From positions 1-51,093 of the forward strand of contig CANRLV010000009.1 in assembly GCA_947631565.1 (NCBI GenBank): 51,093 nt of DNA. The letters run 5' to 3'. Source of the DNA: an uncultured Gemmiger sp. Lineage in GTDB: Bacteria > Bacillota > Clostridia > Oscillospirales > Ruminococcaceae. The stretch's first letter is position 1. Each line of letters opens with the position of its first letter. Under the pieces are notes generated by a model, which worked only from the letters and a program-made list of their open reading frames with translations, made no database searches and was not told the DNA's origin. The position numbers and the translations under genes are program-made. Shown in pieces: positions 1 through 51,093 of the stretch.

Positions 1-61
1 GTTATGCCATTCTCTTGTGACCACATTTTTTGTGGCCTTTTTTCTTTTTAGGGCTTGACTT

Positions 62-508
62 TTATTTGCAGGACTCCCTGTGTAACGTTTTGATGTAGGT
101 AAGTTGGAACTGGATCATATACCGTGCATCTTGCAAGGTATTGCTGTAGAGGTAGCCGGGCGAGAGCGCGGTGATGGTCTGCGCCGAGCAGTCATCCGGC
201 ATTTCCGGGAGCTTTCCCTCCAAACTGCGCCGTTCCACCCAGTCGGACACTTTCTCGAAGAAAGCGCTGTTCTGGATGTTCTGCAGGCGGTCAAGGGAGT
301 AAAATTCCCGGCTGGAAAAGGCGAAAAGGTACTGACGGTACGAGTCGCCGTTTGTGTAGGTCTCCAAGATGGGGTCCGATACGTCCACGTCGATGGAGTA
401 GTTGATGGGCTCGGAGCCGAGGGCGTTGACGTGAAATGCGCCATCCTTCAGCAGCGGGCACTCCATGAAGAAATCAGTGACCCCTTGGATGATGGAATCG
501 ACGGCCAT
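62..508 (-). CDS. Phage minor capsid / tail terminator-like protein
   Basis: A 148 aa protein and the last head-tail gene seen before the left window edge. It resembles the family called 'minor capsid protein from bacteriophage', whose members sit third in the minor capsid 1-2-3 run of Gram-positive siphophages and are thought to complete the head-tail or tail-tube junction. Visible features are an N-terminal helix (AVDSIIQGVTDFFM), a mostly beta middle and a C-terminal FQLTYIKTLHR strand typical of tail-terminator-like folds. Its start abuts the stop of the upstream gene (TAAATG), so it is translationally coupled. Function is inferred from family and gene order. Confidence 0.7.
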   Translation of the reverse strand: MAVDSIIQGVTDFFMECPLLKDGAFHVNALGSEPINYSIDVDVSDPILETYTNGDSYRQYLFAFSSREFYSLDRLQNIQNSAFFEKVSDWVERRSLEGKLPEMPDDCSAQTITALSPGYLYSNTLQDARYMIQFQLTYIKTLHRESCK

Positions 509-889
509 TTACCCCACCTCCTCAGCGCCGCGCCGGATCTCGTCCTTTTCGGCCGCTTTCATGCGCTCAAACCACTTTGCGCCGCGGTTGGCGTCATAGG
601 GGCGGCTGTCGGCGGTGCCGTAGTACTGCGGGGCGGCATAGGGGGCGATGTAGCGGACCTCGCCGCTGCCTATCACGGTACCGAGCTTGCCGGACTTCTC
701 CAGCATACCGGTATCGAGCGGGACACGCGGGCTGCAGCGGCGCAGCACCTCGCTGTCGATGAATTTTTGCTTCTTGGTGAAGCTCTGATTCCGTCGTCTT
801 GCAAAGTTCGTGTCCCAGACCAGCTGCGCTTTGCCGCTCGGCGTCTGGATGATGACGCCGCGGGGCGTCTTGATCTGAAAGCTCGCCAT
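509..889 (-). CDS. Phage minor capsid protein 2-like (head-tail joining)
   Basis: A 126 aa protein resembling the Minor_capsid_2 family. The fragments RVPLDTGMLEKSGK and YIAPYAAPQYYG are the usual signature of HK97 gp10-like and minor capsid neck proteins (a 'PxDTGxL' turn followed by 'PYAxxQxYG'). It is basic, as expected for a neck component close to DNA. It lies between the predicted head-closure gene (891-1328) and the tail-terminator-like gene (62-508), which is the canonical order. It probably forms part of the neck that joins the filled capsid to the tail. The family assignment is fairly secure; the exact role is inferred. Confidence 0.75.
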   Translation of the reverse strand: MASFQIKTPRGVIIQTPSGKAQLVWDTNFARRRNQSFTKKQKFIDSEVLRRCSPRVPLDTGMLEKSGKLGTVIGSGEVRYIAPYAAPQYYGTADSRPYDANRGAKWFERMKAAEKDEIRRGAEEVG

Positions 890-890
890 A

Positions 891-1328
891 TCACACCCCC
901 TCGATGTGCCAGTGCTGGACCGCCGTACTCCCCCGCCTCGTGTTGTCGATGTGCGCGGTAATGATGTAGGGCCGCCCGCCGCTTTTCTTGAGATAGGTCA
1001 AGGCGTCAGCGATTGGCGCCGCAACTTCAACGTGGCCGAGGATAATGACGTCCTCGTCCCGGATGGTCCAGTGCTTTGCGGCTTCATCTGCCGCCATCTC
1101 GCGGAACTTGCTGAAAGGGACGTAGGTCTTGCCGTCAGCGACGCTGGCGGTGATGGGAATGCGGATAACGACCTTTCTGGCCCCTGTGACGGCGCCGTTG
1201 TCGGCCTGCACCGCTTCGGTCTCATGCCACGCCACGCCCTCGATGAAGGTGGGCAAGAACACTTCTCTGCGCTCAGCCTTGTCCTGGATGGCATTGAACA
1301 GAGTGACCGTCTCTGTTGCCGTTATCAT
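891..1328 (-). CDS. Phage minor capsid protein 1-like / head closure protein
   Basis: A 145 aa product starting at MITATETVTLFN. An upstream in-frame ATG exists at 1349, but the chosen start overlaps the stop of the connector gene in the 4-bp arrangement used throughout this operon. The sequence is beta-rich, with a late HIDNTRRGSTAVQHWHIEGV segment that is often seen in phage putative minor capsid protein 1 / head-closure proteins of Lactobacillales and Clostridia phages. It follows the connector and precedes minor capsid 2, fitting a head-completion stopper. The function rests on position plus weak family resemblance. Confidence 0.6.
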   Translation of the reverse strand: MITATETVTLFNAIQDKAERREVFLPTFIEGVAWHETEAVQADNGAVTGARKVVIRIPITASVADGKTYVPFSKFREMAADEAAKHWTIRDEDVIILGHVEVAAPIADALTYLKKSGGRPYIITAHIDNTRRGSTAVQHWHIEGV

Positions 1329-1726
1329 CCCCTGCCGCCCCCCTCGCACTCCGTGAAATGGTTGCGCCCACGGTAAAGCAGGCTGGCGTACTCGGTGCCC
1401 GCAAGCATATTGCGGATGATGCCGGCCAGGGACGCCTCTCTCTGTGTATCAGAAAGGGCGTCGTCATAAGACACGGAATACCCGTCGTTGCTCTCGGACT
1501 TGACGCCGCTCGCTGTGCGCTGCTGGCTGGAGTAGTATTTTTCTGATGCGGCGCACACGGCATCTTTGACGGCGTCGGGAACGGCGTCAAACTTTTTGAG
1601 CCGGCCGAACGTGAGACGGTCAAGGAGGGCGGACGTCCACCTCGCGCAAGCAAGGAAGTTGCCTTCCGGGATCGCTTTCCCGCCGAAAGTCGCCGTGTAG
1701 TAGTTGTAGTCGGCGTAGATTGCCAC
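1325..1726 (-). CDS. Phage head-tail connector protein
   Basis: A 133 aa all-helical protein of gp6/gp15-like connector type. It opens with a short YxDYxYYTATFGG segment, then helices containing FLACARWTSALLDRLTFGR and DAVKDAVCAASEKYYSSQQ. This 'A.RxLDxxTFxR' pattern is common in head-tail connectors that bind beneath the portal. It lies just downstream of the major capsid region and overlaps the next gene by 4 bp. The C-terminal YRGRNHFTECEGG tail matches the usual end of these proteins. It probably forms the first neck ring after DNA packaging. Confidence 0.7.
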   Translation of the reverse strand: MAIYADYNYYTATFGGKAIPEGNFLACARWTSALLDRLTFGRLKKFDAVPDAVKDAVCAASEKYYSSQQRTASGVKSESNDGYSVSYDDALSDTQREASLAGIIRNMLAGTEYASLLYRGRNHFTECEGGGRG

Positions 1727-1759
1727 GCGAATCCCCCCTTGTCGAGCTGTGAGAGCGGC

Positions 1760-2074
1760 TTACGCCTTGTCGTCGGGGGGCTTCTTGGTGCGGGCGCCCT
1801 TCTTGCCGGGCGCGGTGTCGGCCTCGGCGGGGCTGGTGTCGCCGTACTCCTTGAGCCGGTCCTCAAGGACGTTGACCGCATGGGTGAGGCGGGCAACCTC
1901 GGCCTTGAGGTCGGCGTTCTCTTCGGTGAGCTGGGCGGCAATGTCCTTGTCCGTGACAGGGGTGAAAATGACCTTATTGTCCATGGTCATAACGGTATAG
2001 CCGAGCTTCTTGTAGTTTTCGGCCGCAGAGTCGTCAACGCGAAGGACGCGGGGGCCCTTTTTGACTTTCAGCAT
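1760..2074 (-). CDS. Small coiled-coil phage head-region protein
   Basis: A 104 aa protein starting at MLKVKKGPRVLRVDD; a second ATG five codons upstream is less likely. The first 40 residues look like a small folded domain (VDDSAAENYKKLGYTVMT), resembling the short 'LRVxxxxxxxYxxxGY' module found in phage head proteins. Residues 50-85 form a predicted coiled coil with heptad-spaced leucines and valines (LTEENADLKAEVARLTHAV). The tail is Lys/Pro rich and disordered. It sits between the capsid region and the connector. The biochemical role is unknown; it could be a head accessory protein. Confidence 0.6.
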   Translation of the reverse strand: MLKVKKGPRVLRVDDSAAENYKKLGYTVMTMDNKVIFTPVTDKDIAAQLTEENADLKAEVARLTHAVNVLEDRLKEYGDTSPAEADTAPGKKGARTKKPPDDKA

Positions 2075-2134
2075 GGGTGATACCTCCATAGATGGGTGCG
2101 GGAGGCTGGCATGGGGCCAGCCTCCCGCACGGTG

Positions 2135-2446
2135 TTACTCCTCGAGGGTGCAGCCGGTGAATTTGAGCTGCGGAAGGGCCTCGCCATCGACGGTGATATC
2201 CAGCGTATCGCTGGTGGACTCGACGCGGATAACGAGGTCGGGGTCAAACGGCAGGTCCTTTTTGTCAGGGCGCTCCACGCCGTTCTTCTTCAGCGTCATT
2301 TTCTGGCCGGTGCCCGTGAGCTTGGCCGCAAAGTAATGCCCGGTCTGTTCGGCGGGGTCGCTGCTGAACTCCTTGAAGTCGGTGACATTATGCAGCGAGG
2401 CGGTCACGGTGCCATCTTCTGCGATGGTCGCGCCGTCAGCTTGCAA
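2135..2446 (-). CDS. Capsid extension / decoration-like domain, probably read by -1 frameshift from the major capsid gene
   Basis: The reading frame is open from the 3' end of the major capsid gene to 2135 but contains no ATG or GTG; the first possible start is a TTG at 2446 with only a weak upstream AAGG. The frame is -1 relative to the capsid gene and is continuous with it across an A8-GGG run at 2506-2516. Translation after a slip gives KK-R-VSPVVPDGNATALG, followed by a compact beta-rich domain of about 100 residues (ASLHNVTDFKEF, HYFAAKLTG, LDITVDGEALPQL). This looks like an Ig-like or head-decoration domain. Separate translation from the TTG remains possible. Confidence 0.6.
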   Translation of the reverse strand: MQADGATIAEDGTVTASLHNVTDFKEFSSDPAEQTGHYFAAKLTGTGQKMTLKKNGVERPDKKDLPFDPDLVIRVESTSDTLDITVDGEALPQLKFTGCTLEE

Positions 2447-2502
2447 ATCGCTGACCTTTTTGGAGCCGAGAGCAGTTGCATTCCCGTCAGGAACGACCGG
2501 GC

Positions 2503-3402
2503 TTACCCTTTTTTTTCGACGCAGAAGTCGATGGCGTCGATGCGGTTCTTGAGGACAAACACATCCTCAAAGGACTCCTCGAAGTAGTCCCACTTGCCCT
2601 CGCTGCCGGCCGAGGGCGGGTCGAGCTGGGCAAACTCGTAGGACACGGGGGTGATGACGGCCAGCGGATGGATGAGGGCCATGTTGATCTGGTCCGCGCT
2701 TTCGTCGACCTTCCAGCCCTCGGTGAAGTCGTACACGGTCTTCATCATGTCGGACGGCACGGTCTCGATCTGCACCTCATCGATGCTGGAAATGCCGCGC
2801 TTGATGGCATCGCTGGTGGTGGCGACGTTGATGGTGCGGTAGATGGACTTGGCGTTGTTGATGAAGTTCTTTACGGCCGGGGTGACGTACAGGATGCGGC
2901 CGGCGCGGGGGACGCGCTTGTCGTCCATGGCGGTCATCATCTGGTCGAAGACCTCAAGAACGTTCTCGTGGGTGAGAGCGTCCTCGTGGGGCGTCTTGCT
3001 GGCCTTCTTCCAGTCGTCGTAGATCTTGGAGATGCAGTAGGCGTTCATCTCGGGGAACTTCTGCTCCTCGTTGTACACCTTGGTGATGTTGCCGATGGCG
3101 GCGACCTGGTTGGTCTCGTCGATGTCGCGCGGATGAACGAGGGTGCCCCAGCAGCGGTGGTTCTCCAGCGTGAGCGGGGTCCACTCGTTGGTGAAGCGGC
3201 GCTGCTTGGTGCCGATGGTGTCGCGGTCGCCATCATAGCGGCCAGTGACAGAGATGGACGGCACCTCGATGGTGCGGGCGTTCACCCAGCGGTAGCGGGT
3301 GTCGTTCGGGGTGCTGAAAAGGGCGCCGAAGTACAGCACATACGGGAACTGCTGCTCCAGGGCGGCCTGGTACTGGGTTGCGTAGTTGAGGGGAGTAGCC
3401 AT
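2503..3402 (-). CDS. Phage major capsid protein
   Basis: A 299 aa protein of the HK97-fold capsid family common in Firmicutes siphophages. Visible hallmarks are an N-terminal NYATQYQAALEQQFPYVLYFG segment, the spine-helix/E-loop region (TIEVPSISVTGRYDGDRDT), RVPRAGRILYVTPAVKNFI and the C-terminal SFEDVFVLKNRIDAIDF. There is no long N-terminal delta domain, which matches the separate scaffold gene immediately upstream (3421-4086). The ATG follows AGGAGGTAAGGTAAA. The gene ends GAA-AAA-AAA-GGG-TAA, a slippery run that would allow a -1 shift into an in-frame extension domain. Confidence 0.93.
   Translation of the reverse strand: MATPLNYATQYQAALEQQFPYVLYFGALFSTPNDTRYRWVNARTIEVPSISVTGRYDGDRDTIGTKQRRFTNEWTPLTLENHRCWGTLVHPRDIDETNQVAAIGNITKVYNEEQKFPEMNAYCISKIYDDWKKASKTPHEDALTHENVLEVFDQMMTAMDDKRVPRAGRILYVTPAVKNFINNAKSIYRTINVATTSDAIKRGISSIDEVQIETVPSDMMKTVYDFTEGWKVDESADQINMALIHPLAVITPVSYEFAQLDPPSAGSEGKWDYFEESFEDVFVLKNRIDAIDFCVEKKG
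2506..2517 (-). promoter_or_regulatory. Candidate -1 programmed ribosomal frameshift site
   Basis: On the minus strand the major capsid gene ends GTC GAA AAA AAA GGG TAA. A tandem slip by one base over the A run moves ribosomes into a frame that stays open for a further 120 codons or so. A-rich heptamers of the A-AAA-AAA/G type are established -1 slip sites. No strong downstream stem-loop was identified by eye, although a GGG follows immediately. Confidence 0.5.
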
Positions 3403-3420
3403 TTTACCTTACCTCCTGTT

Positions 3421-4086
3421 TCAGGTGTTCTTGCCCGGCTCACGCACATGCATAAAGCCGAGATTGAAAGGATTGTCGTTCTGCTGTTCGTTGCGGCCTG
3501 TGTTGAGGCCGGTGGTAAAGCGGGGATTTGGCGCGGGCGGCGCCGGATCTTCGGGCGGAGGGGTCTCCTGCGCAAAAGCTGCTTTGTTTTCCTCGCTGTC
3601 TTTGAGGCCGTCAAGGAATTCCTTGCCGCCGATGAGGACGCCGCTCTCGTCGAGCTTGAAGCCCTTCTGCCGGAGCATGGCGAGAACGCCCATCTTGGCG
3701 GCGGGGCTGGCATAGCGGTACTGCTCCACCAGAAGCTCCTCGGCGCTCGCCAGCCGCTGTGCGGCGAGTTTGTCCTGCAGGGCCTTGGTCTCGGTCTCGT
3801 ACTTGGTCTGCCACTCCGCGGCGCTCTTTTTGATGCCGTCCACGTCCATGTCCTTGAAAGCCTGGATCTGCTTGTTGGCTTGCTCCAACTGCTCCTTGGT
3901 GCCCTTCAGCTCGGTGTCCTTGTCGTCAAATTTGCCCTTGGCGACATAGCCGCCATCGGCGAGGTTGACGATCTTGAGGTTCTTGTCGCCCTCAAGGGCG
4001 GCGACGAACTCGTCAAAGGTCAGGCCCTTGGGCTGCTCGCCCTCTTTCGGGGTGCCAAAGAGATGTTTCAGATACTCGTAAGCCAT
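3421..4086 (-). CDS. Phage scaffolding protein, GP20 family
   Basis: A 221 aa protein with the layout of the Phage_GP20 minor structural / scaffolding family. It has an N-terminal helix pair (LTFDEFVAAL, KNLKIVNLADGGYVAKGKFDDK), a long central coiled coil (KEQLEQANKQIQAFKDMDVDGIKKSAAEWQ), then a conserved VLAMLRQKGFKLDE...GKEFLDGLKDSEE module and a Pro-rich tail. It lies directly upstream of the major capsid gene, as scaffolds do, and would direct procapsid assembly before removal. A clear SD (AACAGGAGGAACACATC) precedes the ATG. The 340-bp structured gap upstream may set its expression apart from portal expression. Confidence 0.9.
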   Translation of the reverse strand: MAYEYLKHLFGTPKEGEQPKGLTFDEFVAALEGDKNLKIVNLADGGYVAKGKFDDKDTELKGTKEQLEQANKQIQAFKDMDVDGIKKSAAEWQTKYETETKALQDKLAAQRLASAEELLVEQYRYASPAAKMGVLAMLRQKGFKLDESGVLIGGKEFLDGLKDSEENKAAFAQETPPPEDPAPPAPNPRFTTGLNTGRNEQQNDNPFNLGFMHVREPGKNT

Positions 4087-4242
4087 GATGTGTTCCTCCT
4101 GTTTCGCTGATTTTGTTTAGATGCCGGTTCACTCCGGCGACTGCTATCCGGCGCGGTATCTCTGCCGGAAAGAGAGAAGCAGTTTAAGCGCCATGCTCCA
4201 GGGCAGAACAACGGCGGCAGCCATGCGCCGCCGAGGCTCAAC

Positions 4243-4279
4243 AAAAAAAGGGCGACGCGCCCGGATATGGCGCTCGCCC
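4243..4279 (-). terminator. Strong intrinsic terminator
   Basis: Minus-strand hairpin GGGCGA-GCGCC / GGCGC-(GTC)GCCC at 4250-4279, followed directly by seven T residues (TTTTTTTGTTG) at 4243-4249. It lies between the candidate immunity gene and the scaffold gene and would limit read-through from the packaging genes. Confidence 0.75.
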
Positions 4280-4398
4280 ATCGAAAGTGCCGGCAAGACT
4301 CATCAGCGCCTCGCCGGCAGGGTATTCTATTACGGACCTGTCTGGCCCCTTAAGGATGGCCGCGGATCATAGCAATGCCCCTTTCTGTGTACTCAATG

Positions 4399-4428
4399 AA
4401 AAAGCCGCCTACCAAACGGCAAGCGGCT
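4399..4428 (-). terminator. Intrinsic terminator after the candidate immunity gene
   Basis: Minus-strand AGCCGC stem, 14-nt loop, GCGGCT stem and a TTTTT tail, starting 2 bp after the stop codon of the 87-aa gene. A second terminator follows 120 bp later. Confidence 0.7.
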
Positions 4429-4430
4429 GT

Positions 4431-4694
4431 TCACTCGGATTCCTGGATGTGCATATAGTCGATGATGCTCTCAATCATGTAGGTGTCTTTGGTGGGTTCA
4501 TAGCCCGCGGCCATCGTCGCCACGCTTTCATCGTCGAGCCAGAGAAAAAAGTCGGCATCCTCGTCTGCGGAAATGGCAAAACGCAGGTCTTTCTCAGCCG
4601 CCAGCACCCGCCGCACGATAGGCACGTTGGGGTAGTTGGCCCTGAGAAATTCAACTTGCTCTTTTTTTAGGATGAATTCTACCTTATTTTCCAT
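4431..4694 (-). CDS. Small acidic protein, candidate immunity to the adjacent capsid-borne toxin domain
   Basis: An 87 aa protein with no recognised family. It is strongly acidic (about 19 Asp/Glu against 9 Lys/Arg), compact and without membrane segments, with an acidic centre ADEDADFFLWLDDES. Its start overlaps the last codons of the minor capsid gene (4684-6420), whose C terminus looks like a BECR/EndoU-type nuclease toxin. A small acidic gene coupled to the 3' end of a polymorphic toxin is the standard layout of a cognate immunity protein, and a terminator follows it at once. The immunity role is inference from layout and charge. It could instead be an unrelated phage accessory protein. 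Confidence 0.5.
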   Translation of the reverse strand: MENKVEFILKKEQVEFLRANYPNVPIVRRVLAAEKDLRFAISADEDADFFLWLDDESVATMAAGYEPTKDTYMIESIIDYMHIQESE

Positions 4695-6420
4695 CCTTCA
4701 AAAGCCTTTCTCTGAGTCCGCTCCTTGTCGGATTGCACTGGATCAGTACGCCGGTGTTCGGATTGACCGTGACGGTCGCCCTTGCCCCGACAAACTTCTG
4801 GCTTGCATTCGAGCCTGTGCCGGTGGCGGCGTCAACCGTTTGCAATGGGTGCTGCAGCGCGTCGAGAACGTCTTCCACGGAAACGCCGCTGCGCGGTTTT
4901 CCCGTCTTGGGGTCCTCTATCGTGCCGATAACGCGCTCAATGAAGTGCTGGCTCTGTGCGGTAATCTTTATCCCGTTCGAGGTCGTGGTCCCGACAACGG
5001 AGTCCTCGATGGCCCGGCACTGCTTCTTGTAGTTCTCGAACGTGGAGAGCGGGGATATCATGCCGCTTTTGACCTGTCGCAGATATCGGTCGTACAGCGC
5101 ACTTTCTTCCTTGTTATTATACCGCAATTCGTTGCGTTTGGCAAGTGTGCCCGGCCCGCCGATATCGGCTCCCGTGCCTTCGATCAAGCGTTGGAATTTG
5201 CGCTCCGCTCCCTGCCGCGCCCGCTGTGCGTATGCGCGGTTCCAAGACAGGATGTTGCCGTCCTGGTCCTTTACGGCCGCCACGCCGGTCCGGGTGCTGT
5301 TTGCCGCGTGGTTCGTCTGCTTACAAAGGTCTTTGTAGGCCGCCTCCTGATTTTTCAGCTTCATGCTGGCGCTCTCAAAGTCCTCCTGCAGGGCGGCTTT
5401 CAGCTTCTTGTCGCCGGTGGCGTCCATTGCCGCCTGATAAGCGGCGATTTCCCGCTTGCTTTCCCGGATGCCCCGCTCGTGCTCGCGCATGAGCTGCGAG
5501 ACGTCGTACTCGGTCAGCTTCTCGCCGTTGTAGGTATACTTGGGCGCGTCATACTCGCGGAGCATTTCAGGCGTATAGGCCGGTTTGGATATGCCCGGCC
5601 AGTACGGGTAAAAGCTGTGCCGGCAATTCCAGCCGCACAGGCCGGCGCCGGTGCCGTAGCCTGTGCTTTCTTCAAAGTTTGGGTACTCGGCCGTCGCGCC
5701 CTCGATCTTGAAGATCCGCCCCTGCCATACAGAATGAGACGGGCGGGCGCCGGCGTGGGCCGACGTTTCGTAATACTCGCACTCCATGTCGGCCGCGTAG
5801 TATTCGGTGAGCTTGGCGGCCGTCTGGTTCAGCCCCGTCAAAACGGAGCGCCGGACAGCCACATCCAGGTGGTCGCGTCGGCCAGAGGGAAACGTGACGT
5901 AGTTGCCATCCACGGCCGCGGTTTTGATGGCGTCGCGGATCGCCTGCTGGTATGTGAATGCGCCGGACTGGACTTTCATATAGGCCACATTGACCGCGTC
6001 CATGTAGGCGCAGGTGGCCGTCACGCCGGTCGTCATGGTGAGGTTGCGCAGGTCCCCGTTGGTCTTGGACACCGCCGCGCTGAGCAGATCCTTCATCTGC
6101 TGGGACGGGCGGAGGTCTGTCTGCACCCCTGCCAGGATGAGGGGCTTGGCATCATTTTGCAGCCCCACAACAGCGGCTTCATCGAAAAGGCGCCGGATCT
6201 CTTTTTCGGAGGCCCCGGTCGCGCTGGCAAGCTGCTTTGTGACTTCCGTAAGGAGCAGGCCCGCCTGCTGGGCGCTGTCGATCTGGTGCCGTGCGGTCGG
6301 CGATATGCCGCCCGTCTTGACGATGCGCCGGGCGATGTCAGCTATGATGGCCCGGTCCAGTTCATCACACACGCCGAGAAGGTAGTCAGTGCAGCTGGCA
6401 AGGTATTCCGGCGTGAGCAT
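4684..6420 (-). CDS. Phage minor capsid protein (Phage_min_cap2) with C-terminal BECR/EndoU-like toxin domain
   Basis: A 578 aa protein. Residues 1 to about 300 match phage minor capsid protein 2 / MuF-type proteins: helical N terminus, then AHAGARPSHSVWQGRIF and a CGWNCRHSFYPYWPG motif. Residues about 330-400 form a Lys/Glu-rich helix (REHERGIRESKREIAAYQ). The last 100 residues are different: SQHFIERVIG, EDVLDALQHPLQTV, VTVNPNTGVLIQCNPT. This arrangement (His-containing helix, helix, beta-strands ending in 'NPxTGxLIxxNPT') is typical of the BECR nuclease superfamily that is fused to phage minor capsid proteins. It lies between the portal gene and a small acidic candidate immunity gene. Confidence 0.82.
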   Translation of the reverse strand: MLTPEYLASCTDYLLGVCDELDRAIIADIARRIVKTGGISPTARHQIDSAQQAGLLLTEVTKQLASATGASEKEIRRLFDEAAVVGLQNDAKPLILAGVQTDLRPSQQMKDLLSAAVSKTNGDLRNLTMTTGVTATCAYMDAVNVAYMKVQSGAFTYQQAIRDAIKTAAVDGNYVTFPSGRRDHLDVAVRRSVLTGLNQTAAKLTEYYAADMECEYYETSAHAGARPSHSVWQGRIFKIEGATAEYPNFEESTGYGTGAGLCGWNCRHSFYPYWPGISKPAYTPEMLREYDAPKYTYNGEKLTEYDVSQLMREHERGIRESKREIAAYQAAMDATGDKKLKAALQEDFESASMKLKNQEAAYKDLCKQTNHAANSTRTGVAAVKDQDGNILSWNRAYAQRARQGAERKFQRLIEGTGADIGGPGTLAKRNELRYNNKEESALYDRYLRQVKSGMISPLSTFENYKKQCRAIEDSVVGTTTSNGIKITAQSQHFIERVIGTIEDPKTGKPRSGVSVEDVLDALQHPLQTVDAATGTGSNASQKFVGARATVTVNPNTGVLIQCNPTRSGLRERLLKDGK

Positions 6421-6434
6421 GATGAATCACCGCC

Positions 6435-7892
6435 TTATTCCTCTGGAGGATACGTCGGCTGGGCCGGGATCATCTTGCGGGCGTCTTCCTCTGTGCAGCC
6501 AAAGTACCACGCATAGAAGCTTTCGAGCTTGTACTTGCCTGCCATCACCCACGTCCACCGGCGCTGATACTCGACGTCCATATCCTCAAGAACGCCGTCG
6601 CCCCATGTGCAGGTGATATTGACCTCGCCATCTTCGACGATACCGTACATGTGGTTGAGGGTCTTCATCACCTCAACGACCTCGGCGAGGCCGGCGTTCA
6701 GCGCCTTTTGCAAGGCGTTGATGCTGACAAAGGAGCGCTGCTTGGAGTTCTTGACCTCGGTTGCCGTGCGGTCTACCTCGGCCACCTCGGAAAGCACCCC
6801 ATAGGCAAGGCCGCACTGCAGCTCCACCTTGCGGAGTAACTGGTTCAGGCCATTGTAGATGGACGTGTCGCGGATCGTCGGCGCGTAAGCCTCGATATAG
6901 CCCTTTTTCTCGCCCTCAAACTCGAACGTGCGGAACAGCCGGTCCTCACCTTTCGGCAGAACGGGCTTGCCGTCCCTGTCCGTTTCAAAGAGCGATTCGT
7001 CGGCATTGATGGCCGCCTCGGTGGCTTTATACTCCCACAGGGCGCGGGTGTACTGGATGTCGGCCTGCTCGATGGTGCCCTTGGCCTTGGAGAACACAGA
7101 CACGCCGAGCGGCGAGCTGGGGTCAACGTTGTTCGCGCGGGGGGTCCTGATGTAAACGAACAGCGGCCGCGGGATGTCGTCCATCTCAACGTCCGGCTCG
7201 ATGCCCTGCCAGCCATCGACGGACGCCAGGTCCACCTCCATGTCAAAGGGGCGCTGGCAGGAAATCACATCGGTGTCGGCCGACGTCTGGTAGATGCGCT
7301 CGGACCGATACGCCTTGTTTATGACGGAGTAGTGCATGGTCTCGTACCAGCGGTGGTACTCGATGCGGGTGAACACATAATCGCCCTCGCGCTTCACGTC
7401 CAGAAAGACGCCGCCCGTCACATTGCCGTTGCTGTCAAAATGGGTCGGATAAAAGCGGTTAGCCCAGACTACATCCGTTTCCAGATGGTCGGGGTTCCCG
7501 TTCTCGTCCTCGCCGGCCGGGTACGGCTTGAACACGATGCCGCCGAGGGCGCACCACATTTCCGTAGACACCGGCAGGTTGGTGAGGAACTTGCCCATCC
7601 AGCCCTGCATGGCCTGCGCAAGTGCGCTGCCGTCAAGCTGGAATGTGAACTCCGTCAGAATGAGCCGGGCCGTTTCCTCCGAAATGACCGCGGGAAGGTT
7701 GAGGCACTTGGTGTGCTGCTCGCCGCCCAGCCACGGCGGCTGGTTCATGTACATCTGCATCCACAGAGCAATCTCGCTGTCCATGACGGCCGAGGTGGCG
7801 ATCTGCACGTTCAGCTTCTTTTCCAGATCGTTCTTCGGAAACATTCTGCTCACCAGCCTTTTGAAAAAATCAACAAGAAACAAGTCTATCAC
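6435..7892 (-). CDS. Phage portal protein, SPP1 gp6 type
   Basis: A 485 aa portal of the Phage_prot_Gp6 family. It forms the dodecameric vertex through which DNA is packaged. Visible features include the N-terminal helix DFFKRLVSRMFPKND, the wing region (GGIVFKPYPAG, VVWANRFYPTHFDSNG) and the stem/crown region with VEDGEVNITCTWGDGVLEDM, closely resembling portals of Lactobacillus and Clostridium siphophages. It starts with GTG in a GTGA overlap with the terminase stop, so the two are coupled; a later ATG (MFPKND) is an alternative start. It is followed by the minor capsid gene, the usual order. Confidence 0.93.
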   Translation of the reverse strand: MIDLFLVDFFKRLVSRMFPKNDLEKKLNVQIATSAVMDSEIALWMQMYMNQPPWLGGEQHTKCLNLPAVISEETARLILTEFTFQLDGSALAQAMQGWMGKFLTNLPVSTEMWCALGGIVFKPYPAGEDENGNPDHLETDVVWANRFYPTHFDSNGNVTGGVFLDVKREGDYVFTRIEYHRWYETMHYSVINKAYRSERIYQTSADTDVISCQRPFDMEVDLASVDGWQGIEPDVEMDDIPRPLFVYIRTPRANNVDPSSPLGVSVFSKAKGTIEQADIQYTRALWEYKATEAAINADESLFETDRDGKPVLPKGEDRLFRTFEFEGEKKGYIEAYAPTIRDTSIYNGLNQLLRKVELQCGLAYGVLSEVAEVDRTATEVKNSKQRSFVSINALQKALNAGLAEVVEVMKTLNHMYGIVEDGEVNITCTWGDGVLEDMDVEYQRRWTWVMAGKYKLESFYAWYFGCTEEDARKMIPAQPTYPPEE

Positions 7893-9304
7893 CCCGCCCG
7901 TTTAAGGTCGCGCAGTAGCTTTTGGATATCGTCTTCATAGGTGTATTCGAGTGCGTCCATCGTGTCGATGTCGGATGTGCCATCGTCCAGGCGCACCAGC
8001 TCTTGCTTTGTGGTGTCCCACGTCGCCATGCTGACGGCCGATTCAAGGGTCTCGCAGTCCTCGGTGTACAGAAAGCGGTTTTGCGCGCACAGCGACGTGA
8101 GGGCAAAGATGCGGTCGGTGATCTTGCTCTTTGTGGCCCCGGTCACTTTGATGTTGCCGCGCCCGCTCCGCTTGAGCGCGTTGCGCAGCCCGCGGATGAG
8201 CACCGATTCTTCCGAGTCGGCCCTGACCTTGGTGACAAAGCCATAGTCCTGCAGGATGCCCTCTATGAAGCGCACAAACAGCTGGCCCAGCATTTCCGGG
8301 TCGATGTCCTGCAGGCGGCGGTTGGTCTCAGGGTCTATGTCCCCTTCCCTGTAGCGGACGGAGCGCAGGCAGACCAGCTTTTCATATCCGAGCGTGGCGG
8401 CGGTCGCTACAAACGCATGGCCGGAGCCGTTGCCGCCGAAATCCACGCCGACGATGATCTTGATGAACTGCTTATCCCGCGCCATCTGCATCGCCTTTTC
8501 CTTGGGCAGGATATAAGCCCCGTCGCGGGCCGCGATGGACGTTGCCAGTTTGTTGTAGATAAGCCCCTCGGCAATGCTGCGCCGGCCCTCGATGTCCCGG
8601 ATATACCAAATGCTGCCCGGCTCATACTGGCTGACGATCTCTGCGATGCGCTGCCGCGTGATGTTGATGTTCTGGAAGATGGTGAAGTGGGCGTAGTTGT
8701 AGCCGCCCACCAGCTCGCCCTTTGCGGCCTTGGCTGCGTACTTGTCGATGTAGTCGCGGTAGATGGGGGCGTTGGGATGGTCGGGGTTAAGGTCCCAGAA
8801 GACCTTGCGGCGCTGTGCGGCCAGCTGGCGGTTGAAAGCCTCGCGGATGGTGTTGTCGTGATGGAGGTTTATCTCGGTGGCGATCCACATCCCGTAGGAG
8901 TTGCCGCGGATCTTCTTGTAGCTGTTGGCGAGCGCGCCGCCCGCAAAGATAACGATGCGCAGCCGGTACCCGGTGTCCGGTCCCTGTATGATGAGGGCGC
9001 TGTTGCCCTCGTACTTGCCCCATCGGCACTGGCCGCGGAAGATGTGCTCCAGCCCGTAGCCGTTGGCGTCGCCTATGTTCAGCTGGGCGTTGGCCGCGGT
9101 GGAGCCGGTTGCCAGATGGATCTTGTCCGGCGTGGTTTTCAGCTCATGGGCAAAGGCAAAGACGTTGTCAATGGTCTTGCCGGCACGGACGGCGCCCTCG
9201 GCCACGTTGATGAGGTTGTGCTGGCAGGCGCGGATATAAGCCTTGTGCTCGTCGCCGAATCGGTACCCGATGGTCTTACGCCGGTGGTGCTGCTTGTTCC
9301 TCGC
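7889..9304 (-). CDS. Phage terminase large subunit
   Basis: A 471 aa packaging motor and nuclease. Residues around 36 hold a Walker A variant (EGAVRAGKT). A later YGMWIATEINL segment fits Walker B and the coupling region. The C-terminal RNase H-fold nuclease shows IVGVDFGGNGSGH, VRADSEES and IDTMDALEYTYED, supplying the expected Asp residues. This matches the PBSX/SPP1-like Terminase_3/6 group. An in-frame ATG further upstream (9346) exists, but MARNKQHHRRKT (9304) fits the family start better. It overlaps the small-subunit gene and is followed by the portal. Confidence 0.92.
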   Translation of the reverse strand, partial: ARNKQHHRRKTIGYRFGDEHKAYIRACQHNLINVAEGAVRAGKTIDNVFAFAHELKTTPDKIHLATGSTAANAQLNIGDANGYGLEHIFRGQCRWGKYEGNSALIIQGPDTGYRLRIVIFAGGALANSYKKIRGNSYGMWIATEINLHHDNTIREAFNRQLAAQRRKVFWDLNPDHPNAPIYRDYIDKYAAKAAKGELVGGYNYAHFTIFQNINITRQRIAEIVSQYEPGSIWYIRDIEGRRSIAEGLIYNKLATSIAARDGAYILPKEKAMQMARDKQFIKIIVGVDFGGNGSGHAFVATAATLGYEKLVCLRSVRYREGDIDPETNRRLQDIDPEMLGQLFVRFIEGILQDYGFVTKVRADSEESVLIRGLRNALKRSGRGNIKVTGATKSKITDRIFALTSLCAQNRFLYTEDCETLESAVSMATWDTTKQELVRLDDGTSDIDTMDALEYTYEDDIQKLLRDLKRAG

Positions 9305-10103
9305 CATCATCGCCGTTCTTGCCATAGATTTCAGCCTCCACATCATCGAGGTCCTCTATCTCGATATTCCCCTTGCGGGCGCGGATGTCGGATAGCAGCT
9401 GCACTGCGCGCGATTTCTGGCGCTGGACCTCGGTCAAGAGCCGTTCCAGGCGCTCGACGATCTGATAGGAGCCTTCTGTGCCGGTCACGATGTGGACCAC
9501 CGTGCCGGGCAGGCGCTCCCCCGCCTCGGTCTTGGCATCCTGGCGCTCGATGTACTCTCTCTTGTCCTCGGCCTCTTGGGCCTCGTCGCCGTCAAGGCGC
9601 TTGAAATCCCGCTTGTCGTTTGACCGCTGGATGAACTGCACGGCCATCTTGTTCTCAGGCTTGGAGTAGAACTGAATCCGCTCAAGCAGGCGCGCCTCGC
9701 GGATGGAGAGCATCGCTATTTCCTCGACAAGTATCTGCTCCTCATCGGCGCCGGCGCTGTCCTCGATGGCCGCCCGCTCGGCGTCGGTGAGGCTGGACGC
9801 CCACAGCGTGGCATAGCCGCCGTGCTTGAAGGCGTTCCTGTTCTGTGGTGGCGCGCCGCCGCCCGAATTGCCTACCGCGTTCACGTTGCCCACAGGGGCG
9901 CCGCGGCGGCCTTGCTTGGTTGCAACTTTTTTCTTGCCCTTGGTTGCAACCTTTCGGGCGGGGCCGGTTGCAACTTTTTCTTTTTTCCAGTAGCGTGATG
10001 CCCATGACTTGACCGCGCTCAAAGACACGCCGAGAGTATCTGCAATCTCTTGGTACTTCATGCCCTTTTTGTAGAGCGTATAGCCCTTGTCGCGGAGTTC
10101 CAT
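9276..10103 (-). CDS. Phage terminase small subunit
   Basis: A 275 aa DNA-recognition subunit of the packaging machine. Residues 1-40 form a helix-turn-helix (YQEIADTLGVSLSAVKSWASRYW). Next come a basic linker rich in VATK repeats and the GAPVGNVNAVGNSGG motif that is diagnostic of many Firmicutes terminase small subunits. A long helical oligomerisation region (EEQILVEEIAMLSIREARLLERI) and a coiled C-terminal part follow. It is the first gene after the terminator that closes the QueT-DpdA cassette. Its 3' end overlaps the large subunit gene, as expected for coupled terminase genes. Confidence 0.88.
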   Translation of the reverse strand: MELRDKGYTLYKKGMKYQEIADTLGVSLSAVKSWASRYWKKEKVATGPARKVATKGKKKVATKQGRRGAPVGNVNAVGNSGGGAPPQNRNAFKHGGYATLWASSLTDAERAAIEDSAGADEEQILVEEIAMLSIREARLLERIQFYSKPENKMAVQFIQRSNDKRDFKRLDGDEAQEAEDKREYIERQDAKTEAGERLPGTVVHIVTGTEGSYQIVERLERLLTEVQRQKSRAVQLLSDIRARKGNIEIEDLDDVEAEIYGKNGDDGEEQAAPPA

Positions 10104-10140
10104 CTACACCATCACCACCGTCCTTTTATGTTTGTTCCGC

Positions 10141-10174
10141 GAAAAAAGCCCGCCCAGCGAGAGCCAGGCGGGCT
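10141..10174 (-). terminator. Intrinsic terminator closing the QueT-MTase-DpdA-ParB cassette
   Basis: Minus-strand AGCCCGCC, 12-nt loop and GGCGGGCT followed by TTTTTTCG, located 16 bp after the QueT stop codon and before the terminase small subunit. It separates the modification cassette from the packaging genes. Confidence 0.85.
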
Positions 10175-10189
10175 GGTGCGCAAACCAAA

Positions 10190-10657
10190 TCAAAGAATCC
10201 CCCGCCGTTTCATCGGGGCGAAAATCACGTTCCCGGCCATCAGCAGAACGAAGGTCGAAAGGAACAGGCTGGCCACGTTCATCACATACGGGATGTGATA
10301 GACCATCGTCAGCTCCGCGCCGATGGACAGCGCGACCATGAGCGAGAGCGTCACGATCTTGGCGAAGATGGGCAGCCGCTTCCCGGGGCCGAATACCAAA
10401 AGCCCATGAGCTGCCGCGTGGGTACCGAGGCCAAAGGCCACGTCGATCACGCCCAGCGGGCTAAAGGCGTTGGCGAGGGAGACGCCCAGCAGAACGGCCG
10501 GCGAATACTTCTTGTCGAGGAAGGGCAGGACGCACACCATGGTAGCGACGCGGAACTGCACCGTTCCCCACGAAACGGGGTTGAGTGTCGTCAGGGCGAC
10601 GTAGAGCGCCGCGATGACGCCGACCTGGCAGATGGTGCGGGTGTTCGGCTTCTTCAT
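10190..10657 (-). CDS. queT: QueT-family queuosine-precursor transporter (ECF S component)
   Basis: A 155 aa membrane protein with about five hydrophobic segments. The core VQFRVATMVCVLPFLDKKY...LLGVSLANAF followed by GVIDVAFGLGT is the recognisable QueT signature: 'QFR...LP', then 'G...AN..SPxGxxDVxFG'. QueT proteins are substrate-binding components of ECF transporters that import queuosine precursors such as preQ1 or queuine, using host EcfA/A'/T. In this phage the gene shares a 4-bp overlap with a methyltransferase and belongs to a DpdA-containing transcription unit. This suggests it supplies 7-deazaguanine bases for DNA modification. The family call is strong; substrate and role here are inferred. 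Confidence 0.82.
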   Translation of the reverse strand: MKKPNTRTICQVGVIAALYVALTTLNPVSWGTVQFRVATMVCVLPFLDKKYSPAVLLGVSLANAFSPLGVIDVAFGLGTHAAAHGLLVFGPGKRLPIFAKIVTLSLMVALSIGAELTMVYHIPYVMNVASLFLSTFVLLMAGNVIFAPMKRRGIL

Positions 10658-11490
10658 TGCGCATCACCCGCCTTTCGGCAGACGAAAAGGATCTCCTTGG
10701 CCGCCTGCGGGAACGGTACGCCCATGATGGCCGTCAGCCACGTTTTTGGAATATAGGCTTTCAGGGCGTCATACAGGGCCTTGACCTCCGGCGACCGCGT
10801 GGCGTAAAACTCGTCCATCTCGCGGGCGCCCATCACAAGGCCGACCTCCTGCTCAATGGTGAAGCCGATATCCGTCAACGCGGCTTTGAGCTCGTCATAG
10901 CCCCACTCGTAGACGTGGGCGCGGTACTGGGTGTTGTAGCCGTTGCCCGGTGTGTTCGGGCAGGACAGGAACATGACCGCGCCGGGGGCCATGATCTTGC
11001 GGCACTCGGCCAGGCTCTTGCGCCCGTCGTCCGGGTGCATGTGCTCGATGGCCGAGGTGTAGATCACAAAATCGGCGCTCTCGGCGGGGATGGCCTTGCT
11101 CATCTCGGCCACGTTGCCGACCTTCCATGCGACCTTGAACGGGTAATAGGTCGCAAGGTCTTTGGGTGTCAGCTTCTTCTCGGCGGCGCCGCGCATGGCC
11201 TCCTTGATGTTGGCCTTGCAGATGTCGATGCCGGTGTAGCTTGCAATATCCTTGGCATAGTAGCGGAGCAGCGGCAGCATGAGCGAGCGGCCGCAGCACA
11301 CGTCCACGATGCGCATACCCTTTTTCGCCATCTGCGCCGCGGCAAAGTGCTGGATGTAGTTCATCACGTCCAGGTTGGTGAAAAAGCCATCCCGGAACTG
11401 CATATAGAAATTGCGCATCTGATAGGTGGTGCAGAGGATATTCTGCCGGTCCATCCCATCTTCAACGCGGTGGACGATTTGTTTCTCCAT
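10654..11490 (-). CDS. Class I SAM-dependent methyltransferase in the deazaguanine cassette
   Basis: A 278 aa Rossmann-fold methyltransferase. SAM-binding motif I is MRIVDVCCGRSLMLPLL, the acidic loop is YTGIDICKAN, and later motifs are ADFVIYTSAIEHMHPDDGRK and GAVMFLSCPNTPG, placing it in the Methyltransf_11/25-like group. No DPPY/NPPY motif is present, so it is unlikely to be a classic adenine or N4-cytosine DNA methylase. It lies between queT and the dpdA-like gene in overlapping frames. It may therefore act on the imported deazaguanine, on the modified nucleotide or on a tRNA. The substrate is unknown. A strong SD (GAAAGGG) precedes the ATG. Confidence 0.8.
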   Translation of the reverse strand: MEKQIVHRVEDGMDRQNILCTTYQMRNFYMQFRDGFFTNLDVMNYIQHFAAAQMAKKGMRIVDVCCGRSLMLPLLRYYAKDIASYTGIDICKANIKEAMRGAAEKKLTPKDLATYYPFKVAWKVGNVAEMSKAIPAESADFVIYTSAIEHMHPDDGRKSLAECRKIMAPGAVMFLSCPNTPGNGYNTQYRAHVYEWGYDELKAALTDIGFTIEQEVGLVMGAREMDEFYATRSPEVKALYDALKAYIPKTWLTAIMGVPFPQAAKEILFVCRKAGDAQ

Positions 11491-12232
11491 ATCGGTACCC
11501 TTTCATATCAAGATATTTTTGGTATTTGATCCATTCACGAATCGAGTAGTCCCGGCGCACATGGTTATCGCCGCCCATCATGCCCTTTGGCGGCATGACC
11601 TGCACGATGCTGTCGCCGGTGAAATACGAGATCCCGCCATAGGCGCAGGCCGTGCTCCACGTCGTGCTGTCCACGCTGTAGAAGCCGTATTTCCAGCAGT
11701 TCTTATTCGTGAATCCCAGTCCATGCACCCTTGTTCCGTAGGACGCGGCCAGCCTGACAAGCCCCTTGACGTGCTCGTACTCCCGCGGCTGGATGGTCTT
11801 GATGGCAAAGCCGCCGATTGCAATATAGTCATACTCTCGGCACATGGCCTTGAACTCGTCAAGCCCGCGGGTGCGGTGCCATACGGGGATGCATTTTCGC
11901 CCGGTAGCCGCCTCCAGCCGCTTGCGCATGGCCTTGACCGCATCGTACCCAACAATGGCGTCAATATCGAGTTCAAAGAAATTCTCGATGCTGTGCTCAT
12001 TGATGAAGCGGGCGTATCGGTCAAGGTAGTCGAGCCAGTCTATAGGCTTGTCCTTGCCCTTGCCTTTGTTGAGGAAGGTGAAGGCGCCGCTGTCCAGCAG
12101 GAACATCTTCCAGTTCGGGATCTCGCGGATCTGCCACTGCTTGATGTACTGAAAGCTTTCCAGCACATAAGCCGGTTTGTGCGCGAGCACGGCCCGCTGG
12201 TCGATGAACGTACCCGCCAGAAAGAGCTTCAC
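11462..12232 (-). CDS. dpdA: DpdA-like 7-deazaguanine DNA transglycosylase (TGT superfamily, phage type)
   Basis: A 256 aa protein resembling phage DpdA proteins, distant relatives of tRNA-guanine transglycosylase that exchange guanine in DNA for a 7-deazaguanine. Key segments are MKLFLAGTF, the FLLDSGAFTFLN motif (catalytic 'DSGA'), FFELDIDAIVG, CIPVWHRTRGLDEF and YDYIAIGGFAI, a TIM-barrel pattern. A GTG start at 12232 forms a GTGA overlap with the ParB-like gene and has GGGGAG upstream; further upstream GTGs exist. It is flanked by a ParB-like gene and a SAM methyltransferase, with queT next. The family call is good; the modified base cannot be read from sequence. Confidence 0.75.
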   Translation of the reverse strand: MKLFLAGTFIDQRAVLAHKPAYVLESFQYIKQWQIREIPNWKMFLLDSGAFTFLNKGKGKDKPIDWLDYLDRYARFINEHSIENFFELDIDAIVGYDAVKAMRKRLEAATGRKCIPVWHRTRGLDEFKAMCREYDYIAIGGFAIKTIQPREYEHVKGLVRLAASYGTRVHGLGFTNKNCWKYGFYSVDSTTWSTACAYGGISYFTGDSIVQVMPPKGMMGGDNHVRRDYSIREWIKYQKYLDMKGYRYGETNRPPR

Positions 12233-12792
12233 AGGTCGATCCACTCCCCGCACTTCGGACACTGGATGCGCGTCGTCCGGGGTGCCGGCGCTGGCGGCGC
12301 CGCGCCGTTGTCTTCGGGCGGGTGCTGCTCTGCGCTGGCGGTGGGTTTGTTGACCGGCTCCACAAAGAACTCCTCGAAATCCTCATCCTGTATGTCGCGC
12401 AGAACGGACTCGACCTCGACGTCGGTAAAACCGGTGGATTCCAGGTCGATGCCGAGGCCCTGCAGGGCCTCCATCTCGGCTTTGAGCAGGTCGTCATCCC
12501 AGGACGACGCCTCGGCCGTCTTGTTGTCAGCGATGCGATAGGCGCGGATCTGGGCGTCCGTGAGGTCGGTCACCTTGACGCAGGGCACCTCTTTCAAACC
12601 CAGCTTCTTTGCGGCCTCATAGCGCGTATGGCCGGCAATGATGATGTCGTTCTGGTCAATGAGGATGGGGACACGGAAGCCGAAGTCCTTGATGCTCTTT
12701 GCGACAAGGTCAACGGCGGCGGCGTTGTTGCGGGGGTTGTTCTCGTAGGGGTGGATGGATTCAATGGCTTGATATGAGATTTGCTGCTTCAT
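12229..12792 (-). CDS. ParB-like N-terminal domain protein with C-terminal zinc knuckle
   Basis: A 187 aa protein. Residues 1-100 form a ParB/Srx-like domain: SIHPYENNPRNN, then GFRVPILIDQNDIIIAGHTRYEAAKKLG, with the conserved 'GH-R' active-site loop. The middle region (IRAYRIADNKTAEASSWDDDLL, LESTGFTDVEVESVL) is the helical part found in phage and methylase-associated ParB-like proteins. The last residues hold one CPKC pair. It is the first gene of the DpdA cassette and overlaps dpdA by 4 bp, so it may guide or assist the transglycosylase on DNA. It is not accompanied by ParA, so a plasmid-partition role is unlikely. Confidence 0.78.
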   Translation of the reverse strand: MKQQISYQAIESIHPYENNPRNNAAAVDLVAKSIKDFGFRVPILIDQNDIIIAGHTRYEAAKKLGLKEVPCVKVTDLTDAQIRAYRIADNKTAEASSWDDDLLKAEMEALQGLGIDLESTGFTDVEVESVLRDIQDEDFEEFFVEPVNKPTASAEQHPPEDNGAAPPAPAPRTTRIQCPKCGEWIDL

Positions 12793-12867
12793 TTGTTCTC
12801 CCTTCTATCTGCGCTGTGTTCAGCGGTAGTCGGGAGCGATGCTGCTTCGGGTACCTCCTTTTCTGCC

Positions 12868-12902
12868 ACAAAAATAACCGCCCGGCGTACCATTCCGGGC
12901 GG
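12868..12902 (-). terminator. Intrinsic terminator upstream of the deazaguanine cassette
   Basis: Minus-strand CCGCCCGG, 9-nt loop and CCGGGCGG followed by TTATTTTTGTGG. It lies downstream of the ArpU-like regulator and upstream of the ParB-like gene. No obvious promoter is visible between it and the ParB start, so cassette expression may require antitermination here. Confidence 0.75.
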
Positions 12903-12935
12903 CTTATGGCTGGATTAAAATTCTACAATATAAGC

Positions 12936-12963
12936 ATACCACATTTTTGTCTCACCGTGGTAT
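12936..12963. promoter_or_regulatory. Inverted repeat near a possible late promoter
   Basis: A perfect 7-bp inverted repeat ATACCAC / GTGGTAT separated by 14 bp lies in an AT-rich stretch between the ArpU-like regulator and the downstream terminator. A TG-preceded TATGCT box overlaps it on the minus strand. It is a candidate binding site for the late regulator, not a proven operator. Confidence 0.4.
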
Positions 12964-12973
12964 CAAGTTTGTC

Positions 12974-13564
12974 TCAAACGGCGCTATTTCTCGTAGCTTC
13001 GTAATCAATTCCAAACAGAAGGTCGCCCATCGTCTCATATCCGGCCGCAAGATACCGGTAATAGCTGGCCCGGCTCACGTTCAGGCGGGCGCAAATAACA
13101 TCAACGCCGGGGTCGCCTTCCTCGATGTAGGTACACCGAATGCATGAGTACGCCTGCATCAGCTCTGGCCGGGAGTTATGGCGCTTTTGGGCAAGCTGCT
13201 CAAAGATATCCAGCATCTTGTCAATGTGCTGCACGATGATCTGTGTCCTGACCGCGCTGTCGCGGATGCTCTTGACGATGATGCTGTTCTTATCGACAGA
13301 GCCATTCATCAGGCCGTCAAGGACCTCGGCCTTGACCTCGTCCTCTTGCGTTGCCCCTTCCCTGTACACCGAATTCTCGGCGCTGGCCTTGAACTCGTGG
13401 TAATGGGTCAGCAGCAGTTTGGCGTTGCGGCGCTTGGCGTCCTGCCACGCCTTCATAGACTGGTGCCGGCGCCGCCCCTGCTCGGCAAGGGCGGCCCGCG
13501 CCCCAGCGGCAGCCGCTTCTTTGATGAGGTCAAGGACCTCATCCTTGGTGTACAGCTCGTTCAT
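12974..13564 (-). CDS. ArpU/RinA-like phage late-gene transcription regulator
   Basis: A 196 aa protein. An N-terminal acidic/Ala-rich helix and a basic stretch (EQGRRRHQSMKAWQDAKRRN) are followed by a central helical region. The C-terminal DNA-binding part contains IRCTYIEEGDPGVDVICARLNVSRASYYRYLAAGYETMGDLLFG. This sigma-70 region-4-like 'YI...I...LNVSxxxYYR' pattern is typical of ArpU/RinA-type regulators that turn on late genes. It lies just before the terminase/structural block and the modification cassette, the normal place for such a regulator. SD GGAGG precedes the ATG. Family assignment is by pattern only. Confidence 0.65.
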   Translation of the reverse strand: MNELYTKDEVLDLIKEAAAAGARAALAEQGRRRHQSMKAWQDAKRRNAKLLLTHYHEFKASAENSVYREGATQEDEVKAEVLDGLMNGSVDKNSIIVKSIRDSAVRTQIIVQHIDKMLDIFEQLAQKRHNSRPELMQAYSCIRCTYIEEGDPGVDVICARLNVSRASYYRYLAAGYETMGDLLFGIDYEATRNSAV

Positions 13565-13584
13565 TGCGCTTTTCCTCCGTTCTA

Positions 13585-13613
13585 TTGCAATTTCTGGCGG
13601 AATCTGTTACAAT
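13585..13613 (+). promoter_or_regulatory. Plus-strand promoter, overlapping a minus-strand promoter
   Basis: TTGCAA, 17-bp spacer, TACAAT on the plus strand. The same segment read on the minus strand gives TTGTAA, 17 bp, TGCAAT, well placed for the ArpU-like regulator. The element is a near-palindrome (TATTGCAA/TTACAATA), so transcription in the two directions would compete. Confidence 0.5.
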
Positions 13614-13619
13614 AGGCTT

Positions 13620-13661
13620 GGACACGGAAGGGCGGTCGCGCAAGCGGCTGCTTTTCTTTTT
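13620..13661 (+). ncRNA. Candidate 40-nt plus-strand small RNA ending in an intrinsic terminator
   Basis: Downstream of a TTGCAA-N17-TACAAT promoter the plus strand carries GCGGTCGC-GCAA-GCGGCTGC, an 8-bp stem capped by a GNRA tetraloop, followed by TTTTCTTTTT. Two pairs are G-U only when read on the plus strand and would be A-C mismatches on the other strand, so the structure is directional. No plus-strand gene exists upstream. The transcript would be antisense to the leader region between the 68-aa gene and the late regulator. Confidence 0.45.
13632..13661 (+). terminator. Plus-strand intrinsic terminator with GCAA tetraloop
   Basis: Stem 13632-13639 / 13644-13651 with loop GCAA and a ten-base T-rich tail at 13652-13661. 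It is the only plus-strand terminator in this region and lies on the strand opposite all neighbouring genes. Confidence 0.6.
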
Positions 13662-13866
13662 ATGCTTCGTCGAGTTCGTCGGGCGGTATCGGCTCGGTGT
13701 CCTCGGTGCGCTCCCATCTGATATCGATTGTCCCACAATGGATGCAGCGGCTGATGTATACATTCACGTTCCGGTAGCCTTCGACCGTCTTGTAGACGCA
13801 GGGGTCCACCGGGTAGCCCATGAGACCGACCAAGGAGCCGTCCTTGTGCTTACACTTCTGGGGCAT
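13660..13866 (-). CDS. Small phage protein with Cys/His pairs
   Basis: A 68 aa protein of unknown function. It contains CKHKDGS near the N terminus and CIHCGTIDIRW in the middle, so four possible zinc ligands are present (C-x-H ... C-x-x-C), suggesting a single small zinc-binding fold. The C terminus is acidic and Pro-rich. It is the last gene before the gap carrying the bidirectional promoter and lies just downstream of the 13850-14293 gene, which it overlaps by 17 bp. It could be a small DNA- or RNA-binding accessory protein. Confidence 0.6.
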   Translation of the reverse strand: MPQKCKHKDGSLVGLMGYPVDPCVYKTVEGYRNVNVYISRCIHCGTIDIRWERTEDTEPIPPDELDEA

Positions 13867-14293
13867 CGTCGTTTTCCTCCGTGGTGCTCAACAACTTTTT
13901 GGTGTTCTTGATTCCCTCTTGAAGCTGTTTCCTCGTGACGGTGGTACCGGCCGGCGCGTCATCGTCGGCCTCTTTGACCTCGACCTTTCTGAGGTGCTCA
14001 TAGACCATGGCGGTGGCGGTCAGGACCGCTCCGCCACCGCCGCTCAGATAGTTGTAATCTTCCCGGTCAAGCTCAATGTTCAGCGTGTACCGCTTGCCGG
14101 GCTCCATCATACTGCAGGCGACCTCTGCAATCTGCAGCTCCAAGGCCAGCGATTCTCTCCGCGCAAGTCTTTCAAAAGCCGTGGCGATGTGCCGGACGTC
14201 ATAAGACGATTTGACCTCTTTCAGCACATCCTCGCGGTTGATGATGGTGCTTCGCCTGATGGGTTCTTTCGGCTGATACAGGCTCGGATTCAT
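13850..14293 (-). CDS. Phage early protein of unknown function
   Basis: A 147 aa protein starting at MNPSLYQPKEP, with GAAAGG before the ATG; the frame is open further upstream but that part lacks protein-like composition. The N-terminal half is helical (REDVLKEVKSSYDVRHIATAFERLARR). The centre reads KRYTLNIELDREDYNYLSGGGG, and the C-terminal tail is charged and probably disordered (VTRKQLQEGIKNTKKLL). No family is recognised. It overlaps the upstream gene by 4 bp and belongs to the early run of small genes. Confidence 0.6.
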   Translation of the reverse strand: MNPSLYQPKEPIRRSTIINREDVLKEVKSSYDVRHIATAFERLARRESLALELQIAEVACSMMEPGKRYTLNIELDREDYNYLSGGGGAVLTATAMVYEHLRKVEVKEADDDAPAGTTVTRKQLQEGIKNTKKLLSTTEENDDAPEV

Positions 14294-14664
14294 CGGCAGC
14301 ACCTTTCTTCTGCTTGCGCGGCGACCTTCTGAAGCTTCTCTGACAGCCGCAAGAAATAGAATGCATCCGAGTTCACCGTCTTTACCAGCTCCATCTCCTC
14401 GGTATCGATTTTCCGGCGCCAAATCGGCGGCGTGTGCAGTTTCGTGTAGAGCCACACGTCCACCTCTGTGGTGCGCTCCAATGCCCGCTTGTCTGCGGCC
14501 TCTATGGCCTGCTCGTCGATTTCGGTCAGAAAGTAAACCAGCAGTTGCGCATTGGTGAGACCGGGCACCGCCGCCCGGTACGCTCTGAACAGGTCGGACC
14601 ACTCACGGCTATACCCGTCACAGCTTATACTCATTAAAATTTTAATGACTTTTTTGCGTGTCAC
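14290..14664 (-). CDS. Phage hypothetical protein, helical
   Basis: A 124 aa mostly helical protein: basic N terminus (MTRKKVIKILMS), then YSREWSDLFRAYRAAVPGLTNAQLLVYFLTEIDEQAIEAADKRALE and a C-terminal amphipathic helix. There is no recognisable domain or metal motif apart from a terminal CC pair. It shares a 4-bp overlap with the following gene, indicating coupled translation. Function is unknown; the position fits an early host-takeover or regulatory role but nothing in the sequence shows it. Confidence 0.6.
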   Translation of the reverse strand: MTRKKVIKILMSISCDGYSREWSDLFRAYRAAVPGLTNAQLLVYFLTEIDEQAIEAADKRALERTTEVDVWLYTKLHTPPIWRRKIDTEEMELVKTVNSDAFYFLRLSEKLQKVAAQAEERCCR

Positions 14665-14676
14665 CTTTCCAGCCCC

Positions 14677-15717
14677 CTATTCTTGGCCTGCCCGTGTGGT
14701 GGCCCTGAGCGCCTCGTCTTTGGTTATGCGCTCGAACTCGATGACCCATACCCAAGGATTGGCGGCCCAGCCGTATTCGGAGCGTTCCTTTGGTTTGATT
14801 GTGCTGTCCCACAACTCGGAAAACGGGTTTCTCGCGTCGTCAAGAATTCCGCACTCGGATTCGTCATCGTTGCAGGATGGTTTCCAATATCCCCCCATGC
14901 AATCCTTGCATTCGTTGGGGATGTCCATACCTTCATTCAAGATGGCGGTTATAGGTTTATCCCTCTCGGCAAAGAACGGAGTTTGCAACCGTTCGATGCG
15001 CACATTTTTTACTCGCAGGAAGATGCGGGCGGCTTCTTTTGGCATGTGGATGGACGGGTGCCAGCGTTCCTCGACCAACATTCCGGTCGTGTCGATTGGT
15101 TCATCGGCCTTGTAGAGGAAGATGTGCTGGAGGGCAAAACCGCCGCCTGCCGGGTCAATAGTCGCCTGCTTCCATGTCTCACGGATGTACAGGATGTCGC
15201 CGGTAAAATATCTTTGTTGCGAGGCGCCTTTGAAGTACTTATTCCTGTCAAAGAACTCGGCGCACGGCCCTCTGAAGTTTTTTTGCGGAAACTCCACTAT
15301 TTTGCAGTTTGTATGATCCACAGGGATGCTGCCGTTGATTGTTATCTTGCATACTCGCCGCGTCGTGGTCTTTCTGTCTTCAAGAATTGCCTTCACCATG
15401 GCGGTGTTGAACAGCATAGGCTTGAGAATTTGTTTCATCGCTTTGTCTCCCTCCTGGATTTCTTGTGTGCAGACCCACTCGCCGGCGATTTCTCGGCGGT
15501 CCGGGCATTGCAGGCAGTAGGGCATCCCTTCCATAGCACAGGCGCGGATCTGTTTATACTCCGGGATGTAGACCTCTGGCGGCTCCCCCTCCTCGCGCCC
15601 GTCTGAGTAGCCCTGCGCATAGCCGGCGCCCCAGCAGACATCCTTCATCACCTTGACCGCGGCAAAGGCAACGAGAGCGACAGAGGCGGCAATGATTAAG
15701 GCCGTGGCCGTGTCCAT
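14677..15717 (-). CDS. Membrane-anchored N-terminal segment fused in frame to an ASCH-like phage protein (two possible starts)
   Basis: A single frame of 346 codons with two good starts. The long form begins MDTATALIIAASVALVAFAA, one transmembrane helix after AAGGGGG, followed by a Cys-containing segment (YCLQCPDRREIAGEWVC). The short form starts at 15438 (253 aa) after a strong AGGAGGG and begins MKQILKPMLFNTAMVKAIL, followed by EDRKTTTRRVCK. That is the typical N terminus of the widespread phage ASCH/PUA-like 'KPMLFN...RKT.TRR' family. No stop codon separates the two, so the long product carries the whole short product. ASCH-like proteins are thought to bind RNA or modified nucleotides; the role here is unknown. 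Confidence 0.65.
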   Translation of the reverse strand: MDTATALIIAASVALVAFAAVKVMKDVCWGAGYAQGYSDGREEGEPPEVYIPEYKQIRACAMEGMPYCLQCPDRREIAGEWVCTQEIQEGDKAMKQILKPMLFNTAMVKAILEDRKTTTRRVCKITINGSIPVDHTNCKIVEFPQKNFRGPCAEFFDRNKYFKGASQQRYFTGDILYIRETWKQATIDPAGGGFALQHIFLYKADEPIDTTGMLVEERWHPSIHMPKEAARIFLRVKNVRIERLQTPFFAERDKPITAILNEGMDIPNECKDCMGGYWKPSCNDDESECGILDDARNPFSELWDSTIKPKERSEYGWAANPWVWVIEFERITKDEALRATTRAGQE

Positions 15718-15728
15718 AATGCGCCCCC

Positions 15729-16166
15729 TTAATCGCCATCCCAAACCCCATCGGGCCGCATCTTGGCGAATGCGAGCAACTGGTGCAGGGGCTTGATCGC
15801 GTTCTCTCTTGTTGGTATCCAGTAGCTGGACGTGCCTTTCTCCATCCACTGCGCCCGCTCCTTGCCGCTTATATCGTCTGTGCGGGCCTCAAGCGTGGTA
15901 ATCGCCTTTTCCAGCACAGGGATGCTCTCGGCGCCGGTCATGCCGTAGATGGAGCGGATGCCCGCTCTGCCGCCAGAGAAGCGGTCATCCGGGAAGCTGG
16001 GAAACAGCCCATCAAGGTGATACCACCTGCCGTAGTTCCATGTGACGTTGAGCCAAAGCTCCTTTGTGCCGCCCTGCTGGTACAGGCCGCCACGCATAAA
16101 ATGCGGCTCGCTCAGTTCGATGGTCTTATGCGTTACCGGGTCACGAAGCGATATATCCCAGCTCAC
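15729..16166 (-). CDS. Phage hypothetical protein ('SWDISLRDPVT' family)
   Basis: A 145 aa protein beginning with GTG in a GTGA overlap with the preceding gene (VSWDISLRDPVTHKTIEL). Proteins with this start and the segments HFMRGGLYQQGG, LWLNVTWNYG and GIRSIYGMTGAESIPVLEKAI are common in Firmicutes phages and have no assigned function. The pattern is soluble alpha/beta. Its neighbours are an HExxH protein and the ASCH-like gene. The long upstream extension to 16187 lacks an SD and was not used. Confidence 0.65.
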   Translation of the reverse strand: MSWDISLRDPVTHKTIELSEPHFMRGGLYQQGGTKELWLNVTWNYGRWYHLDGLFPSFPDDRFSGGRAGIRSIYGMTGAESIPVLEKAITTLEARTDDISGKERAQWMEKGTSSYWIPTRENAIKPLHQLLAFAKMRPDGVWDGD

Positions 16167-16516
16167 AGCGCACCGGCCTCCTTCCACGTCTTGAAGATTT
16201 TGGGGCCTTGAATGGCGAACCAGTCTACCATCTCCTCATTTCGCGCCCATGCCGATACGTCGTTTGTATTGCAGGAAAGCCCGCTCTCATTCAGATAGGC
16301 GTGTACAATCTCATGCCGGAGCATCAGTCGCTGCTGGGCGTCGCATGATTCTTTCGTCTCATCTTCCCAGCCCTTATAGGTCGTCATTTCACAGAGCACG
16401 ATTTCTTTTTCCGAGCCGCTGCAGTACCCCGCCGCGTCGTTTTTGGCAAAGTATTTGTCCTCTGTGTATTTCTTGACGGTCACGGTGTAATCCGTGCCGA
16501 GCACATTAAGGGTCAT
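16163..16516 (-). CDS. Putative phage zinc metalloprotease-like protein (HExxH)
   Basis: A 117 aa protein with an N-terminal beta segment (MTLNVLGTDYTVTVKKY) and a clear zincin motif in RLMLRHEIVHAYLNESGL, followed 25 residues later by EEMVDWFAIQGPKIF, which supplies a candidate third ligand Glu/Asp. This matches a small family of phage minigluzincin-like proteins of unknown substrate that occurs beside the 'SWDISL' protein in many phages. The family resemblance and motif are clear. Proteolysis is inferred; it could instead be a regulator-cleaving or structural protein. Confidence 0.7.
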   Translation of the reverse strand: MTLNVLGTDYTVTVKKYTEDKYFAKNDAAGYCSGSEKEIVLCEMTTYKGWEDETKESCDAQQRLMLRHEIVHAYLNESGLSCNTNDVSAWARNEEMVDWFAIQGPKIFKTWKEAGAL

Positions 16517-17316
16517 TTCAATACCTCCGTATCGGTTTGCTGGTTTGCCGCCCGTTCCATTTGCTCAAGCGCATTGGCAACATACCGCGCTTCGTGCAGA
16601 ACGTCCTTCAGGTCAAAGTTGCAGCTCCTTGAGAGCCTTTTGTCGAGTTCCTTTGCCATGTGCTCGGCGCCCCAGATGCTGAGGATGCGGTGCTTGGCAA
16701 GGACCTTCAAGACTGGCTCTATCTCAGAGAGATCCTTTGCGTCGCGCTTTATTTTTTCCAACTCCGCCTCGAGACGAGCATTTTCCTCAATGAGCTTTGA
16801 GCGGAACTGTGCCGCCATCTGCCGGTTGTTTCTCTTGTTGGCGAGGTACGCTTTGAAATACTCCTGCTTGTCTTGGCAGAACGGGTAGCGGTCGCTGTCG
16901 AGCCGGTAGAAGATGATGTACAGGAGCATATCGGCGCTGTACTCAACCTTGCGGTAGGTCGCCTTCTTCTTGGTTATGATCTTCTTGCTCTCGGCATCGT
17001 AGTACATGAGGCCGATATTGTCCGGCAGCTCGTTGCGGTCTATCATCCCTTTCGGGCACACGATGTACAACTCATTGACGAGGGCTTCATAGGTGAAGAA
17101 TTTGGCATCGCGCAGGAAGTCGCTCCGGCTGACCTTTATCTCATATCCCGTGAAGCAGGGCGCCGTCCAGCTTATTTTGATGGCGAGGCCGTCAAGGATG
17201 TGCAGGCCGCCAGGTGGCGGGAAATAGGTGGAGCCATTCTTGACCTCGGTCAGAAAGAAATCTTTGCAGTGCTTCTCGGACAGCGCCCGCTTTATTTCCA
17301 TTGATGTGACGGGCAT
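16513..17316 (-). CDS. MmcB-like PD-(D/E)XK nuclease family protein
   Basis: A 267 aa protein starting at MPVTSMEIKRAL, 12 nt after AAAGGGG. Residues 45-75 hold a PD-(D/E)XK-like core, ILDGLAIK...TGYEIKVSRSDFLRD, with the Asp and E-x-K expected of an endonuclease. Next come YIVCPKGMI and LPDNIGLMYYD. This resembles the MmcB/DUF-type DNA repair nuclease family often seen in phages and ICEs. Residues 170-267 form a long coiled coil (KLIEENARLEAELEKIKRDAKD). It overlaps the HExxH gene by 4 bp. Nuclease activity is inferred from the motif only. Confidence 0.7.
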   Translation of the reverse strand: MPVTSMEIKRALSEKHCKDFFLTEVKNGSTYFPPPGGLHILDGLAIKISWTAPCFTGYEIKVSRSDFLRDAKFFTYEALVNELYIVCPKGMIDRNELPDNIGLMYYDAESKKIITKKKATYRKVEYSADMLLYIIFYRLDSDRYPFCQDKQEYFKAYLANKRNNRQMAAQFRSKLIEENARLEAELEKIKRDAKDLSEIEPVLKVLAKHRILSIWGAEHMAKELDKRLSRSCNFDLKDVLHEARYVANALEQMERAANQQTDTEVLK

Positions 17317-17390
17317 ATTACTCTGCATCCCCTTTCGCTGCCGGCTGCGCCCAAAATATGAGCGCGGCCTTTCTTGTTGGCGCCCTTCTA

Positions 17391-17585
17391 TCACTCGTTG
17401 CCACAAAGAGCCAAGAAGTAAGGCTTCACCCTTGCCTTTATCTCGTCGTGGAGCTTTCTATCTGCCAGCTCATGCGTCCACACAGGGCGGCCAAGCACTT
17501 GCTCTATGTACTCGTGCAGATTATCAAAGTCGGTCATCAAAATGCCCGTATAGGCGCTCACGATCAAGCGCTCTTGCTGTGTCAT
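17391..17585 (-). CDS. Small phage protein of unknown function
   Basis: A 64 aa protein beginning MTQQERLIVSAYTGILMTDFDNLHEYIEQVLG after a strong AAAGGAGG. The sequence 'YTG.LM.DF...H.Y.E..LGRPVWTHEL' recurs in many small early phage proteins without known function. It is soluble and helical, with no metal motif, and overlaps the preceding SANT-like gene by 4 bp. About 75 bp lie between it and the MmcB-like gene. Confidence 0.65.
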   Translation of the reverse strand: MTQQERLIVSAYTGILMTDFDNLHEYIEQVLGRPVWTHELADRKLHDEIKARVKPYFLALCGNE

Positions 17586-18448
17586 GCGATGTTGCCTCCT
17601 TTTCTCATGCCGTCTGGCGCCCCGTGCCCCCACGGGCCGTCTTTCATCATGGCGCGCACCTTATCCGCGTCTTCGGTGCGGTAGGTGTTGTAGACCTTTC
17701 CCCGGACTGCTTTCTCGGATTTCCCCACGGTCTTGCCTATGAGCATATAGCTGTCGCCGTTGCGGATTCCGTTTTCAAGGGCGGCGGTGTTCTCGGTGGT
17801 CCATCTGTTCTCCTTGGCCCCGGAATGCTCGCGGATCGGTCTTTCCTTCAGGCCAAGGTCGCGGCAGCGCCGTGCGATGGCGCCGGTGGACCTATGCAGG
17901 GTTTCAGATATCTCAGCATAGCCGTATCGGTATTCTTTGAGCATGGCTATCAGTTTCGCGTCTTCTTCCGGCGTCCACGCATCTTTCCGTTGCAGCGCGC
18001 ACGATTTCCGATCCTTTTCTCTTTGCGCGGCTACCCAGGGCGGCTCTTTGCCAAGGGCCAGCGGCGCCATTTTTGAGAAATCGAGAAAAGAGCGGTTCTT
18101 CTCGGCCCATTTCCAAAAATCATCGAGGAATATCACTCGGATCGAGGCGCGGCCGCGCCGCTTGTTGCGGATGGGGCAGCCGCGCCGCCCCCAGCTGCGG
18201 ACAAAGTATTTATCCGAGGACCAGCCGAAACCAAGGGCCATTGACACCTGATGCAGTGTTACATAATCGCCGCACTCGATGAAAGGACCAAGCCCCAACT
18301 TGTAGGCTTTCTGCCGGATGGACTGCTCCGAGCGGCCCAACTTTCTGCAGATGCCGCTGTATGATACCGTTCCCCAGTTGCTGCTCAGGTACTCGATTTC
18401 TTCCGGCGTCCACTTCCTGTGGGAGCGGGCCGCTTTGTAGGTCATCAT
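17582..18448 (-). CDS. DNA-binding protein with three Myb/SANT-like repeats
   Basis: A 288 aa protein with three Trp-led helical modules: KWTPEEIEYLSSNWGT...GRSEQSIRQKAYKLGL (residues 12-52), AWTPEEDAKLIAMLKEYRYG...STGAIARRCRDLGL (about 156-200) and RWTTENTAALENGIRNGDS...SEKAVRGKVY (about 214-257). Each resembles a Myb/SANT-type HTH. A separate insert (residues 60-115) contains VTLHQVSMALGFGWSS...RRGRASIRVIFLDDFWKW, which looks like a MerR/Xis-like winged HTH. The number of DNA-binding modules suggests recognition of a long or repeated site. It overlaps both neighbours by 4 bp. Target and role are unknown. Confidence 0.75.
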   Translation of the reverse strand: MMTYKAARSHRKWTPEEIEYLSSNWGTVSYSGICRKLGRSEQSIRQKAYKLGLGPFIECGDYVTLHQVSMALGFGWSSDKYFVRSWGRRGCPIRNKRRGRASIRVIFLDDFWKWAEKNRSFLDFSKMAPLALGKEPPWVAAQREKDRKSCALQRKDAWTPEEDAKLIAMLKEYRYGYAEISETLHRSTGAIARRCRDLGLKERPIREHSGAKENRWTTENTAALENGIRNGDSYMLIGKTVGKSEKAVRGKVYNTYRTEDADKVRAMMKDGPWGHGAPDGMRKGGNIA

Positions 18449-18882
18449 TGCTCCGCCCTCGTTTCCGGGAAAAAGGTGTTGCGGACGTTCACGATACTGG
18501 CCTTGTCAAACCAACCATCGTTGGAAAGCTGGTAGAGCATCCGTCTCTCGGCGTCCTTGTCCGTCATGTAATGGCATGAAAAGTGCCGGCAGATTGAGGG
18601 CCGCACCGGGTATATGCTGCATTTCTCCTTCGGCTTGTTGACGTCGAGAAAGGGGCAACACATATCAAGGGGCTGCTGCACAAGAACGACCGGGAAATGA
18701 CGCGCCGGCTTTATCCCCTTCTCCGCAACGTACCGGGCCACACGATCTACCTCGGCGGCAGTCATGGGCAGGAAGTTGGAGCAGCACTCGCCGCACTGGA
18801 TGCATTGGCCGTTGATGGTCTTATCTTCGGGCCGTAGGTTTATCTTTCGGGCGTTCTCGCAAAATGTCGGCACTTCTATCAC
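18445..18882 (-). CDS. YkgJ-family cysteine cluster protein
   Basis: A 145 aa protein with the Fe-S/zinc cluster pattern of the YkgJ/Fliw-associated CxxCxxCC family: CIQCGECCSNFLPMT near residue 27, then MCCPFLDVNK, CSIYPVRPSICRHFSCHY. About eight conserved Cys residues could bind an Fe-S or Zn cluster. These proteins occur in bacteria and phages and some are linked to protein demethylation or modification, but their chemistry is mostly unproven. It overlaps the SANT-like gene by 4 bp. Confidence 0.82.
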   Translation of the reverse strand: MIEVPTFCENARKINLRPEDKTINGQCIQCGECCSNFLPMTAAEVDRVARYVAEKGIKPARHFPVVLVQQPLDMCCPFLDVNKPKEKCSIYPVRPSICRHFSCHYMTDKDAERRMLYQLSNDGWFDKASIVNVRNTFFPETRAEQ

Positions 18883-18883
18883 C

Positions 18884-19120
18884 TCATTCGATCTCGGTTG
18901 TAAATCCGTGTTCTGCCAGCCAAAGCACGGATCTCTCTTTCTGCGCCTTCGTTGCAGCGTTCAGTACGATAATCGACTTGTGAACACCCGCCCAAAACGC
19001 TGTTTCATTCCCTGGCAGAGGAATGCCGTATTTTCTGCAATACGCTAAGATCTTGCCCTTGTTAAGCGACAATAAAGCTTCATCGCGATCTTTCGCCATC
19101 TGCTCGAGTTGAGTAGGCAT
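18884..19120 (-). CDS. Small phage hypothetical protein
   Basis: A 78 aa protein starting MPTQLEQMAKDRDEAL after GAGGTGATACT. The segment SLNKGKILAYCRKYGIPLPGNETAFWAGVHKSI occurs in many gut Firmicutes phages as a short conserved protein of unknown function. It is helical, with no signal peptide or metal motif. The preceding 90 bp (19121-19212) is AT-richer and could hold a weak internal promoter, but no clean -35/-10 pair is visible. Confidence 0.65.
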   Translation of the reverse strand: MPTQLEQMAKDRDEALLSLNKGKILAYCRKYGIPLPGNETAFWAGVHKSIIVLNAATKAQKERSVLWLAEHGFTTEIE

Positions 19121-19212
19121 AGTATCACCTCGTAAGTAAATAAAATTGTTTATTCCTGATTTTGCGAGGCCGTGACGGCAGCTAATGAGCGTCTTTTGGA
19201 AAAAGATGCACG

Positions 19213-19452
19213 TTAGATGTTGGGATCGTTTTCCCATTCAGACCGCGGGCGGCCTTTCTTGAACATACATTGCTCTGGATTGATACACCGCTCGCGGCGG
19301 CAACAGTCGGGATCGTACCGCCGCCAAAGGCTGTCTGCGAAGTGCATGGCCGGCGCGTCGGCGCAGCAGTTGCAACAAAACAGGCCGCGGCAAGGATTTA
19401 TGCAAGGCTCAAAGTGCCGCGGCTCTTTGTTCGCTGGACATCTGTCGGGCAT
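19213..19452 (-). CDS. Cys-rich small phage protein
   Basis: A 79 aa protein with 11 Cys residues, including CNCCADAPAMHF, DPDCCRRERCINPEQC and PCRGLFC. The spacing suggests two small zinc or Fe-S knuckles. It begins ATG inside the preceding gene (44-bp overlap) after GAGGAAGAAT. Similar Cys-rich phage proteins are often uncharacterised. Its odd overlap makes it less certain than its neighbours, but the cysteine pattern and SD favour a real gene. Confidence 0.55.
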   Translation of the reverse strand: MPDRCPANKEPRHFEPCINPCRGLFCCNCCADAPAMHFADSLWRRYDPDCCRRERCINPEQCMFKKGRPRSEWENDPNI

Positions 19453-19801
19453 ATTCTTCCTCGCGCCTTTTTATTCTGGCTCTGAGCAGACGGTCGAGCC
19501 GTACCGTCTCGGCCTCGTCTCTCGTCAGGAACAGGTCCGGCCCGCCGACCGGGTCAAAGCTGCAGCCGTCAGTCGTCACCTTTACCGGCTGGCCCGGCTC
19601 CATCGAGAAGGCCAGAACCGGATTGCTTTGCTCGACCCACGGATTGCCGGGGTTATCGTCGTCGTCGAGCACCCACCACAGCCGGTCGCCATACTTGCAG
19701 GGCAGAATCACCAGCCGGCCATCGCCAGCCGCCTTGCCAAGCTCCTGCAGGGTCTCGTTTATGATCTGCTGCCGCAGATGCGCTTTCTCTTTCTTGCTCA
19801 T
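19409..19801 (-). CDS. Phage hypothetical protein
   Basis: A 130 aa protein. The N-terminal third is helical (KKEKAHLRQQIINETLQELGKAAGDG). The centre is a beta module, RLVILPCKYGDRLWWVLDDD, of the type 'C.YGD.LW.i' found in many small phage proteins. The C-terminal part is a Arg/Glu-rich helix (DLFLTRDEAETVRLDRLLRARIKRREEEY). No function is known. It lies between the tandem SH3-like genes and the Cys-rich gene. Confidence 0.6.
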   Translation of the reverse strand: MSKKEKAHLRQQIINETLQELGKAAGDGRLVILPCKYGDRLWWVLDDDDNPGNPWVEQSNPVLAFSMEPGQPVKVTTDGCSFDPVGGPDLFLTRDEAETVRLDRLLRARIKRREEEYARQMSSEQRAAAL

Positions 19802-19816
19802 GGTTGCGGTCCTTTC

Positions 19817-20029
19817 TCATATCGGTTTCAGGTCAGACGTCGCCGTCCACCATATCCCGTTGAATACCGGTCGTTGTTCCGGCCACTGTACCAGTGCGCA
19901 GCCCCACTCGCTCACCCGCAAGACTGTCCCGACCATGCCGGCCTTCAGATAGGTCTTTTCGAGCGTCCCGGCCCCCGGCTTTCCGATGTACTTTACCCGC
20001 ATACCGGGCTTGAACCACATTTCACCCAT
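19817..20029 (-). CDS. Small SH3/KOW-like phage protein (copy 1 of a tandem pair)
   Basis: A 70 aa beta-rich protein: FKPGMRVKYIGKPGAG, KAGMVGTVLRVSEWGCALVQWP and a NGIWWTATSDLKPI end. The repeated 'GMRVxY...GMxGTV...ALVQWP' layout looks like a KOW/SH3-like barrel. The adjacent gene 20022-20240 has the same layout, so this is a probable tandem duplication. Such small barrels may bind nucleic acid or protein partners; the role is unknown. The two genes overlap by 8 bp. Confidence 0.6.
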   Translation of the reverse strand: MGEMWFKPGMRVKYIGKPGAGTLEKTYLKAGMVGTVLRVSEWGCALVQWPEQRPVFNGIWWTATSDLKPI

Positions 20030-20240
20030 TGCTTACCACCTCCAACGCATCTATCGGCGCGCTCCACAGCCCGTCGCCCATCGTGACGCCCGCGGGCCAC
20101 TGAACAAACCAGCGGTTTTCTTCCATCCAAGGAAACACGGTCTCGCCGACTGTTCCAACGGGCGGATAGTACCGCAGGTCTTCGTTGTGCAGGCTGTGGC
20201 TTGTGAAGCGAACGCGCATACCTTTCTGCAACTTTTCCAT
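20022..20240 (-). CDS. Small SH3/KOW-like phage protein (copy 2 of a tandem pair)
   Basis: A 72 aa protein similar in layout to the next gene downstream: KGMRVRFTSH, GTVGETVFPWMEENRWFVQWPAG and DGLWSAPIDALEVV. The paired 'GMRVxx...GTV...VQWP...G.W.A...L' pattern points to a divergent tandem duplicate with an SH3/KOW-type fold. It starts after a GCAGAAAGG region and overlaps its neighbour by 8 bp. Function is not apparent from sequence. Confidence 0.6.
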   Translation of the reverse strand: MEKLQKGMRVRFTSHSLHNEDLRYYPPVGTVGETVFPWMEENRWFVQWPAGVTMGDGLWSAPIDALEVVSNG

Positions 20241-20262
20241 GCTGCTATGCTCCTTTCTTTGG

Positions 20263-20556
20263 CTAGACGGCCTGCGCCCGCGTGATGTTTTGGTAGTAAC
20301 CCTCTTGCTCGTGCGGCGGGTGCCGCCAGTATTTCTTTTCGCACGATGCCGAGCAGAAACGAGTGCGCCTGTCCTTCGTCCCCTCCTCGGTCACAACCAG
20401 ACGGCCGCAATGGCCGCAGTTGAAAGTGATGGACGGCCACGCCTTCTGGACTTCCTCGCCGTGCTCCTTGCGGTACCTGTTGCCGCATTCGACGGTGCAA
20501 TACATCTGATCGGGCGCCGGATTCTTTATCAGCCGTCCACAGCACTTGCAAAACAC
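20263..20556 (-). CDS. Double zinc-finger phage protein
   Basis: A 97 aa protein with two treble-clef-like zinc fingers. The first is CKCCGRLIKN...YCTVECGNRYRKEHG and the second is CGHCGRLVVTEEG...RFCSASCEKKYW. The C-x2-C...C-x3-C spacing and the 'FCSxxCxxxY' ending are typical of MYM/HNH-like small zinc ribbons in phages. It may bind DNA or protein. The gene precedes the tandem SH3-like pair and follows the Dam-like methylase. Confidence 0.7.
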   Translation of the reverse strand: MFCKCCGRLIKNPAPDQMYCTVECGNRYRKEHGEEVQKAWPSITFNCGHCGRLVVTEEGTKDRRTRFCSASCEKKYWRHPPHEQEGYYQNITRAQAV

Positions 20557-20601
20557 CTCATCACCTCCATTGAAAAATTTTGGGGCAAGCGGTGAAGCGG
20601 G

Positions 20602-21450
20602 TTACTCTCTCGCTCTCTCGCTCATCGTCAGCATTTCCTCTATGTTCATCTGCCTTGCTATGCGCTCGCGGGCTGCCGGATTGATCCACAGGCATTCCAC
20701 CCGACGTACAGCGCGCTCCCCTGTCGTTGCAACCTTCTCACAGCTCCAGTAGCGCAGCTTGTCCCGGTATAGGTCATTGTCATACCCTGACAGCAGCACC
20801 ATGCCATGGGCGGCAAGCAGTACATCAAGCAATCTCTCATGGTCTGCTTCGGTCATCTCATGCGTGTACTGTGGCCCATGTTTTGACCGCGTCTCAAGCA
20901 GGTAAGGCGGGTCACAGTAAAAGAGCATTTCCGGCCCGTCGTATTCTTCTATCACCGTGATTGCAGGGCGGCACTCAATCTGCGCATCGCGCAACCGTTC
21001 TGCCGCCTGTACCACGAGTTCCGGCATTCTGCGCCATAGCTTCGGGTTATCTGGTCCGCCGTTCTTACATGAGGCTGTTGTATTTCGCCACCCGGTTTTA
21101 TCATCCGCACCGCCAGCGCCGAATGCCATACAGCACAGCACCGCAAACCTTCTGGCAAACTCCACATCACCCACATCAAAGGCGCGGCAGCTCTCGTATT
21201 CTTTTCTGGCGTAGGGTGTCAGTCTCAGAGCTTCTGCCAACTCGTTCGGCCACTGGCGGCAGACCTCGAAAAACCGCACAATGTTCCCGTCGATGTCGTT
21301 GATGGTTTCTATCCGGCTTTTCGGTTTGTTGAAGAACACGGCTCCGCTGCCAAAAAACGGCTCACAGTAACCCTCGTGCGCCGGTAGTCTTTCAACGATC
21401 CACGGTGCCAATCTCCACTTTGCGCCCGGATATTTCAGAATCGGTTTCAT
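20602..21450 (-). CDS. Dam-like DNA N6-adenine methyltransferase (D12 class)
   Basis: A 282 aa D12-class methyltransferase. Motif X/I is ILKYPGAKWRLAPWI and EPFFGSGAVFFN; catalytic motif IV is MLFYCDPPYLLE (DPPY); a later VLLSGYDNDLYRD fits motif V/VI. The ATG at 21450 follows AAGGTGATTAT. It probably methylates adenine in a short palindrome, perhaps GATC, to protect phage DNA from host restriction or to mark it. No restriction partner is adjacent, so it is an orphan. It is the second independent DNA-modification gene in this phage after dpdA. Confidence 0.9.
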   Translation of the reverse strand: MKPILKYPGAKWRLAPWIVERLPAHEGYCEPFFGSGAVFFNKPKSRIETINDIDGNIVRFFEVCRQWPNELAEALRLTPYARKEYESCRAFDVGDVEFARRFAVLCCMAFGAGGADDKTGWRNTTASCKNGGPDNPKLWRRMPELVVQAAERLRDAQIECRPAITVIEEYDGPEMLFYCDPPYLLETRSKHGPQYTHEMTEADHERLLDVLLAAHGMVLLSGYDNDLYRDKLRYWSCEKVATTGERAVRRVECLWINPAARERIARQMNIEEMLTMSERARE

Positions 21451-21479
21451 ATAATCACCTTGCGTATGAACTGTTTTAA

Positions 21480-21546
21480 TCGGGCGGGCGGAATCGAACC
21501 GCCGCGCGAGGCGCGGGTGGACCTCACGCCCTATCCTGGCGCCCGC
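21480..21546 (-). tRNA. tRNA-like element B, short, non-canonical anticodon arm
   Basis: A 67-nt minus-strand element. The acceptor pairs CGGGCG/CGCCCG (6 bp; the first pair is G-A mismatched), the T arm is perfect (GGCGG-TTCGATT-CCGCC) and a D-like arm is present (GGAT...GTCC). The anticodon arm is compressed to CCGCG-CCTCG-CGCGG and runs into the T stem, with no 7-nt loop and no U33. It lies 4 nt after a second tRNA-like element. The T arm and acceptor argue for real tRNA ancestry, but decoding function looks lost. It could be a tRNA mimic. Confidence 0.45.
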
Positions 21547-21550
21547 GTGT

Positions 21551-21621
21551 TGCCAACGGCTGGGCTTGAACCAGCGACATACCTCCGGGTGCGGTGCTCT
21601 GACCCGCTGAGCTACGTTGGC
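21551..21621 (-). tRNA. tRNA-like element A with abnormal anticodon arm
   Basis: A 71-nt minus-strand element. The acceptor stem is perfect (GCCAACG/CGTTGGC), the D arm is standard (GCTC-AGCGGGTCA-GAGC) and so is the T arm (GCTGG-TTCAAGC-CCAGC). The anticodon region between them is only about 20 nt (CCGCACCCGGAGGTATGTC) and does not form a 5-bp stem with a 7-nt loop. No amino acid identity is assigned. A functional tRNA is unlikely from the sequence; a degraded tRNA or a purposeful mimic are both possible. Confidence 0.5.
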
Positions 21622-21622
21622 A

Positions 21623-21679
21623 TGATCCCCGCCGTCCGGACGGCGGGGTGCAGGGCCGCGTCTGCGATGCATCTTTTTT
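21623..21679. other. Intergenic segment with a perfect 22-bp palindrome
   Basis: Upstream of the tRNA-like pair, the sequence at 21627-21648 is a perfect 22-bp palindrome (CCCCGCCGTCC and its complement) with no loop. A T-run follows at 21671-21677 on the plus strand. A further small inverted repeat CCGGGCA/TGCCCGG lies at 21724-21740, inside the next small reading frame. No gene was identified in the palindrome region itself. Confidence 0.55.
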
Positions 21680-21811
21680 TCAGACGGGCGCTGCTTTGAT
21701 TTCTATTCTGGGATATACACTCTCCGGGCATCTTGCCCGGCCCTCGGCGTCGGGCTGGAGCGAGGGATGATGGACATCCAGCGTCCGCGCCGGAGAATCG
21801 CTACCAGACAT
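21680..21811 (-). CDS. Possible 43-aa phage protein
   Basis: A short frame beginning MSGSDSPARTLDVHHPSLQP. Its ATG overlaps the last codons of the 50-aa gene (ATGTCTGGTAG), with a weak GGGGTG upstream. It is Arg/Pro-rich with no recognised domain. It is included because the region otherwise would hold 300 bp without a gene and the overlap fits coupled translation. It may equally be non-coding. Confidence 0.3.
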   Translation of the reverse strand: MSGSDSPARTLDVHHPSLQPDAEGRARCPESVYPRIEIKAAPV

Positions 21812-21953
21812 CACCCCGCGCCAGGTGGCGCGTCCGTTTCGCGTGTCTGATCCAGATGTGCCCACCGGGCGGGGCCGGCACGGGACGGGGCATATTCTTC
21901 TCACGCTCATTAACGGGCGCCGGACCATAGCTGTAAATGATTAAGAAAATCAT
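21801..21953 (-). CDS. Small basic phage protein, coupled to the J-domain gene
   Basis: A 50 aa protein beginning MIFLIIYSYGPAPVNEREK. Its ATG shares an ATGA overlap with the J-domain gene stop and has GGAGG ten bases upstream, so translation is likely. The C-terminal half is basic (GGHIWIRHAKRTRHLARGD). A short hydrophobic N terminus could associate with membrane. No family was recognised. Confidence 0.45.
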   Translation of the reverse strand: MIFLIIYSYGPAPVNEREKNMPRPVPAPPGGHIWIRHAKRTRHLARGDVW

Positions 21954-22477
21954 CCGTTCGGCGCCTCCATCACGCGGCGGCACTCGTCGTAGGAGCTTTG
22001 CAGGCGGTTGAAGGCCACCTCGTCGCCCCCGACGTCGGGGTGCATGGCTTTAGCCATGCGGTGGTACTGGGTCTTGAGTTCGTCCATGCTGACCGGGCGC
22101 TTGGAAAACCCAAGGGCCATAAAGCACGGCTCGAGCGGCGGCTCCGTGGGGCCGGCCGGCAGCGCCGGCAGCCCGGAAAGGATGATGTCAAGGGTAATGA
22201 TACCCTGCTCAGAGGCCCGCGCAAGCCCTTCCAGCGTAAGCACAATGGCCATCAGCAGGTCGGACGCATAGGAAAGGCCGTAGCCGGCTTCGGCGCTCTT
22301 GGCCTTGCTGTTCTCGAAACGGTACGCTTTGCCCTTGCGCCGCATCTCGACCCAGCACGAGGAGCCGTTGCGGCTGTCGTTATAATCGTACTGGTAGTCG
22401 TCGGCTTCGAGGCGCTTCATCACGCGGGCCAGCTTTGCCTCGGTCTCGCTCATGGACGCCATGTAGTGTTTGCCCAT
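21950..22477 (-). CDS. Phage J-domain (DnaJ-like) protein
   Basis: A 175 aa protein starting at MGKHYMASMSETEAKL; its ATG overlaps the radical-SAM gene stop (TGATG). The last 50 residues form a J domain: MALGFSKRPVSMDELKTQYHRMAKAMHPDVGGDEVAFNRLQ, with the HPD motif that stimulates DnaK ATPase. The preceding 120 residues (YDYNDSRNGSSCWVEMRRKGKAYRFENSK) form a phage-specific domain. The C-terminal position of the J domain is unusual compared with DnaJ, but similar phage proteins exist. It may recruit host DnaK to a replication or capsid complex. Confidence 0.78.
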   Translation of the reverse strand: MGKHYMASMSETEAKLARVMKRLEADDYQYDYNDSRNGSSCWVEMRRKGKAYRFENSKAKSAEAGYGLSYASDLLMAIVLTLEGLARASEQGIITLDIILSGLPALPAGPTEPPLEPCFMALGFSKRPVSMDELKTQYHRMAKAMHPDVGGDEVAFNRLQSSYDECRRVMEAPNG

Positions 22478-23211
22478 CAGTTCTTGCCCCCATTCATGCA
22501 CGCCCGCAGGCTGTCTTTGATGTAGTAATCAAGGCCCAGCTCTTTGCAGACGCTTTCTGCGCTCCTGCCAAACCACGCCCAGTCGATATCAGACGGGTGG
22601 TAGTTGAGCTTGCCGATTTTGTAGCGGTCCACATAATCGACGTGCAGGCGCAGGAACTTTATCACATCAAAGTCGTCCAGAACCGGCTCCATCGACATCC
22701 ACGTTTTAATGCCGCGCGCATGAGCGTCCTGTAGGGCGGCGAGGCGTGTGGCGACCGGCACGCTCCCCGGCTCCGCGTGCGGCGGTTTGAGCGGAGATTC
22801 CTTTTCAGCGTCATATCCGGCATAAGTAACGCCGTACCAATCCTCGCTGTCCAGTAGGTCAAAGTCCCTGCTGCCGTCGCCTTTGGTGAGAATCTGGACG
22901 TGGTTGCCGGCGCCCTTGAGCAGTTTAATGATCTCCCGCGTGGCCGTGCTGTCATAGCCGCACGGGTACGGGTCGCAGGTAAAGCACAGGTGGATCGTCT
23001 CGCCGGTGATGCCCTCGCGCTTCAGCTGTTTTTCGACCTCGGCCACAATGTTCTTGCGCGGCTCAACATGGCTATGGAACGCCTCGCGCACGTCGTGGAG
23101 ATACATGGGGGCAAAGCAGTAGTAGCAGCGGTGCGGGCAGCCGGTGTAGATGTTCAGTGCCAGTTTGCCGTACTCCTTTGCCGCGCCTTTGGGCTCGTAA
23201 ATCGGCTTCAT
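22477..23211 (-). CDS. Radical SAM protein, spore photoproduct lyase-like (SPL family)
   Basis: A 244 aa radical SAM enzyme. The Fe4S4 motif is YTGCPHRCYYCFAPM (C-x3-C-x2-C), preceded by EPKGAAKEYGKLALNIY, the lead-in typical of the SPL/Rv2578c radical SAM group. Later segments LCFTCDPYPCGYDSTATREIIKLL, VQILTKGDGSRD and WMSMEPVLD are also characteristic. The family includes DNA-repair lyases and uncharacterised phage enzymes. It lies immediately downstream of the phage sliding clamp. The substrate is not evident; modification or repair of nucleic acid is plausible. Confidence 0.82.
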   Translation of the reverse strand: MKPIYEPKGAAKEYGKLALNIYTGCPHRCYYCFAPMYLHDVREAFHSHVEPRKNIVAEVEKQLKREGITGETIHLCFTCDPYPCGYDSTATREIIKLLKGAGNHVQILTKGDGSRDFDLLDSEDWYGVTYAGYDAEKESPLKPPHAEPGSVPVATRLAALQDAHARGIKTWMSMEPVLDDFDVIKFLRLHVDYVDRYKIGKLNYHPSDIDWAWFGRSAESVCKELGLDYYIKDSLRACMNGGKN

Positions 23212-23213
23212 GT

Positions 23214-24308
23214 TCAGTTCCCCCCTTTGTCAGGTTTCTCGCGGACGGGCAGGACGAGCGCGGACTGTTTCAGCGTCTGGTCGTCCTTGTCGCCTTTAAT
23301 CAGCACCGGCGAAAGGCCGCCGATGAAGTAGAGGACAGCGTTGTCCCCGCGGATGTTCTTGATGGCGTCCGTGATATAGCTCTGGTTGAAAGCGATCTTG
23401 AAGCCCTCAAGCCCCTTGGTCTCGGCCTCGACCGTCTCACTGAAACTGGCGGTCGAGTTGCCGGACGTTATCTCGATCTCGCCCTCCTTCTTGACGGTAA
23501 GCCGCATACTCACCATCGGCGTGGCAATCTGGCAACGGCGTACCGTCTCGAGGAAGCTTTTGCGGTCGAACTTAGCCCACTTCTCGCCGGGCTGCGGGTA
23601 GACGCTGCGGTAATTGAGAAATTCGCCGGTCTGCAGGCGGGTCAGCAGCGTGTACTCCCCGATGGTGAAGAACGCCGTGCGGGAGTCTGCCTGGATGGAA
23701 ACCGTGTCGGCGCCGTCAATGAGAGAGAGCACGGCACTGACAGCATCATTCGGGAGCGTGAAGCCGAAAGTGTTTCCGCAGGGAATCGTATCCCAAGCCG
23801 AGCGATAACCGTCCAGCGCAACAAGGTTGAGAACGCCATCGTCAGCGTCAAAGCGGATGCCACAGTGCGCCGGCTTCGTGTCCGCCTTGGAAACAGCGTA
23901 GAGCACGTCCTTCATGGCCTGCCGCAGCAGGGCGGCGTCAAAGCTCCAGGTGCCCGGGGCCGCCTGCGGGGGCTTCTGGTAAACGATGTTGGAGGCTTCG
24001 AGCGGGGATTGATTCAGCCAGATCTTGCCCGCCTTGATATGTACGGCGCCGGCCTCGCGGACCTCGATATCCACCTCAGCACCAGCGGGCAGATTCTGGA
24101 TGAGCTCGATGGAGCGGTCGTCCAGGCGCACGTCCTCGTCCACCTTTTCCGAGATGGTGCAGGTGGCCTGCAGGGTCTCGTTGACGATGGTGATGGCGTT
24201 GTCTTTGATGATGACGCCGGCCGGGAAGATGTCGTGCTGCTTGCTGTAGGGCACAGCGGCGCGCAGCTTGGCGAGCTTCGGGGCAAGCTCAGACTTGAGC
24301 AGTTTCAT
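23214..24308 (-). CDS. dnaN: Phage DNA polymerase III beta-subunit-like sliding clamp
   Basis: A 364 aa protein with the three-domain layout of bacterial beta clamps: MKLLKSELAPKLAKLRAAVPY...; middle domain with MKDVLYAVSKADTKPAHCGIRFD...LVALDGYRSAW, the conserved region I; and a last domain ending LYFIGGLSPVLIKGD...SALVLPVREK, equivalent to the P-(M/V)R ending of DnaN. It would tether polymerases and other proteins to DNA. SD AAGGAGG precedes the ATG. Two neighbours end in clamp-binding peptides (QLSLFG, QLTLF), supporting a functional phage clamp. Confidence 0.9.
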   Translation of the reverse strand: MKLLKSELAPKLAKLRAAVPYSKQHDIFPAGVIIKDNAITIVNETLQATCTISEKVDEDVRLDDRSIELIQNLPAGAEVDIEVREAGAVHIKAGKIWLNQSPLEASNIVYQKPPQAAPGTWSFDAALLRQAMKDVLYAVSKADTKPAHCGIRFDADDGVLNLVALDGYRSAWDTIPCGNTFGFTLPNDAVSAVLSLIDGADTVSIQADSRTAFFTIGEYTLLTRLQTGEFLNYRSVYPQPGEKWAKFDRKSFLETVRRCQIATPMVSMRLTVKKEGEIEITSGNSTASFSETVEAETKGLEGFKIAFNQSYITDAIKNIRGDNAVLYFIGGLSPVLIKGDKDDQTLKQSALVLPVREKPDKGGN

Positions 24309-25255
24309 GATTTGTCCTCCTTGATGTTGATGTTGTGCTGGTTGCAGAAATCCTCAAAGCAGGGGCCGCAGAAATATCCAATCGCCTTGCCGTTCTGGCC
24401 GTGGCTCCTGCCGGCCGTGATGCAGATCATGTTTTTACAGGGGGCCTCTTTGCCACAGCCAAGGCATTGGGCGTACCGCCTGCGGTGCTGTGCCTCGGAC
24501 ATATCCTCGTGGAGCAGTTCAGGCGGGAAGACTGGCGTCTCAGGCGTCCACAACGGGATGCCGCCGCGTCGTATGGCTTCATCCAAATTGCATTGCGCGC
24601 CCTCTACCCACGTTTCAGACGGCCTGTAGCTTTGCGACGCGACCACCCATTTCGCGGCGAGTGCTTGGGTCAGGATGGGGCGGCGGCAGCCGGTGAGGTA
24701 CAAGAAGGTGTTCTCGCCGGACAGCGTGGCAACGGGCGCGGTATCTTCCCCATCGGTCCTCGTGCCAAACCAGAAATTGTTGTCTTCGGGCGTGATGGTT
24801 CCGAGGTTGATAAGCTGAAACACGCGGGCCGGGTTGCAGGTCAGAAACAGGTAATTGTGCCGCGGCGTCTGGCGGCAGGTGTCGAGGATCTGCCGGATCA
24901 CTTCATCCGGCACGACGTTGCTGAAAAGGTCCCCCTGCGGGCAGACCGCAATGTTGGCGGGAACTTTCCTTTGCTCGAGGAGCGCGAGGCGGTATCGGTG
25001 GAAGGTCGGCATTGAGCCAAAGGGCGTATTGAGGGACCCATTGCGCCCCGTCTTCCACGGCTCGTCCAACTGGAAGATTTTTTTGTCGCCGTACACGGCG
25101 ATCTTGCTGGGCGTCGCGGCGCCGATGTTGAGCATCACGTTGCCCATGAATACTTCGGCGCGGTCCATCGCCTGGCAATCCTTGCAGCGTTTGCCGCAGC
25201 CAGTAAAGGGGTTCCATTCGAGGTCGTACCACCCTTCCGGGCCTTTTTTCATCAT
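24305..25255 (-). CDS. DUF5131 / phage Gp37-Gp68 family radical-SAM-like protein
   Basis: A 316 aa protein starting at MMKKGPEGWYDLEWNPFTG; AAAGGGG is eight bases upstream of this ATG. TGCGKRCKDCQAMDRAE is the Cys cluster (C-x3-C-x2-C) of the phage Gp37/Gp68 (DUF5131) family. Following segments FLTCNPARVFQLI and NFWFGTRTDG are standard for the family. The C-terminal 75 residues hold an extra zinc finger (CLGCGKEAPCKNMIC, FCGPCFEDFC). These proteins resemble radical SAM enzymes but no reaction is established. It overlaps the sliding clamp start and follows PcfJ. Confidence 0.8.
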   Translation of the reverse strand: MMKKGPEGWYDLEWNPFTGCGKRCKDCQAMDRAEVFMGNVMLNIGAATPSKIAVYGDKKIFQLDEPWKTGRNGSLNTPFGSMPTFHRYRLALLEQRKVPANIAVCPQGDLFSNVVPDEVIRQILDTCRQTPRHNYLFLTCNPARVFQLINLGTITPEDNNFWFGTRTDGEDTAPVATLSGENTFLYLTGCRRPILTQALAAKWVVASQSYRPSETWVEGAQCNLDEAIRRGGIPLWTPETPVFPPELLHEDMSEAQHRRRYAQCLGCGKEAPCKNMICITAGRSHGQNGKAIGYFCGPCFEDFCNQHNINIKEDKS

Positions 25256-25269
25256 TTGTCTATCCCCTT

Positions 25270-27477
25270 TCATGCGCTCGTGACGGCCACCGATTCAAGC
25301 AGGTCCGCCTTGAGCACGTCCATCAGCAGCTCCCCGGCGTGCTCTCCGAAATTCACCTTGGTCTTGTCCCGCGCCAGCTGGGCGAAATTCTCTTCACGGA
25401 GCATCTTGCTGGCGGCCTGCAGTTTCCAGTCTTCGATGGTAAGCCGTTTGACGATTTTGGCCTGCCATTCTTTCAGAAACGGCTCGGCTTCTTTGAGGGC
25501 CTTGTCCTGGCGGTCATACTTGGTGCGCTTCTGGCGAATGGTGCCGTCCGGCTCAATCTCCAGCGTGTACCACGGCGTATTTTCCTGTCCGACTTTGCGC
25601 AGGAACAGGATATAGGATTCTCGCCGCTCGATGCGGTCAAAGTACCTATTACTGCTCCCGGAGCAATGGTTGAGCACGTCTCCATCGTATAAGATGTCTT
25701 CAATCCTAGCGGGGGCCACGACGCAGAATTTCTTCCCGGCGTACTGGTATTTCTTTGCCAGCCCGGCAATCACAGCATCAACGTGCGGGTATTTCTTGGA
25801 TATCTTTGCCGCCCGTATTCTCAAGTCCGGGTTTTTCAGCTTGCGCACCATCTGCGCGTGCCTTTTATTGAGGTCTTTGCAGCGGTACACAATGGCGTCT
25901 GTGGTGTCGATCCCAGCGCGTGACGCCATCGAGAGGTAGTCATCCCATGTGGTGATGATCTGCCCGACCGATTCTCCCGTCATGTTCACTTGCGCCGTCA
26001 GATAGTTCTGAATCTGCAAAGGTGACATCCTGTCCAGAATGAAGCTGAGCCGGCTCGGCTCGATTTTTTCGTCCTGCATCCAAAGCAAGGTATCGTTCGG
26101 GATGGGGCGTTTCCCTTTCTCGTACTGGAGCCACAGGAGAGAAATCGCCCCGCCGTCACAGGCGCGCAGCCTCCGCAGCTGCTCGCCGCTGATTTTAAGG
26201 CTTTTTGTGAGTTCGCCATCTTTGAGATCCGTGCAGACGGACCCCCGTCCTTGTGACGTATCCAGAAAATCTTTTGCAAGGCGCGGTAGGCCGCTTTTCA
26301 CGATGCGCTCAAGGACCGGGTATTGCTTCTCTACGGCGAGATAATACTCTGGGTCCATTCGGTCAATCGTCTTGATGGCCATCGGGAGGCCGCTGCGCTT
26401 CAGTTCGTTCTTGGCAAGCGTAGGAACGGTGGATGGATAGATTGCGCCGTTCCAGCGCATGGTGGCTTGGTACCACGGTGCTGGCACCCCATATCCAAGC
26501 TCGGAACAGGCGCACCAGCGCAGGCCGCGGTTCGCATAATCCTCATACGCATAGGCTTTTACTTTGCCGCCTATGTAAAGCGTTCGGCGCGTCTCATGGT
26601 GATAAATCTCCGGCGTCTGATAGGCTCCCGGCCTGTATATCCTCCAAACCATAAACATTCGGACGGCAAAGCCGCCTTTGCACCGCTGGATCAGATATGC
26701 CGGGTCATGCGACGTCTCAATGCGGCCGGATTTGCCCGTTGCTTTGAACACAGCCGCACGTCCGCACCGCTGGCAGACAGTTTTTGCGTTGTGCTTTGGG
26801 GCTTTGATGGGAACGAATCTGCCGCATACGGAGCAGAAGCCGGCATCCGTGCCCTTGCGGGTGTAGTCGTAGAAGATGTAGTTTTCGGTGATCGCGTTCC
26901 GATGCACCCAGCGTTCCCAATCGACCGGCAGCTTCCCGATGAGGGCCATATCGGCATCCCACGGGTCAGTCTTGCGGCGGTGGCGGGCCTCGTTCTGCTT
27001 CTCGAGGATCTTCATCTGCCACCTGTGGATTGCTTCATCGTCGCCCATCTCGCTTTTCAGCCTTTTCTTGATGAGCTCGGCATCCCTTGCTGTGATCCAT
27101 GTATCCGTTTCCTTGGTGTACACGGGCCAGCCATACGCATGCACGTCCAGATTGCCCAGCATGGCCTCGCGCCATTTCTGGCATTGCATATCGTAGGTCA
27201 GGTACTTCCCGGCCTTATAGTCGATGAAAATCCGAAACGCCGGTTGCCGGCCGCCCGAGCGCAGCACGGCCGGCAGATACAGCCCAACTTCGAGGATGCC
27301 GTCAGCATCGCGGCAGCGCATATACAGCTTGTGCTTGTAGATGATGTATTTGCGCTTCTCGCCGCTGTACCAGATGGTTTCGGTTTTCTCGACCGGCACA
27401 TCCGCTTTAACGGCCGCCATCATCTCTTTCGAGGCGAGCGGCAGTTTGCGGGCCAAGAGGTCAGCTTTGCGCATCAT
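25270..27477 (-). CDS. PcfJ-like protein
   Basis: A 735 aa protein starting MMRKADLLARK after AGGAGG. Near residue 205 is a zinc-ribbon pair (CSVCGRFVPI...CQRCGRAA). The C-terminal third contains CVVAPARIEDILYDGDVLNHCSGSSNRYFDRIERRESYILFLRK...TLEIEPDGTI, the hallmark 'LxHC...Y..ri..g...ilFlR' of the PcfJ family. PcfJ was named in conjugative plasmids but is common in phages, usually after a PcfK gene as here. Function is unknown; links to replication or ssDNA have been suggested. It is the longest phage gene in the window. Confidence 0.85.
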   Translation of the reverse strand: MMRKADLLARKLPLASKEMMAAVKADVPVEKTETIWYSGEKRKYIIYKHKLYMRCRDADGILEVGLYLPAVLRSGGRQPAFRIFIDYKAGKYLTYDMQCQKWREAMLGNLDVHAYGWPVYTKETDTWITARDAELIKKRLKSEMGDDEAIHRWQMKILEKQNEARHRRKTDPWDADMALIGKLPVDWERWVHRNAITENYIFYDYTRKGTDAGFCSVCGRFVPIKAPKHNAKTVCQRCGRAAVFKATGKSGRIETSHDPAYLIQRCKGGFAVRMFMVWRIYRPGAYQTPEIYHHETRRTLYIGGKVKAYAYEDYANRGLRWCACSELGYGVPAPWYQATMRWNGAIYPSTVPTLAKNELKRSGLPMAIKTIDRMDPEYYLAVEKQYPVLERIVKSGLPRLAKDFLDTSQGRGSVCTDLKDGELTKSLKISGEQLRRLRACDGGAISLLWLQYEKGKRPIPNDTLLWMQDEKIEPSRLSFILDRMSPLQIQNYLTAQVNMTGESVGQIITTWDDYLSMASRAGIDTTDAIVYRCKDLNKRHAQMVRKLKNPDLRIRAAKISKKYPHVDAVIAGLAKKYQYAGKKFCVVAPARIEDILYDGDVLNHCSGSSNRYFDRIERRESYILFLRKVGQENTPWYTLEIEPDGTIRQKRTKYDRQDKALKEAEPFLKEWQAKIVKRLTIEDWKLQAASKMLREENFAQLARDKTKVNFGEHAGELLMDVLKADLLESVAVTSA

Positions 27478-28031
27478 ATCATCAACCTCCTGCCTTCCAC
27501 GTTGTACCAAGCGTTTGGCTTAATTTTCTGGCCATCGACGCGCAGAATGGCGATTCTCCTAATGTTCATATATTTTCCTTCTTGTGCAATGGCAAGAAGG
27601 TCCCCGATCTCTTTCCCCATCGCCATCGGATCTACGCTGCGAACGATAGCGTATCCATTTTTTGCCACCGCCGAGCACTCGTTGCAGTATCGGCTCAAAG
27701 GGCGTTGCGGATACTTTACCATGTACCGCAGGGATAGCATGAGGAATTCTTCAAGCGTGAGGCGATGGATAATATTCAGCTCCGTGCAAGAGATCATGGT
27801 GTCTTGTTCGTCGATATCTCCTCCCGCATCCACCAGCCAAAACTCATTCTCGCCGTTCCAATCGTAAAATTCGAGGCAGTCCAGCGGGTTCTCAGCGCAA
27901 TGAAAGCCGGTACCGCGGCACTGGGATTCATGCGTATAGTTCATGCCTGTGTGGTACACATAGCCGCCAGCCTTGCCGCACACCGCTTTCAGGCCCGGTG
28001 CAAAGCCTTTGACCGCCAGCATTTTAATCAC
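27474..28031 (-). CDS. Phage protein with GFHCxENPLDCL motif
   Basis: A 185 aa protein. Residues 1-65 contain MLAVKGFAPGLKAVCGK...CRGTGFHCAENPLDCLEFYDW, a motif found in many phage and ICE proteins of unknown function (DUF7666-like). The remainder is a helix-rich region with RLTLEEFLMLSLRYM and a single short CNEC. It lies between the PcfK-like and PcfJ-like genes and overlaps both by 4 bp, so it is part of the same translation unit. Confidence 0.65.
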   Translation of the reverse strand: MIKMLAVKGFAPGLKAVCGKAGGYVYHTGMNYTHESQCRGTGFHCAENPLDCLEFYDWNGENEFWLVDAGGDIDEQDTMISCTELNIIHRLTLEEFLMLSLRYMVKYPQRPLSRYCNECSAVAKNGYAIVRSVDPMAMGKEIGDLLAIAQEGKYMNIRRIAILRVDGQKIKPNAWYNVEGRRLMI

Positions 28032-28600
28032 CCGAACAAGGACAGCTGGATAACGTTGTCCTGCTTTGCTTTCTTCTCAGCGGCCTTATTCTTCGGCTTC
28101 GCTTCGCCGCTGTCCTTTGGCGCCGACTTTTTGGCGGTGGCTTTGGTCTTGGCGGGGGTGCTCGTCCCCGGTTTGATGGTAGCCGGCTTGCTCATTTCTT
28201 CCGCGCTGGGCATCTCGCCGGTGTGAATGAGCATCTGAAACTCGATGTCGGCCTTGGGGAAGTAAAACTGCACGGCCTTCTTATAGACCTCGAGGTCGGA
28301 GATCGCGTTGCTCGTGCCGTCCATGACGGCCGCGCAGCACTCGGAAAGGGAGCGCACGGTCTTGACGACGACCTCGGCAAAGCGGGTGTCCGATTTGCAG
28401 AACTGCCGGAGCGTGTTGGCGACGTGGCTCTTGACCTGTTCGGCCTTCCACGCGCCCTTGAAGGCTTTTTCCTCGGCGTCGATCTTGGCGATGGCTGCTG
28501 CGGTGTAGTCTTCTTCCGGCGCCGGGGGCAGTGCCAGGATGGGGTCTTGCCCGGTGGTTTCCGGGGCGGTGTTGATGTCGGTGTGTGTGGTTGGTTCCAT
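28028..28600 (-). CDS. PcfK-like protein with C-terminal clamp-binding peptide
   Basis: A 190 aa protein. Residues 60-130 match the PcfK-like family (HVANTLRQFCKSDTRFAEVVVKTVRSLSECC...SDLEVYKKAVQFYFPKADIEFQM). A Lys/Ala/Pro-rich linker then leads to VIQLSLFG at the very end. QLSLF is the consensus beta-clamp-binding motif, and this phage encodes its own clamp 3.7 kb downstream. PcfK and PcfJ often occur together; here the PcfJ gene is the next but one. Inference: a replisome-associated protein tethered to the clamp. Confidence 0.72.
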   Translation of the reverse strand: MEPTTHTDINTAPETTGQDPILALPPAPEEDYTAAAIAKIDAEEKAFKGAWKAEQVKSHVANTLRQFCKSDTRFAEVVVKTVRSLSECCAAVMDGTSNAISDLEVYKKAVQFYFPKADIEFQMLIHTGEMPSAEEMSKPATIKPGTSTPAKTKATAKKSAPKDSGEAKPKNKAAEKKAKQDNVIQLSLFG

Positions 28601-28642
28601 TGTCGGAGGCTCCTTTCTGCCGCGAATATGGGCGCGGCGCCC

Positions 28643-29560
28643 TTAAAACAACGTAAGTTGGCCGTTCTTGGTCTCATTGAGAGCGGGCGGCGTATCGGCG
28701 GCCTTTGCCGGCTCTTCCTTTTCATCGTTTGACGGTGGCGCGGGCGGCAATTCGGGCGGTGGCGTATTCTCGCCATTTTCCGGTAATGCATTGCCGCGAA
28801 ATGCTGACTGTACGAGCAAATCCATTCGGTGCCAGAGAATGCGGCCGGCCCAGACGTCAGAGTAGAGCATGGGCATGGCCCACAACTCTTGGTGCTCATT
28901 GATGCACGGCAGAAGCAGCTCGCCCGTCACCGGGTACCTGATGGTATCTGCCACGACCACATAGCCGGCACAGCCAAGCAGGGAGAGCTGGATATAGCAC
29001 ATCAGCGCGGCCGTGCGGTCGATGTCTTGCCCTACAAACAGGGCGTTATAGGGCGAAAGCTTCTTCTGCAGCATGACGTTTCTCGTTGCGATCAGCGTTG
29101 CTCCTGCGCCGCAGGCTGGGTCATTTATCCCGATCCAACCGCGCTTCTGGATGCCGTCAGCCATGACGTTGCTGTCAACGGTGACCTCGGCCATCATCTT
29201 GCAGACGCAGTACGGGGTGAAAAACTGGCCCTTCCAGTGGTTGCCAAGCTCAAGCCCCATAAAAAGCTCGCCGAGGAAATCTTGCTCAGGCTCCTGCTCC
29301 AAGGCTTCTACAATGATGGCGAACAGCTTGGGAAACAGGGCGACCTCGTTTTTGGTGTACCGCTTGATGACGCTCATGTATGCTTTTTCGCGCTCGTCAT
29401 GCACCGGACCGCTTTGGTCGCAGCTGTTTGAGATCGCCGCGGCCGTTATGAAGATGAAATCCGTCCAGACCTGCCAAGAGCTTTTTGTGTAGCACAGCTG
29501 CTGGAAGACCTTTTGAAACTCCATCTGCGCGGGGTTGCGCATCTGCACCGTCTTAGCCAT
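28643..29560 (-). CDS. N6-DNA-methylase-like protein lacking catalytic motif IV
   Basis: A 305 aa protein starting MAKTVQMRNPAQMEFQ after AGGGGG. It resembles HsdM-type N6 methylases: GNHWKGQFFTPYCVCKMMAEV, then motif I NDPACGAGATLIATRN and the acidic motif FVGQDIDRTAALMCYIQLSLLG. The (N/D)PP(Y/F) catalytic motif expected after VVVADTI is not visible, so catalysis may be lost or altered. The C-terminal 50 residues are a Pro/Glu-rich linker ending NGQLTLF, a beta-clamp-binding peptide. It may be a SAM-binding or DNA-binding replisome accessory. No specificity or nuclease subunit is adjacent. Confidence 0.75.
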   Translation of the reverse strand: MAKTVQMRNPAQMEFQKVFQQLCYTKSSWQVWTDFIFITAAAISNSCDQSGPVHDEREKAYMSVIKRYTKNEVALFPKLFAIIVEALEQEPEQDFLGELFMGLELGNHWKGQFFTPYCVCKMMAEVTVDSNVMADGIQKRGWIGINDPACGAGATLIATRNVMLQKKLSPYNALFVGQDIDRTAALMCYIQLSLLGCAGYVVVADTIRYPVTGELLLPCINEHQELWAMPMLYSDVWAGRILWHRMDLLVQSAFRGNALPENGENTPPPELPPAPPSNDEKEEPAKAADTPPALNETKNGQLTLF

Positions 29561-29571
29561 GCGCTTGCCCC

Positions 29572-29787
29572 CTACTCGTCTTTCTGCGCCGGCGCGCGCC
29601 GGATCATCGGCGGGGGCGTTGTGCTCACCGTATGCTGTCGGCACTTTACGGGGTCATTGAGACACGGGTTCTTGCAATGGTTTCTGATCTTGCAGAAGTA
29701 GCAGCAGTATGAGCCGTGCTGCCTGTCGCAGTTGAAAATCTTGCAGGCGTGAAAGGTGGTGGGCGGTTTGTTTTGCACTGGCTTCAC
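29572..29787 (-). CDS. Cys-rich small phage protein
   Basis: A 71 aa protein with many Cys and His residues, including CKIFNCDRQHGSYCCYFCKIRNHCKNPC. The tandem C-x-C/C-x2-C/C-x4-C spacing suggests a zinc or Fe-S knuckle. Similar 'C..C.YC...C...C.NPC' proteins accompany N6-methylase-like genes in Firmicutes phages. It overlaps the upstream gene by 4 bp and precedes the methylase-like gene by 11 bp. Function unknown. Confidence 0.6.
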   Translation of the reverse strand: MKPVQNKPPTTFHACKIFNCDRQHGSYCCYFCKIRNHCKNPCLNDPVKCRQHTVSTTPPPMIRRAPAQKDE

Positions 29788-30158
29788 TCTCCTATGGTGA
29801 TTGTGGCGTCGCCGGTCGCCACGCGGGCGATTTTGCAGGCAAGCTGCAGCATGGTCCTGTCATCGGCGCCGGCGATTTTCGCCTGCTGAAAGGCGTTGCG
29901 GTCTTGCTCGGTGTCAAAGATGCAGGCTGCGAATCTGCGCGTCAGGTCAAGGGCCGTTTCTTCCCGGCCGCGGTATTTCCGAAACGCCCGTACCAGTTCG
30001 CCGCGCTCCCTCTTGGCCTGCTCGAAGTCGATGCGCCCTTCGGTCATGGCGGAGTAGATATTCCTCATGCTGGTAAAAAACAGCTGCTCGGCCTGCCCAA
30101 GCCCTTCCGGCATCTCGGCGCCGCTGATGGCGGCGTTGTACAGTTGCGTCTCAGTCAT
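29784..30158 (-). CDS. Phage hypothetical helical protein
   Basis: A 124 aa soluble protein, helical throughout: LGQAEQLFFTSMRNIYSAMTEGRIDFEQAKRERGELVRAF, followed by LDLTRRFAACIFDTEQDRNAFQQAK. It is a widespread small phage protein next to replication initiators, with no assigned function. It overlaps the initiator gene by 8 bp and the Cys-rich gene by 4 bp. Confidence 0.6.
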   Translation of the reverse strand: MTETQLYNAAISGAEMPEGLGQAEQLFFTSMRNIYSAMTEGRIDFEQAKRERGELVRAFRKYRGREETALDLTRRFAACIFDTEQDRNAFQQAKIAGADDRTMLQLACKIARVATGDATITIGE

Positions 30159-30969
30159 TTGCCGCCTTCTTGCTCAATTCTTCTTCCAGCCGTTTGTTCA
30201 GCGAGGCGCGGATCTCTGCGAGCGTCCTCGTTGGGGCGGCGCTGGGCTGCGGCAGGCGCTCGCCGGTGATCTCGTCATATTCTTCGGGGGTATAGACGCA
30301 TCTGGCTATGGCGTTGTCGAGGATCGCTGTCACATACCCAAAGTGGCGGGCCTCATACTCAGCCGCGCGGTCAAAGGCCATCGAGATCAACCTTTGCTCG
30401 ACACCCTGCTCGAGATATCCCTGCAGCTTGGCCCGCTCGGACGCGGTCGCCTCGTACCCAAAGGTCCTTCGGAAATCTTCAAGAATGACGTCATCATCTT
30501 CGGCGTCATCATCCGGCGTAGGCGCGCCAGAAGAAGATGTTTTGTTTCGTTTATGTTTATGTTTATCTATATAAGGTGTCGAGGCGGTTTGTGTCGGTGG
30601 TTGTGTCGGGGTTTGTGTCGGGGGTAGTGTGGGCAACAGTGTCGGGGTTTGTGTCGGTGGTTGTGTCGGGGTTTGTGTCTGCCTACCAGACACAAACGGG
30701 ATAATGTGATACCGTGCCGACCGACTGCCGCTCTTCTCGGTGAAGGTGATCCTGCCCTTTTGACGGAGCGTGTTGCGGGCCGAGTAGATGGCATCCTTGC
30801 CACAACCTGTGCGCCATTTCAGCATATCGATTGACGCGGGAAACTCGGATTCCCATTTGCATTTGTTGTTTATGGCCATCAGGGCGTGCCATAGAGCAAC
30901 GGCAGATGTGCTCATTCGATTCGACTCCAGCCAATCGTAGAACGCCAAAATTTCCGCAAGGTAATTCAA
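30151..30969 (-). CDS. Phage replication initiator / DnaD-like protein with in-gene iterons
   Basis: A 272 aa protein in two parts. Residues 1-95 form a winged-helix replisome-organizer domain (ALWHALMAINNKCKW, MLKWRTGCGKDAIYSARNTLRQKGRITF). Residues 160-225 match the DnaD/DnaB_2-like domain (FRRTFGYEATASERAKLQGYLEQ...FDRAAEYEARHFGYVTAILDN). The linker (residues 97-130) is TQTPTQPPTQTPT repeats, encoded by eight 12-bp direct repeats that resemble origin iterons. It probably binds the phage origin within its own gene and loads host DnaB/DnaC. The HNH-nuclease gene precedes it with a 4-bp overlap. Confidence 0.82.
   Translation of the reverse strand: MNYLAEILAFYDWLESNRMSTSAVALWHALMAINNKCKWESEFPASIDMLKWRTGCGKDAIYSARNTLRQKGRITFTEKSGSRSARYHIIPFVSGRQTQTPTQPPTQTPTLLPTLPPTQTPTQPPTQTASTPYIDKHKHKRNKTSSSGAPTPDDDAEDDDVILEDFRRTFGYEATASERAKLQGYLEQGVEQRLISMAFDRAAEYEARHFGYVTAILDNAIARCVYTPEEYDEITGERLPQPSAAPTRTLAEIRASLNKRLEEELSKKAAND
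30541..30697. repeat. Candidate phage replication origin: 12-bp iterons, inverted repeat and AT-rich box
   Basis: From 30586 to 30681 eight 12-bp units follow GGTTTGTGTCGG-type consensus; a 34-bp block is repeated exactly at 30586-30619 and 30646-30679. The last unit is mirrored by a perfect 11-bp inverted repeat, GTTTGTGTCTG / CAGACACAAAC (30671-30681/30687-30697). The adjacent 30541-30577 segment is AT-rich with repeated TTTATGTTTATG. Iterons, dyad and AT-rich box together inside an initiator gene match the lambda-type origin layout. Confidence 0.65.
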
Positions 30970-31631
30970 CCCGGACCCTCCTTCCTTGGAATTTTCGCCG
31001 GCAACCGGAGCCGTTCACAGAGATACCGATCCAGCTTTATGCCGTAGATGTGATACTCGGAAAACAGGGCTTTTTCGTCGATGTGGGCTTGGTCGTGATG
31101 ATCCCTGCAGAGGGCCACGGCCAGCAGGCCAACGTGAACGATGTGCTCCCGGTCGCGGCCCATGCCGATGCGGTCAACGTGGTGGACCTCGGCCGGGCGG
31201 TTGCAGATGGCACAGCGCCGGTGCTCCAAGCACAGATACAGGTACTTGCCGATGTCGTCTGTCTGCGTGAGCAGGCTGTCCTTTGTGGGTACGCCCCAGT
31301 GAAAGCAAAAATCGATGAGGTAGTTGACGAACTCCTTGGCGGTCGTCATATCCACGTCCGAAAGGCTGAAAACGTCCCGCTCACTGCCGGCGCAGAAATC
31401 CCATGTCAGCAGTTGCCGCAGGTATTCCGGCTCATGGCCCGACCAGATGGCAATATCCCGGATGATGGCAAATATCTTGCGCCGCTGGTCGTTGGAGATC
31501 GTGCGGCCGTCTGTGAGCCGCAATTCCACGTTGCGCGGGTGCTGCACCGACATAAGGCGCTCGATATTGTCCTTGGGCTGTATGAGCAGTCTGCCGTTCT
31601 TATATCCCAAGATTTTGCCGGTCGTAATCAT
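30966..31631 (-). CDS. Putative HNH nuclease of phage recombination module
   Basis: A 221 aa protein. The N-terminal half is a phage-specific helical region (ISNDQRRKIFAIIRDIAIWSG...LRQLLTWDFC). Residues 139-175 hold an HNH/treble-clef core: CAICNRPAEVHHVDRIGMGRDREHI and ALCRDHHDQAH, with HH and H-x-D-type ligands. This 'putative HNHc nuclease' family is normally found beside RecT and MBL-fold genes, as here. It may act like a Holliday-junction or ssDNA-processing enzyme (NinG/Rap analogue). It overlaps the initiator by 4 bp. Confidence 0.8.
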   Translation of the reverse strand: MITTGKILGYKNGRLLIQPKDNIERLMSVQHPRNVELRLTDGRTISNDQRRKIFAIIRDIAIWSGHEPEYLRQLLTWDFCAGSERDVFSLSDVDMTTAKEFVNYLIDFCFHWGVPTKDSLLTQTDDIGKYLYLCLEHRRCAICNRPAEVHHVDRIGMGRDREHIVHVGLLAVALCRDHHDQAHIDEKALFSEYHIYGIKLDRYLCERLRLPAKIPRKEGPG

Positions 31632-31633
31632 TT

Positions 31634-32275
31634 TCAGTCCCCTTGGTGCTGGTGCATATAGATGTAGGCGCTTTGTGGCCCCATATTCGCGTACAGCCAG
31701 TTGTCGGCCTTCTGCTTGCTCATGTGGTTCTGCAGGACCTGCCGCTCATAGGCAAAAGCGCCCTCCACCTTCTTGCTGTCGATCCTGGCCTTGATATCCT
31801 CGTCGATATAATTAGCCTCGACCATATACAGGTCATAGCTGGGGGCAAAGATGCCGTTGAGGTTGTTCATGTCGGTGCAATAGAACACCTTGGCCTGCGG
31901 CAGCCATACTTTCCAGCCGCAGTTGGGCACGTTGTGCTTGACCTCAAAAGGGATACAGTCACAGATGCCGTAGCGATACATGACGCCGCACCGCAAGACG
32001 TTGATGCGTTCCGGGGGAACGCCAGCGGCCACGAGCGGCGGGCCGAGCCATGAGCAGCAGGCGAAGCGGAGCGTTGGCCGTTCGTCCGCGAGGCGCTTGA
32101 TGGTGGTCTTTTTGAAGTGGTCGCCGTGGATGTGGGTCAGCAGGACCAGCTTCAGCCCAGGCACAAAAGGCTTTAAGGCCCGGTAGGCAACGCCGCAGTC
32201 AATGAGGATCTGCTTGTCGAGGACCACGGCGTTGCCCTGGCTGCCTGTGGATATGATGTTGTACCGGGGGATCAC
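31634..32275 (-). CDS. MBL-fold metallo-hydrolase of phage recombination module
   Basis: A 213 aa metallo-beta-lactamase-fold protein. The metal motif is LVLLTHIHGDHFK (HxHxDH); upstream is LIDCGVAY with the conserved Asp. A second group of ligands may lie in EVKHNVPNCGW and FYCTDMNNL. Phage members of this fold frequently sit next to recT and are thought to work as nucleases or as partners of the annealing protein. It overlaps recT by 4 bp and is followed by the HNH gene. Confidence 0.85.
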   Translation of the reverse strand: MIPRYNIISTGSQGNAVVLDKQILIDCGVAYRALKPFVPGLKLVLLTHIHGDHFKKTTIKRLADERPTLRFACCSWLGPPLVAAGVPPERINVLRCGVMYRYGICDCIPFEVKHNVPNCGWKVWLPQAKVFYCTDMNNLNGIFAPSYDLYMVEANYIDEDIKARIDSKKVEGAFAYERQVLQNHMSKQKADNWLYANMGPQSAYIYMHQHQGD

Positions 32276-33240
32276 AGGTCGTCGAGGTCAACGACCTCGG
32301 AGGCTTCCGGCTGCAGTTCGCCGCTGAAATCCTGGCCGTTCGGCCCCTCGATCTGCGGGCGCTCGGTGTGCGGCTCGGTCGGGGCCGGGGGCTGGTCCGG
32401 GGTCTCAAACTCCGGGCTAAGGTTGCCGTTCTCGTCGGCGGCAATGACCTGGTTGTCCGCAACGTAGGCGCTCGTCATCTCGATAGACATAACGCCCCAT
32501 TTGGAAATCAACTGCCGGAGCATGGTCTTCTTTGCCATGCCGTCAAAGTCCTTGTACCAGAAGCTGCTGTACTTCCACAGCTCGCCCTGCGGGATCTGGC
32601 CGGCCATCAGCTTCTCATAGGCCGCGCGGCTGAACGCCTTGCTGTAGGTGTCGGCGTGCTGCATCATCTTCTGCTTGCTCCAGTAGAGGACCTTCTGAAA
32701 ACCATTGAGATACTCAAAGGACGCCATGTAGCCGATGGTCTCGTGCTGCTCGCGCTCGTCATCGTCCTCGATGAAGCGGAAGCGGGGATCGCCGGTGATG
32801 CTGTCACGGCCAAGGTACTCCCCTTCTTTGACCTCGGTCACGTTGAGGCTCTTGTACTGGCCGCTGCGAAGCGCCAGCTGGATATAGCCCTTATAGCCGA
32901 GCACGAACTGTGCCTTGGTGCAGGCTTGCTCCAGCATATTGCCGTTGCGGTCATACTTGGCCTTGCTCTTGAACGGGACAAGGTAATACTGGCCGAGCTG
33001 GGGGCTGGGCGAAAGATTGAGGCTTTCGCCCAGCAGGGCGCCGGAAAGGATAGACGGGTTGGTGCATTCCTGCAGGGCGGGATTGACGGCAACCGCCGTG
33101 GTGATGGACGCGACAAAGCGCCGGGCGCGGGCCGGGTCCCGGATCGTGCGGGAGATCATAGCCTGATACTTGGGCGTCGTCAGCGCGACGCCAAACGTGG
33201 CCTTCTGGGGCTGCAGGCTATTTTGGCTGGATTGTGCCAT
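32272..33240 (-). CDS. recT: RecT family single-strand annealing recombinase
   Basis: A 322 aa RecT protein. Conserved segments are FVASITTAVAVNPALQECTNPSI, GESLNLSPSPQLGQYYLVPF, AQFVLGYKGYIQLALRSGQYK and KTMLRQLISKWG. It promotes strand annealing and exchange during phage recombination. The C-terminal 60 residues are a Pro/acidic disordered tail ending VVDLDDL. SD GAAAGGGG precedes the ATG. It overlaps DUF1351 by 23 bp and is followed by an MBL-fold gene, the standard order in Firmicutes phages. Confidence 0.95.
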   Translation of the reverse strand: MAQSSQNSLQPQKATFGVALTTPKYQAMISRTIRDPARARRFVASITTAVAVNPALQECTNPSILSGALLGESLNLSPSPQLGQYYLVPFKSKAKYDRNGNMLEQACTKAQFVLGYKGYIQLALRSGQYKSLNVTEVKEGEYLGRDSITGDPRFRFIEDDDEREQHETIGYMASFEYLNGFQKVLYWSKQKMMQHADTYSKAFSRAAYEKLMAGQIPQGELWKYSSFWYKDFDGMAKKTMLRQLISKWGVMSIEMTSAYVADNQVIAADENGNLSPEFETPDQPPAPTEPHTERPQIEGPNGQDFSGELQPEASEVVDLDDL

Positions 33241-34102
33241 ACTGGATTCCCCTTTCGTTCATAAAGGTTTTGAGGGCTTTAAGCTGCTCGATGGTGCCGG
33301 TGGCCGAGAAGTAGGCCGTCAGAAGCCGCTCCTGCGACTCCTCGGCGGGCGCCGGGGCTTCGGGGTCTAACATGACGGCCTGCGGCTCTTGAATGGACTC
33401 GTGGGCCTCCTGAGCGGCCACAGCGCCCATCGTGGCGGTCGCCGTATTTTCGCGTTGCTCTTGCGCGGCCTTGAAGGCTTCGGCCTGCTGCTGCTGTTCC
33501 TCGATGGCCCGGTGCCGGTCCGTGACGCGGGTAAAGGCCTCGGCCACGTCCATGCAGTCTTTATACTCAACCATGACTTCGGCCGCGTCCTCGGACTGCT
33601 GGATGCACTTGACCTCGCGGGAGACATCATCGACAAACTGCTTGGCCGCCTTTTTGAGGGCTGAGACCTTGGTGGTGAGCGTGACCTTGATACCGGCGTG
33701 CTCCCACGTCAGCCAGTCGAGACCCGCGGCGGCGCGCAGTTCATCGAAATAGGCGCGCACCTCGGCCTCGCGTTCGGCCTTGACGCCGCCCTCGACCTCG
33801 GAGATCCGTTCCTTGAGGGCGTTGTCGGCCTCGTTGAAGGGTTCGGCCACCAAGGTCTTATACAGCGCTTCGATGCGGTTGTACGGCTCCATGATGGCCG
33901 ACTTGATGGCCTTGCGCTGTTCCTCGAGGGCGTCAAAATCCTTGCGGAGTTCGGCGCGGGCCTGCTTGACGGCCTTGACGGTTTCCTCGGTGCAGGCCAG
34001 CGTCTTGGCCGCCTCAGTGCGGGCAATCACTTGGTCGTGGAATGCCTGCAGCTTCTGCTCGATGACCGGCGCCTGCGTCAGCGTCAGCATCTGCTCGCTC
34101 AC
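33218..34102 (-). CDS. DUF1351 family phage protein
   Basis: A 294 aa mostly coiled-coil protein of the DUF1351 family, typically encoded just upstream of recT or Erf. Long helices are KAVKQARAELRKDFDALEEQRKAIKSAIMEPYNR and EVEGGVKAEREAEVRAYFDELRAAAGLDWLTWE. A Gln/Ala-rich linker leads to a small C-terminal domain (TAYFSATGTIEQLKALKTFMNERGI) that resembles DUF1351 ends. It may be an accessory to RecT loading. Overlaps its upstream neighbour by 4 bp. Confidence 0.85.
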   Translation of the reverse strand: MSEQMLTLTQAPVIEQKLQAFHDQVIARTEAAKTLACTEETVKAVKQARAELRKDFDALEEQRKAIKSAIMEPYNRIEALYKTLVAEPFNEADNALKERISEVEGGVKAEREAEVRAYFDELRAAAGLDWLTWEHAGIKVTLTTKVSALKKAAKQFVDDVSREVKCIQQSEDAAEVMVEYKDCMDVAEAFTRVTDRHRAIEEQQQQAEAFKAAQEQRENTATATMGAVAAQEAHESIQEPQAVMLDPEAPAPAEESQERLLTAYFSATGTIEQLKALKTFMNERGIQYGTIQPK

Positions 34103-34416
34103 ACGATCACCGCCTTCACGAGCTCAAGGTCGCCGTCGAACACGCTCCTGATGCCGCCCGCGGGCGACTTCCAGCGCACGATGGCAAAATCGCCGTAGAT
34201 ATCGTCCACGCGCTTGCCCTCATCGTCCGTCAGCGTCCGGTTGAGGCGGCGGCCGGTGCGGAGCGCCTGACCGTCCTTGACGATGGCAAAGCGGCTCTCG
34301 CTGTCCGCATTCACCGTGACCGGCGCGCCCCCGATGAGGGTCTGCAGGCGGCTGGTGGTGAAGGGGCGGTCAACGATGCGCGGCTCCTGCCCGGTTCTGT
34401 ACAGAATCATCTTCAT
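34099..34416 (-). CDS. DUF3846-like phage protein
   Basis: A 105 aa protein starting MKMILYRTGQEPRIVD after AAAAGGAGAGCAGAAC. The segment LQTLIGGAPVTVN...FAIVKDGQALRTGRRLNRTL...IYGDFAIVRW fits the DUF3846 family of small early phage proteins (a beta-barrel with 'L...GG.iE...'). The upstream ATG at 34488 lacks an SD and was rejected. A 9-codon leader frame with a strong SD lies 55 bp upstream. Role unknown. Confidence 0.7.
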   Translation of the reverse strand: MKMILYRTGQEPRIVDRPFTTSRLQTLIGGAPVTVNADSESRFAIVKDGQALRTGRRLNRTLTDDEGKRVDDIYGDFAIVRWKSPAGGIRSVFDGDLELVKAVIV

Positions 34417-34471
34417 GTTCTGCTCTCCTTTTCTGCTTTTTGGGTATGAGAAATGGCAGCCGCGACGATTA

Positions 34472-34501
34472 TCACGAACTGCCGTCATAAACTCGTTTCA
34501 T
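34472..34501 (-). CDS. Possible 9-aa leader peptide before the RecT operon
   Basis: ATG-AAA-CGA-GTT-TAT-GAC-GGC-AGT-TCG-TGA follows GGGAGGTGATTCT, an excellent ribosome binding site. The next gene starts 55 bp downstream with its own SD. A short frame with so strong a site could be a leader peptide controlling the DUF3846-DUF1351-recT unit, or a relic. Only the SD and spacing support it. Confidence 0.35.
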   Translation of the reverse strand: MKRVYDGSS

Positions 34502-34520
34502 AGAATCACCTCCCATAATG

Positions 34521-34549
34521 TTGACTTTCGATTATGTAAGGTGTACAAT
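34521..34549 (+). promoter_or_regulatory. Plus-strand sigma-A-type promoter for a small RNA
   Basis: TTGACT, 17-bp spacer, TACAAT, on the strand opposite the surrounding lytic genes. The -10 region contains GTGTACAA, whose exact complement TTGTACAC occurs 46 bp downstream, so a dyad spans the start region. Confidence 0.6.
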
Positions 34550-34555
34550 AAGGTT

Positions 34556-34645
34556 GTGTGGTTGGCTCCGGCAGCAATGTCGGGGTCTTCCTTTTTGTAC
34601 ACGATTACCGCGTTCCGCGCCGGCATCCCCGGCGCTTTTTTATTT
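34556..34645 (+). ncRNA. Candidate 90-nt plus-strand small RNA, antisense to the early lytic transcript
   Basis: Downstream of a TTGACT-N17-TACAAT promoter is a 9-bp hairpin (34564-34572/34579-34587, loop AGCAAT) that uses three G-U pairs on the plus strand only, then about 30 unpaired bases and a terminator hairpin GCGCCGG-CATCC-CCGGCGC with TTTTTTATTT. No plus-strand gene follows. The RNA is complementary to the leader of the DUF3846-DUF1351-recT message. Direct evidence of expression is lacking. Confidence 0.5.
34617..34645 (+). terminator. Plus-strand intrinsic terminator
   Basis: Perfect 7-bp stem GCGCCGG/CCGGCGC with 5-nt loop followed by TTTTTTATTT. It ends the candidate small RNA and lies opposite all neighbouring coding strands. 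Confidence 0.7.
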
Positions 34646-34715
34646 GCCGGTCATTTGCTCCGGCGAGCGTTATCTGCGCTGCCTATTCGCAGCATCGAGA
34701 TATCCTACTTGCCGG

Positions 34716-34928
34716 TCATTTGCCGAGGTAACGGATCAGCACATCGGCGACCTTGGCCCCAAAAAGGAAACCAACATAGGCCGCGAATACAACGGCTACC
34801 CATTCCCCGCCGACCGCGGGATAGCCGCGCTCCATCTGAGCGACCGGCACCAGCCAAAGAAACGTGGCGCCGGCGAGCGTAAAGGCGGCGGAGAGCGCCA
34901 TCATGGCGCGGTAGGCACGTTTAAGCAC
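34716..34928 (-). CDS. Small phage membrane protein, two transmembrane helices
   Basis: A 70 aa protein with two hydrophobic segments, MALSAAFTLAGATFLWLVPV and WVAVVFAAYVGFLFGAKVADV, separated by a short loop (AQMERGYPAVGGE). The N terminus is basic (LKRAYR), suggesting an inside orientation. No family was recognised. Position between early regulators and the recombination module is compatible with a superinfection-exclusion or host-membrane role, but that is speculative. It overlaps the next gene by 8 bp. Confidence 0.6.
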   Translation of the reverse strand: MLKRAYRAMMALSAAFTLAGATFLWLVPVAQMERGYPAVGGEWVAVVFAAYVGFLFGAKVADVLIRYLGK

Positions 34929-35136
34929 GTTCGAGCTCCCCTTTCATCGTCACCTTGGCGGGGTCGAGCTTCATCCGCTTGCAGAAATACTCGCTGGATA
35001 CGCGGCCCCTGTTCGTCAGGAATCCCTTTTGCGTCAACTCGTCGTTGCACTGCTTCATCAGGGCGTAAGCTTTGGCCTTTTTGCACCCGACGATCTCCAT
35101 GACGTCGTCGACGCCGATAAACGCTTTCAGCATCAC
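34921..35136 (-). CDS. Excisionase-like small HTH protein
   Basis: A 71 aa protein of HTH_17/Xis-like layout: FIGVDDVMEIVGCKKAKAYALMKQCNDELTQKGF followed by VSSEYFCKRMKL. The 'V.DV.EI.G..K.KAY.....N.EL...G' pattern is frequent in small early regulators of Firmicutes prophages and ICEs that bind DNA or assist excision. It overlaps the XRE regulator by 4 bp. Excisionase function is a guess from fold and position; it could be an anti-repressor or other DNA-binding protein. Confidence 0.6.
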   Translation of the reverse strand: MMLKAFIGVDDVMEIVGCKKAKAYALMKQCNDELTQKGFLTNRGRVSSEYFCKRMKLDPAKVTMKGELERA

Positions 35137-35591
35137 GAGCGCCCCCTGTCCTTGGTGTTCGCAAACCGCATATTGAGCGTGGCGGTGTGCAGCGCGTCAA
35201 CGGCTGCGAGCACCTCTTGCCACTCCCCCATTTCTTCGGGGTCGATGCGGCCGTCGCAGGTAATCTGAATCATGAGGTCGCGCTTGGCGATGAACCGCTG
35301 CACGGCGGCCAGGATGCCAAGCACCGCTTCGGGCAGGTCCTTGACCTCAAACCCTTCCGGCAGGATCTTCTTGGCGACCACATCCGCGTAAGTCAGGTGC
35401 TGCATCGCAAGGTGCGGGGTGCCGTACACGGCGATCATGTCGTTGACGATGGCACCCGGCACCGGCCGCTTGTCGCTCTCATAAGCACGGATGCTCTCGA
35501 CCGAGATATTCAGCAGTTCAGCGGCCTTTTCTTGGGTATAACCTGCCGACTCACGACAGGCTTTGTACGGATTTCTGCTATCTTGCGGCAT
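35133..35591 (-). CDS. XRE-type phage regulator
   Basis: A 152 aa protein with an N-terminal Cro/CI-type HTH (NPYKACRESAGYTQEKAAELLNISVESIRAYESDKRPVP), residues 7-50. The rest is helical (LPEAVLGILAAVQRFIAKRDLM...EWQEVLAAVDALHTATLN) and may mediate dimerisation. Located in the early lytic operon, two genes downstream of the Cro-like gene. It probably controls early gene expression or host genes; targets are not known. Confidence 0.75.
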   Translation of the reverse strand: MPQDSRNPYKACRESAGYTQEKAAELLNISVESIRAYESDKRPVPGAIVNDMIAVYGTPHLAMQHLTYADVVAKKILPEGFEVKDLPEAVLGILAAVQRFIAKRDLMIQITCDGRIDPEEMGEWQEVLAAVDALHTATLNMRFANTKDRGRS

Positions 35592-35623
35592 GGCGCACAG
35601 CCCCTTTCAGATATATAATTAGA

Positions 35624-35839
35624 TTAGTTGACGGGGCTACTGGCCTTGTCGGTAAGGCCGAGGTAGTTTTGAATCTTGGCCTTAATAACAGGTGAGACAA
35701 TCGTGCCATTGATAACGGCCGATACTTGCGGCCGGCTGACTCCGATCTCACGGGCCAATTCGGTCACGGTCATATCGTTGCGCCGAATCATAGCGCACTT
35801 GGCTTCAACAGCCCAGTCGGGAGTAGGAACGGATTTCAT
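35624..35839 (-). CDS. Cro-like HTH repressor
   Basis: A 71 aa protein consisting mainly of a Cro/CI HTH: DWAVEAKCAMIRRNDMTVTELAREIGVSRPQVSAVINGTIVSPVIKAKI. Its size and place, second gene on the lytic side of the divergent repressor region, fit a Cro-type regulator. It would repress the CI-like promoter to commit to lysis. Upstream is AAAGAAAGGAGGCTGCAC, a strong SD. Confidence 0.75.
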   Translation of the reverse strand: MKSVPTPDWAVEAKCAMIRRNDMTVTELAREIGVSRPQVSAVINGTIVSPVIKAKIQNYLGLTDKASSPVN

Positions 35840-35900
35840 GTGCAGCCTCCTTTCTTTTTTTGCCTGTATTTACATTTGTATTAAAAAGATGTAGAATAAA

Positions 35901-36293
35901 CTAAGAGTTTGCATACAGCGCCGGGAACATGGCGGCGAACTTCCGGGACTGGTACTCAGACCATGCGGCCTGCTGGCGCATGCTGTTCTGCAGGGCTTCT
36001 TCCTCGCGCCGTTCCCTCTCCAACCGGGCGGCCTCGCGCTCCTTGTTCAGCGCGGCCAGCTCCCCCGGCGTCAAGACGATGCGCCGGCGCAGCGCCGCCT
36101 CTTGGACGGTGATTTGCAAGATGGCCTTGTTGTCGGCGGTAGTGAGGGTGTCCTTGACCTCGATATCCCAAAAACGGTGGTTTTCAAGGTCGGCTATCTT
36201 CGCCTCGCACCATGCGCGGGTCACCGCATCCTGCAAAGACAGCCCTTCGGCATGGTAGCGCTGGGCCTCTTTCATGACCTCATGTTTATCCAT
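35901..36293 (-). CDS. First early lytic gene, function unknown
   Basis: A 130 aa protein starting MDKHEVMKEAQRYHAEGLSLQDAV after AAAGGGGGC. The C-terminal half is a charged coiled coil (LAALNKEREAARLERERREEEALQNSMRQQAAW). It lies directly behind the minus-strand early promoter with operator sites, so it is the first gene expressed on induction. It may be an anti-repressor or host-takeover factor; no family was recognised. Confidence 0.6.
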   Translation of the reverse strand: MDKHEVMKEAQRYHAEGLSLQDAVTRAWCEAKIADLENHRFWDIEVKDTLTTADNKAILQITVQEAALRRRIVLTPGELAALNKEREAARLERERREEEALQNSMRQQAAWSEYQSRKFAAMFPALYANS

Positions 36294-36315
36294 GTGCTTG
36301 CCCCCTTTTGGGAAT

Positions 36316-36394
36316 ATCCACGATTGTGGATTACATTTGTAATTATAATCCGCGTTTGTGGATTTGTAAAGGCGCATAATACACAAATATGGAT
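36316..36394. promoter_or_regulatory. Lysis-lysogeny operator region: three repressor sites about 32 bp apart
   Basis: Three 16-bp operators fit ATCCRCNNNNGTGGAT: 36316-36331 (perfect dyad), 36348-36363 (one mismatch) and 36379-36394 (two mismatches). Spacing is 32 and 31 bp, about three helical turns. A separate 14-bp perfect dyad ATTACATTTGTAAT lies at 36330-36343. The region separates the divergent CI-like repressor (+) and early lytic operon (-). Confidence 0.75.
36342..36370 (-). promoter_or_regulatory. Early lytic promoter (minus strand)
   Basis: TTTACA, 17-bp spacer, TATAAT on the minus strand, with operator 2 occupying the spacer and operators 1 and 3 on either side. Repressor binding would block it directly. 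The diverging repressor promoter (plus strand) is weaker, with TTTGTG / TAATAC as the best visible pair. Confidence 0.75.
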
Positions 36395-36414
36395 TTTATT
36401 TCTTGGTGATTCTT

Positions 36415-36750
36415 ATGACAATCAATGAAAAAATCTTAAAGTCGCTGAAAGATGGCGGCACAACTCAAAAAGAGCTTGCCGCCGCTATAGGTGTTCCTTA
36501 TTCAACGCTCAACAGTTGGCTGAAACTAAAACGTGATGTGCCATCACAGTATCTCGTCCCAATTTGCGAAGCGCTGGGCATGTCAATAGATAATCTTCTT
36601 TACGGCGATGGCACGATTTTTCATAGCCCAGCTGTATTAAATGAAGACCAAATTTCCTTGCTTAATAGCGCCAAAACTTTATCTGATGATGAATTGCAAA
36701 AAGTACTTGAGTACATTAAATTCGTAAAAAGCCAGCGCAAGCCGGAATGA
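36415..36750 (+). CDS. CI-like phage repressor (short XRE type)
   Basis: A 111 aa protein starting MTINEKILKSLKDGG after GGTGATTCTT. HTH residues 10-55: TTQKELAAAIGVPYSTLNSWLKLKRDVPSQYLVPICEALG. The C-terminal half is a short helical module (LLNSAKTLSDDELQKVLEYIKFVKSQ) rather than a LexA-like peptidase, so SOS self-cleavage is unlikely and induction probably needs an anti-repressor or proteolysis. It is divergent from the early lytic operon across three operators. Codon usage is AT-richer than its neighbours. Confidence 0.88.
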   Translation: MTINEKILKSLKDGGTTQKELAAAIGVPYSTLNSWLKLKRDVPSQYLVPICEALGMSIDNLLYGDGTIFHSPAVLNEDQISLLNSAKTLSDDELQKVLEYIKFVKSQRKPE

Positions 36751-36763
36751 TATCATGATATCA
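36748..36763. promoter_or_regulatory. Perfect 16-bp palindrome between repressor and lipoprotein genes
   Basis: TGATATCATGATATCA is a full 16-bp palindrome overlapping the repressor stop codon and lying just before the lipoprotein SD (AAAGAGGAGG). It may be an operator or a weak hairpin that tunes lipoprotein translation. Confidence 0.4.
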
Positions 36764-36780
36764 AAGAGGAGGATGTTCCC

Positions 36781-37320
36781 ATGAGAAAGGTCCTTTCCAT
36801 CACCATGGCCGCCCTGATGCTCCTTTCGCTCGTCGCCTGCGGCGGTTCCGATAAGGAGCCGGAATCCACGCCAGAGCCGACGCCGGCCGCCGAACCTACG
36901 CCAGAACCAACGCCGGAGCCCACAGAGGAGCCGGAAGACAGCACCGACAAGGACGGTGACGGCATTCTTGACAGTGGGACTTATACGCTACCGTGCGGCG
37001 TGGAGCTTGATTTCTCGCCAAAGGTCCGCAATGATACGACTGGAAACTGGCGGTTCTCTGCAACCGCGTACAATGTGCCCCCCGCCGACTTCGCCTTTGA
37101 GTATTATCAGATGATGTTCTCGTCCGATGACGAGATCCACGCCATCTGGAACGCCACGCTCGGCACCATGACCCGTGTCAGCGTCATGTCTGGCCTGCTG
37201 TTCGTTGACACGATGGAGTACGTCGACGGCGAGCAACACGATGCAAACCTTTTATTCTCTGGCATGCTGCTTGACAGTCGTGTACTGGATGCCGCCACAG
37301 GTGAAGAAGTCGAACTGTAA
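36781..37320 (+). CDS. Prophage-encoded lipoprotein (lysogenic conversion moron)
   Basis: A 179 aa lipoprotein: signal peptide MRKVLSITMAALMLLSLVAC with lipobox LVAC, then a Pro/Glu/Thr-rich spacer (PEPTPAAEPTPEPT) and a small domain (residues 60-179) with SGTYTLPCGVELDF...AYNVPPADFAFEYYQMMF. It is expressed in the lysogen direction immediately behind the repressor. Phage lipoproteins in this position often cause superinfection exclusion or alter the cell surface. That function is inference; the domain is not recognised. Confidence 0.8.
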   Translation: MRKVLSITMAALMLLSLVACGGSDKEPESTPEPTPAAEPTPEPTPEPTEEPEDSTDKDGDGILDSGTYTLPCGVELDFSPKVRNDTTGNWRFSATAYNVPPADFAFEYYQMMFSSDDEIHAIWNATLGTMTRVSVMSGLLFVDTMEYVDGEQHDANLLFSGMLLDSRVLDAATGEEVEL

Positions 37321-37349
37321 AAGGGCGGCTACCCTGGACGGACAGCCGC
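37320..37349 (-). terminator. Intrinsic terminator after the 40-aa minus-strand gene
   Basis: A GGCGGCT/AGCCGCC stem (about 37325-37349) with 13-nt loop; on the minus strand it is followed by CTTTTAC. It is just downstream of the 40-aa gene and between convergent transcripts of that gene and the lipoprotein. Confidence 0.45.
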
Positions 37350-37358
37350 CGCGGTGCA

Positions 37359-37481
37359 TCAGCTGCTATGTAGCTGCTCGATGTACCTTTGCACTTGCTT
37401 TACTTCCTCTGGCGTCAGTGTGGCGATTTGCGCCTCAATCTGCCGCAGCAAGGCTTCGCGGGAGTCTTTGACTTCTTGCAT
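37359..37481 (-). CDS. Small coiled-coil protein, 40 aa
   Basis: Starts MQEVKDSREALLRQIEAQIATLTPEEVKQVQRYIEQLHSS after GGAGAAAGC. The C-terminal LTPEEVKQVQRYIEQL helix is similar to the end of the CI-like repressor (LSDDELQKVLEYIKFV), so it may pair with or compete for repressor dimerisation. It is on the minus strand within a plus-strand lysogeny region. Whether it is expressed is uncertain. Confidence 0.5.
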   Translation of the reverse strand: MQEVKDSREALLRQIEAQIATLTPEEVKQVQRYIEQLHSS

Positions 37482-37611
37482 CTTGCTTTCTCCTTTATAA
37501 TTATTTGGGCATCGCCCACCCTCACGATACCCGCGCAAAGTGTCGGATGCTGTAGATTGTACGGGGTGTGTCGGATTATCACCGTTTCGGTTATTCTCTC
37601 CCCACAAAAGC

Positions 37612-37659
37612 AAAAAAGGCGCTCCGCCCAGCCCGGATATACCGGTCAGACGGAGCGCC
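37612..37659 (-). terminator. Minus-strand terminator upstream of integrase
   Basis: A 9-bp GC-rich stem GGCGCTCCG/CGGAGCGCC (37618-37626/37651-37659) followed on the minus strand by TTTTTTGCTTTTG. On the plus strand there is no T-run. It would stop transcripts antisense to the integrase gene before they enter 37359-37481. It may also fold in the integrase leader RNA. Confidence 0.65.
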
Positions 37660-37688
37660 GTGGATTATCGCAATGGCAGGAGGCTATC

Positions 37689-38753
37689 ATGCCCGCATAC
37701 AAAGACGGCAAGACGTGGATGGCCCGCTTCTACTATACTGACTTCACCGGTGCGCGTCGTCAGAAGAAGAAGCGGGGATTCGCCACGATGCGCGAGGCCA
37801 AAGATTATGAGCGGGATTTCAAGGCCCAGACCAGCCGCAGCATCGGTATGACCTTCGGGAAGCTGGTGGACGTCTATCTCAGCGATTCAGAGGGGCGCGT
37901 CCGGGCCTCCACCATCGAGAACAAGCGGGCCATCATCGAGACTTGGATACTCCCCTATTTCAAGCGCCGCGCCCTCGACGAGATAACCCCCATCGATGTG
38001 CGCGAATGGCAGAACAAGCTCATGTCTTACCGCACGAAAGGTGGCAATTTGCTGAAGCCGACCTATCTACGCTCCATCCATGCGCAACTCTCGGCCATCT
38101 TCAACTATGCCGTCAAATTCTACCAGCTGCCTCAAAATCCATGTAAGGTGACTGGCGGCATGGGCGAGAATCACGCGGACAGCATGAAGATATGGACGGA
38201 GAGCGATTTCAAGAAGTTCATCGCCCTGGTCGATCGCCCGGACTACCACCTGGCCTTTGATCTTCTGTTCTATGATGGGCTGCGCTGCGGCGAGCTGCTC
38301 GCCCTGCTGCAAAGCGACCTCAATGATAACAACGAGCTGTCCATCACAAAAAGCTATAAGAGGACCGGCAGACAAGACAGCATCGGCCCGACCAAGACCC
38401 GCAACTCCATCCGCAAGGTGCCCACGCCGCCGTGGCTGGCTGACGAGTACCGGGAGTACTGCCGGCGTCTGTACGGACTGCAGGCCGATACCCGCATCTT
38501 TCCTTGGACGGCTCACGCGCTCAAGAAGCAAGCCGACTACTACGCCGACAAGGCCGGCCTGCCGCGCATCCGTCTGCATGACTTCCGGCACAGCAGCGCA
38601 TCGTACCTGATCGACATGGGCGCCAGCGTGGCCCTTGTGGCCGAGCGCCTGGGGGACACGATGCAGATGATAATGCGGACCTATGCCCACCTGTATCCGA
38701 TACGGCAGATTGACATCATCGAGCAGATGCAGCGTTCCGGCGCCGAAAAATAA
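37689..38753 (+). CDS. int: Phage tyrosine integrase
   Basis: A 354 aa tyrosine recombinase starting MPAYKDGKTWMARFYYTDF after AGGAGGCTATC. N-terminal AP2-like arm-binding domain (residues 1-45), SAM-like core-binding domain (about 50-155), catalytic domain with the first Arg in LRCGELLAL, HDFRHSSASYLI (H-x-x-R), and RTYAHLY with the nucleophilic Tyr. It catalyses integration and excision. It ends 77 bp before the guaA stop codon and is the right-most phage gene. Codons upstream of 37689 are open but non-coding in character. Confidence 0.96.
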   Translation: MPAYKDGKTWMARFYYTDFTGARRQKKKRGFATMREAKDYERDFKAQTSRSIGMTFGKLVDVYLSDSEGRVRASTIENKRAIIETWILPYFKRRALDEITPIDVREWQNKLMSYRTKGGNLLKPTYLRSIHAQLSAIFNYAVKFYQLPQNPCKVTGGMGENHADSMKIWTESDFKKFIALVDRPDYHLAFDLLFYDGLRCGELLALLQSDLNDNNELSITKSYKRTGRQDSIGPTKTRNSIRKVPTPPWLADEYREYCRRLYGLQADTRIFPWTAHALKKQADYYADKAGLPRIRLHDFRHSSASYLIDMGASVALVAERLGDTMQMIMRTYAHLYPIRQIDIIEQMQRSGAEK

Positions 38754-38774
38754 GCCCAAACTAAGCCCAAAACG

Positions 38775-38824
38775 CAAAAATAGACCCCCGTTTATAACGT
38801 GTTATCGTTACAAATGGGGGTTTT
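38775..38824. terminator. Bidirectional terminator between integrase and guaA
   Basis: ACCCCC-TTT / AAA-GGGGGT stem (38784-38793/38812-38821) with an inner ATAAC-GTTAT hairpin. T-runs exist on both sides: TCTATTTTTG on the minus strand for guaA, and TTTTGTC on the plus strand for int. Confidence 0.7.
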
Positions 38825-38829
38825 GTCAA

Positions 38830-40374
<1,545 letters not shown>

Positions 40375-40414
40375 AAAATAGCTCCTTTGCAGTCCAACGT
40401 TTCCTTTTACCAAG

Positions 40415-40455
40415 ATTATAGCATACCGGGCTGTCCGAAACAAGACAGCCCGGTA
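40415..40455 (-). promoter_or_regulatory. guaA promoter with an embedded 12-bp inverted repeat
   Basis: TTGTTT, 17-bp spacer, TGC-TATAAT (extended -10) on the minus strand. A perfect 12-bp inverted repeat TACCGGGCTGTC / GACAGCCCGGTA (40424-40435/40444-40455) has the -35 in its loop. The repeat lies 9 bp after the upstream gene stop, so it could be a terminator lacking a T-run, or an operator. Confidence 0.55.
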
Positions 40456-40463
40456 CAAATACG

Positions 40464-41063
40464 TCACTTCGCGCCCAGCTGCGCGGCCAGGCTCTCGCGC
40501 GTGTACAGCGTATTGAGCACCTGCAGCAGCGCCTGCTTGCTCAGACGCGGCGGCAGGCCGAGGCCTTGCAAAAACGCCCGGCGGCGGGCGGCGCTGTCCG
40601 CCGTGCCGGAAAGCCCCCAGTCATAGAGGTCCGTGTAGGTGATGGGCTCCCCTGCCGTTCTTTGCGCCTGCGGCTCGGCGGCCAGGGCGGTGCGCAGCGC
40701 CTGCAAAAGGGCTTCGTCCGGTATGCCCTCAACGCCGAGCAGGCCTTCCCTGCCCGGCTGCTCCTTTCGCCGTTCCTTGCCGGGGACGGCCGGCGCATAG
40801 GCGTGCAGCACCCGCTGCGGCCCGGCGATGTCGGCCACAAAGCGGCGGATGCGAAAGCCGGCGGCGTCGGGGTCGGTCAGGATGAGCAGCCCCTGTGCCG
40901 CACCCACGCGCCGGAACAGGCTTTGCATCGCTTTATCTTTAAAAATGGCAAAGCCGTCGGTCGTCAGGATGGTACCGTCGACCAGGTTTGCCAGCCGCGC
41001 GGCGTCATAGCGGCCCTCCACCACCAAAGCGCGGGTCAGCGCCAGCTTCTGCGCGCCGTTCAT
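40464..41063 (-). CDS. RNase M5-like Toprim protein
   Basis: A 199 aa protein starting at [21 protein letters not shown]. Residues 10-95 form a Toprim domain: [28 protein letters not shown]...[19 protein letters not shown], with catalytic E and DPD, matching the RNase M5 (5S rRNA maturation) family with its C-terminal DUF4093 part ([16 protein letters not shown]...[13 protein letters not shown]). RnmV would normally be near ksgA, but here it follows holA with a 4-bp overlap. 5S rRNA maturation is the probable role; another Toprim function is possible. Confidence 0.75.
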
Positions 41064-42091
41064 GCCTTCTCCCGTGCCAGCGCCAGCTCGCAGACAGCCT
41101 TTTGCAGCAGCAGGCCGCCGTCCAGGCGGCTGCTTTTCAGGTCCAGGTCCAGCCGCTGCAAAATCGCCAAACACTGTTCGAGCTGGGCGCGGGTGTAGCG
41201 GCCGGCCGTGCGGGCAGCGTTCTCCAACCGGTAGTTCCACCGCCCCGTATAGCCGAAATCCTTCGCCATATCGGCCAGCTGGCGGCGGCTTGACCTGGTG
41301 AGCAGGGCGCGGTACATATCGAGGTAGTTGCCCGCCAGCGCACCGGCGATGGGGATGGGCTCGTTTTGCAGCGCCAGCAGCGTCTGCAGCTTTTGCAGCG
41401 CCTGCGCCGTCTGCCCCGCCGCCACCAGCCGCACCATCTCAAAGGTGTCGGCATCCAGCGTGGCGGTGCCAAGCTCCCGGACCATATCGGCGGTGACGGT
41501 GCCATACCCGGCCAGCGCGGTCAGCTTTTCGACCTCGCCTTGCAGCCGATACTGGTCCTCGCCGCACAGGTCCAGCAGCGCCGCGTCGGCGCCGGGGGCA
41601 AAGCGCGCCCCGCTTTCGGCGGCCCGGTCCCCCAGCATCCGCAGCAGCTCAGCACGGCCCGGCTTGCCGATCTGGGCACAGTAGCCGAGCTTTTCACAGG
41701 CGGCGATGAGTGTCTGTTCCCGCTTGCCGGGGCGCAGCTTGCCGTACTGCTCCTCCAGCACCGAGGTCAGCACAAAGACGGCGTTCTCGGAGTCGGCCAG
41801 GGTGGCGCAAATTTCTTTCAGATCCCGGTCAGAATAGGCCGCGGCGCGGATAAGTGGCAGATACACGAGCCGCCGCCCGCCGAAAAACGAGATGGTCCCC
41901 GCCGCCAGCACGATCTCCTCCACCGTCGGCGTGGGACCGGGCAGCGTCGTTGTCTCGGGGTCCAGGTCGGTCAGGGCGTGCATGACCCTGCCGGCAGCCT
42001 CGCGCACGGGGGCTTCCTCGCCGGCATAGAAGTAAAACAGCGTACAGCCGTTTTTTAAACGCCTTTGCAGTTCCTTTTCACTGTACAGCAA
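41060..42091 (-). CDS. holA: DNA polymerase III delta subunit
   Basis: A 343 aa clamp-loader subunit. It probably starts at TTG (42091) after GGAGG with nine-base spacing; the next in-frame ATG options lack an SD. Segments: TLFYFYAGEEAPVREAA, VLAAGTISFFGGRRLVYLPL, EDQYRLQGEVEKLTALAG, ATLDADTFEMVRLVAAGQTAQALQ. This is the delta AAA+-like pattern without a functional Walker A. It follows comEC by a small overlap, the usual comEC-holA order in Firmicutes. The end overlaps the Toprim gene. Confidence 0.9.
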   Translation of the reverse strand: MLYSEKELQRRLKNGCTLFYFYAGEEAPVREAAGRVMHALTDLDPETTTLPGPTPTVEEIVLAAGTISFFGGRRLVYLPLIRAAAYSDRDLKEICATLADSENAVFVLTSVLEEQYGKLRPGKREQTLIAACEKLGYCAQIGKPGRAELLRMLGDRAAESGARFAPGADAALLDLCGEDQYRLQGEVEKLTALAGYGTVTADMVRELGTATLDADTFEMVRLVAAGQTAQALQKLQTLLALQNEPIPIAGALAGNYLDMYRALLTRSSRRQLADMAKDFGYTGRWNYRLENAARTAGRYTRAQLEQCLAILQRLDLDLKSSRLDGGLLLQKAVCELALAREKA

Positions 42092-44207
42092 GGGGGCTCG
42101 CCTCCTCAAACACCAGGCTTTTGCCGGGGCGGATGACCGCCGCCGGTTCGTCACCGTAATAGATCTGCCCGTAAACGTCCGGGTCCAGCCAGTGCAGGCG
42201 GCGGCTGTTGGTCAGTACCGCCGCAGCGTCCAGGCATTGCGGCGCCGCCCCGCCGGCACAGAACACATCCACCGGCACCGGCGCCGTCCATTTCGGGCTG
42301 CCGGCCAGCATGGCGGCACGCAGGCCGCCCGCCTCCACCACGGCCAGGTTGCCGGCCGTCTGGTGGTACAGCGTGACGGTGATATCCTGCCCGAAGGGCA
42401 GCGTTGTTCCCGCCTCCAGCGCCTGCACGGTCACTGTCTCGGCAGCCGTCAGGTCGATATCATTCGGCTGCTGGCGCAGGTCGATGAGCAGCGCCAGCTC
42501 CGGCGCGCCGTGGGCGGACAAATAGTCGGCCACGGCGCCGGCGTTGTAGGCGCCGCCGCGGTAAAGCACCGCGGCCTGCCCGTCCTGGGTGAGCACCGCG
42601 CAGGGGTTGCCGGCGGTGCCGACCAGCGCCACCGTGACGACGCCACGCTGTGCCCAGACGCCCAGCCCCACCGCCAATGCGGTACAAAGGGCGGCCGCCG
42701 GCAGATACCAGAGTGGCGGGCAGCGCCTGCGCAGCGCCCAAAACACCAGCGCCAGCAGGCCCAGCACGGCCAGCACCCACAGCGTGTAGCGGCGCGGCAG
42801 CGCGAGATGCGCCAGCGGCAAGCCGGCGCAAAAGCGCACAATACCCAGCATCGCGCGCAGCCAGAGCGTGAGCAGCAGGCCGGCCATGCGCATGGCCGGT
42901 GCCAGCACCGGCAGCACCGAGAATGCCAGCACCGCCGCGCCCAACAGCAGCGCCGGGCGCAGCATCCACACAACCAGCAGGTTGGTCAGCACCGCTGCGC
43001 CGCTGACCGCCATGCCGTGGGCGATGAGCACCGGCAGCGTGGCAACACTGGCCAGCGCCGCCACCTGCACCGTTTCCAAAACAGCGAACGCTGCCTGCCA
43101 CAGGACGGACAGCTCCGCAGCGCCAAGACGGCTTTGCAGCGCGCGCCGTTCGGCGGCGGCCAGCGCACCGGCCGCCAGCACGCCGAGCACAGCGCAGAAG
43201 GACAGCTGGAAACCGACATCACACGGCGCATAGGCGTTGTGCAGGCCCAGCAGCAGCGCCGCCGCACCCAGCGAAGTCAGGGTATCGGGCGGTTGGCGGA
43301 GCAGCCGCCCCGTCTGCGCCAGCAGCAGCATACACCCGGCCCGCACTACCGAGACCGAAAACCCGGTCAATGCCATATAGAACACTACCAGCGCCATACG
43401 TGCCAGCGCTGCGGCGCGCGGGCGGCGCCGGCGCCGTTCACGGTTTGGAAGGCCCGCCGGCAGCAGTCCGCACAGCAGCGTGATATGCAGACCGGAGACG
43501 GCCAGCAGGTGCGCGGCGCCCGCCTGCCGGAAGGCATGGCGCACACCGTCCTCCAGCCCGGCGCGGTCCCCCAGCAGCATGGCAGTCTCCAGCCCGGCAT
43601 AGACCGGCGGCATCCACCGGTACAGCCGCCGGCGCAGGGCTGAACGAAGCTCATTGAGCCAAAAGCGCGGAGCGCTTTTGGCTGTTTGGGCGGTGTAGCC
43701 GCCCAAACAATCGGCTTCGAGATAAATGCCATCCGCATAATTGCCAAGGCGGTACGCATCCTCCGGCAATGCCATCAGGGCAAACTCGGCCGCAAAGCGC
43801 TCGCCTGCCCCGGCGGCCGGGAAAGCGTCGCACCGCACCAGCACGGCGCCCGTGTGGCCCGGGATATCCTCCAGCCGCAGCGTGCCGCGCAGCATACCGC
43901 TTTCATACGAGGCCGCGGCGCCCGGCTCAACAGTGGCGGTGGCCGTGACTGTCTGCCCGTCGAGAGCCAGGATCGGCCGCACGGCGCCCGCCCGGAACAG
44001 CGCGGCAAACGCCAGACCCGCCCCGGCGCCCAGCAGCGGCGGCAGGGCACGCAGCACCCGGCCGCGCAGCGCAGGGCGGCAAAGCGGCAGCAGGTACCCG
44101 ACAAGTACAAACGCCGCCGCCAGCCAAACGGCAGGCAGCGGCAGTGTGGCGGCCGCCAGTTCCGCCGCGGCAAAGGCCAGGCCGAAGCCGGCCAGCTTCC
44201 GCTTCAT
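42078..44207 (-). CDS. comEC: ComEC/Rec2-type DNA internalisation protein with degenerate C-terminal MBL domain
   Basis: A 709 aa polytopic membrane protein. N-terminal OB/DUF4131 region, central competence domain with GDRAGLEDGVRHAFRQAGAAHLLAVSGLHITLL, the conserved ComEC signature, and many transmembrane helices. The C-terminal 190 residues have the position of the metallo-beta-lactamase domain but lack the DVGQGD and HxHxDH motifs (VTVALVGTAGNPCAVLTQDGQ instead). Residues about 163-188 are encoded by a palindromic DNA element. It would form the DNA channel of transformation; nuclease activity of the C terminus is doubtful. Confidence 0.9.
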   Translation of the reverse strand: MKRKLAGFGLAFAAAELAAATLPLPAVWLAAAFVLVGYLLPLCRPALRGRVLRALPPLLGAGAGLAFAALFRAGAVRPILALDGQTVTATATVEPGAAASYESGMLRGTLRLEDIPGHTGAVLVRCDAFPAAGAGERFAAEFALMALPEDAYRLGNYADGIYLEADCLGGYTAQTAKSAPRFWLNELRSALRRRLYRWMPPVYAGLETAMLLGDRAGLEDGVRHAFRQAGAAHLLAVSGLHITLLCGLLPAGLPNRERRRRRPRAAALARMALVVFYMALTGFSVSVVRAGCMLLLAQTGRLLRQPPDTLTSLGAAALLLGLHNAYAPCDVGFQLSFCAVLGVLAAGALAAAERRALQSRLGAAELSVLWQAAFAVLETVQVAALASVATLPVLIAHGMAVSGAAVLTNLLVVWMLRPALLLGAAVLAFSVLPVLAPAMRMAGLLLTLWLRAMLGIVRFCAGLPLAHLALPRRYTLWVLAVLGLLALVFWALRRRCPPLWYLPAAALCTALAVGLGVWAQRGVVTVALVGTAGNPCAVLTQDGQAAVLYRGGAYNAGAVADYLSAHGAPELALLIDLRQQPNDIDLTAAETVTVQALEAGTTLPFGQDITVTLYHQTAGNLAVVEAGGLRAAMLAGSPKWTAPVPVDVFCAGGAAPQCLDAAAVLTNSRRLHWLDPDVYGQIYYGDEPAAVIRPGKSLVFEEASPLAVQ
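43645..43719. repeat. Palindromic element inside comEC (three nested hairpins)
   Basis: Two perfect adjacent hairpins, AGCCAAAAGCGC-GGA-GCGCTTTTGGCT (43657-43683) and GTTTGGGCGG-TGTAG-CCGCCCAAAC (43684-43708), are enclosed by an outer imperfect stem CGAAGC/GCTTCG (43645-43650/43714-43719). The whole 75 bp stays in frame in comEC (25 codons). This looks like an inserted palindromic repeat. Confidence 0.6.
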
Positions 44208-44225
44208 GGCAAAACGCGGTCGGGC

Positions 44226-44765
44226 TCAGTGCAAAAACAGGGGCAGCGGCGCAAGATAAACGATGTCCTTGCGCTCGGCAGCATCGCCCTCGGCCAGCAC
44301 GGCGGCCATGCTGACGACGGTACCGGTGCTCTGGCCGACCAGCGTGGCCAACGCGTGCAGCGAGCCGCCGGTGGAGATGACGTCATCGACGATCAGGATC
44401 CGCTTGCCGTTCATCGCCTCGATGTCCTTTTTGTCGATGACGAGGGTCTGCTTGCCGGCTGTGGTGATGGACTGGTCCTCGATGACGACCGGTTCTTTCA
44501 TGTAAAGCTTGGGGCCTTTACGCGCTACGATCCACGGCTTGCCGCTCTGGCGAGCCATCTCGTAGGCCAGCGGGATGCCCTTGGCCTCGGCGGTGACGAT
44601 GACGTCGAATTCCGGCACCTTTTTGAGCAGCTCGGCCGCGCAGGCGACGGTGATCTCGACGTCGCCGAACATGATAAAGGCGGCGATGTCCAGGTGGTCG
44701 TTGACCTTGCAGATGGTCAGCTCGCGGGTCAGGCCCGCAACGTGCAGGGTATAGGTCTCAGCCAT
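44226..44765 (-). CDS. Adenine phosphoribosyltransferase-like protein
   Basis: A 179 aa type I phosphoribosyltransferase starting MAETYTLHVAGLTRELTICK. The PRPP-binding loop is KRILIVDDVISTGGSLHALATL, preceded by VIVTAEAKGIPLAYEMARQSGKPWIVARKGPKLYM, characteristic of Apt/PyrE-like and XprT proteins. It probably salvages a purine base; adenine is the usual substrate of this short type, but xanthine cannot be excluded. It has its own leader region; no riboswitch was recognised. Confidence 0.8.
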   Translation of the reverse strand: MAETYTLHVAGLTRELTICKVNDHLDIAAFIMFGDVEITVACAAELLKKVPEFDVIVTAEAKGIPLAYEMARQSGKPWIVARKGPKLYMKEPVVIEDQSITTAGKQTLVIDKKDIEAMNGKRILIVDDVISTGGSLHALATLVGQSTGTVVSMAAVLAEGDAAERKDIVYLAPLPLFLH

Positions 44766-44810
44766 GGGAAAGTCCTTCTTTCTGTATATAGTGTTGTACA
44801 ATTTAAATTC

Positions 44811-44985
44811 ATCGGTTTCGGCGGACATGCGCCGACGAAACCGATACTTCTAGAGCAAAAATGCCGCAGCGAGTCGCCTTTAGGCATGAGCAAGGCATTT
44901 TTGCGATGGTGGGGAATCCAAGGGGGAGGTACAGGCGACTTGGCGGAGCGCAGCGCAGCCAACGAAGCCGAACCTCCCCTTACTG
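44811..44985. repeat. Nested inverted repeats in the comEC/apt-HIT intergenic region
   Basis: Three inverted repeats lie in tandem: ATCGGTTTCG/CGAAACCGAT (44811-44845), GCAAAAATGCC/GGCATTTTTGC (about 44853-44904) and AAGGGGGAGGT/ACCTCCCCTT (about 44919-44981). The gap holds no gene over 150 bp. T-rich flanks of the middle repeat could terminate transcription of both flanking genes. The regular build suggests an interspersed repeat family. Confidence 0.5.
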
Positions 44986-44988
44986 GCG

Positions 44989-45333
44989 TCAACCCGGCGG
45001 CCACGCAAGGCTGCGCCCGGCCAGCACATGGAAGTGCAGGTGCCCAACGCTCTGCCCGCCGTCCTCGCCGACGTTGGTGACGACGCGATAGCCGCTGTCG
45101 GCCACGCCCAGCTGTCGGCACAGGTCGGCGATGACGGTGTAGATGTGCCCGACCAGCTCGGCGTCGGTCTCCTTGAGGGCGGCGGCGCTGTCGATGTGGC
45201 GCTTGGGGATGACGAGGAAATGCACCGGCGCCTGCGGGTCGATGTCATAAAACGCCAGCAGGCATTCGTCCTCAAACAGCTTTTTGGAGGGGATCTCCCC
45301 CGCCGCGATCTTGCAGAACAGGCAATCTGCCAT
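44989..45333 (-). CDS. hinT: HIT family nucleotide-binding hydrolase
   Basis: A 114 aa HINT-type protein. It starts at the second ATG (MADCLFCKIAAGEIPSKKL) because GGGAGGT is too close to the first. The histidine triad is VGHLHFHVLAGR, and FLVIPKRHIDSAA is the conserved upstream region. An N-terminal CxxC (CLFC) typical of the HinT group is present. It probably hydrolyses adenosine phosphoramidates. Located between apt-like and alaS. Confidence 0.93.
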   Translation of the reverse strand: MADCLFCKIAAGEIPSKKLFEDECLLAFYDIDPQAPVHFLVIPKRHIDSAAALKETDAELVGHIYTVIADLCRQLGVADSGYRVVTNVGEDGGQSVGHLHFHVLAGRSLAWPPG

Positions 45334-45351
45334 AGCCATACCTCCCTTGCT

Positions 45352-48009
45352 TTATTGCTGTGTCAGCGCCTTGCGGATGATATCCGGCACGGCGTTGAGC
45401 GCCTCGTCGATCTTGGTCACGTCGCCGATGCCGGCCATCGCGAAGTCCGGCTTGCCGCCGCCGCGTCCGCCGGCGATGGCGGCGATGTCGCGCACCAGCA
45501 GCCCGGCCTTGAGCCCGCGGGCCAGCACGTTTTTGGCCACGCCGACGGCCATCGTGGTCTTGGCGCCGTCGGCGCCCACCAGCACGGTGACGGTGTTGGG
45601 GGCCTTGTCGCGGATCTTGTCGACCATGTCGCGCAGTGTCTCGGTGCCGGTGCCGGAGAGGTAGGCGCTGATGACGCGCACGCCGTCGATGTCGGCGGCA
45701 TTTTCGAACAGGCCGTCCACCTGGGCGGCGGCCAGCTGGCCCTTGGCGGCCTCCAGTTGGCGGGCCGTTTCTTTCAGCTCGGCGGCCAGCGCCGCGGCGC
45801 GGGCGGGCAGGTCTTTGGGATTGTTGGCCTTGAGGGCGGCGGCCGTCTCGCTCAGCAGGCGGTCGTGCTCGGCCAGCAGGCCCAGCACGCCGAAAGCGGT
45901 GGTGGCCTCGATGCGGCGGATGCCGGCCGCCACGCTCGATTCGCTCAAGATCTTGAAGCAGCCGATCTCGGCCGTGTTCTTGACGTGGGTGCCGCCGCAG
46001 AACTCGGTGGACCAGCCGCCAGCATCGACCACGCGCACGACCTCGCCGTATTTCTCGCCGAACAGGGCCATTGCGCCCATCTTCTTGGCTTCCTCAATGG
46101 GCAGGTCCTGCACCGTGACCGGCAGGCAGGCGTAGATCTTCTCGTTGACGATGCGCTCGACCCTGGCCAGCTCCTGCGGCGTGACGGCGCTGAAATGCGT
46201 GAAGTCAAAGTGGGTCAGCTTGTCGTCCTGGTAGCTGCCGGCCTGGTGCACATGGTCGCCCAGCACCTCGCGCAGGGCTTTCTGCAGCAGGTGGGTGGCG
46301 GTGTGGTTGCGGCAGATGGCGCCGCGGCGGGCCGCGTCGACCGATGCGGTGACGGTGTCCCCCACCTTGAGGGTGCCCTCCAGCAGCGTGCAGGTGTGCA
46401 CGAAATAGCCCTTGGGCGTCTTTTTGACCTGCCCGACCTGCAATCTGGCGCCCGGTGCCGTCAAGGTGCCGTGGTCAGCGACCTGGCCGCCCATCTCGGC
46501 GTAGAACGGGGTACGGTCCAAAACGACCAGCACGCCCTCCTTGGCGCCCTCGTCGGTGGCGACGGCGTCGGCCAGCTCCTCGCCCTCGGACAGGGCCAGC
46601 ACGGTGCCCTGTTCGGTCAGCGTATCATAGCCGTCAAACACGGTGGGCGCAGCGGTCAGCTCGCCGAAGAGGTCGGCGCTCCAGCCCGAGATGTCCTTGG
46701 CCAGGCGCTCGGCGCGGGCGCGTTCGCGCTGCTTGGTCATCTCGGCGTGGAAGGCGGCCTCGTCGACCAGCACGCCGGCCTCGGCGGCGATCTCACGCGT
46801 CAAGTCGAGCGGGAAGCCGAAGGTATCGTTGAGCTTGAAGGCCTCCAGCCCGGTCAGGACCTTCTCTTTGGCGCCCTCGAGCTTGTCGAGCATACCGTTC
46901 AGGATATTGAGCCCGGCGTCGATGGTGCGGGAGAAGCGCTCCTCCTCGGTGCCGATGACCTTTTTGATGTAGCCCTCGTGCTCGCGCAGCTCGGGGTAGC
47001 CCTGTTCGCTGGAGGCGATGACGGTATCGACGAGCTCGGTCAGGAAGGGCCGGGTGATGCCCAGCATACGGCCGTGACGGGCGGCGCGGCGCAGCAGGCG
47101 GCGCAGCACATAGCCGCGGCCCTCGTTCGAGGGCAGCACGCCGTCCGACACCATAAACACGGTGGATCGGATGTGGTCGGTGATGACGCGGATGGAGATA
47201 TCATCCTTGTCGTTTTTGCCGTAGGTCTTGCCGGCGATGTGCTCGACATGGTGCAGCACGGCGGCGACGGTGTCGACCTCGAACAGGTTGCCGACGTCCT
47301 GCATCACGCAGGCCAGGCGCTCCAGGCCCATGCCGGTGTCGATGTTGGGCTTGGGCAGCCGCGTATAGGTGCCCTTGCCGTCGGAATCGAACTGGCTGAA
47401 AACGAGGTTCCACACCTCCATATAGCGGTCGCAGTCGCAGCCGACCTTGCAGGTGGGCTTGCCGCAGCCGTGCTCGGGGCCGCGGTCATAGTAGATCTCG
47501 GAGCAGGGGCCGCAGGGGCCGGAGCCGTGCTCCCAGAAGTTGTCCTCCTTGCCGAAGCGGACCATATGGTCCTCCGGGATGCCGATCTTTTTCGTCCAGA
47601 TATCGTACGCCTCGTCGTCCTCGAGATAGACCGAGATGTACAGCTTATCGGCCGGGATGGCAAGCTCGCCGGTCAAAAACTCCCACGCCCAGGGGATGGC
47701 CTCGTCCTTGAAATAATCCTGGAACGAGAAGTTGCCCAGCATTTCAAAGAAAGTGCCGTGGCGGGCCGTGATGCCTACGCGCTCGATGTCCGGCGTGCGG
47801 ATGCACTTCTGGCAGGTGGTCACGCGGTGGCGGGGCGGCTCCTCCTGGCCCAAAAACCACTTTTTCATCGGGGCCATGCCGCTGTTGATGAGCAGCAGGC
47901 TGGGGTCATCCTTGGGCACGAGCGGGAAGCTGCCCAGCCGCAGATGGCCCTTGGTCTCAAAAAAGTGCAGGTACTTTTCGCGCAGGTCGTTGAGGGATGT
48001 CCATTGCAT
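45352..48009 (-). CDS. alaS: Alanyl-tRNA synthetase
   Basis: An 885 aa class II synthetase. MQWTSLNDLREKYLHFFETKGHLRLGSFPLVP...LLINSGMAPMKKWF is motif 1/2 of the catalytic core; GMGLERLACVMQ is motif 3. The editing domain has NHTATHLLQKALR, and CGGTHVKNTAEIG with its zinc-binding Cys/His. The C-terminal C-Ala domain ends in ALNAVPDIIRKALTQQ. The gene starts at the ATG 10 bases after GGAAAGGAAG, below a T-box leader. Length is normal. Confidence 0.97.
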   Translation of the reverse strand: MQWTSLNDLREKYLHFFETKGHLRLGSFPLVPKDDPSLLLINSGMAPMKKWFLGQEEPPRHRVTTCQKCIRTPDIERVGITARHGTFFEMLGNFSFQDYFKDEAIPWAWEFLTGELAIPADKLYISVYLEDDEAYDIWTKKIGIPEDHMVRFGKEDNFWEHGSGPCGPCSEIYYDRGPEHGCGKPTCKVGCDCDRYMEVWNLVFSQFDSDGKGTYTRLPKPNIDTGMGLERLACVMQDVGNLFEVDTVAAVLHHVEHIAGKTYGKNDKDDISIRVITDHIRSTVFMVSDGVLPSNEGRGYVLRRLLRRAARHGRMLGITRPFLTELVDTVIASSEQGYPELREHEGYIKKVIGTEEERFSRTIDAGLNILNGMLDKLEGAKEKVLTGLEAFKLNDTFGFPLDLTREIAAEAGVLVDEAAFHAEMTKQRERARAERLAKDISGWSADLFGELTAAPTVFDGYDTLTEQGTVLALSEGEELADAVATDEGAKEGVLVVLDRTPFYAEMGGQVADHGTLTAPGARLQVGQVKKTPKGYFVHTCTLLEGTLKVGDTVTASVDAARRGAICRNHTATHLLQKALREVLGDHVHQAGSYQDDKLTHFDFTHFSAVTPQELARVERIVNEKIYACLPVTVQDLPIEEAKKMGAMALFGEKYGEVVRVVDAGGWSTEFCGGTHVKNTAEIGCFKILSESSVAAGIRRIEATTAFGVLGLLAEHDRLLSETAAALKANNPKDLPARAAALAAELKETARQLEAAKGQLAAAQVDGLFENAADIDGVRVISAYLSGTGTETLRDMVDKIRDKAPNTVTVLVGADGAKTTMAVGVAKNVLARGLKAGLLVRDIAAIAGGRGGGKPDFAMAGIGDVTKIDEALNAVPDIIRKALTQQ

Positions 48010-48045
48010 ATTCGTACATTCTTCCTTTCCTGATTCGGGGCGGAT

Positions 48046-48316
48046 AAAAAAGGATACTCCCGTCCCCGCTGTTTTGCAGGGGCGGGAGTTTACAAAACTT
48101 CCGTGGTACCACCCGGCTTGCGGCCCTGGCCAAAAAACGGCACACGGCCGCCGCTCAAAATGCACCGATAACGCTGCGCCAGGCGCCCGGCATTGACCGG
48201 GAGGCTCCGGGGTGGCATTGCCGGGGAAACGGTCAGGCACCTCGCAGCAGATGGCGCCCTCTCTGTACACCGCCGGGCCCGGCATTGGCCCGTTCATCGC
48301 CCTTGTTCGATATTCC
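48046..48316 (-). ncRNA. T-box riboswitch in the alaS leader
   Basis: The minus strand carries the T-box core GGGTGGTACCACGG (48101-48116), which pairs with the uncharged tRNA acceptor end. Next is a terminator hairpin ACTCCCGCCCC/GGGGACGGGAGT with TTTTTT (48046-48089). The 200-nt upstream is GC-rich and can form stem I. Uncharged alanyl-tRNA would promote read-through into alaS. The specifier codon was not assigned with confidence. Confidence 0.88.
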
Positions 48317-48322
48317 GGTATT

Positions 48323-48351
48323 ATTATAGGGTGCCGGGCGGCGCTTGTCAA
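48323..48351 (-). promoter_or_regulatory. Consensus promoter of alaS
   Basis: TTGACA, 17-bp spacer, TATAAT on the minus strand, a fully consensus sigma-A promoter. The -35 overlaps the stop codon of the upstream penicillin-binding protein gene. Confidence 0.9.
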
Positions 48352-50003
48352 GCGGTTTTGCCTGACTCTGGCAGCTTTGGCGCCGTCAGCGCCGCAAAAT
48401 CCGGCTGCAGGGCCAAAAGGCCGTTCGCCACCTGTGCAAACAGCGCCGCGCTGGAGGTCTGCGGCTCCAGCACGCCGTCCTGCAGCACCACGATGGTATA
48501 GCGCGGGGCCTCGGCCGGCCAGAAGCCGGCAAACCAATGGTTGAGAAGCTCCTCGCCGTTCTCATCATACTGTCCGGTCTGGGCGGTGCCGGTCTTGCCG
48601 CCGGCGCCGCCGGCCAGCGGCAGCGCGTCGCGCCCGATACCCTCCTCGACCACCGTGCACAGCATGCTGCGGAGGATGCGGGCGATGTCGGCGCTGCAGG
48701 CGCGCCGCGGCGGGGCGGTCTCGGGGACTGAGAGGAGCTCCTGCGTCCCGGCGTCCACAATGCCCTGCACAAAGCGCGGCGAGCACAAAAAGCCGCCGTC
48801 GGCGATGGTGTTCATCATCGCCGCCACCTGGAGGGGCGTTACGGTCAGGTCGCCCTGACCGAAGCTGAACATCGCCAGCTGCCCGGCGTTTTGCAGCCCG
48901 GCCGCGGCGGGCAGCGTGCCGGCCGCGCTTTTAAGGCCCGGCGCCACGGTCAGGGCACTGCCGAAGCCCAGGCGCTGCGCGGTCTCGGCCAGGCGCTGCG
49001 CGCCCAGGGCCTGCCCCAGCTCGATGAAAAAGGTGTTGCAGCTTGCCTCCAGTGCACCGCGCAGGTTGACAAGGCCGTGCGCCCGCCCCTGGGCGCAGCG
49101 GTAGGTCTGGCCCGCGACCTCGATGCTGCCGGTGCAGTCATGCGTGTACCAGTCGAGCCCCGCCTCGTACGCGGCCACGGCCAGCACCACCTTGAACACC
49201 GACCCCGCGCTGAAGGCCGCCAGCGGCCGGTCGATGAGCGAGGTATCGTTGGCGGCGATGCTGGCGGCGATGTCGCTTGGGTCAAATTCCGGCATACTGA
49301 CGCTGGCCAGCACCTCGGCCGTCTGAGTGTCCAGCACCAGGATACACCCGCGCGGCATACCGGCGGCGGCCACGCCCTCGCACAGGCGCTGGATACCGGC
49401 GTCCAGGGTCAGGCGCACGCCCTGCCCGCTGCCGTTCTGCCGGGTGACGAGCTGCGGCGCCGTGCCGGCCGGCAGGCTGCCCTGCGCCGTGGTCACGCAG
49501 GTCACGGCGGCATCGTCGCCGGCGGCGGCGAGCACATCGTCATACACGCGCTCCAGCCCGGCCACGCCGCGGCCGTCGCCGTCCAGGTAGCCGAGCAGAT
49601 GGCGGGCAATGGGCAGCGGCAGACAGCGCCGGCTGGCCGCGCAGCAGTATACGCCGCTGCGGCTCAGATCCTGCCGGACCTCGACCAGAAACGGCTGCGC
49701 CGCGTTGCGCCGGGCGTACAGCTCCTCCTGCACCGCGTAGGGCACATAGGGGAACAGCGCGGCATAGCTGCCGTCGCCGGGGATGCACAGCGCGTACCAC
49801 TGCTGCACCGTCCCGGTCAGGGGGCGGCCGGCGCGGTCATAAAAATCGCCGCGCCGCCGCGGCAGTGCGGTCTCGCTGACGACTTGCGCCCCGGCGCTGG
49901 ACGCGTAAGCCGTATCGGTGCCGATCCACCAGACCCGGCACAAAATACCGCCCAGCAGCAGCACCAGCGCCATACACAGCCCCAGCAGCCGTTTTTGCGC
50001 CAT
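48348..50003 (-). CDS. Penicillin-binding protein, peptidoglycan transpeptidase (FtsI/PBP2 type)
   Basis: A 551 aa membrane-anchored transpeptidase. One N-terminal transmembrane helix (LLGLCMALVLLLGGILC) is followed by a pedestal domain. The catalytic motifs are FSAGSVFKVV (SxxK), ASCNTFF (SxN) and GGKTGTAQTG (KTG). This is the FtsI/PBP2/SpoVD class B layout. The pedestal is shorter than in classic SpoVD, and no PASTA domain is seen. It crosslinks peptidoglycan; whether in elongation, division or sporulation is not clear from sequence. The next gene (VanZ-like) is upstream. Confidence 0.9.
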   Translation of the reverse strand: MAQKRLLGLCMALVLLLGGILCRVWWIGTDTAYASSAGAQVVSETALPRRRGDFYDRAGRPLTGTVQQWYALCIPGDGSYAALFPYVPYAVQEELYARRNAAQPFLVEVRQDLSRSGVYCCAASRRCLPLPIARHLLGYLDGDGRGVAGLERVYDDVLAAAGDDAAVTCVTTAQGSLPAGTAPQLVTRQNGSGQGVRLTLDAGIQRLCEGVAAAGMPRGCILVLDTQTAEVLASVSMPEFDPSDIAASIAANDTSLIDRPLAAFSAGSVFKVVLAVAAYEAGLDWYTHDCTGSIEVAGQTYRCAQGRAHGLVNLRGALEASCNTFFIELGQALGAQRLAETAQRLGFGSALTVAPGLKSAAGTLPAAAGLQNAGQLAMFSFGQGDLTVTPLQVAAMMNTIADGGFLCSPRFVQGIVDAGTQELLSVPETAPPRRACSADIARILRSMLCTVVEEGIGRDALPLAGGAGGKTGTAQTGQYDENGEELLNHWFAGFWPAEAPRYTIVVLQDGVLEPQTSSAALFAQVANGLLALQPDFAALTAPKLPESGKTA

Positions 50004-50067
50004 AAAAATACCCCCCTGCCCTGCTTACCTGTTACCAGTATGCCCGGGCACGGGGGATGGCAGTATT

Positions 50068-50532
50068 TTATTTTCGTTTTGCCTGCCGGCGTTTTGCCCG
50101 CCAGTGCAAGACCAGCCATACGGCGGCAATGCCGGGCAAAAAGCCGAGGGCGTCCACACCAATGTCCTTCCACATCGCGGCCCGCCCCGGTACAAAGAAC
50201 TGGTGCAGCTCGTCGCCGGCGGCATACGCAAGACACAGGGCGGCCGCCGCGGCCATCTGCACGGGCAGGCGGCGCCCCGTGCACCACAAATGCACTGTGA
50301 CCGCCATGCTGATCCCCAGCGCCGCGTACAGATAGACGTGCGCCCATTTGCGGATGTTGGCGTAGCCGCGGGCGTCGAACCATGCGGGCATCAGGGCATC
50401 GGCGCCGGTCTTCTCCGCCGCCGTCAGCGCTGCGCTGCTCAAATGGTAGGACTGCTCCCCGGGCTGCGCCGAGAGGGCAAAGATGAGCGCCATCACCGCC
50501 AGGGTGCAGGCAAGCGCGGCCCAGCGTTTCAT
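50068..50532 (-). CDS. VanZ-like family membrane protein
   Basis: A 154 aa protein starting at MKRWAALACTLAVMALIFALSAQPG. Four hydrophobic segments, the FALSAQPGEQS N-terminal motif, RKWAHVYLYAALGI and the conserved DELHQFFVPGRAAMWKDIGVDALG place it in the VanZ family. Its function is unknown; the family includes teicoplanin-resistance proteins but most members are uncharacterised envelope proteins. It lies 64 bp from the penicillin-binding protein gene. Confidence 0.85.
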   Translation of the reverse strand: MKRWAALACTLAVMALIFALSAQPGEQSYHLSSAALTAAEKTGADALMPAWFDARGYANIRKWAHVYLYAALGISMAVTVHLWCTGRRLPVQMAAAAALCLAYAAGDELHQFFVPGRAAMWKDIGVDALGFLPGIAAVWLVLHWRAKRRQAKRK

Positions 50533-50592
50533 CCCGTTGCCCCCTTTGTAAAAATCTTTTACCAGTATACCCGCTTCGGGCACGGTTTGCAA

Positions 50593-50624
50593 GCAAAAAT
50601 GCAGGGGCCGCTGCCGGCCCCTGC
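50593..50624 (-). terminator. Intrinsic terminator after groEL
   Basis: GCAGGGGCC stem with a short loop, GGCCCCTGC and ATTTTTGC on the minus strand (arms 50601-50609/50616-50624), 14 bp after the groEL stop codon. Confidence 0.85.
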
Positions 50625-50638
50625 ACGCTGGGTCTTGC

Positions 50639-51093
50639 TTAGTACATACCGTCCATGCCGCCGGCCGGCGCCGCCGGGGCCGGAGGCTCCGGGATATCGG
50701 CGACCAGGCTCTCGGTGGTCAGCACCATGGCGGCCACGCTGGCGGCGTTCTCCAGCGCCGAGCGGGTGACCTTGGTCGGGTCGACGATACCGGCCTCGAT
50801 CATGTCCTCAACGTACTCTTCCTTCTGGGCGTCAAAGCCGTAGTTGACCTTGCCGGCAGCGAGCACATTGTTGATGATGACGCTGCCCTCGAGCCCCGCG
50901 TTGGCCGCGATCTGGCGCAGCGGGCTTTCCAGCGCCTTGCGCACGATCTGGGCACCGGTGCGTTCGTCACCGGCAAGCTCCTTGACCAGCTTCTCGACCG
51001 CCGGGATGGCGCCCAGGGTGGCCACGCCGCCGCCGGCGACGATGCCCTCCTCAACGGCCGCCTTGGTGGCGTTGAGGGCGTCCTCGATGCGCA
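50639..51093 (-). CDS. groEL: Chaperonin GroEL, C-terminal part (gene continues past the window)
   Basis: The last 150 codons of a GroEL60. Recognisable segments are [53 protein letters not shown], and [29 protein letters not shown], with the C-terminal GGMDGMY flexible tail. It is incomplete at the right window edge and presumably forms groES-groEL beyond it. The ATP site is outside the window. Confidence 0.97.

Follow-up and report, generated by a model that had tools for sequence, protein, structure and literature searches.

A late prophage operon that may place an imported 7-deazaguanine with a methyl cap in phage DNA

Which base, if any, does a prophage write into its DNA when one short cassette joins a DpdA-like enzyme to a ParB-like protein, a methyltransferase and an importer? 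The window (the whole 51,093-nucleotide stretch analyzed, from an uncultured Gemmiger sp.) holds a prophage within the host chromosome, with a tyrosine integrase at its right end (37389..38753, plus strand; PF14659, 1.5e-17; PF00589, 4.4e-10) beside host guaA (38830..40467, minus strand; GATase, 1.4e-40; GMP_synt_C, 8.3e-35), the first chromosomal gene adjoining it. PHROG side matches of the 545-aa protein at 38830-40467 had raised a QueC-like pathway amidotransferase, a candidate rejected in favor of guaA. On the minus strand, four overlapping genes precede those for the terminase small subunit (TerS; 9276..10103; phrog_1889, 7.9e-48) and large subunit (7889..9346; phrog_2, 3.9e-25), both likewise on the minus strand. 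They encode, in order, a ParB-like protein of 187 aa, DpdB-like in position (12229..12792; PF02195, 2.1e-8; phrog_620, 1.1e-57); DpdA, a predicted DNA-guanine transglycosylase of 256 aa with a GTG start (11462..12232); a class I SAM methyltransferase (MT) of 278 aa, of a DpdA-linked family and in the place of QueC (10654..11490; Methyltransf_23, 2e-12); and QueT, a 155-aa ECF S-component for import of queuosine precursors (10190..10657). The overlaps are 4 nt (ParB/DpdA), 29 nt (DpdA/MT) and 4 nt (MT/QueT). An intrinsic terminator lies between QueT and TerS (10147..10174, minus strand; 12 pairs, 9 of them G-C, then a T run, by terminator scan and folding). A leader hairpin (12868..12902, minus strand) precedes the ParB gene; folding gives it a G-C-rich 9-pair stem, a loop of 9 and then TTATTTTT, and it is absent from the list of the scan, whose loop limit is 8. 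The original prediction of a four-gene overlapping block with a hairpin on either side is thereby borne out.

The same four-gene order, followed by TerS, occurs in three other records (L001, L002 and L019), the first two having one small additional gene between MT and QueT. In folding, T-run hairpins recur upstream at the same place in these three and in L117, and downstream in L001; the downstream hairpin of L002 was read by eye and is absent from the minimum-energy fold, and that of L019 is weak. Terminator-like sites in the region number 8, against 4.9 +/- 2.1 in shuffles, a count that is weak by itself. The leader hairpin is preceded by a weak promoter-like site (12927..12955, minus strand; 9/12 matches), which alone is no evidence because three such sites were found where 1.8 are expected. 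Farther upstream, a gene of the minus strand encodes a protein that its position suggests to be a late regulator (12974..13564; phrog_1558, of unknown function, 7.3e-33; DUF1492, 7.4e-4, below the cut-off).

A fold search assigned a TGT-type TIM barrel to the 11462-12232 protein, and hhalign aligned it with the DpdA of phage JenP1, of Nonagvirus, the genus of 9g, at a probability of 99.2 and E 1.6e-19; it also matched phrog_887, labeled 'queuine tRNA-ribosyltransferase', at 2e-52. Searches of Pfam and NCBIfam gave nothing significant, and PDB sequence profiles gave nothing credible where the fold search succeeded. D47 and D188, in the motifs LLDSGAF and SVDST, are invariant both among 12 sequences and among 60; by analogy with TGT, they would be the two catalytic aspartates. 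The DpdA-like call made originally is upheld by fold and profile, which together place the protein within the TGT/DpdA superfamily, and so the named refutation, a placement outside it, fails. This enzyme probably exchanges guanine in phage DNA.

The 144 distinct DpdA loci (less than 95% DpdA identity; viral loci, being the best 80 of 543 relatives, are selected for similarity) demonstrate a modular system, in which supply genes are FolE-QueD-QueE, YhhQ or QueT and either QueC or MT comes after DpdA; some related phage cassettes add DUF6884. Of the 91 window-like loci that could be tested, 90 have ParB just upstream of DpdA (its end at most 600 nt before the DpdA frame, or overlapping), and overall 98 of 120 do, with the viral loci again the best 80 of 543; a locus counts as window-like if it scores 150 bits or more with an HMM built from these same loci, as were the neighbor HMMs. 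The 90 of 91 make ParB the standing partner of window-type DpdA, as DpdB likewise is in bacterial Dpd systems. Among the 102 window-like loci whose right flank is long enough, in the same selection of the best 80 of 543 viral relatives, 58 have YhhQ or QueT without QueD, QueE or FolE. Related phages exchange cassette parts. A YhhQ tree of 57 rows fails to set importers found with QueC or MT cleanly apart from the rest (7 changes for that split and 10 for the three states), though the labels are clustered (shuffled mean 19.4); because long branches meet in it, the tree shows no substrate difference.

The phage DpdA systems of the 9g, CAjan and Rosebush groups have a DpdA of the same superfamily, whereas the window has MT in the QueC slot and QueT as its sole supply gene. 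In the annotated queuosine-type cluster of Streptococcus phage Dp-1, QueT also directly adjoins DpdA, but QueC, QueD, QueE and FolE are present and neither ParB nor MT is shown. Given this precedent and the frequency of importer-only cassettes, the novelty of importer-only supply, which had been taken as unusual, is smaller than supposed. Phages without synthesis genes have been proposed to use a host or exogenous precursor, and some have YhhQ (Hutinet et al. 2019, PMC6884629); the main text of that paper makes no mention of QueT, ParB, DpdB or a methyltransferase. Bacterial Dpd islands (synthesis genes dpdA-C) also place a ParB-like partner next to DpdA, and DUF6884 is the family named for their DpdC (PMC11888242 and PMC12839542); in contrast to them, none of the four window proteins matches DUF6884, and the window ParB matches PF02195, whereas bacterial dpdB is tied to DndB domains (PMC11888242). 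Actinophages Sonali and Rinkes and mycobacteriophage CRB2, whose paper already suggests a DpdB homologue, share a ParB-like gene beside or near DpdA; they differ in having QueC, QueD and QueE (and FolE in Sonali and Rinkes), and the stretches examined hold no importer or MT. In Fusobacterium phage phiFN37, ParB overlaps DpdA, and the stretch examined has an importer and no synthesis genes, yet this importer is of the YhhQ type and DUF6884 stands instead of MT.

Salvage of the 7-deazaguanine base, proposed in the original prediction, is likely in view of host gene content. The QueT-type importer called there is firm (86.2 bits to PF06177, whose curated cut-off is 33.7) and was recovered again in a whole-genome scan; when the QueT protein alone was scanned against viral contigs, no relative came up. 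Scans of the host genus recovered neither QueF nor a convincing QueC, and the host has a QueT of its own, which together make salvage plausible; it also has TGT and QueA. A PreQ1-III riboswitch precedes host QueT; Rfam gave no PreQ1 riboswitch before the phage cassette even at E 10. Two EcfT/CbiQ-family genes in the host genome exceed the cut-off. We consider it probable that the cassette is a late prophage operon writing an imported, methyl-capped 7-deazaguanine, whatever the exact base, into phage DNA. Phage QueT, joined to a host ECF energizing module, would import the base and escape the preQ1 riboswitch control of the host; DpdA would exchange guanines of phage DNA for it; the ParB-like protein would have a helper role like that of DpdB in bacterial Dpd systems, in which it either loads DpdA onto the DNA or drives insertion; and MT would methylate the 7-substituent, either ahead of insertion or once the base is in place. 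Systems with DpdA hide phage DNA from restriction; here the DNA modification, its methylated product and such protection are inferred.

MT, to which the original prediction gave no role, is the most informative part of the cassette. It is the new element, a DpdA-linked methyltransferase that most likely caps the inserted base. It matches only generic class I families and none of the classical N6A, N4C and C5 DNA methyltransferase families (PF01555, PF02086 and PF00145); one relative (L174) has a faint PF01555 match at E 0.059. The best structural neighbor of the window MT is a carboxylate methyltransferase, and the tRNA 5-carboxymethoxyuridine carboxyl methyltransferase CmoM is among the systems closest to the cassette. 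QueC and MT nearly exclude each other after DpdA (QueC in 1 of 18 MT records, viral loci being the best 80 of 543). Seven records (L082, L173, L174, L175, L176, L177 and L179) pair MT with FolE and QueE, and QueD is present as well in four; QueC, and QueF over the cut-off, are absent from all seven, which would end their own route at 7-carboxy-7-deazaguanine (CDG). As the product of MT we tentatively prefer, at somewhat less than an even chance, a CDG methyl ester formed by carboxylate O-methylation. The main alternative, N-methylation of preQ1 that QueT imports and DpdA inserts, is possible, if on the unlikely side: preQ1 is the salvage base of the host itself, judging by its riboswitch-preceded QueT and its QueA in the absence of QueF and a convincing QueC, and a QueF-like gene lies within six MT cassettes (L001, L002, L033, L037, L060 and L171), yet the seven records that would stop at CDG and the structural neighbor speak against it. 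Such an enzyme would differ from DpdM while making the same product; the MT fold is class I, and DpdM, the dPreQ1 methyltransferase, has an unusual fold unlike class I. Cui et al. are said to have described, in 2023, 7-(methylamino)methyl-7-deazaguanine in phage DNA together with DpdM, which favors the amine. A product other than these two is about as likely as the N-methyl form. Limited coverage of the literature yielded no description of a DpdA-linked class I methyltransferase or of DNA that contains a CDG ester; should the methylated base be confirmed, we found no earlier report of it.

Three further readings concern the cassette as a whole. ParB might set sequence specificity, leaving sparse site-specific marks for packaging or self-recognition in place of bulk protection. 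We think this unlikely, even though ParB is the standing partner, the cassette abuts TerS and, in the same slot of related phages, ParB accompanies unrelated enzymes, as a general targeting role would have it. ParB_N is the only Pfam family above the cut-off for the window ParB, and GxxRxxA occurs in 76 of 100 relatives; the DpdB of bacterial Dpd systems is described as a ParB-like ATPase that drives insertion and that some clusters can dispense with (PMC12839542), and by this analogy a DpdB-like insertion aid fits ParB better than site choice. The pairing of QueT with a transglycosylase fold, both of queuosine type, would also suit a phage that merely keeps host queuosine in tRNA and leaves its DNA unmodified. 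This is improbable, since TGT, QueA and QueT are all present in the host already, the protein aligns with phage DpdA and, in a direct profile comparison, not significantly with host TGT, and DpdA keeps its ParB partner beside the terminase, in a slot where related phages have ParB alongside DNA methyltransferases or enzymes of other kinds. Decayed or unexpressed cargo could explain why MT, at E 1e-20, appears in only 1 of 35 genus genomes searched, the window's own; with four frames open, overlapping and retaining residues invariant among relatives, and with gene order unchanged in relatives from other genomes, we give this very little credence.

The slot itself was followed with a TerS alignment as query, since a single-protein TerS scan found no relative. 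Of 80 TerS loci, 49 were chosen by hand: 3 were set aside as contigs belonging to L001, L002 and L019, and 28 because their match covers little of the query. Among the 38 with at least 1.5 kb upstream, duplicates kept, ParB was called in 30 and DpdA in none. In these related phages the slot pairs ParB with DNA methyltransferases, judged by sequence motifs, or with enzymes of other kinds. A carboxymethylcytosine system considered for the L186 slot was rejected, Pfam giving PAPS-reductase-like and SSF genes there. We posit that DNA-modification genes, unrelated to each other and in part known, swap within a slot that ParB heads and the terminase follows.

The DpdA system may likewise be viewed as exchangeable slots, with a ParB-DpdA core, a tailoring enzyme and supply by synthesis or import, the last tying phage DNA chemistry to bases from the surroundings. 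In its fullest form, our preferred CDG-ester reading holds that MT replaces QueC, takes CDG and writes the neutral 7-methoxycarbonyl-7-deazaguanine methyl ester into phage DNA, a proposal that we regard as speculative; equally speculative is its corollary that CDG comes from FolE-QueD-QueE in some phages and from QueT or YhhQ import in others. If true, 7-deazaguanine chemistry in DNA would gain a new branch with MT as its founder, and the phage QueT and YhhQ proteins would be the first CDG importers. The methyltransferase family is now named and its product is testable. Related elements lie in Faecalibacterium sp. I4-1-79 and F. prausnitzii APC923/51-1 (L098 and L099). With close relatives in two Faecalibacterium records, one a complete chromosome, work on cultured strains should be feasible.

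The cassette was predicted as four overlapping genes that include a QueT-type importer, and open reading frames in the window bear this out: on the minus strand, the genes for the ParB-like protein (12229-12792), the predicted DNA-guanine transglycosylase DpdA (11462-12232), a class I SAM methyltransferase (MT; 10654-11490) and QueT (10190-10657) follow one another with overlaps of 4, 29 and 4 nt. Profile searches established their families and identities, matching ParB_N, phrog_887 (the phage "queuine tRNA-ribosyltransferase" family), generic class I methyltransferase profiles and, well above the cut-off, QueT; the fold of DpdA agrees with its profile. PADLOC aligns the first part of ParB with a type II methyltransferase model (2.6e-28) and MT with part of mads_2 (2.8e-12); we take the latter for a generic methyltransferase match. 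The cassette has a hairpin with a T run on either side; a late-regulator-like gene (12974-13564) precedes the cassette, and the terminase genes TerS (9276-10103) and TerL (7889-9346) follow it. Ahead of the ParB gene, a promoter-like site and then a close hairpin with a T run (12868-12955) look like an antitermination leader; the hairpin arrangement recurs at the same place in four compared loci (L001, L002, L019 and L117).

An integrase gene (37389-38753) abuts guaA, and host chromosome runs rightwards from 38830 (guaA, a DUF4093/Toprim gene, a DNA polymerase III delta gene, a ComEC-type competence gene, alaS and a penicillin-binding protein gene); the cassette therefore sits in a prophage, the left end of which is cut by the contig edge. 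The window is the entire contig C9 of a 2.47-Mb genome in 140 contigs (89% complete, 5% contamination). Among named genomes, two Faecalibacterium records and a 7.4-kb contig of a Gastranaerophilales MAG contain the closest cassettes; a search of 34 further genomes from the window's own genus found this MT in none of them. Elsewhere in the prophage, a further gene (20602-21672) encodes another DNA-modifying enzyme, an N6-adenine methyltransferase of the D12 class; Rfam calls a tRNA at 21551-21621 (48.2 bits), and ARAGORN none in the window.

DpdA-led searches gave 8, 80 (viral, the best 80 of 543 relatives) and 67 loci, to which annotated phages and MT-led loci were added; HMMs built from these loci and clustering at 95% identity left 144 distinct DpdA loci, and 113 of these count as window-like (DpdA at least 150 bits). 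Of the 91 window-like loci that extend far enough upstream, 90 have ParB just upstream of DpdA (98/120 over all), the sole exception, L040, having tandem DpdA frames with ParB ahead of the first; stop and start codons could overlap by 4 nt in 60 of 100 cases. Frequency of ParB alone does not account for this linkage, because 102 of the 107 ParB calls in window-like loci occupy the just-upstream position. Genomes labelled as Archaeoglobus and Methanobrevibacter also include contigs with the ParB-DpdA-YhhQ module (L115, L138, L139).

What follows DpdA varies. Among 102 window-like loci with at least 2.5 kb downstream (11 more had too little flank), QueC accompanies synthesis genes in 38, the importer YhhQ in 17 and both in 1; MT accompanies YhhQ in 5, QueT in 4 and synthesis genes in 2; loci lacking a tailoring gene hold YhhQ (29), QueT (3), synthesis genes (2) or no supply gene (1). 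The DpdA tree requires at least 15 changes of supply type and 23 of tailoring type. Given the ParB linkage, these combinations and the tree changes, the ParB-DpdA core is stable and the remaining parts are exchanged. In 17 distinct loci (e.g., L044, L050, L059) QueC stands with YhhQ in the absence of QueD, QueE and FolE, the genes for making its substrate, suggesting import of 7-carboxy-7-deazaguanine or a second QueC role. A small phosphoribosyltransferase, which might recycle guanine freed by DpdA, is found in six distinct loci, all with synthesis genes (e.g., L025 7394-7720, L177 5901-6260, L022 1822-2184). An HMM made from L010 (Pfam match firm, 6e-41) finds DUF6884, the family named for DpdC in PMC11888242, in several loci.

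Among 31 host relatives scanned (the source genome, 18 of the genus and 12 of the order), QueA is present in all, QueT in 28 and QueF in one, outside the genus; the host TGT gene adjoins QueA. QueC matches occur in 29, 26 of them over the Pfam cut-off of 22 bits, many spanning only the first 60 positions and some nearly all; the source genome has one partial match (20.8 bits). None exceeds 32 bits, versus 204 and 251 for phage QueCs, and we read them as probable other PP-loop enzymes. A PreQ1-III riboswitch (78.7 bits) precedes the host QueT, which is 30% identical to the phage protein; none was found before the phage copy, suggesting that phage QueT escapes host feedback control.

Most likely, phage QueT would bring in a 7-deazaguanine during the late phase, DpdA together with ParB would put this base in the place of guanines of the phage DNA, and MT would cap its side group, plausibly affording protection. 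N-methyl-preQ1 is a possible MT product in view of a QueF-like gene of ~105 codons (L033 7489-7812, L044 7414-7728, L001 9479-9892 and others), since a QueF-like step would suit preQ0 or preQ1: 17 of the 18 distinct loci possessing it have importer cassettes, the other, L129, being cut. Slight profile matches link it to QueF-like 5jyx (E = 0.011) and to a dihydroneopterin aldolase (4.4e-5), one protein weakly touches QueF-II, and C, D, E and H are invariant in an alignment of 13 sequences. The gene is present in L001 and L002 and absent from the window and L019. There are precedents for DpdA, for its ParB-like partner, for supply by an importer in the absence of synthesis genes and for phage QueT; in the parts of the literature covered by our search, we met no description of these features together with a methyltransferase that is linked to DpdA and occupies the slot of QueC.

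A role for ParB as a widespread accessory to DNA modification in phages fits better than one of choosing sites for this DpdA alone, since other ParB systems fill the same pre-terminase slot in TerS relatives without DpdA and since the CmoX paper (PMC12783734) places a ParB domain, its precise function called unknown, near another DNA hypermodification. A ParB call is present in 30 of 38 such loci (hand-picked, not deduplicated, with at least 1.5 kb upstream). The slot of L209 holds ParB_N fused to an N6/N4 methyltransferase, then a C5 methyltransferase, and that of L191 (3317-4432) ParB with a PAPS-reductase-like gene; L186 (1508-5945; two ParB calls, one without a Pfam match) and L203 (465-3560) combine ParB, PAPS-reductase-like genes and an SSF-type transporter. 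The slots with PAPS-reductase-like genes may thus encode a further DNA modification supplied by import. Of the three genes annotated as ParB-like in the stretch 2772-11410 of Fusobacterium phage phiFN37 (L010), one overlaps DpdA and another adjoins a gene annotated as PAPS reductase.
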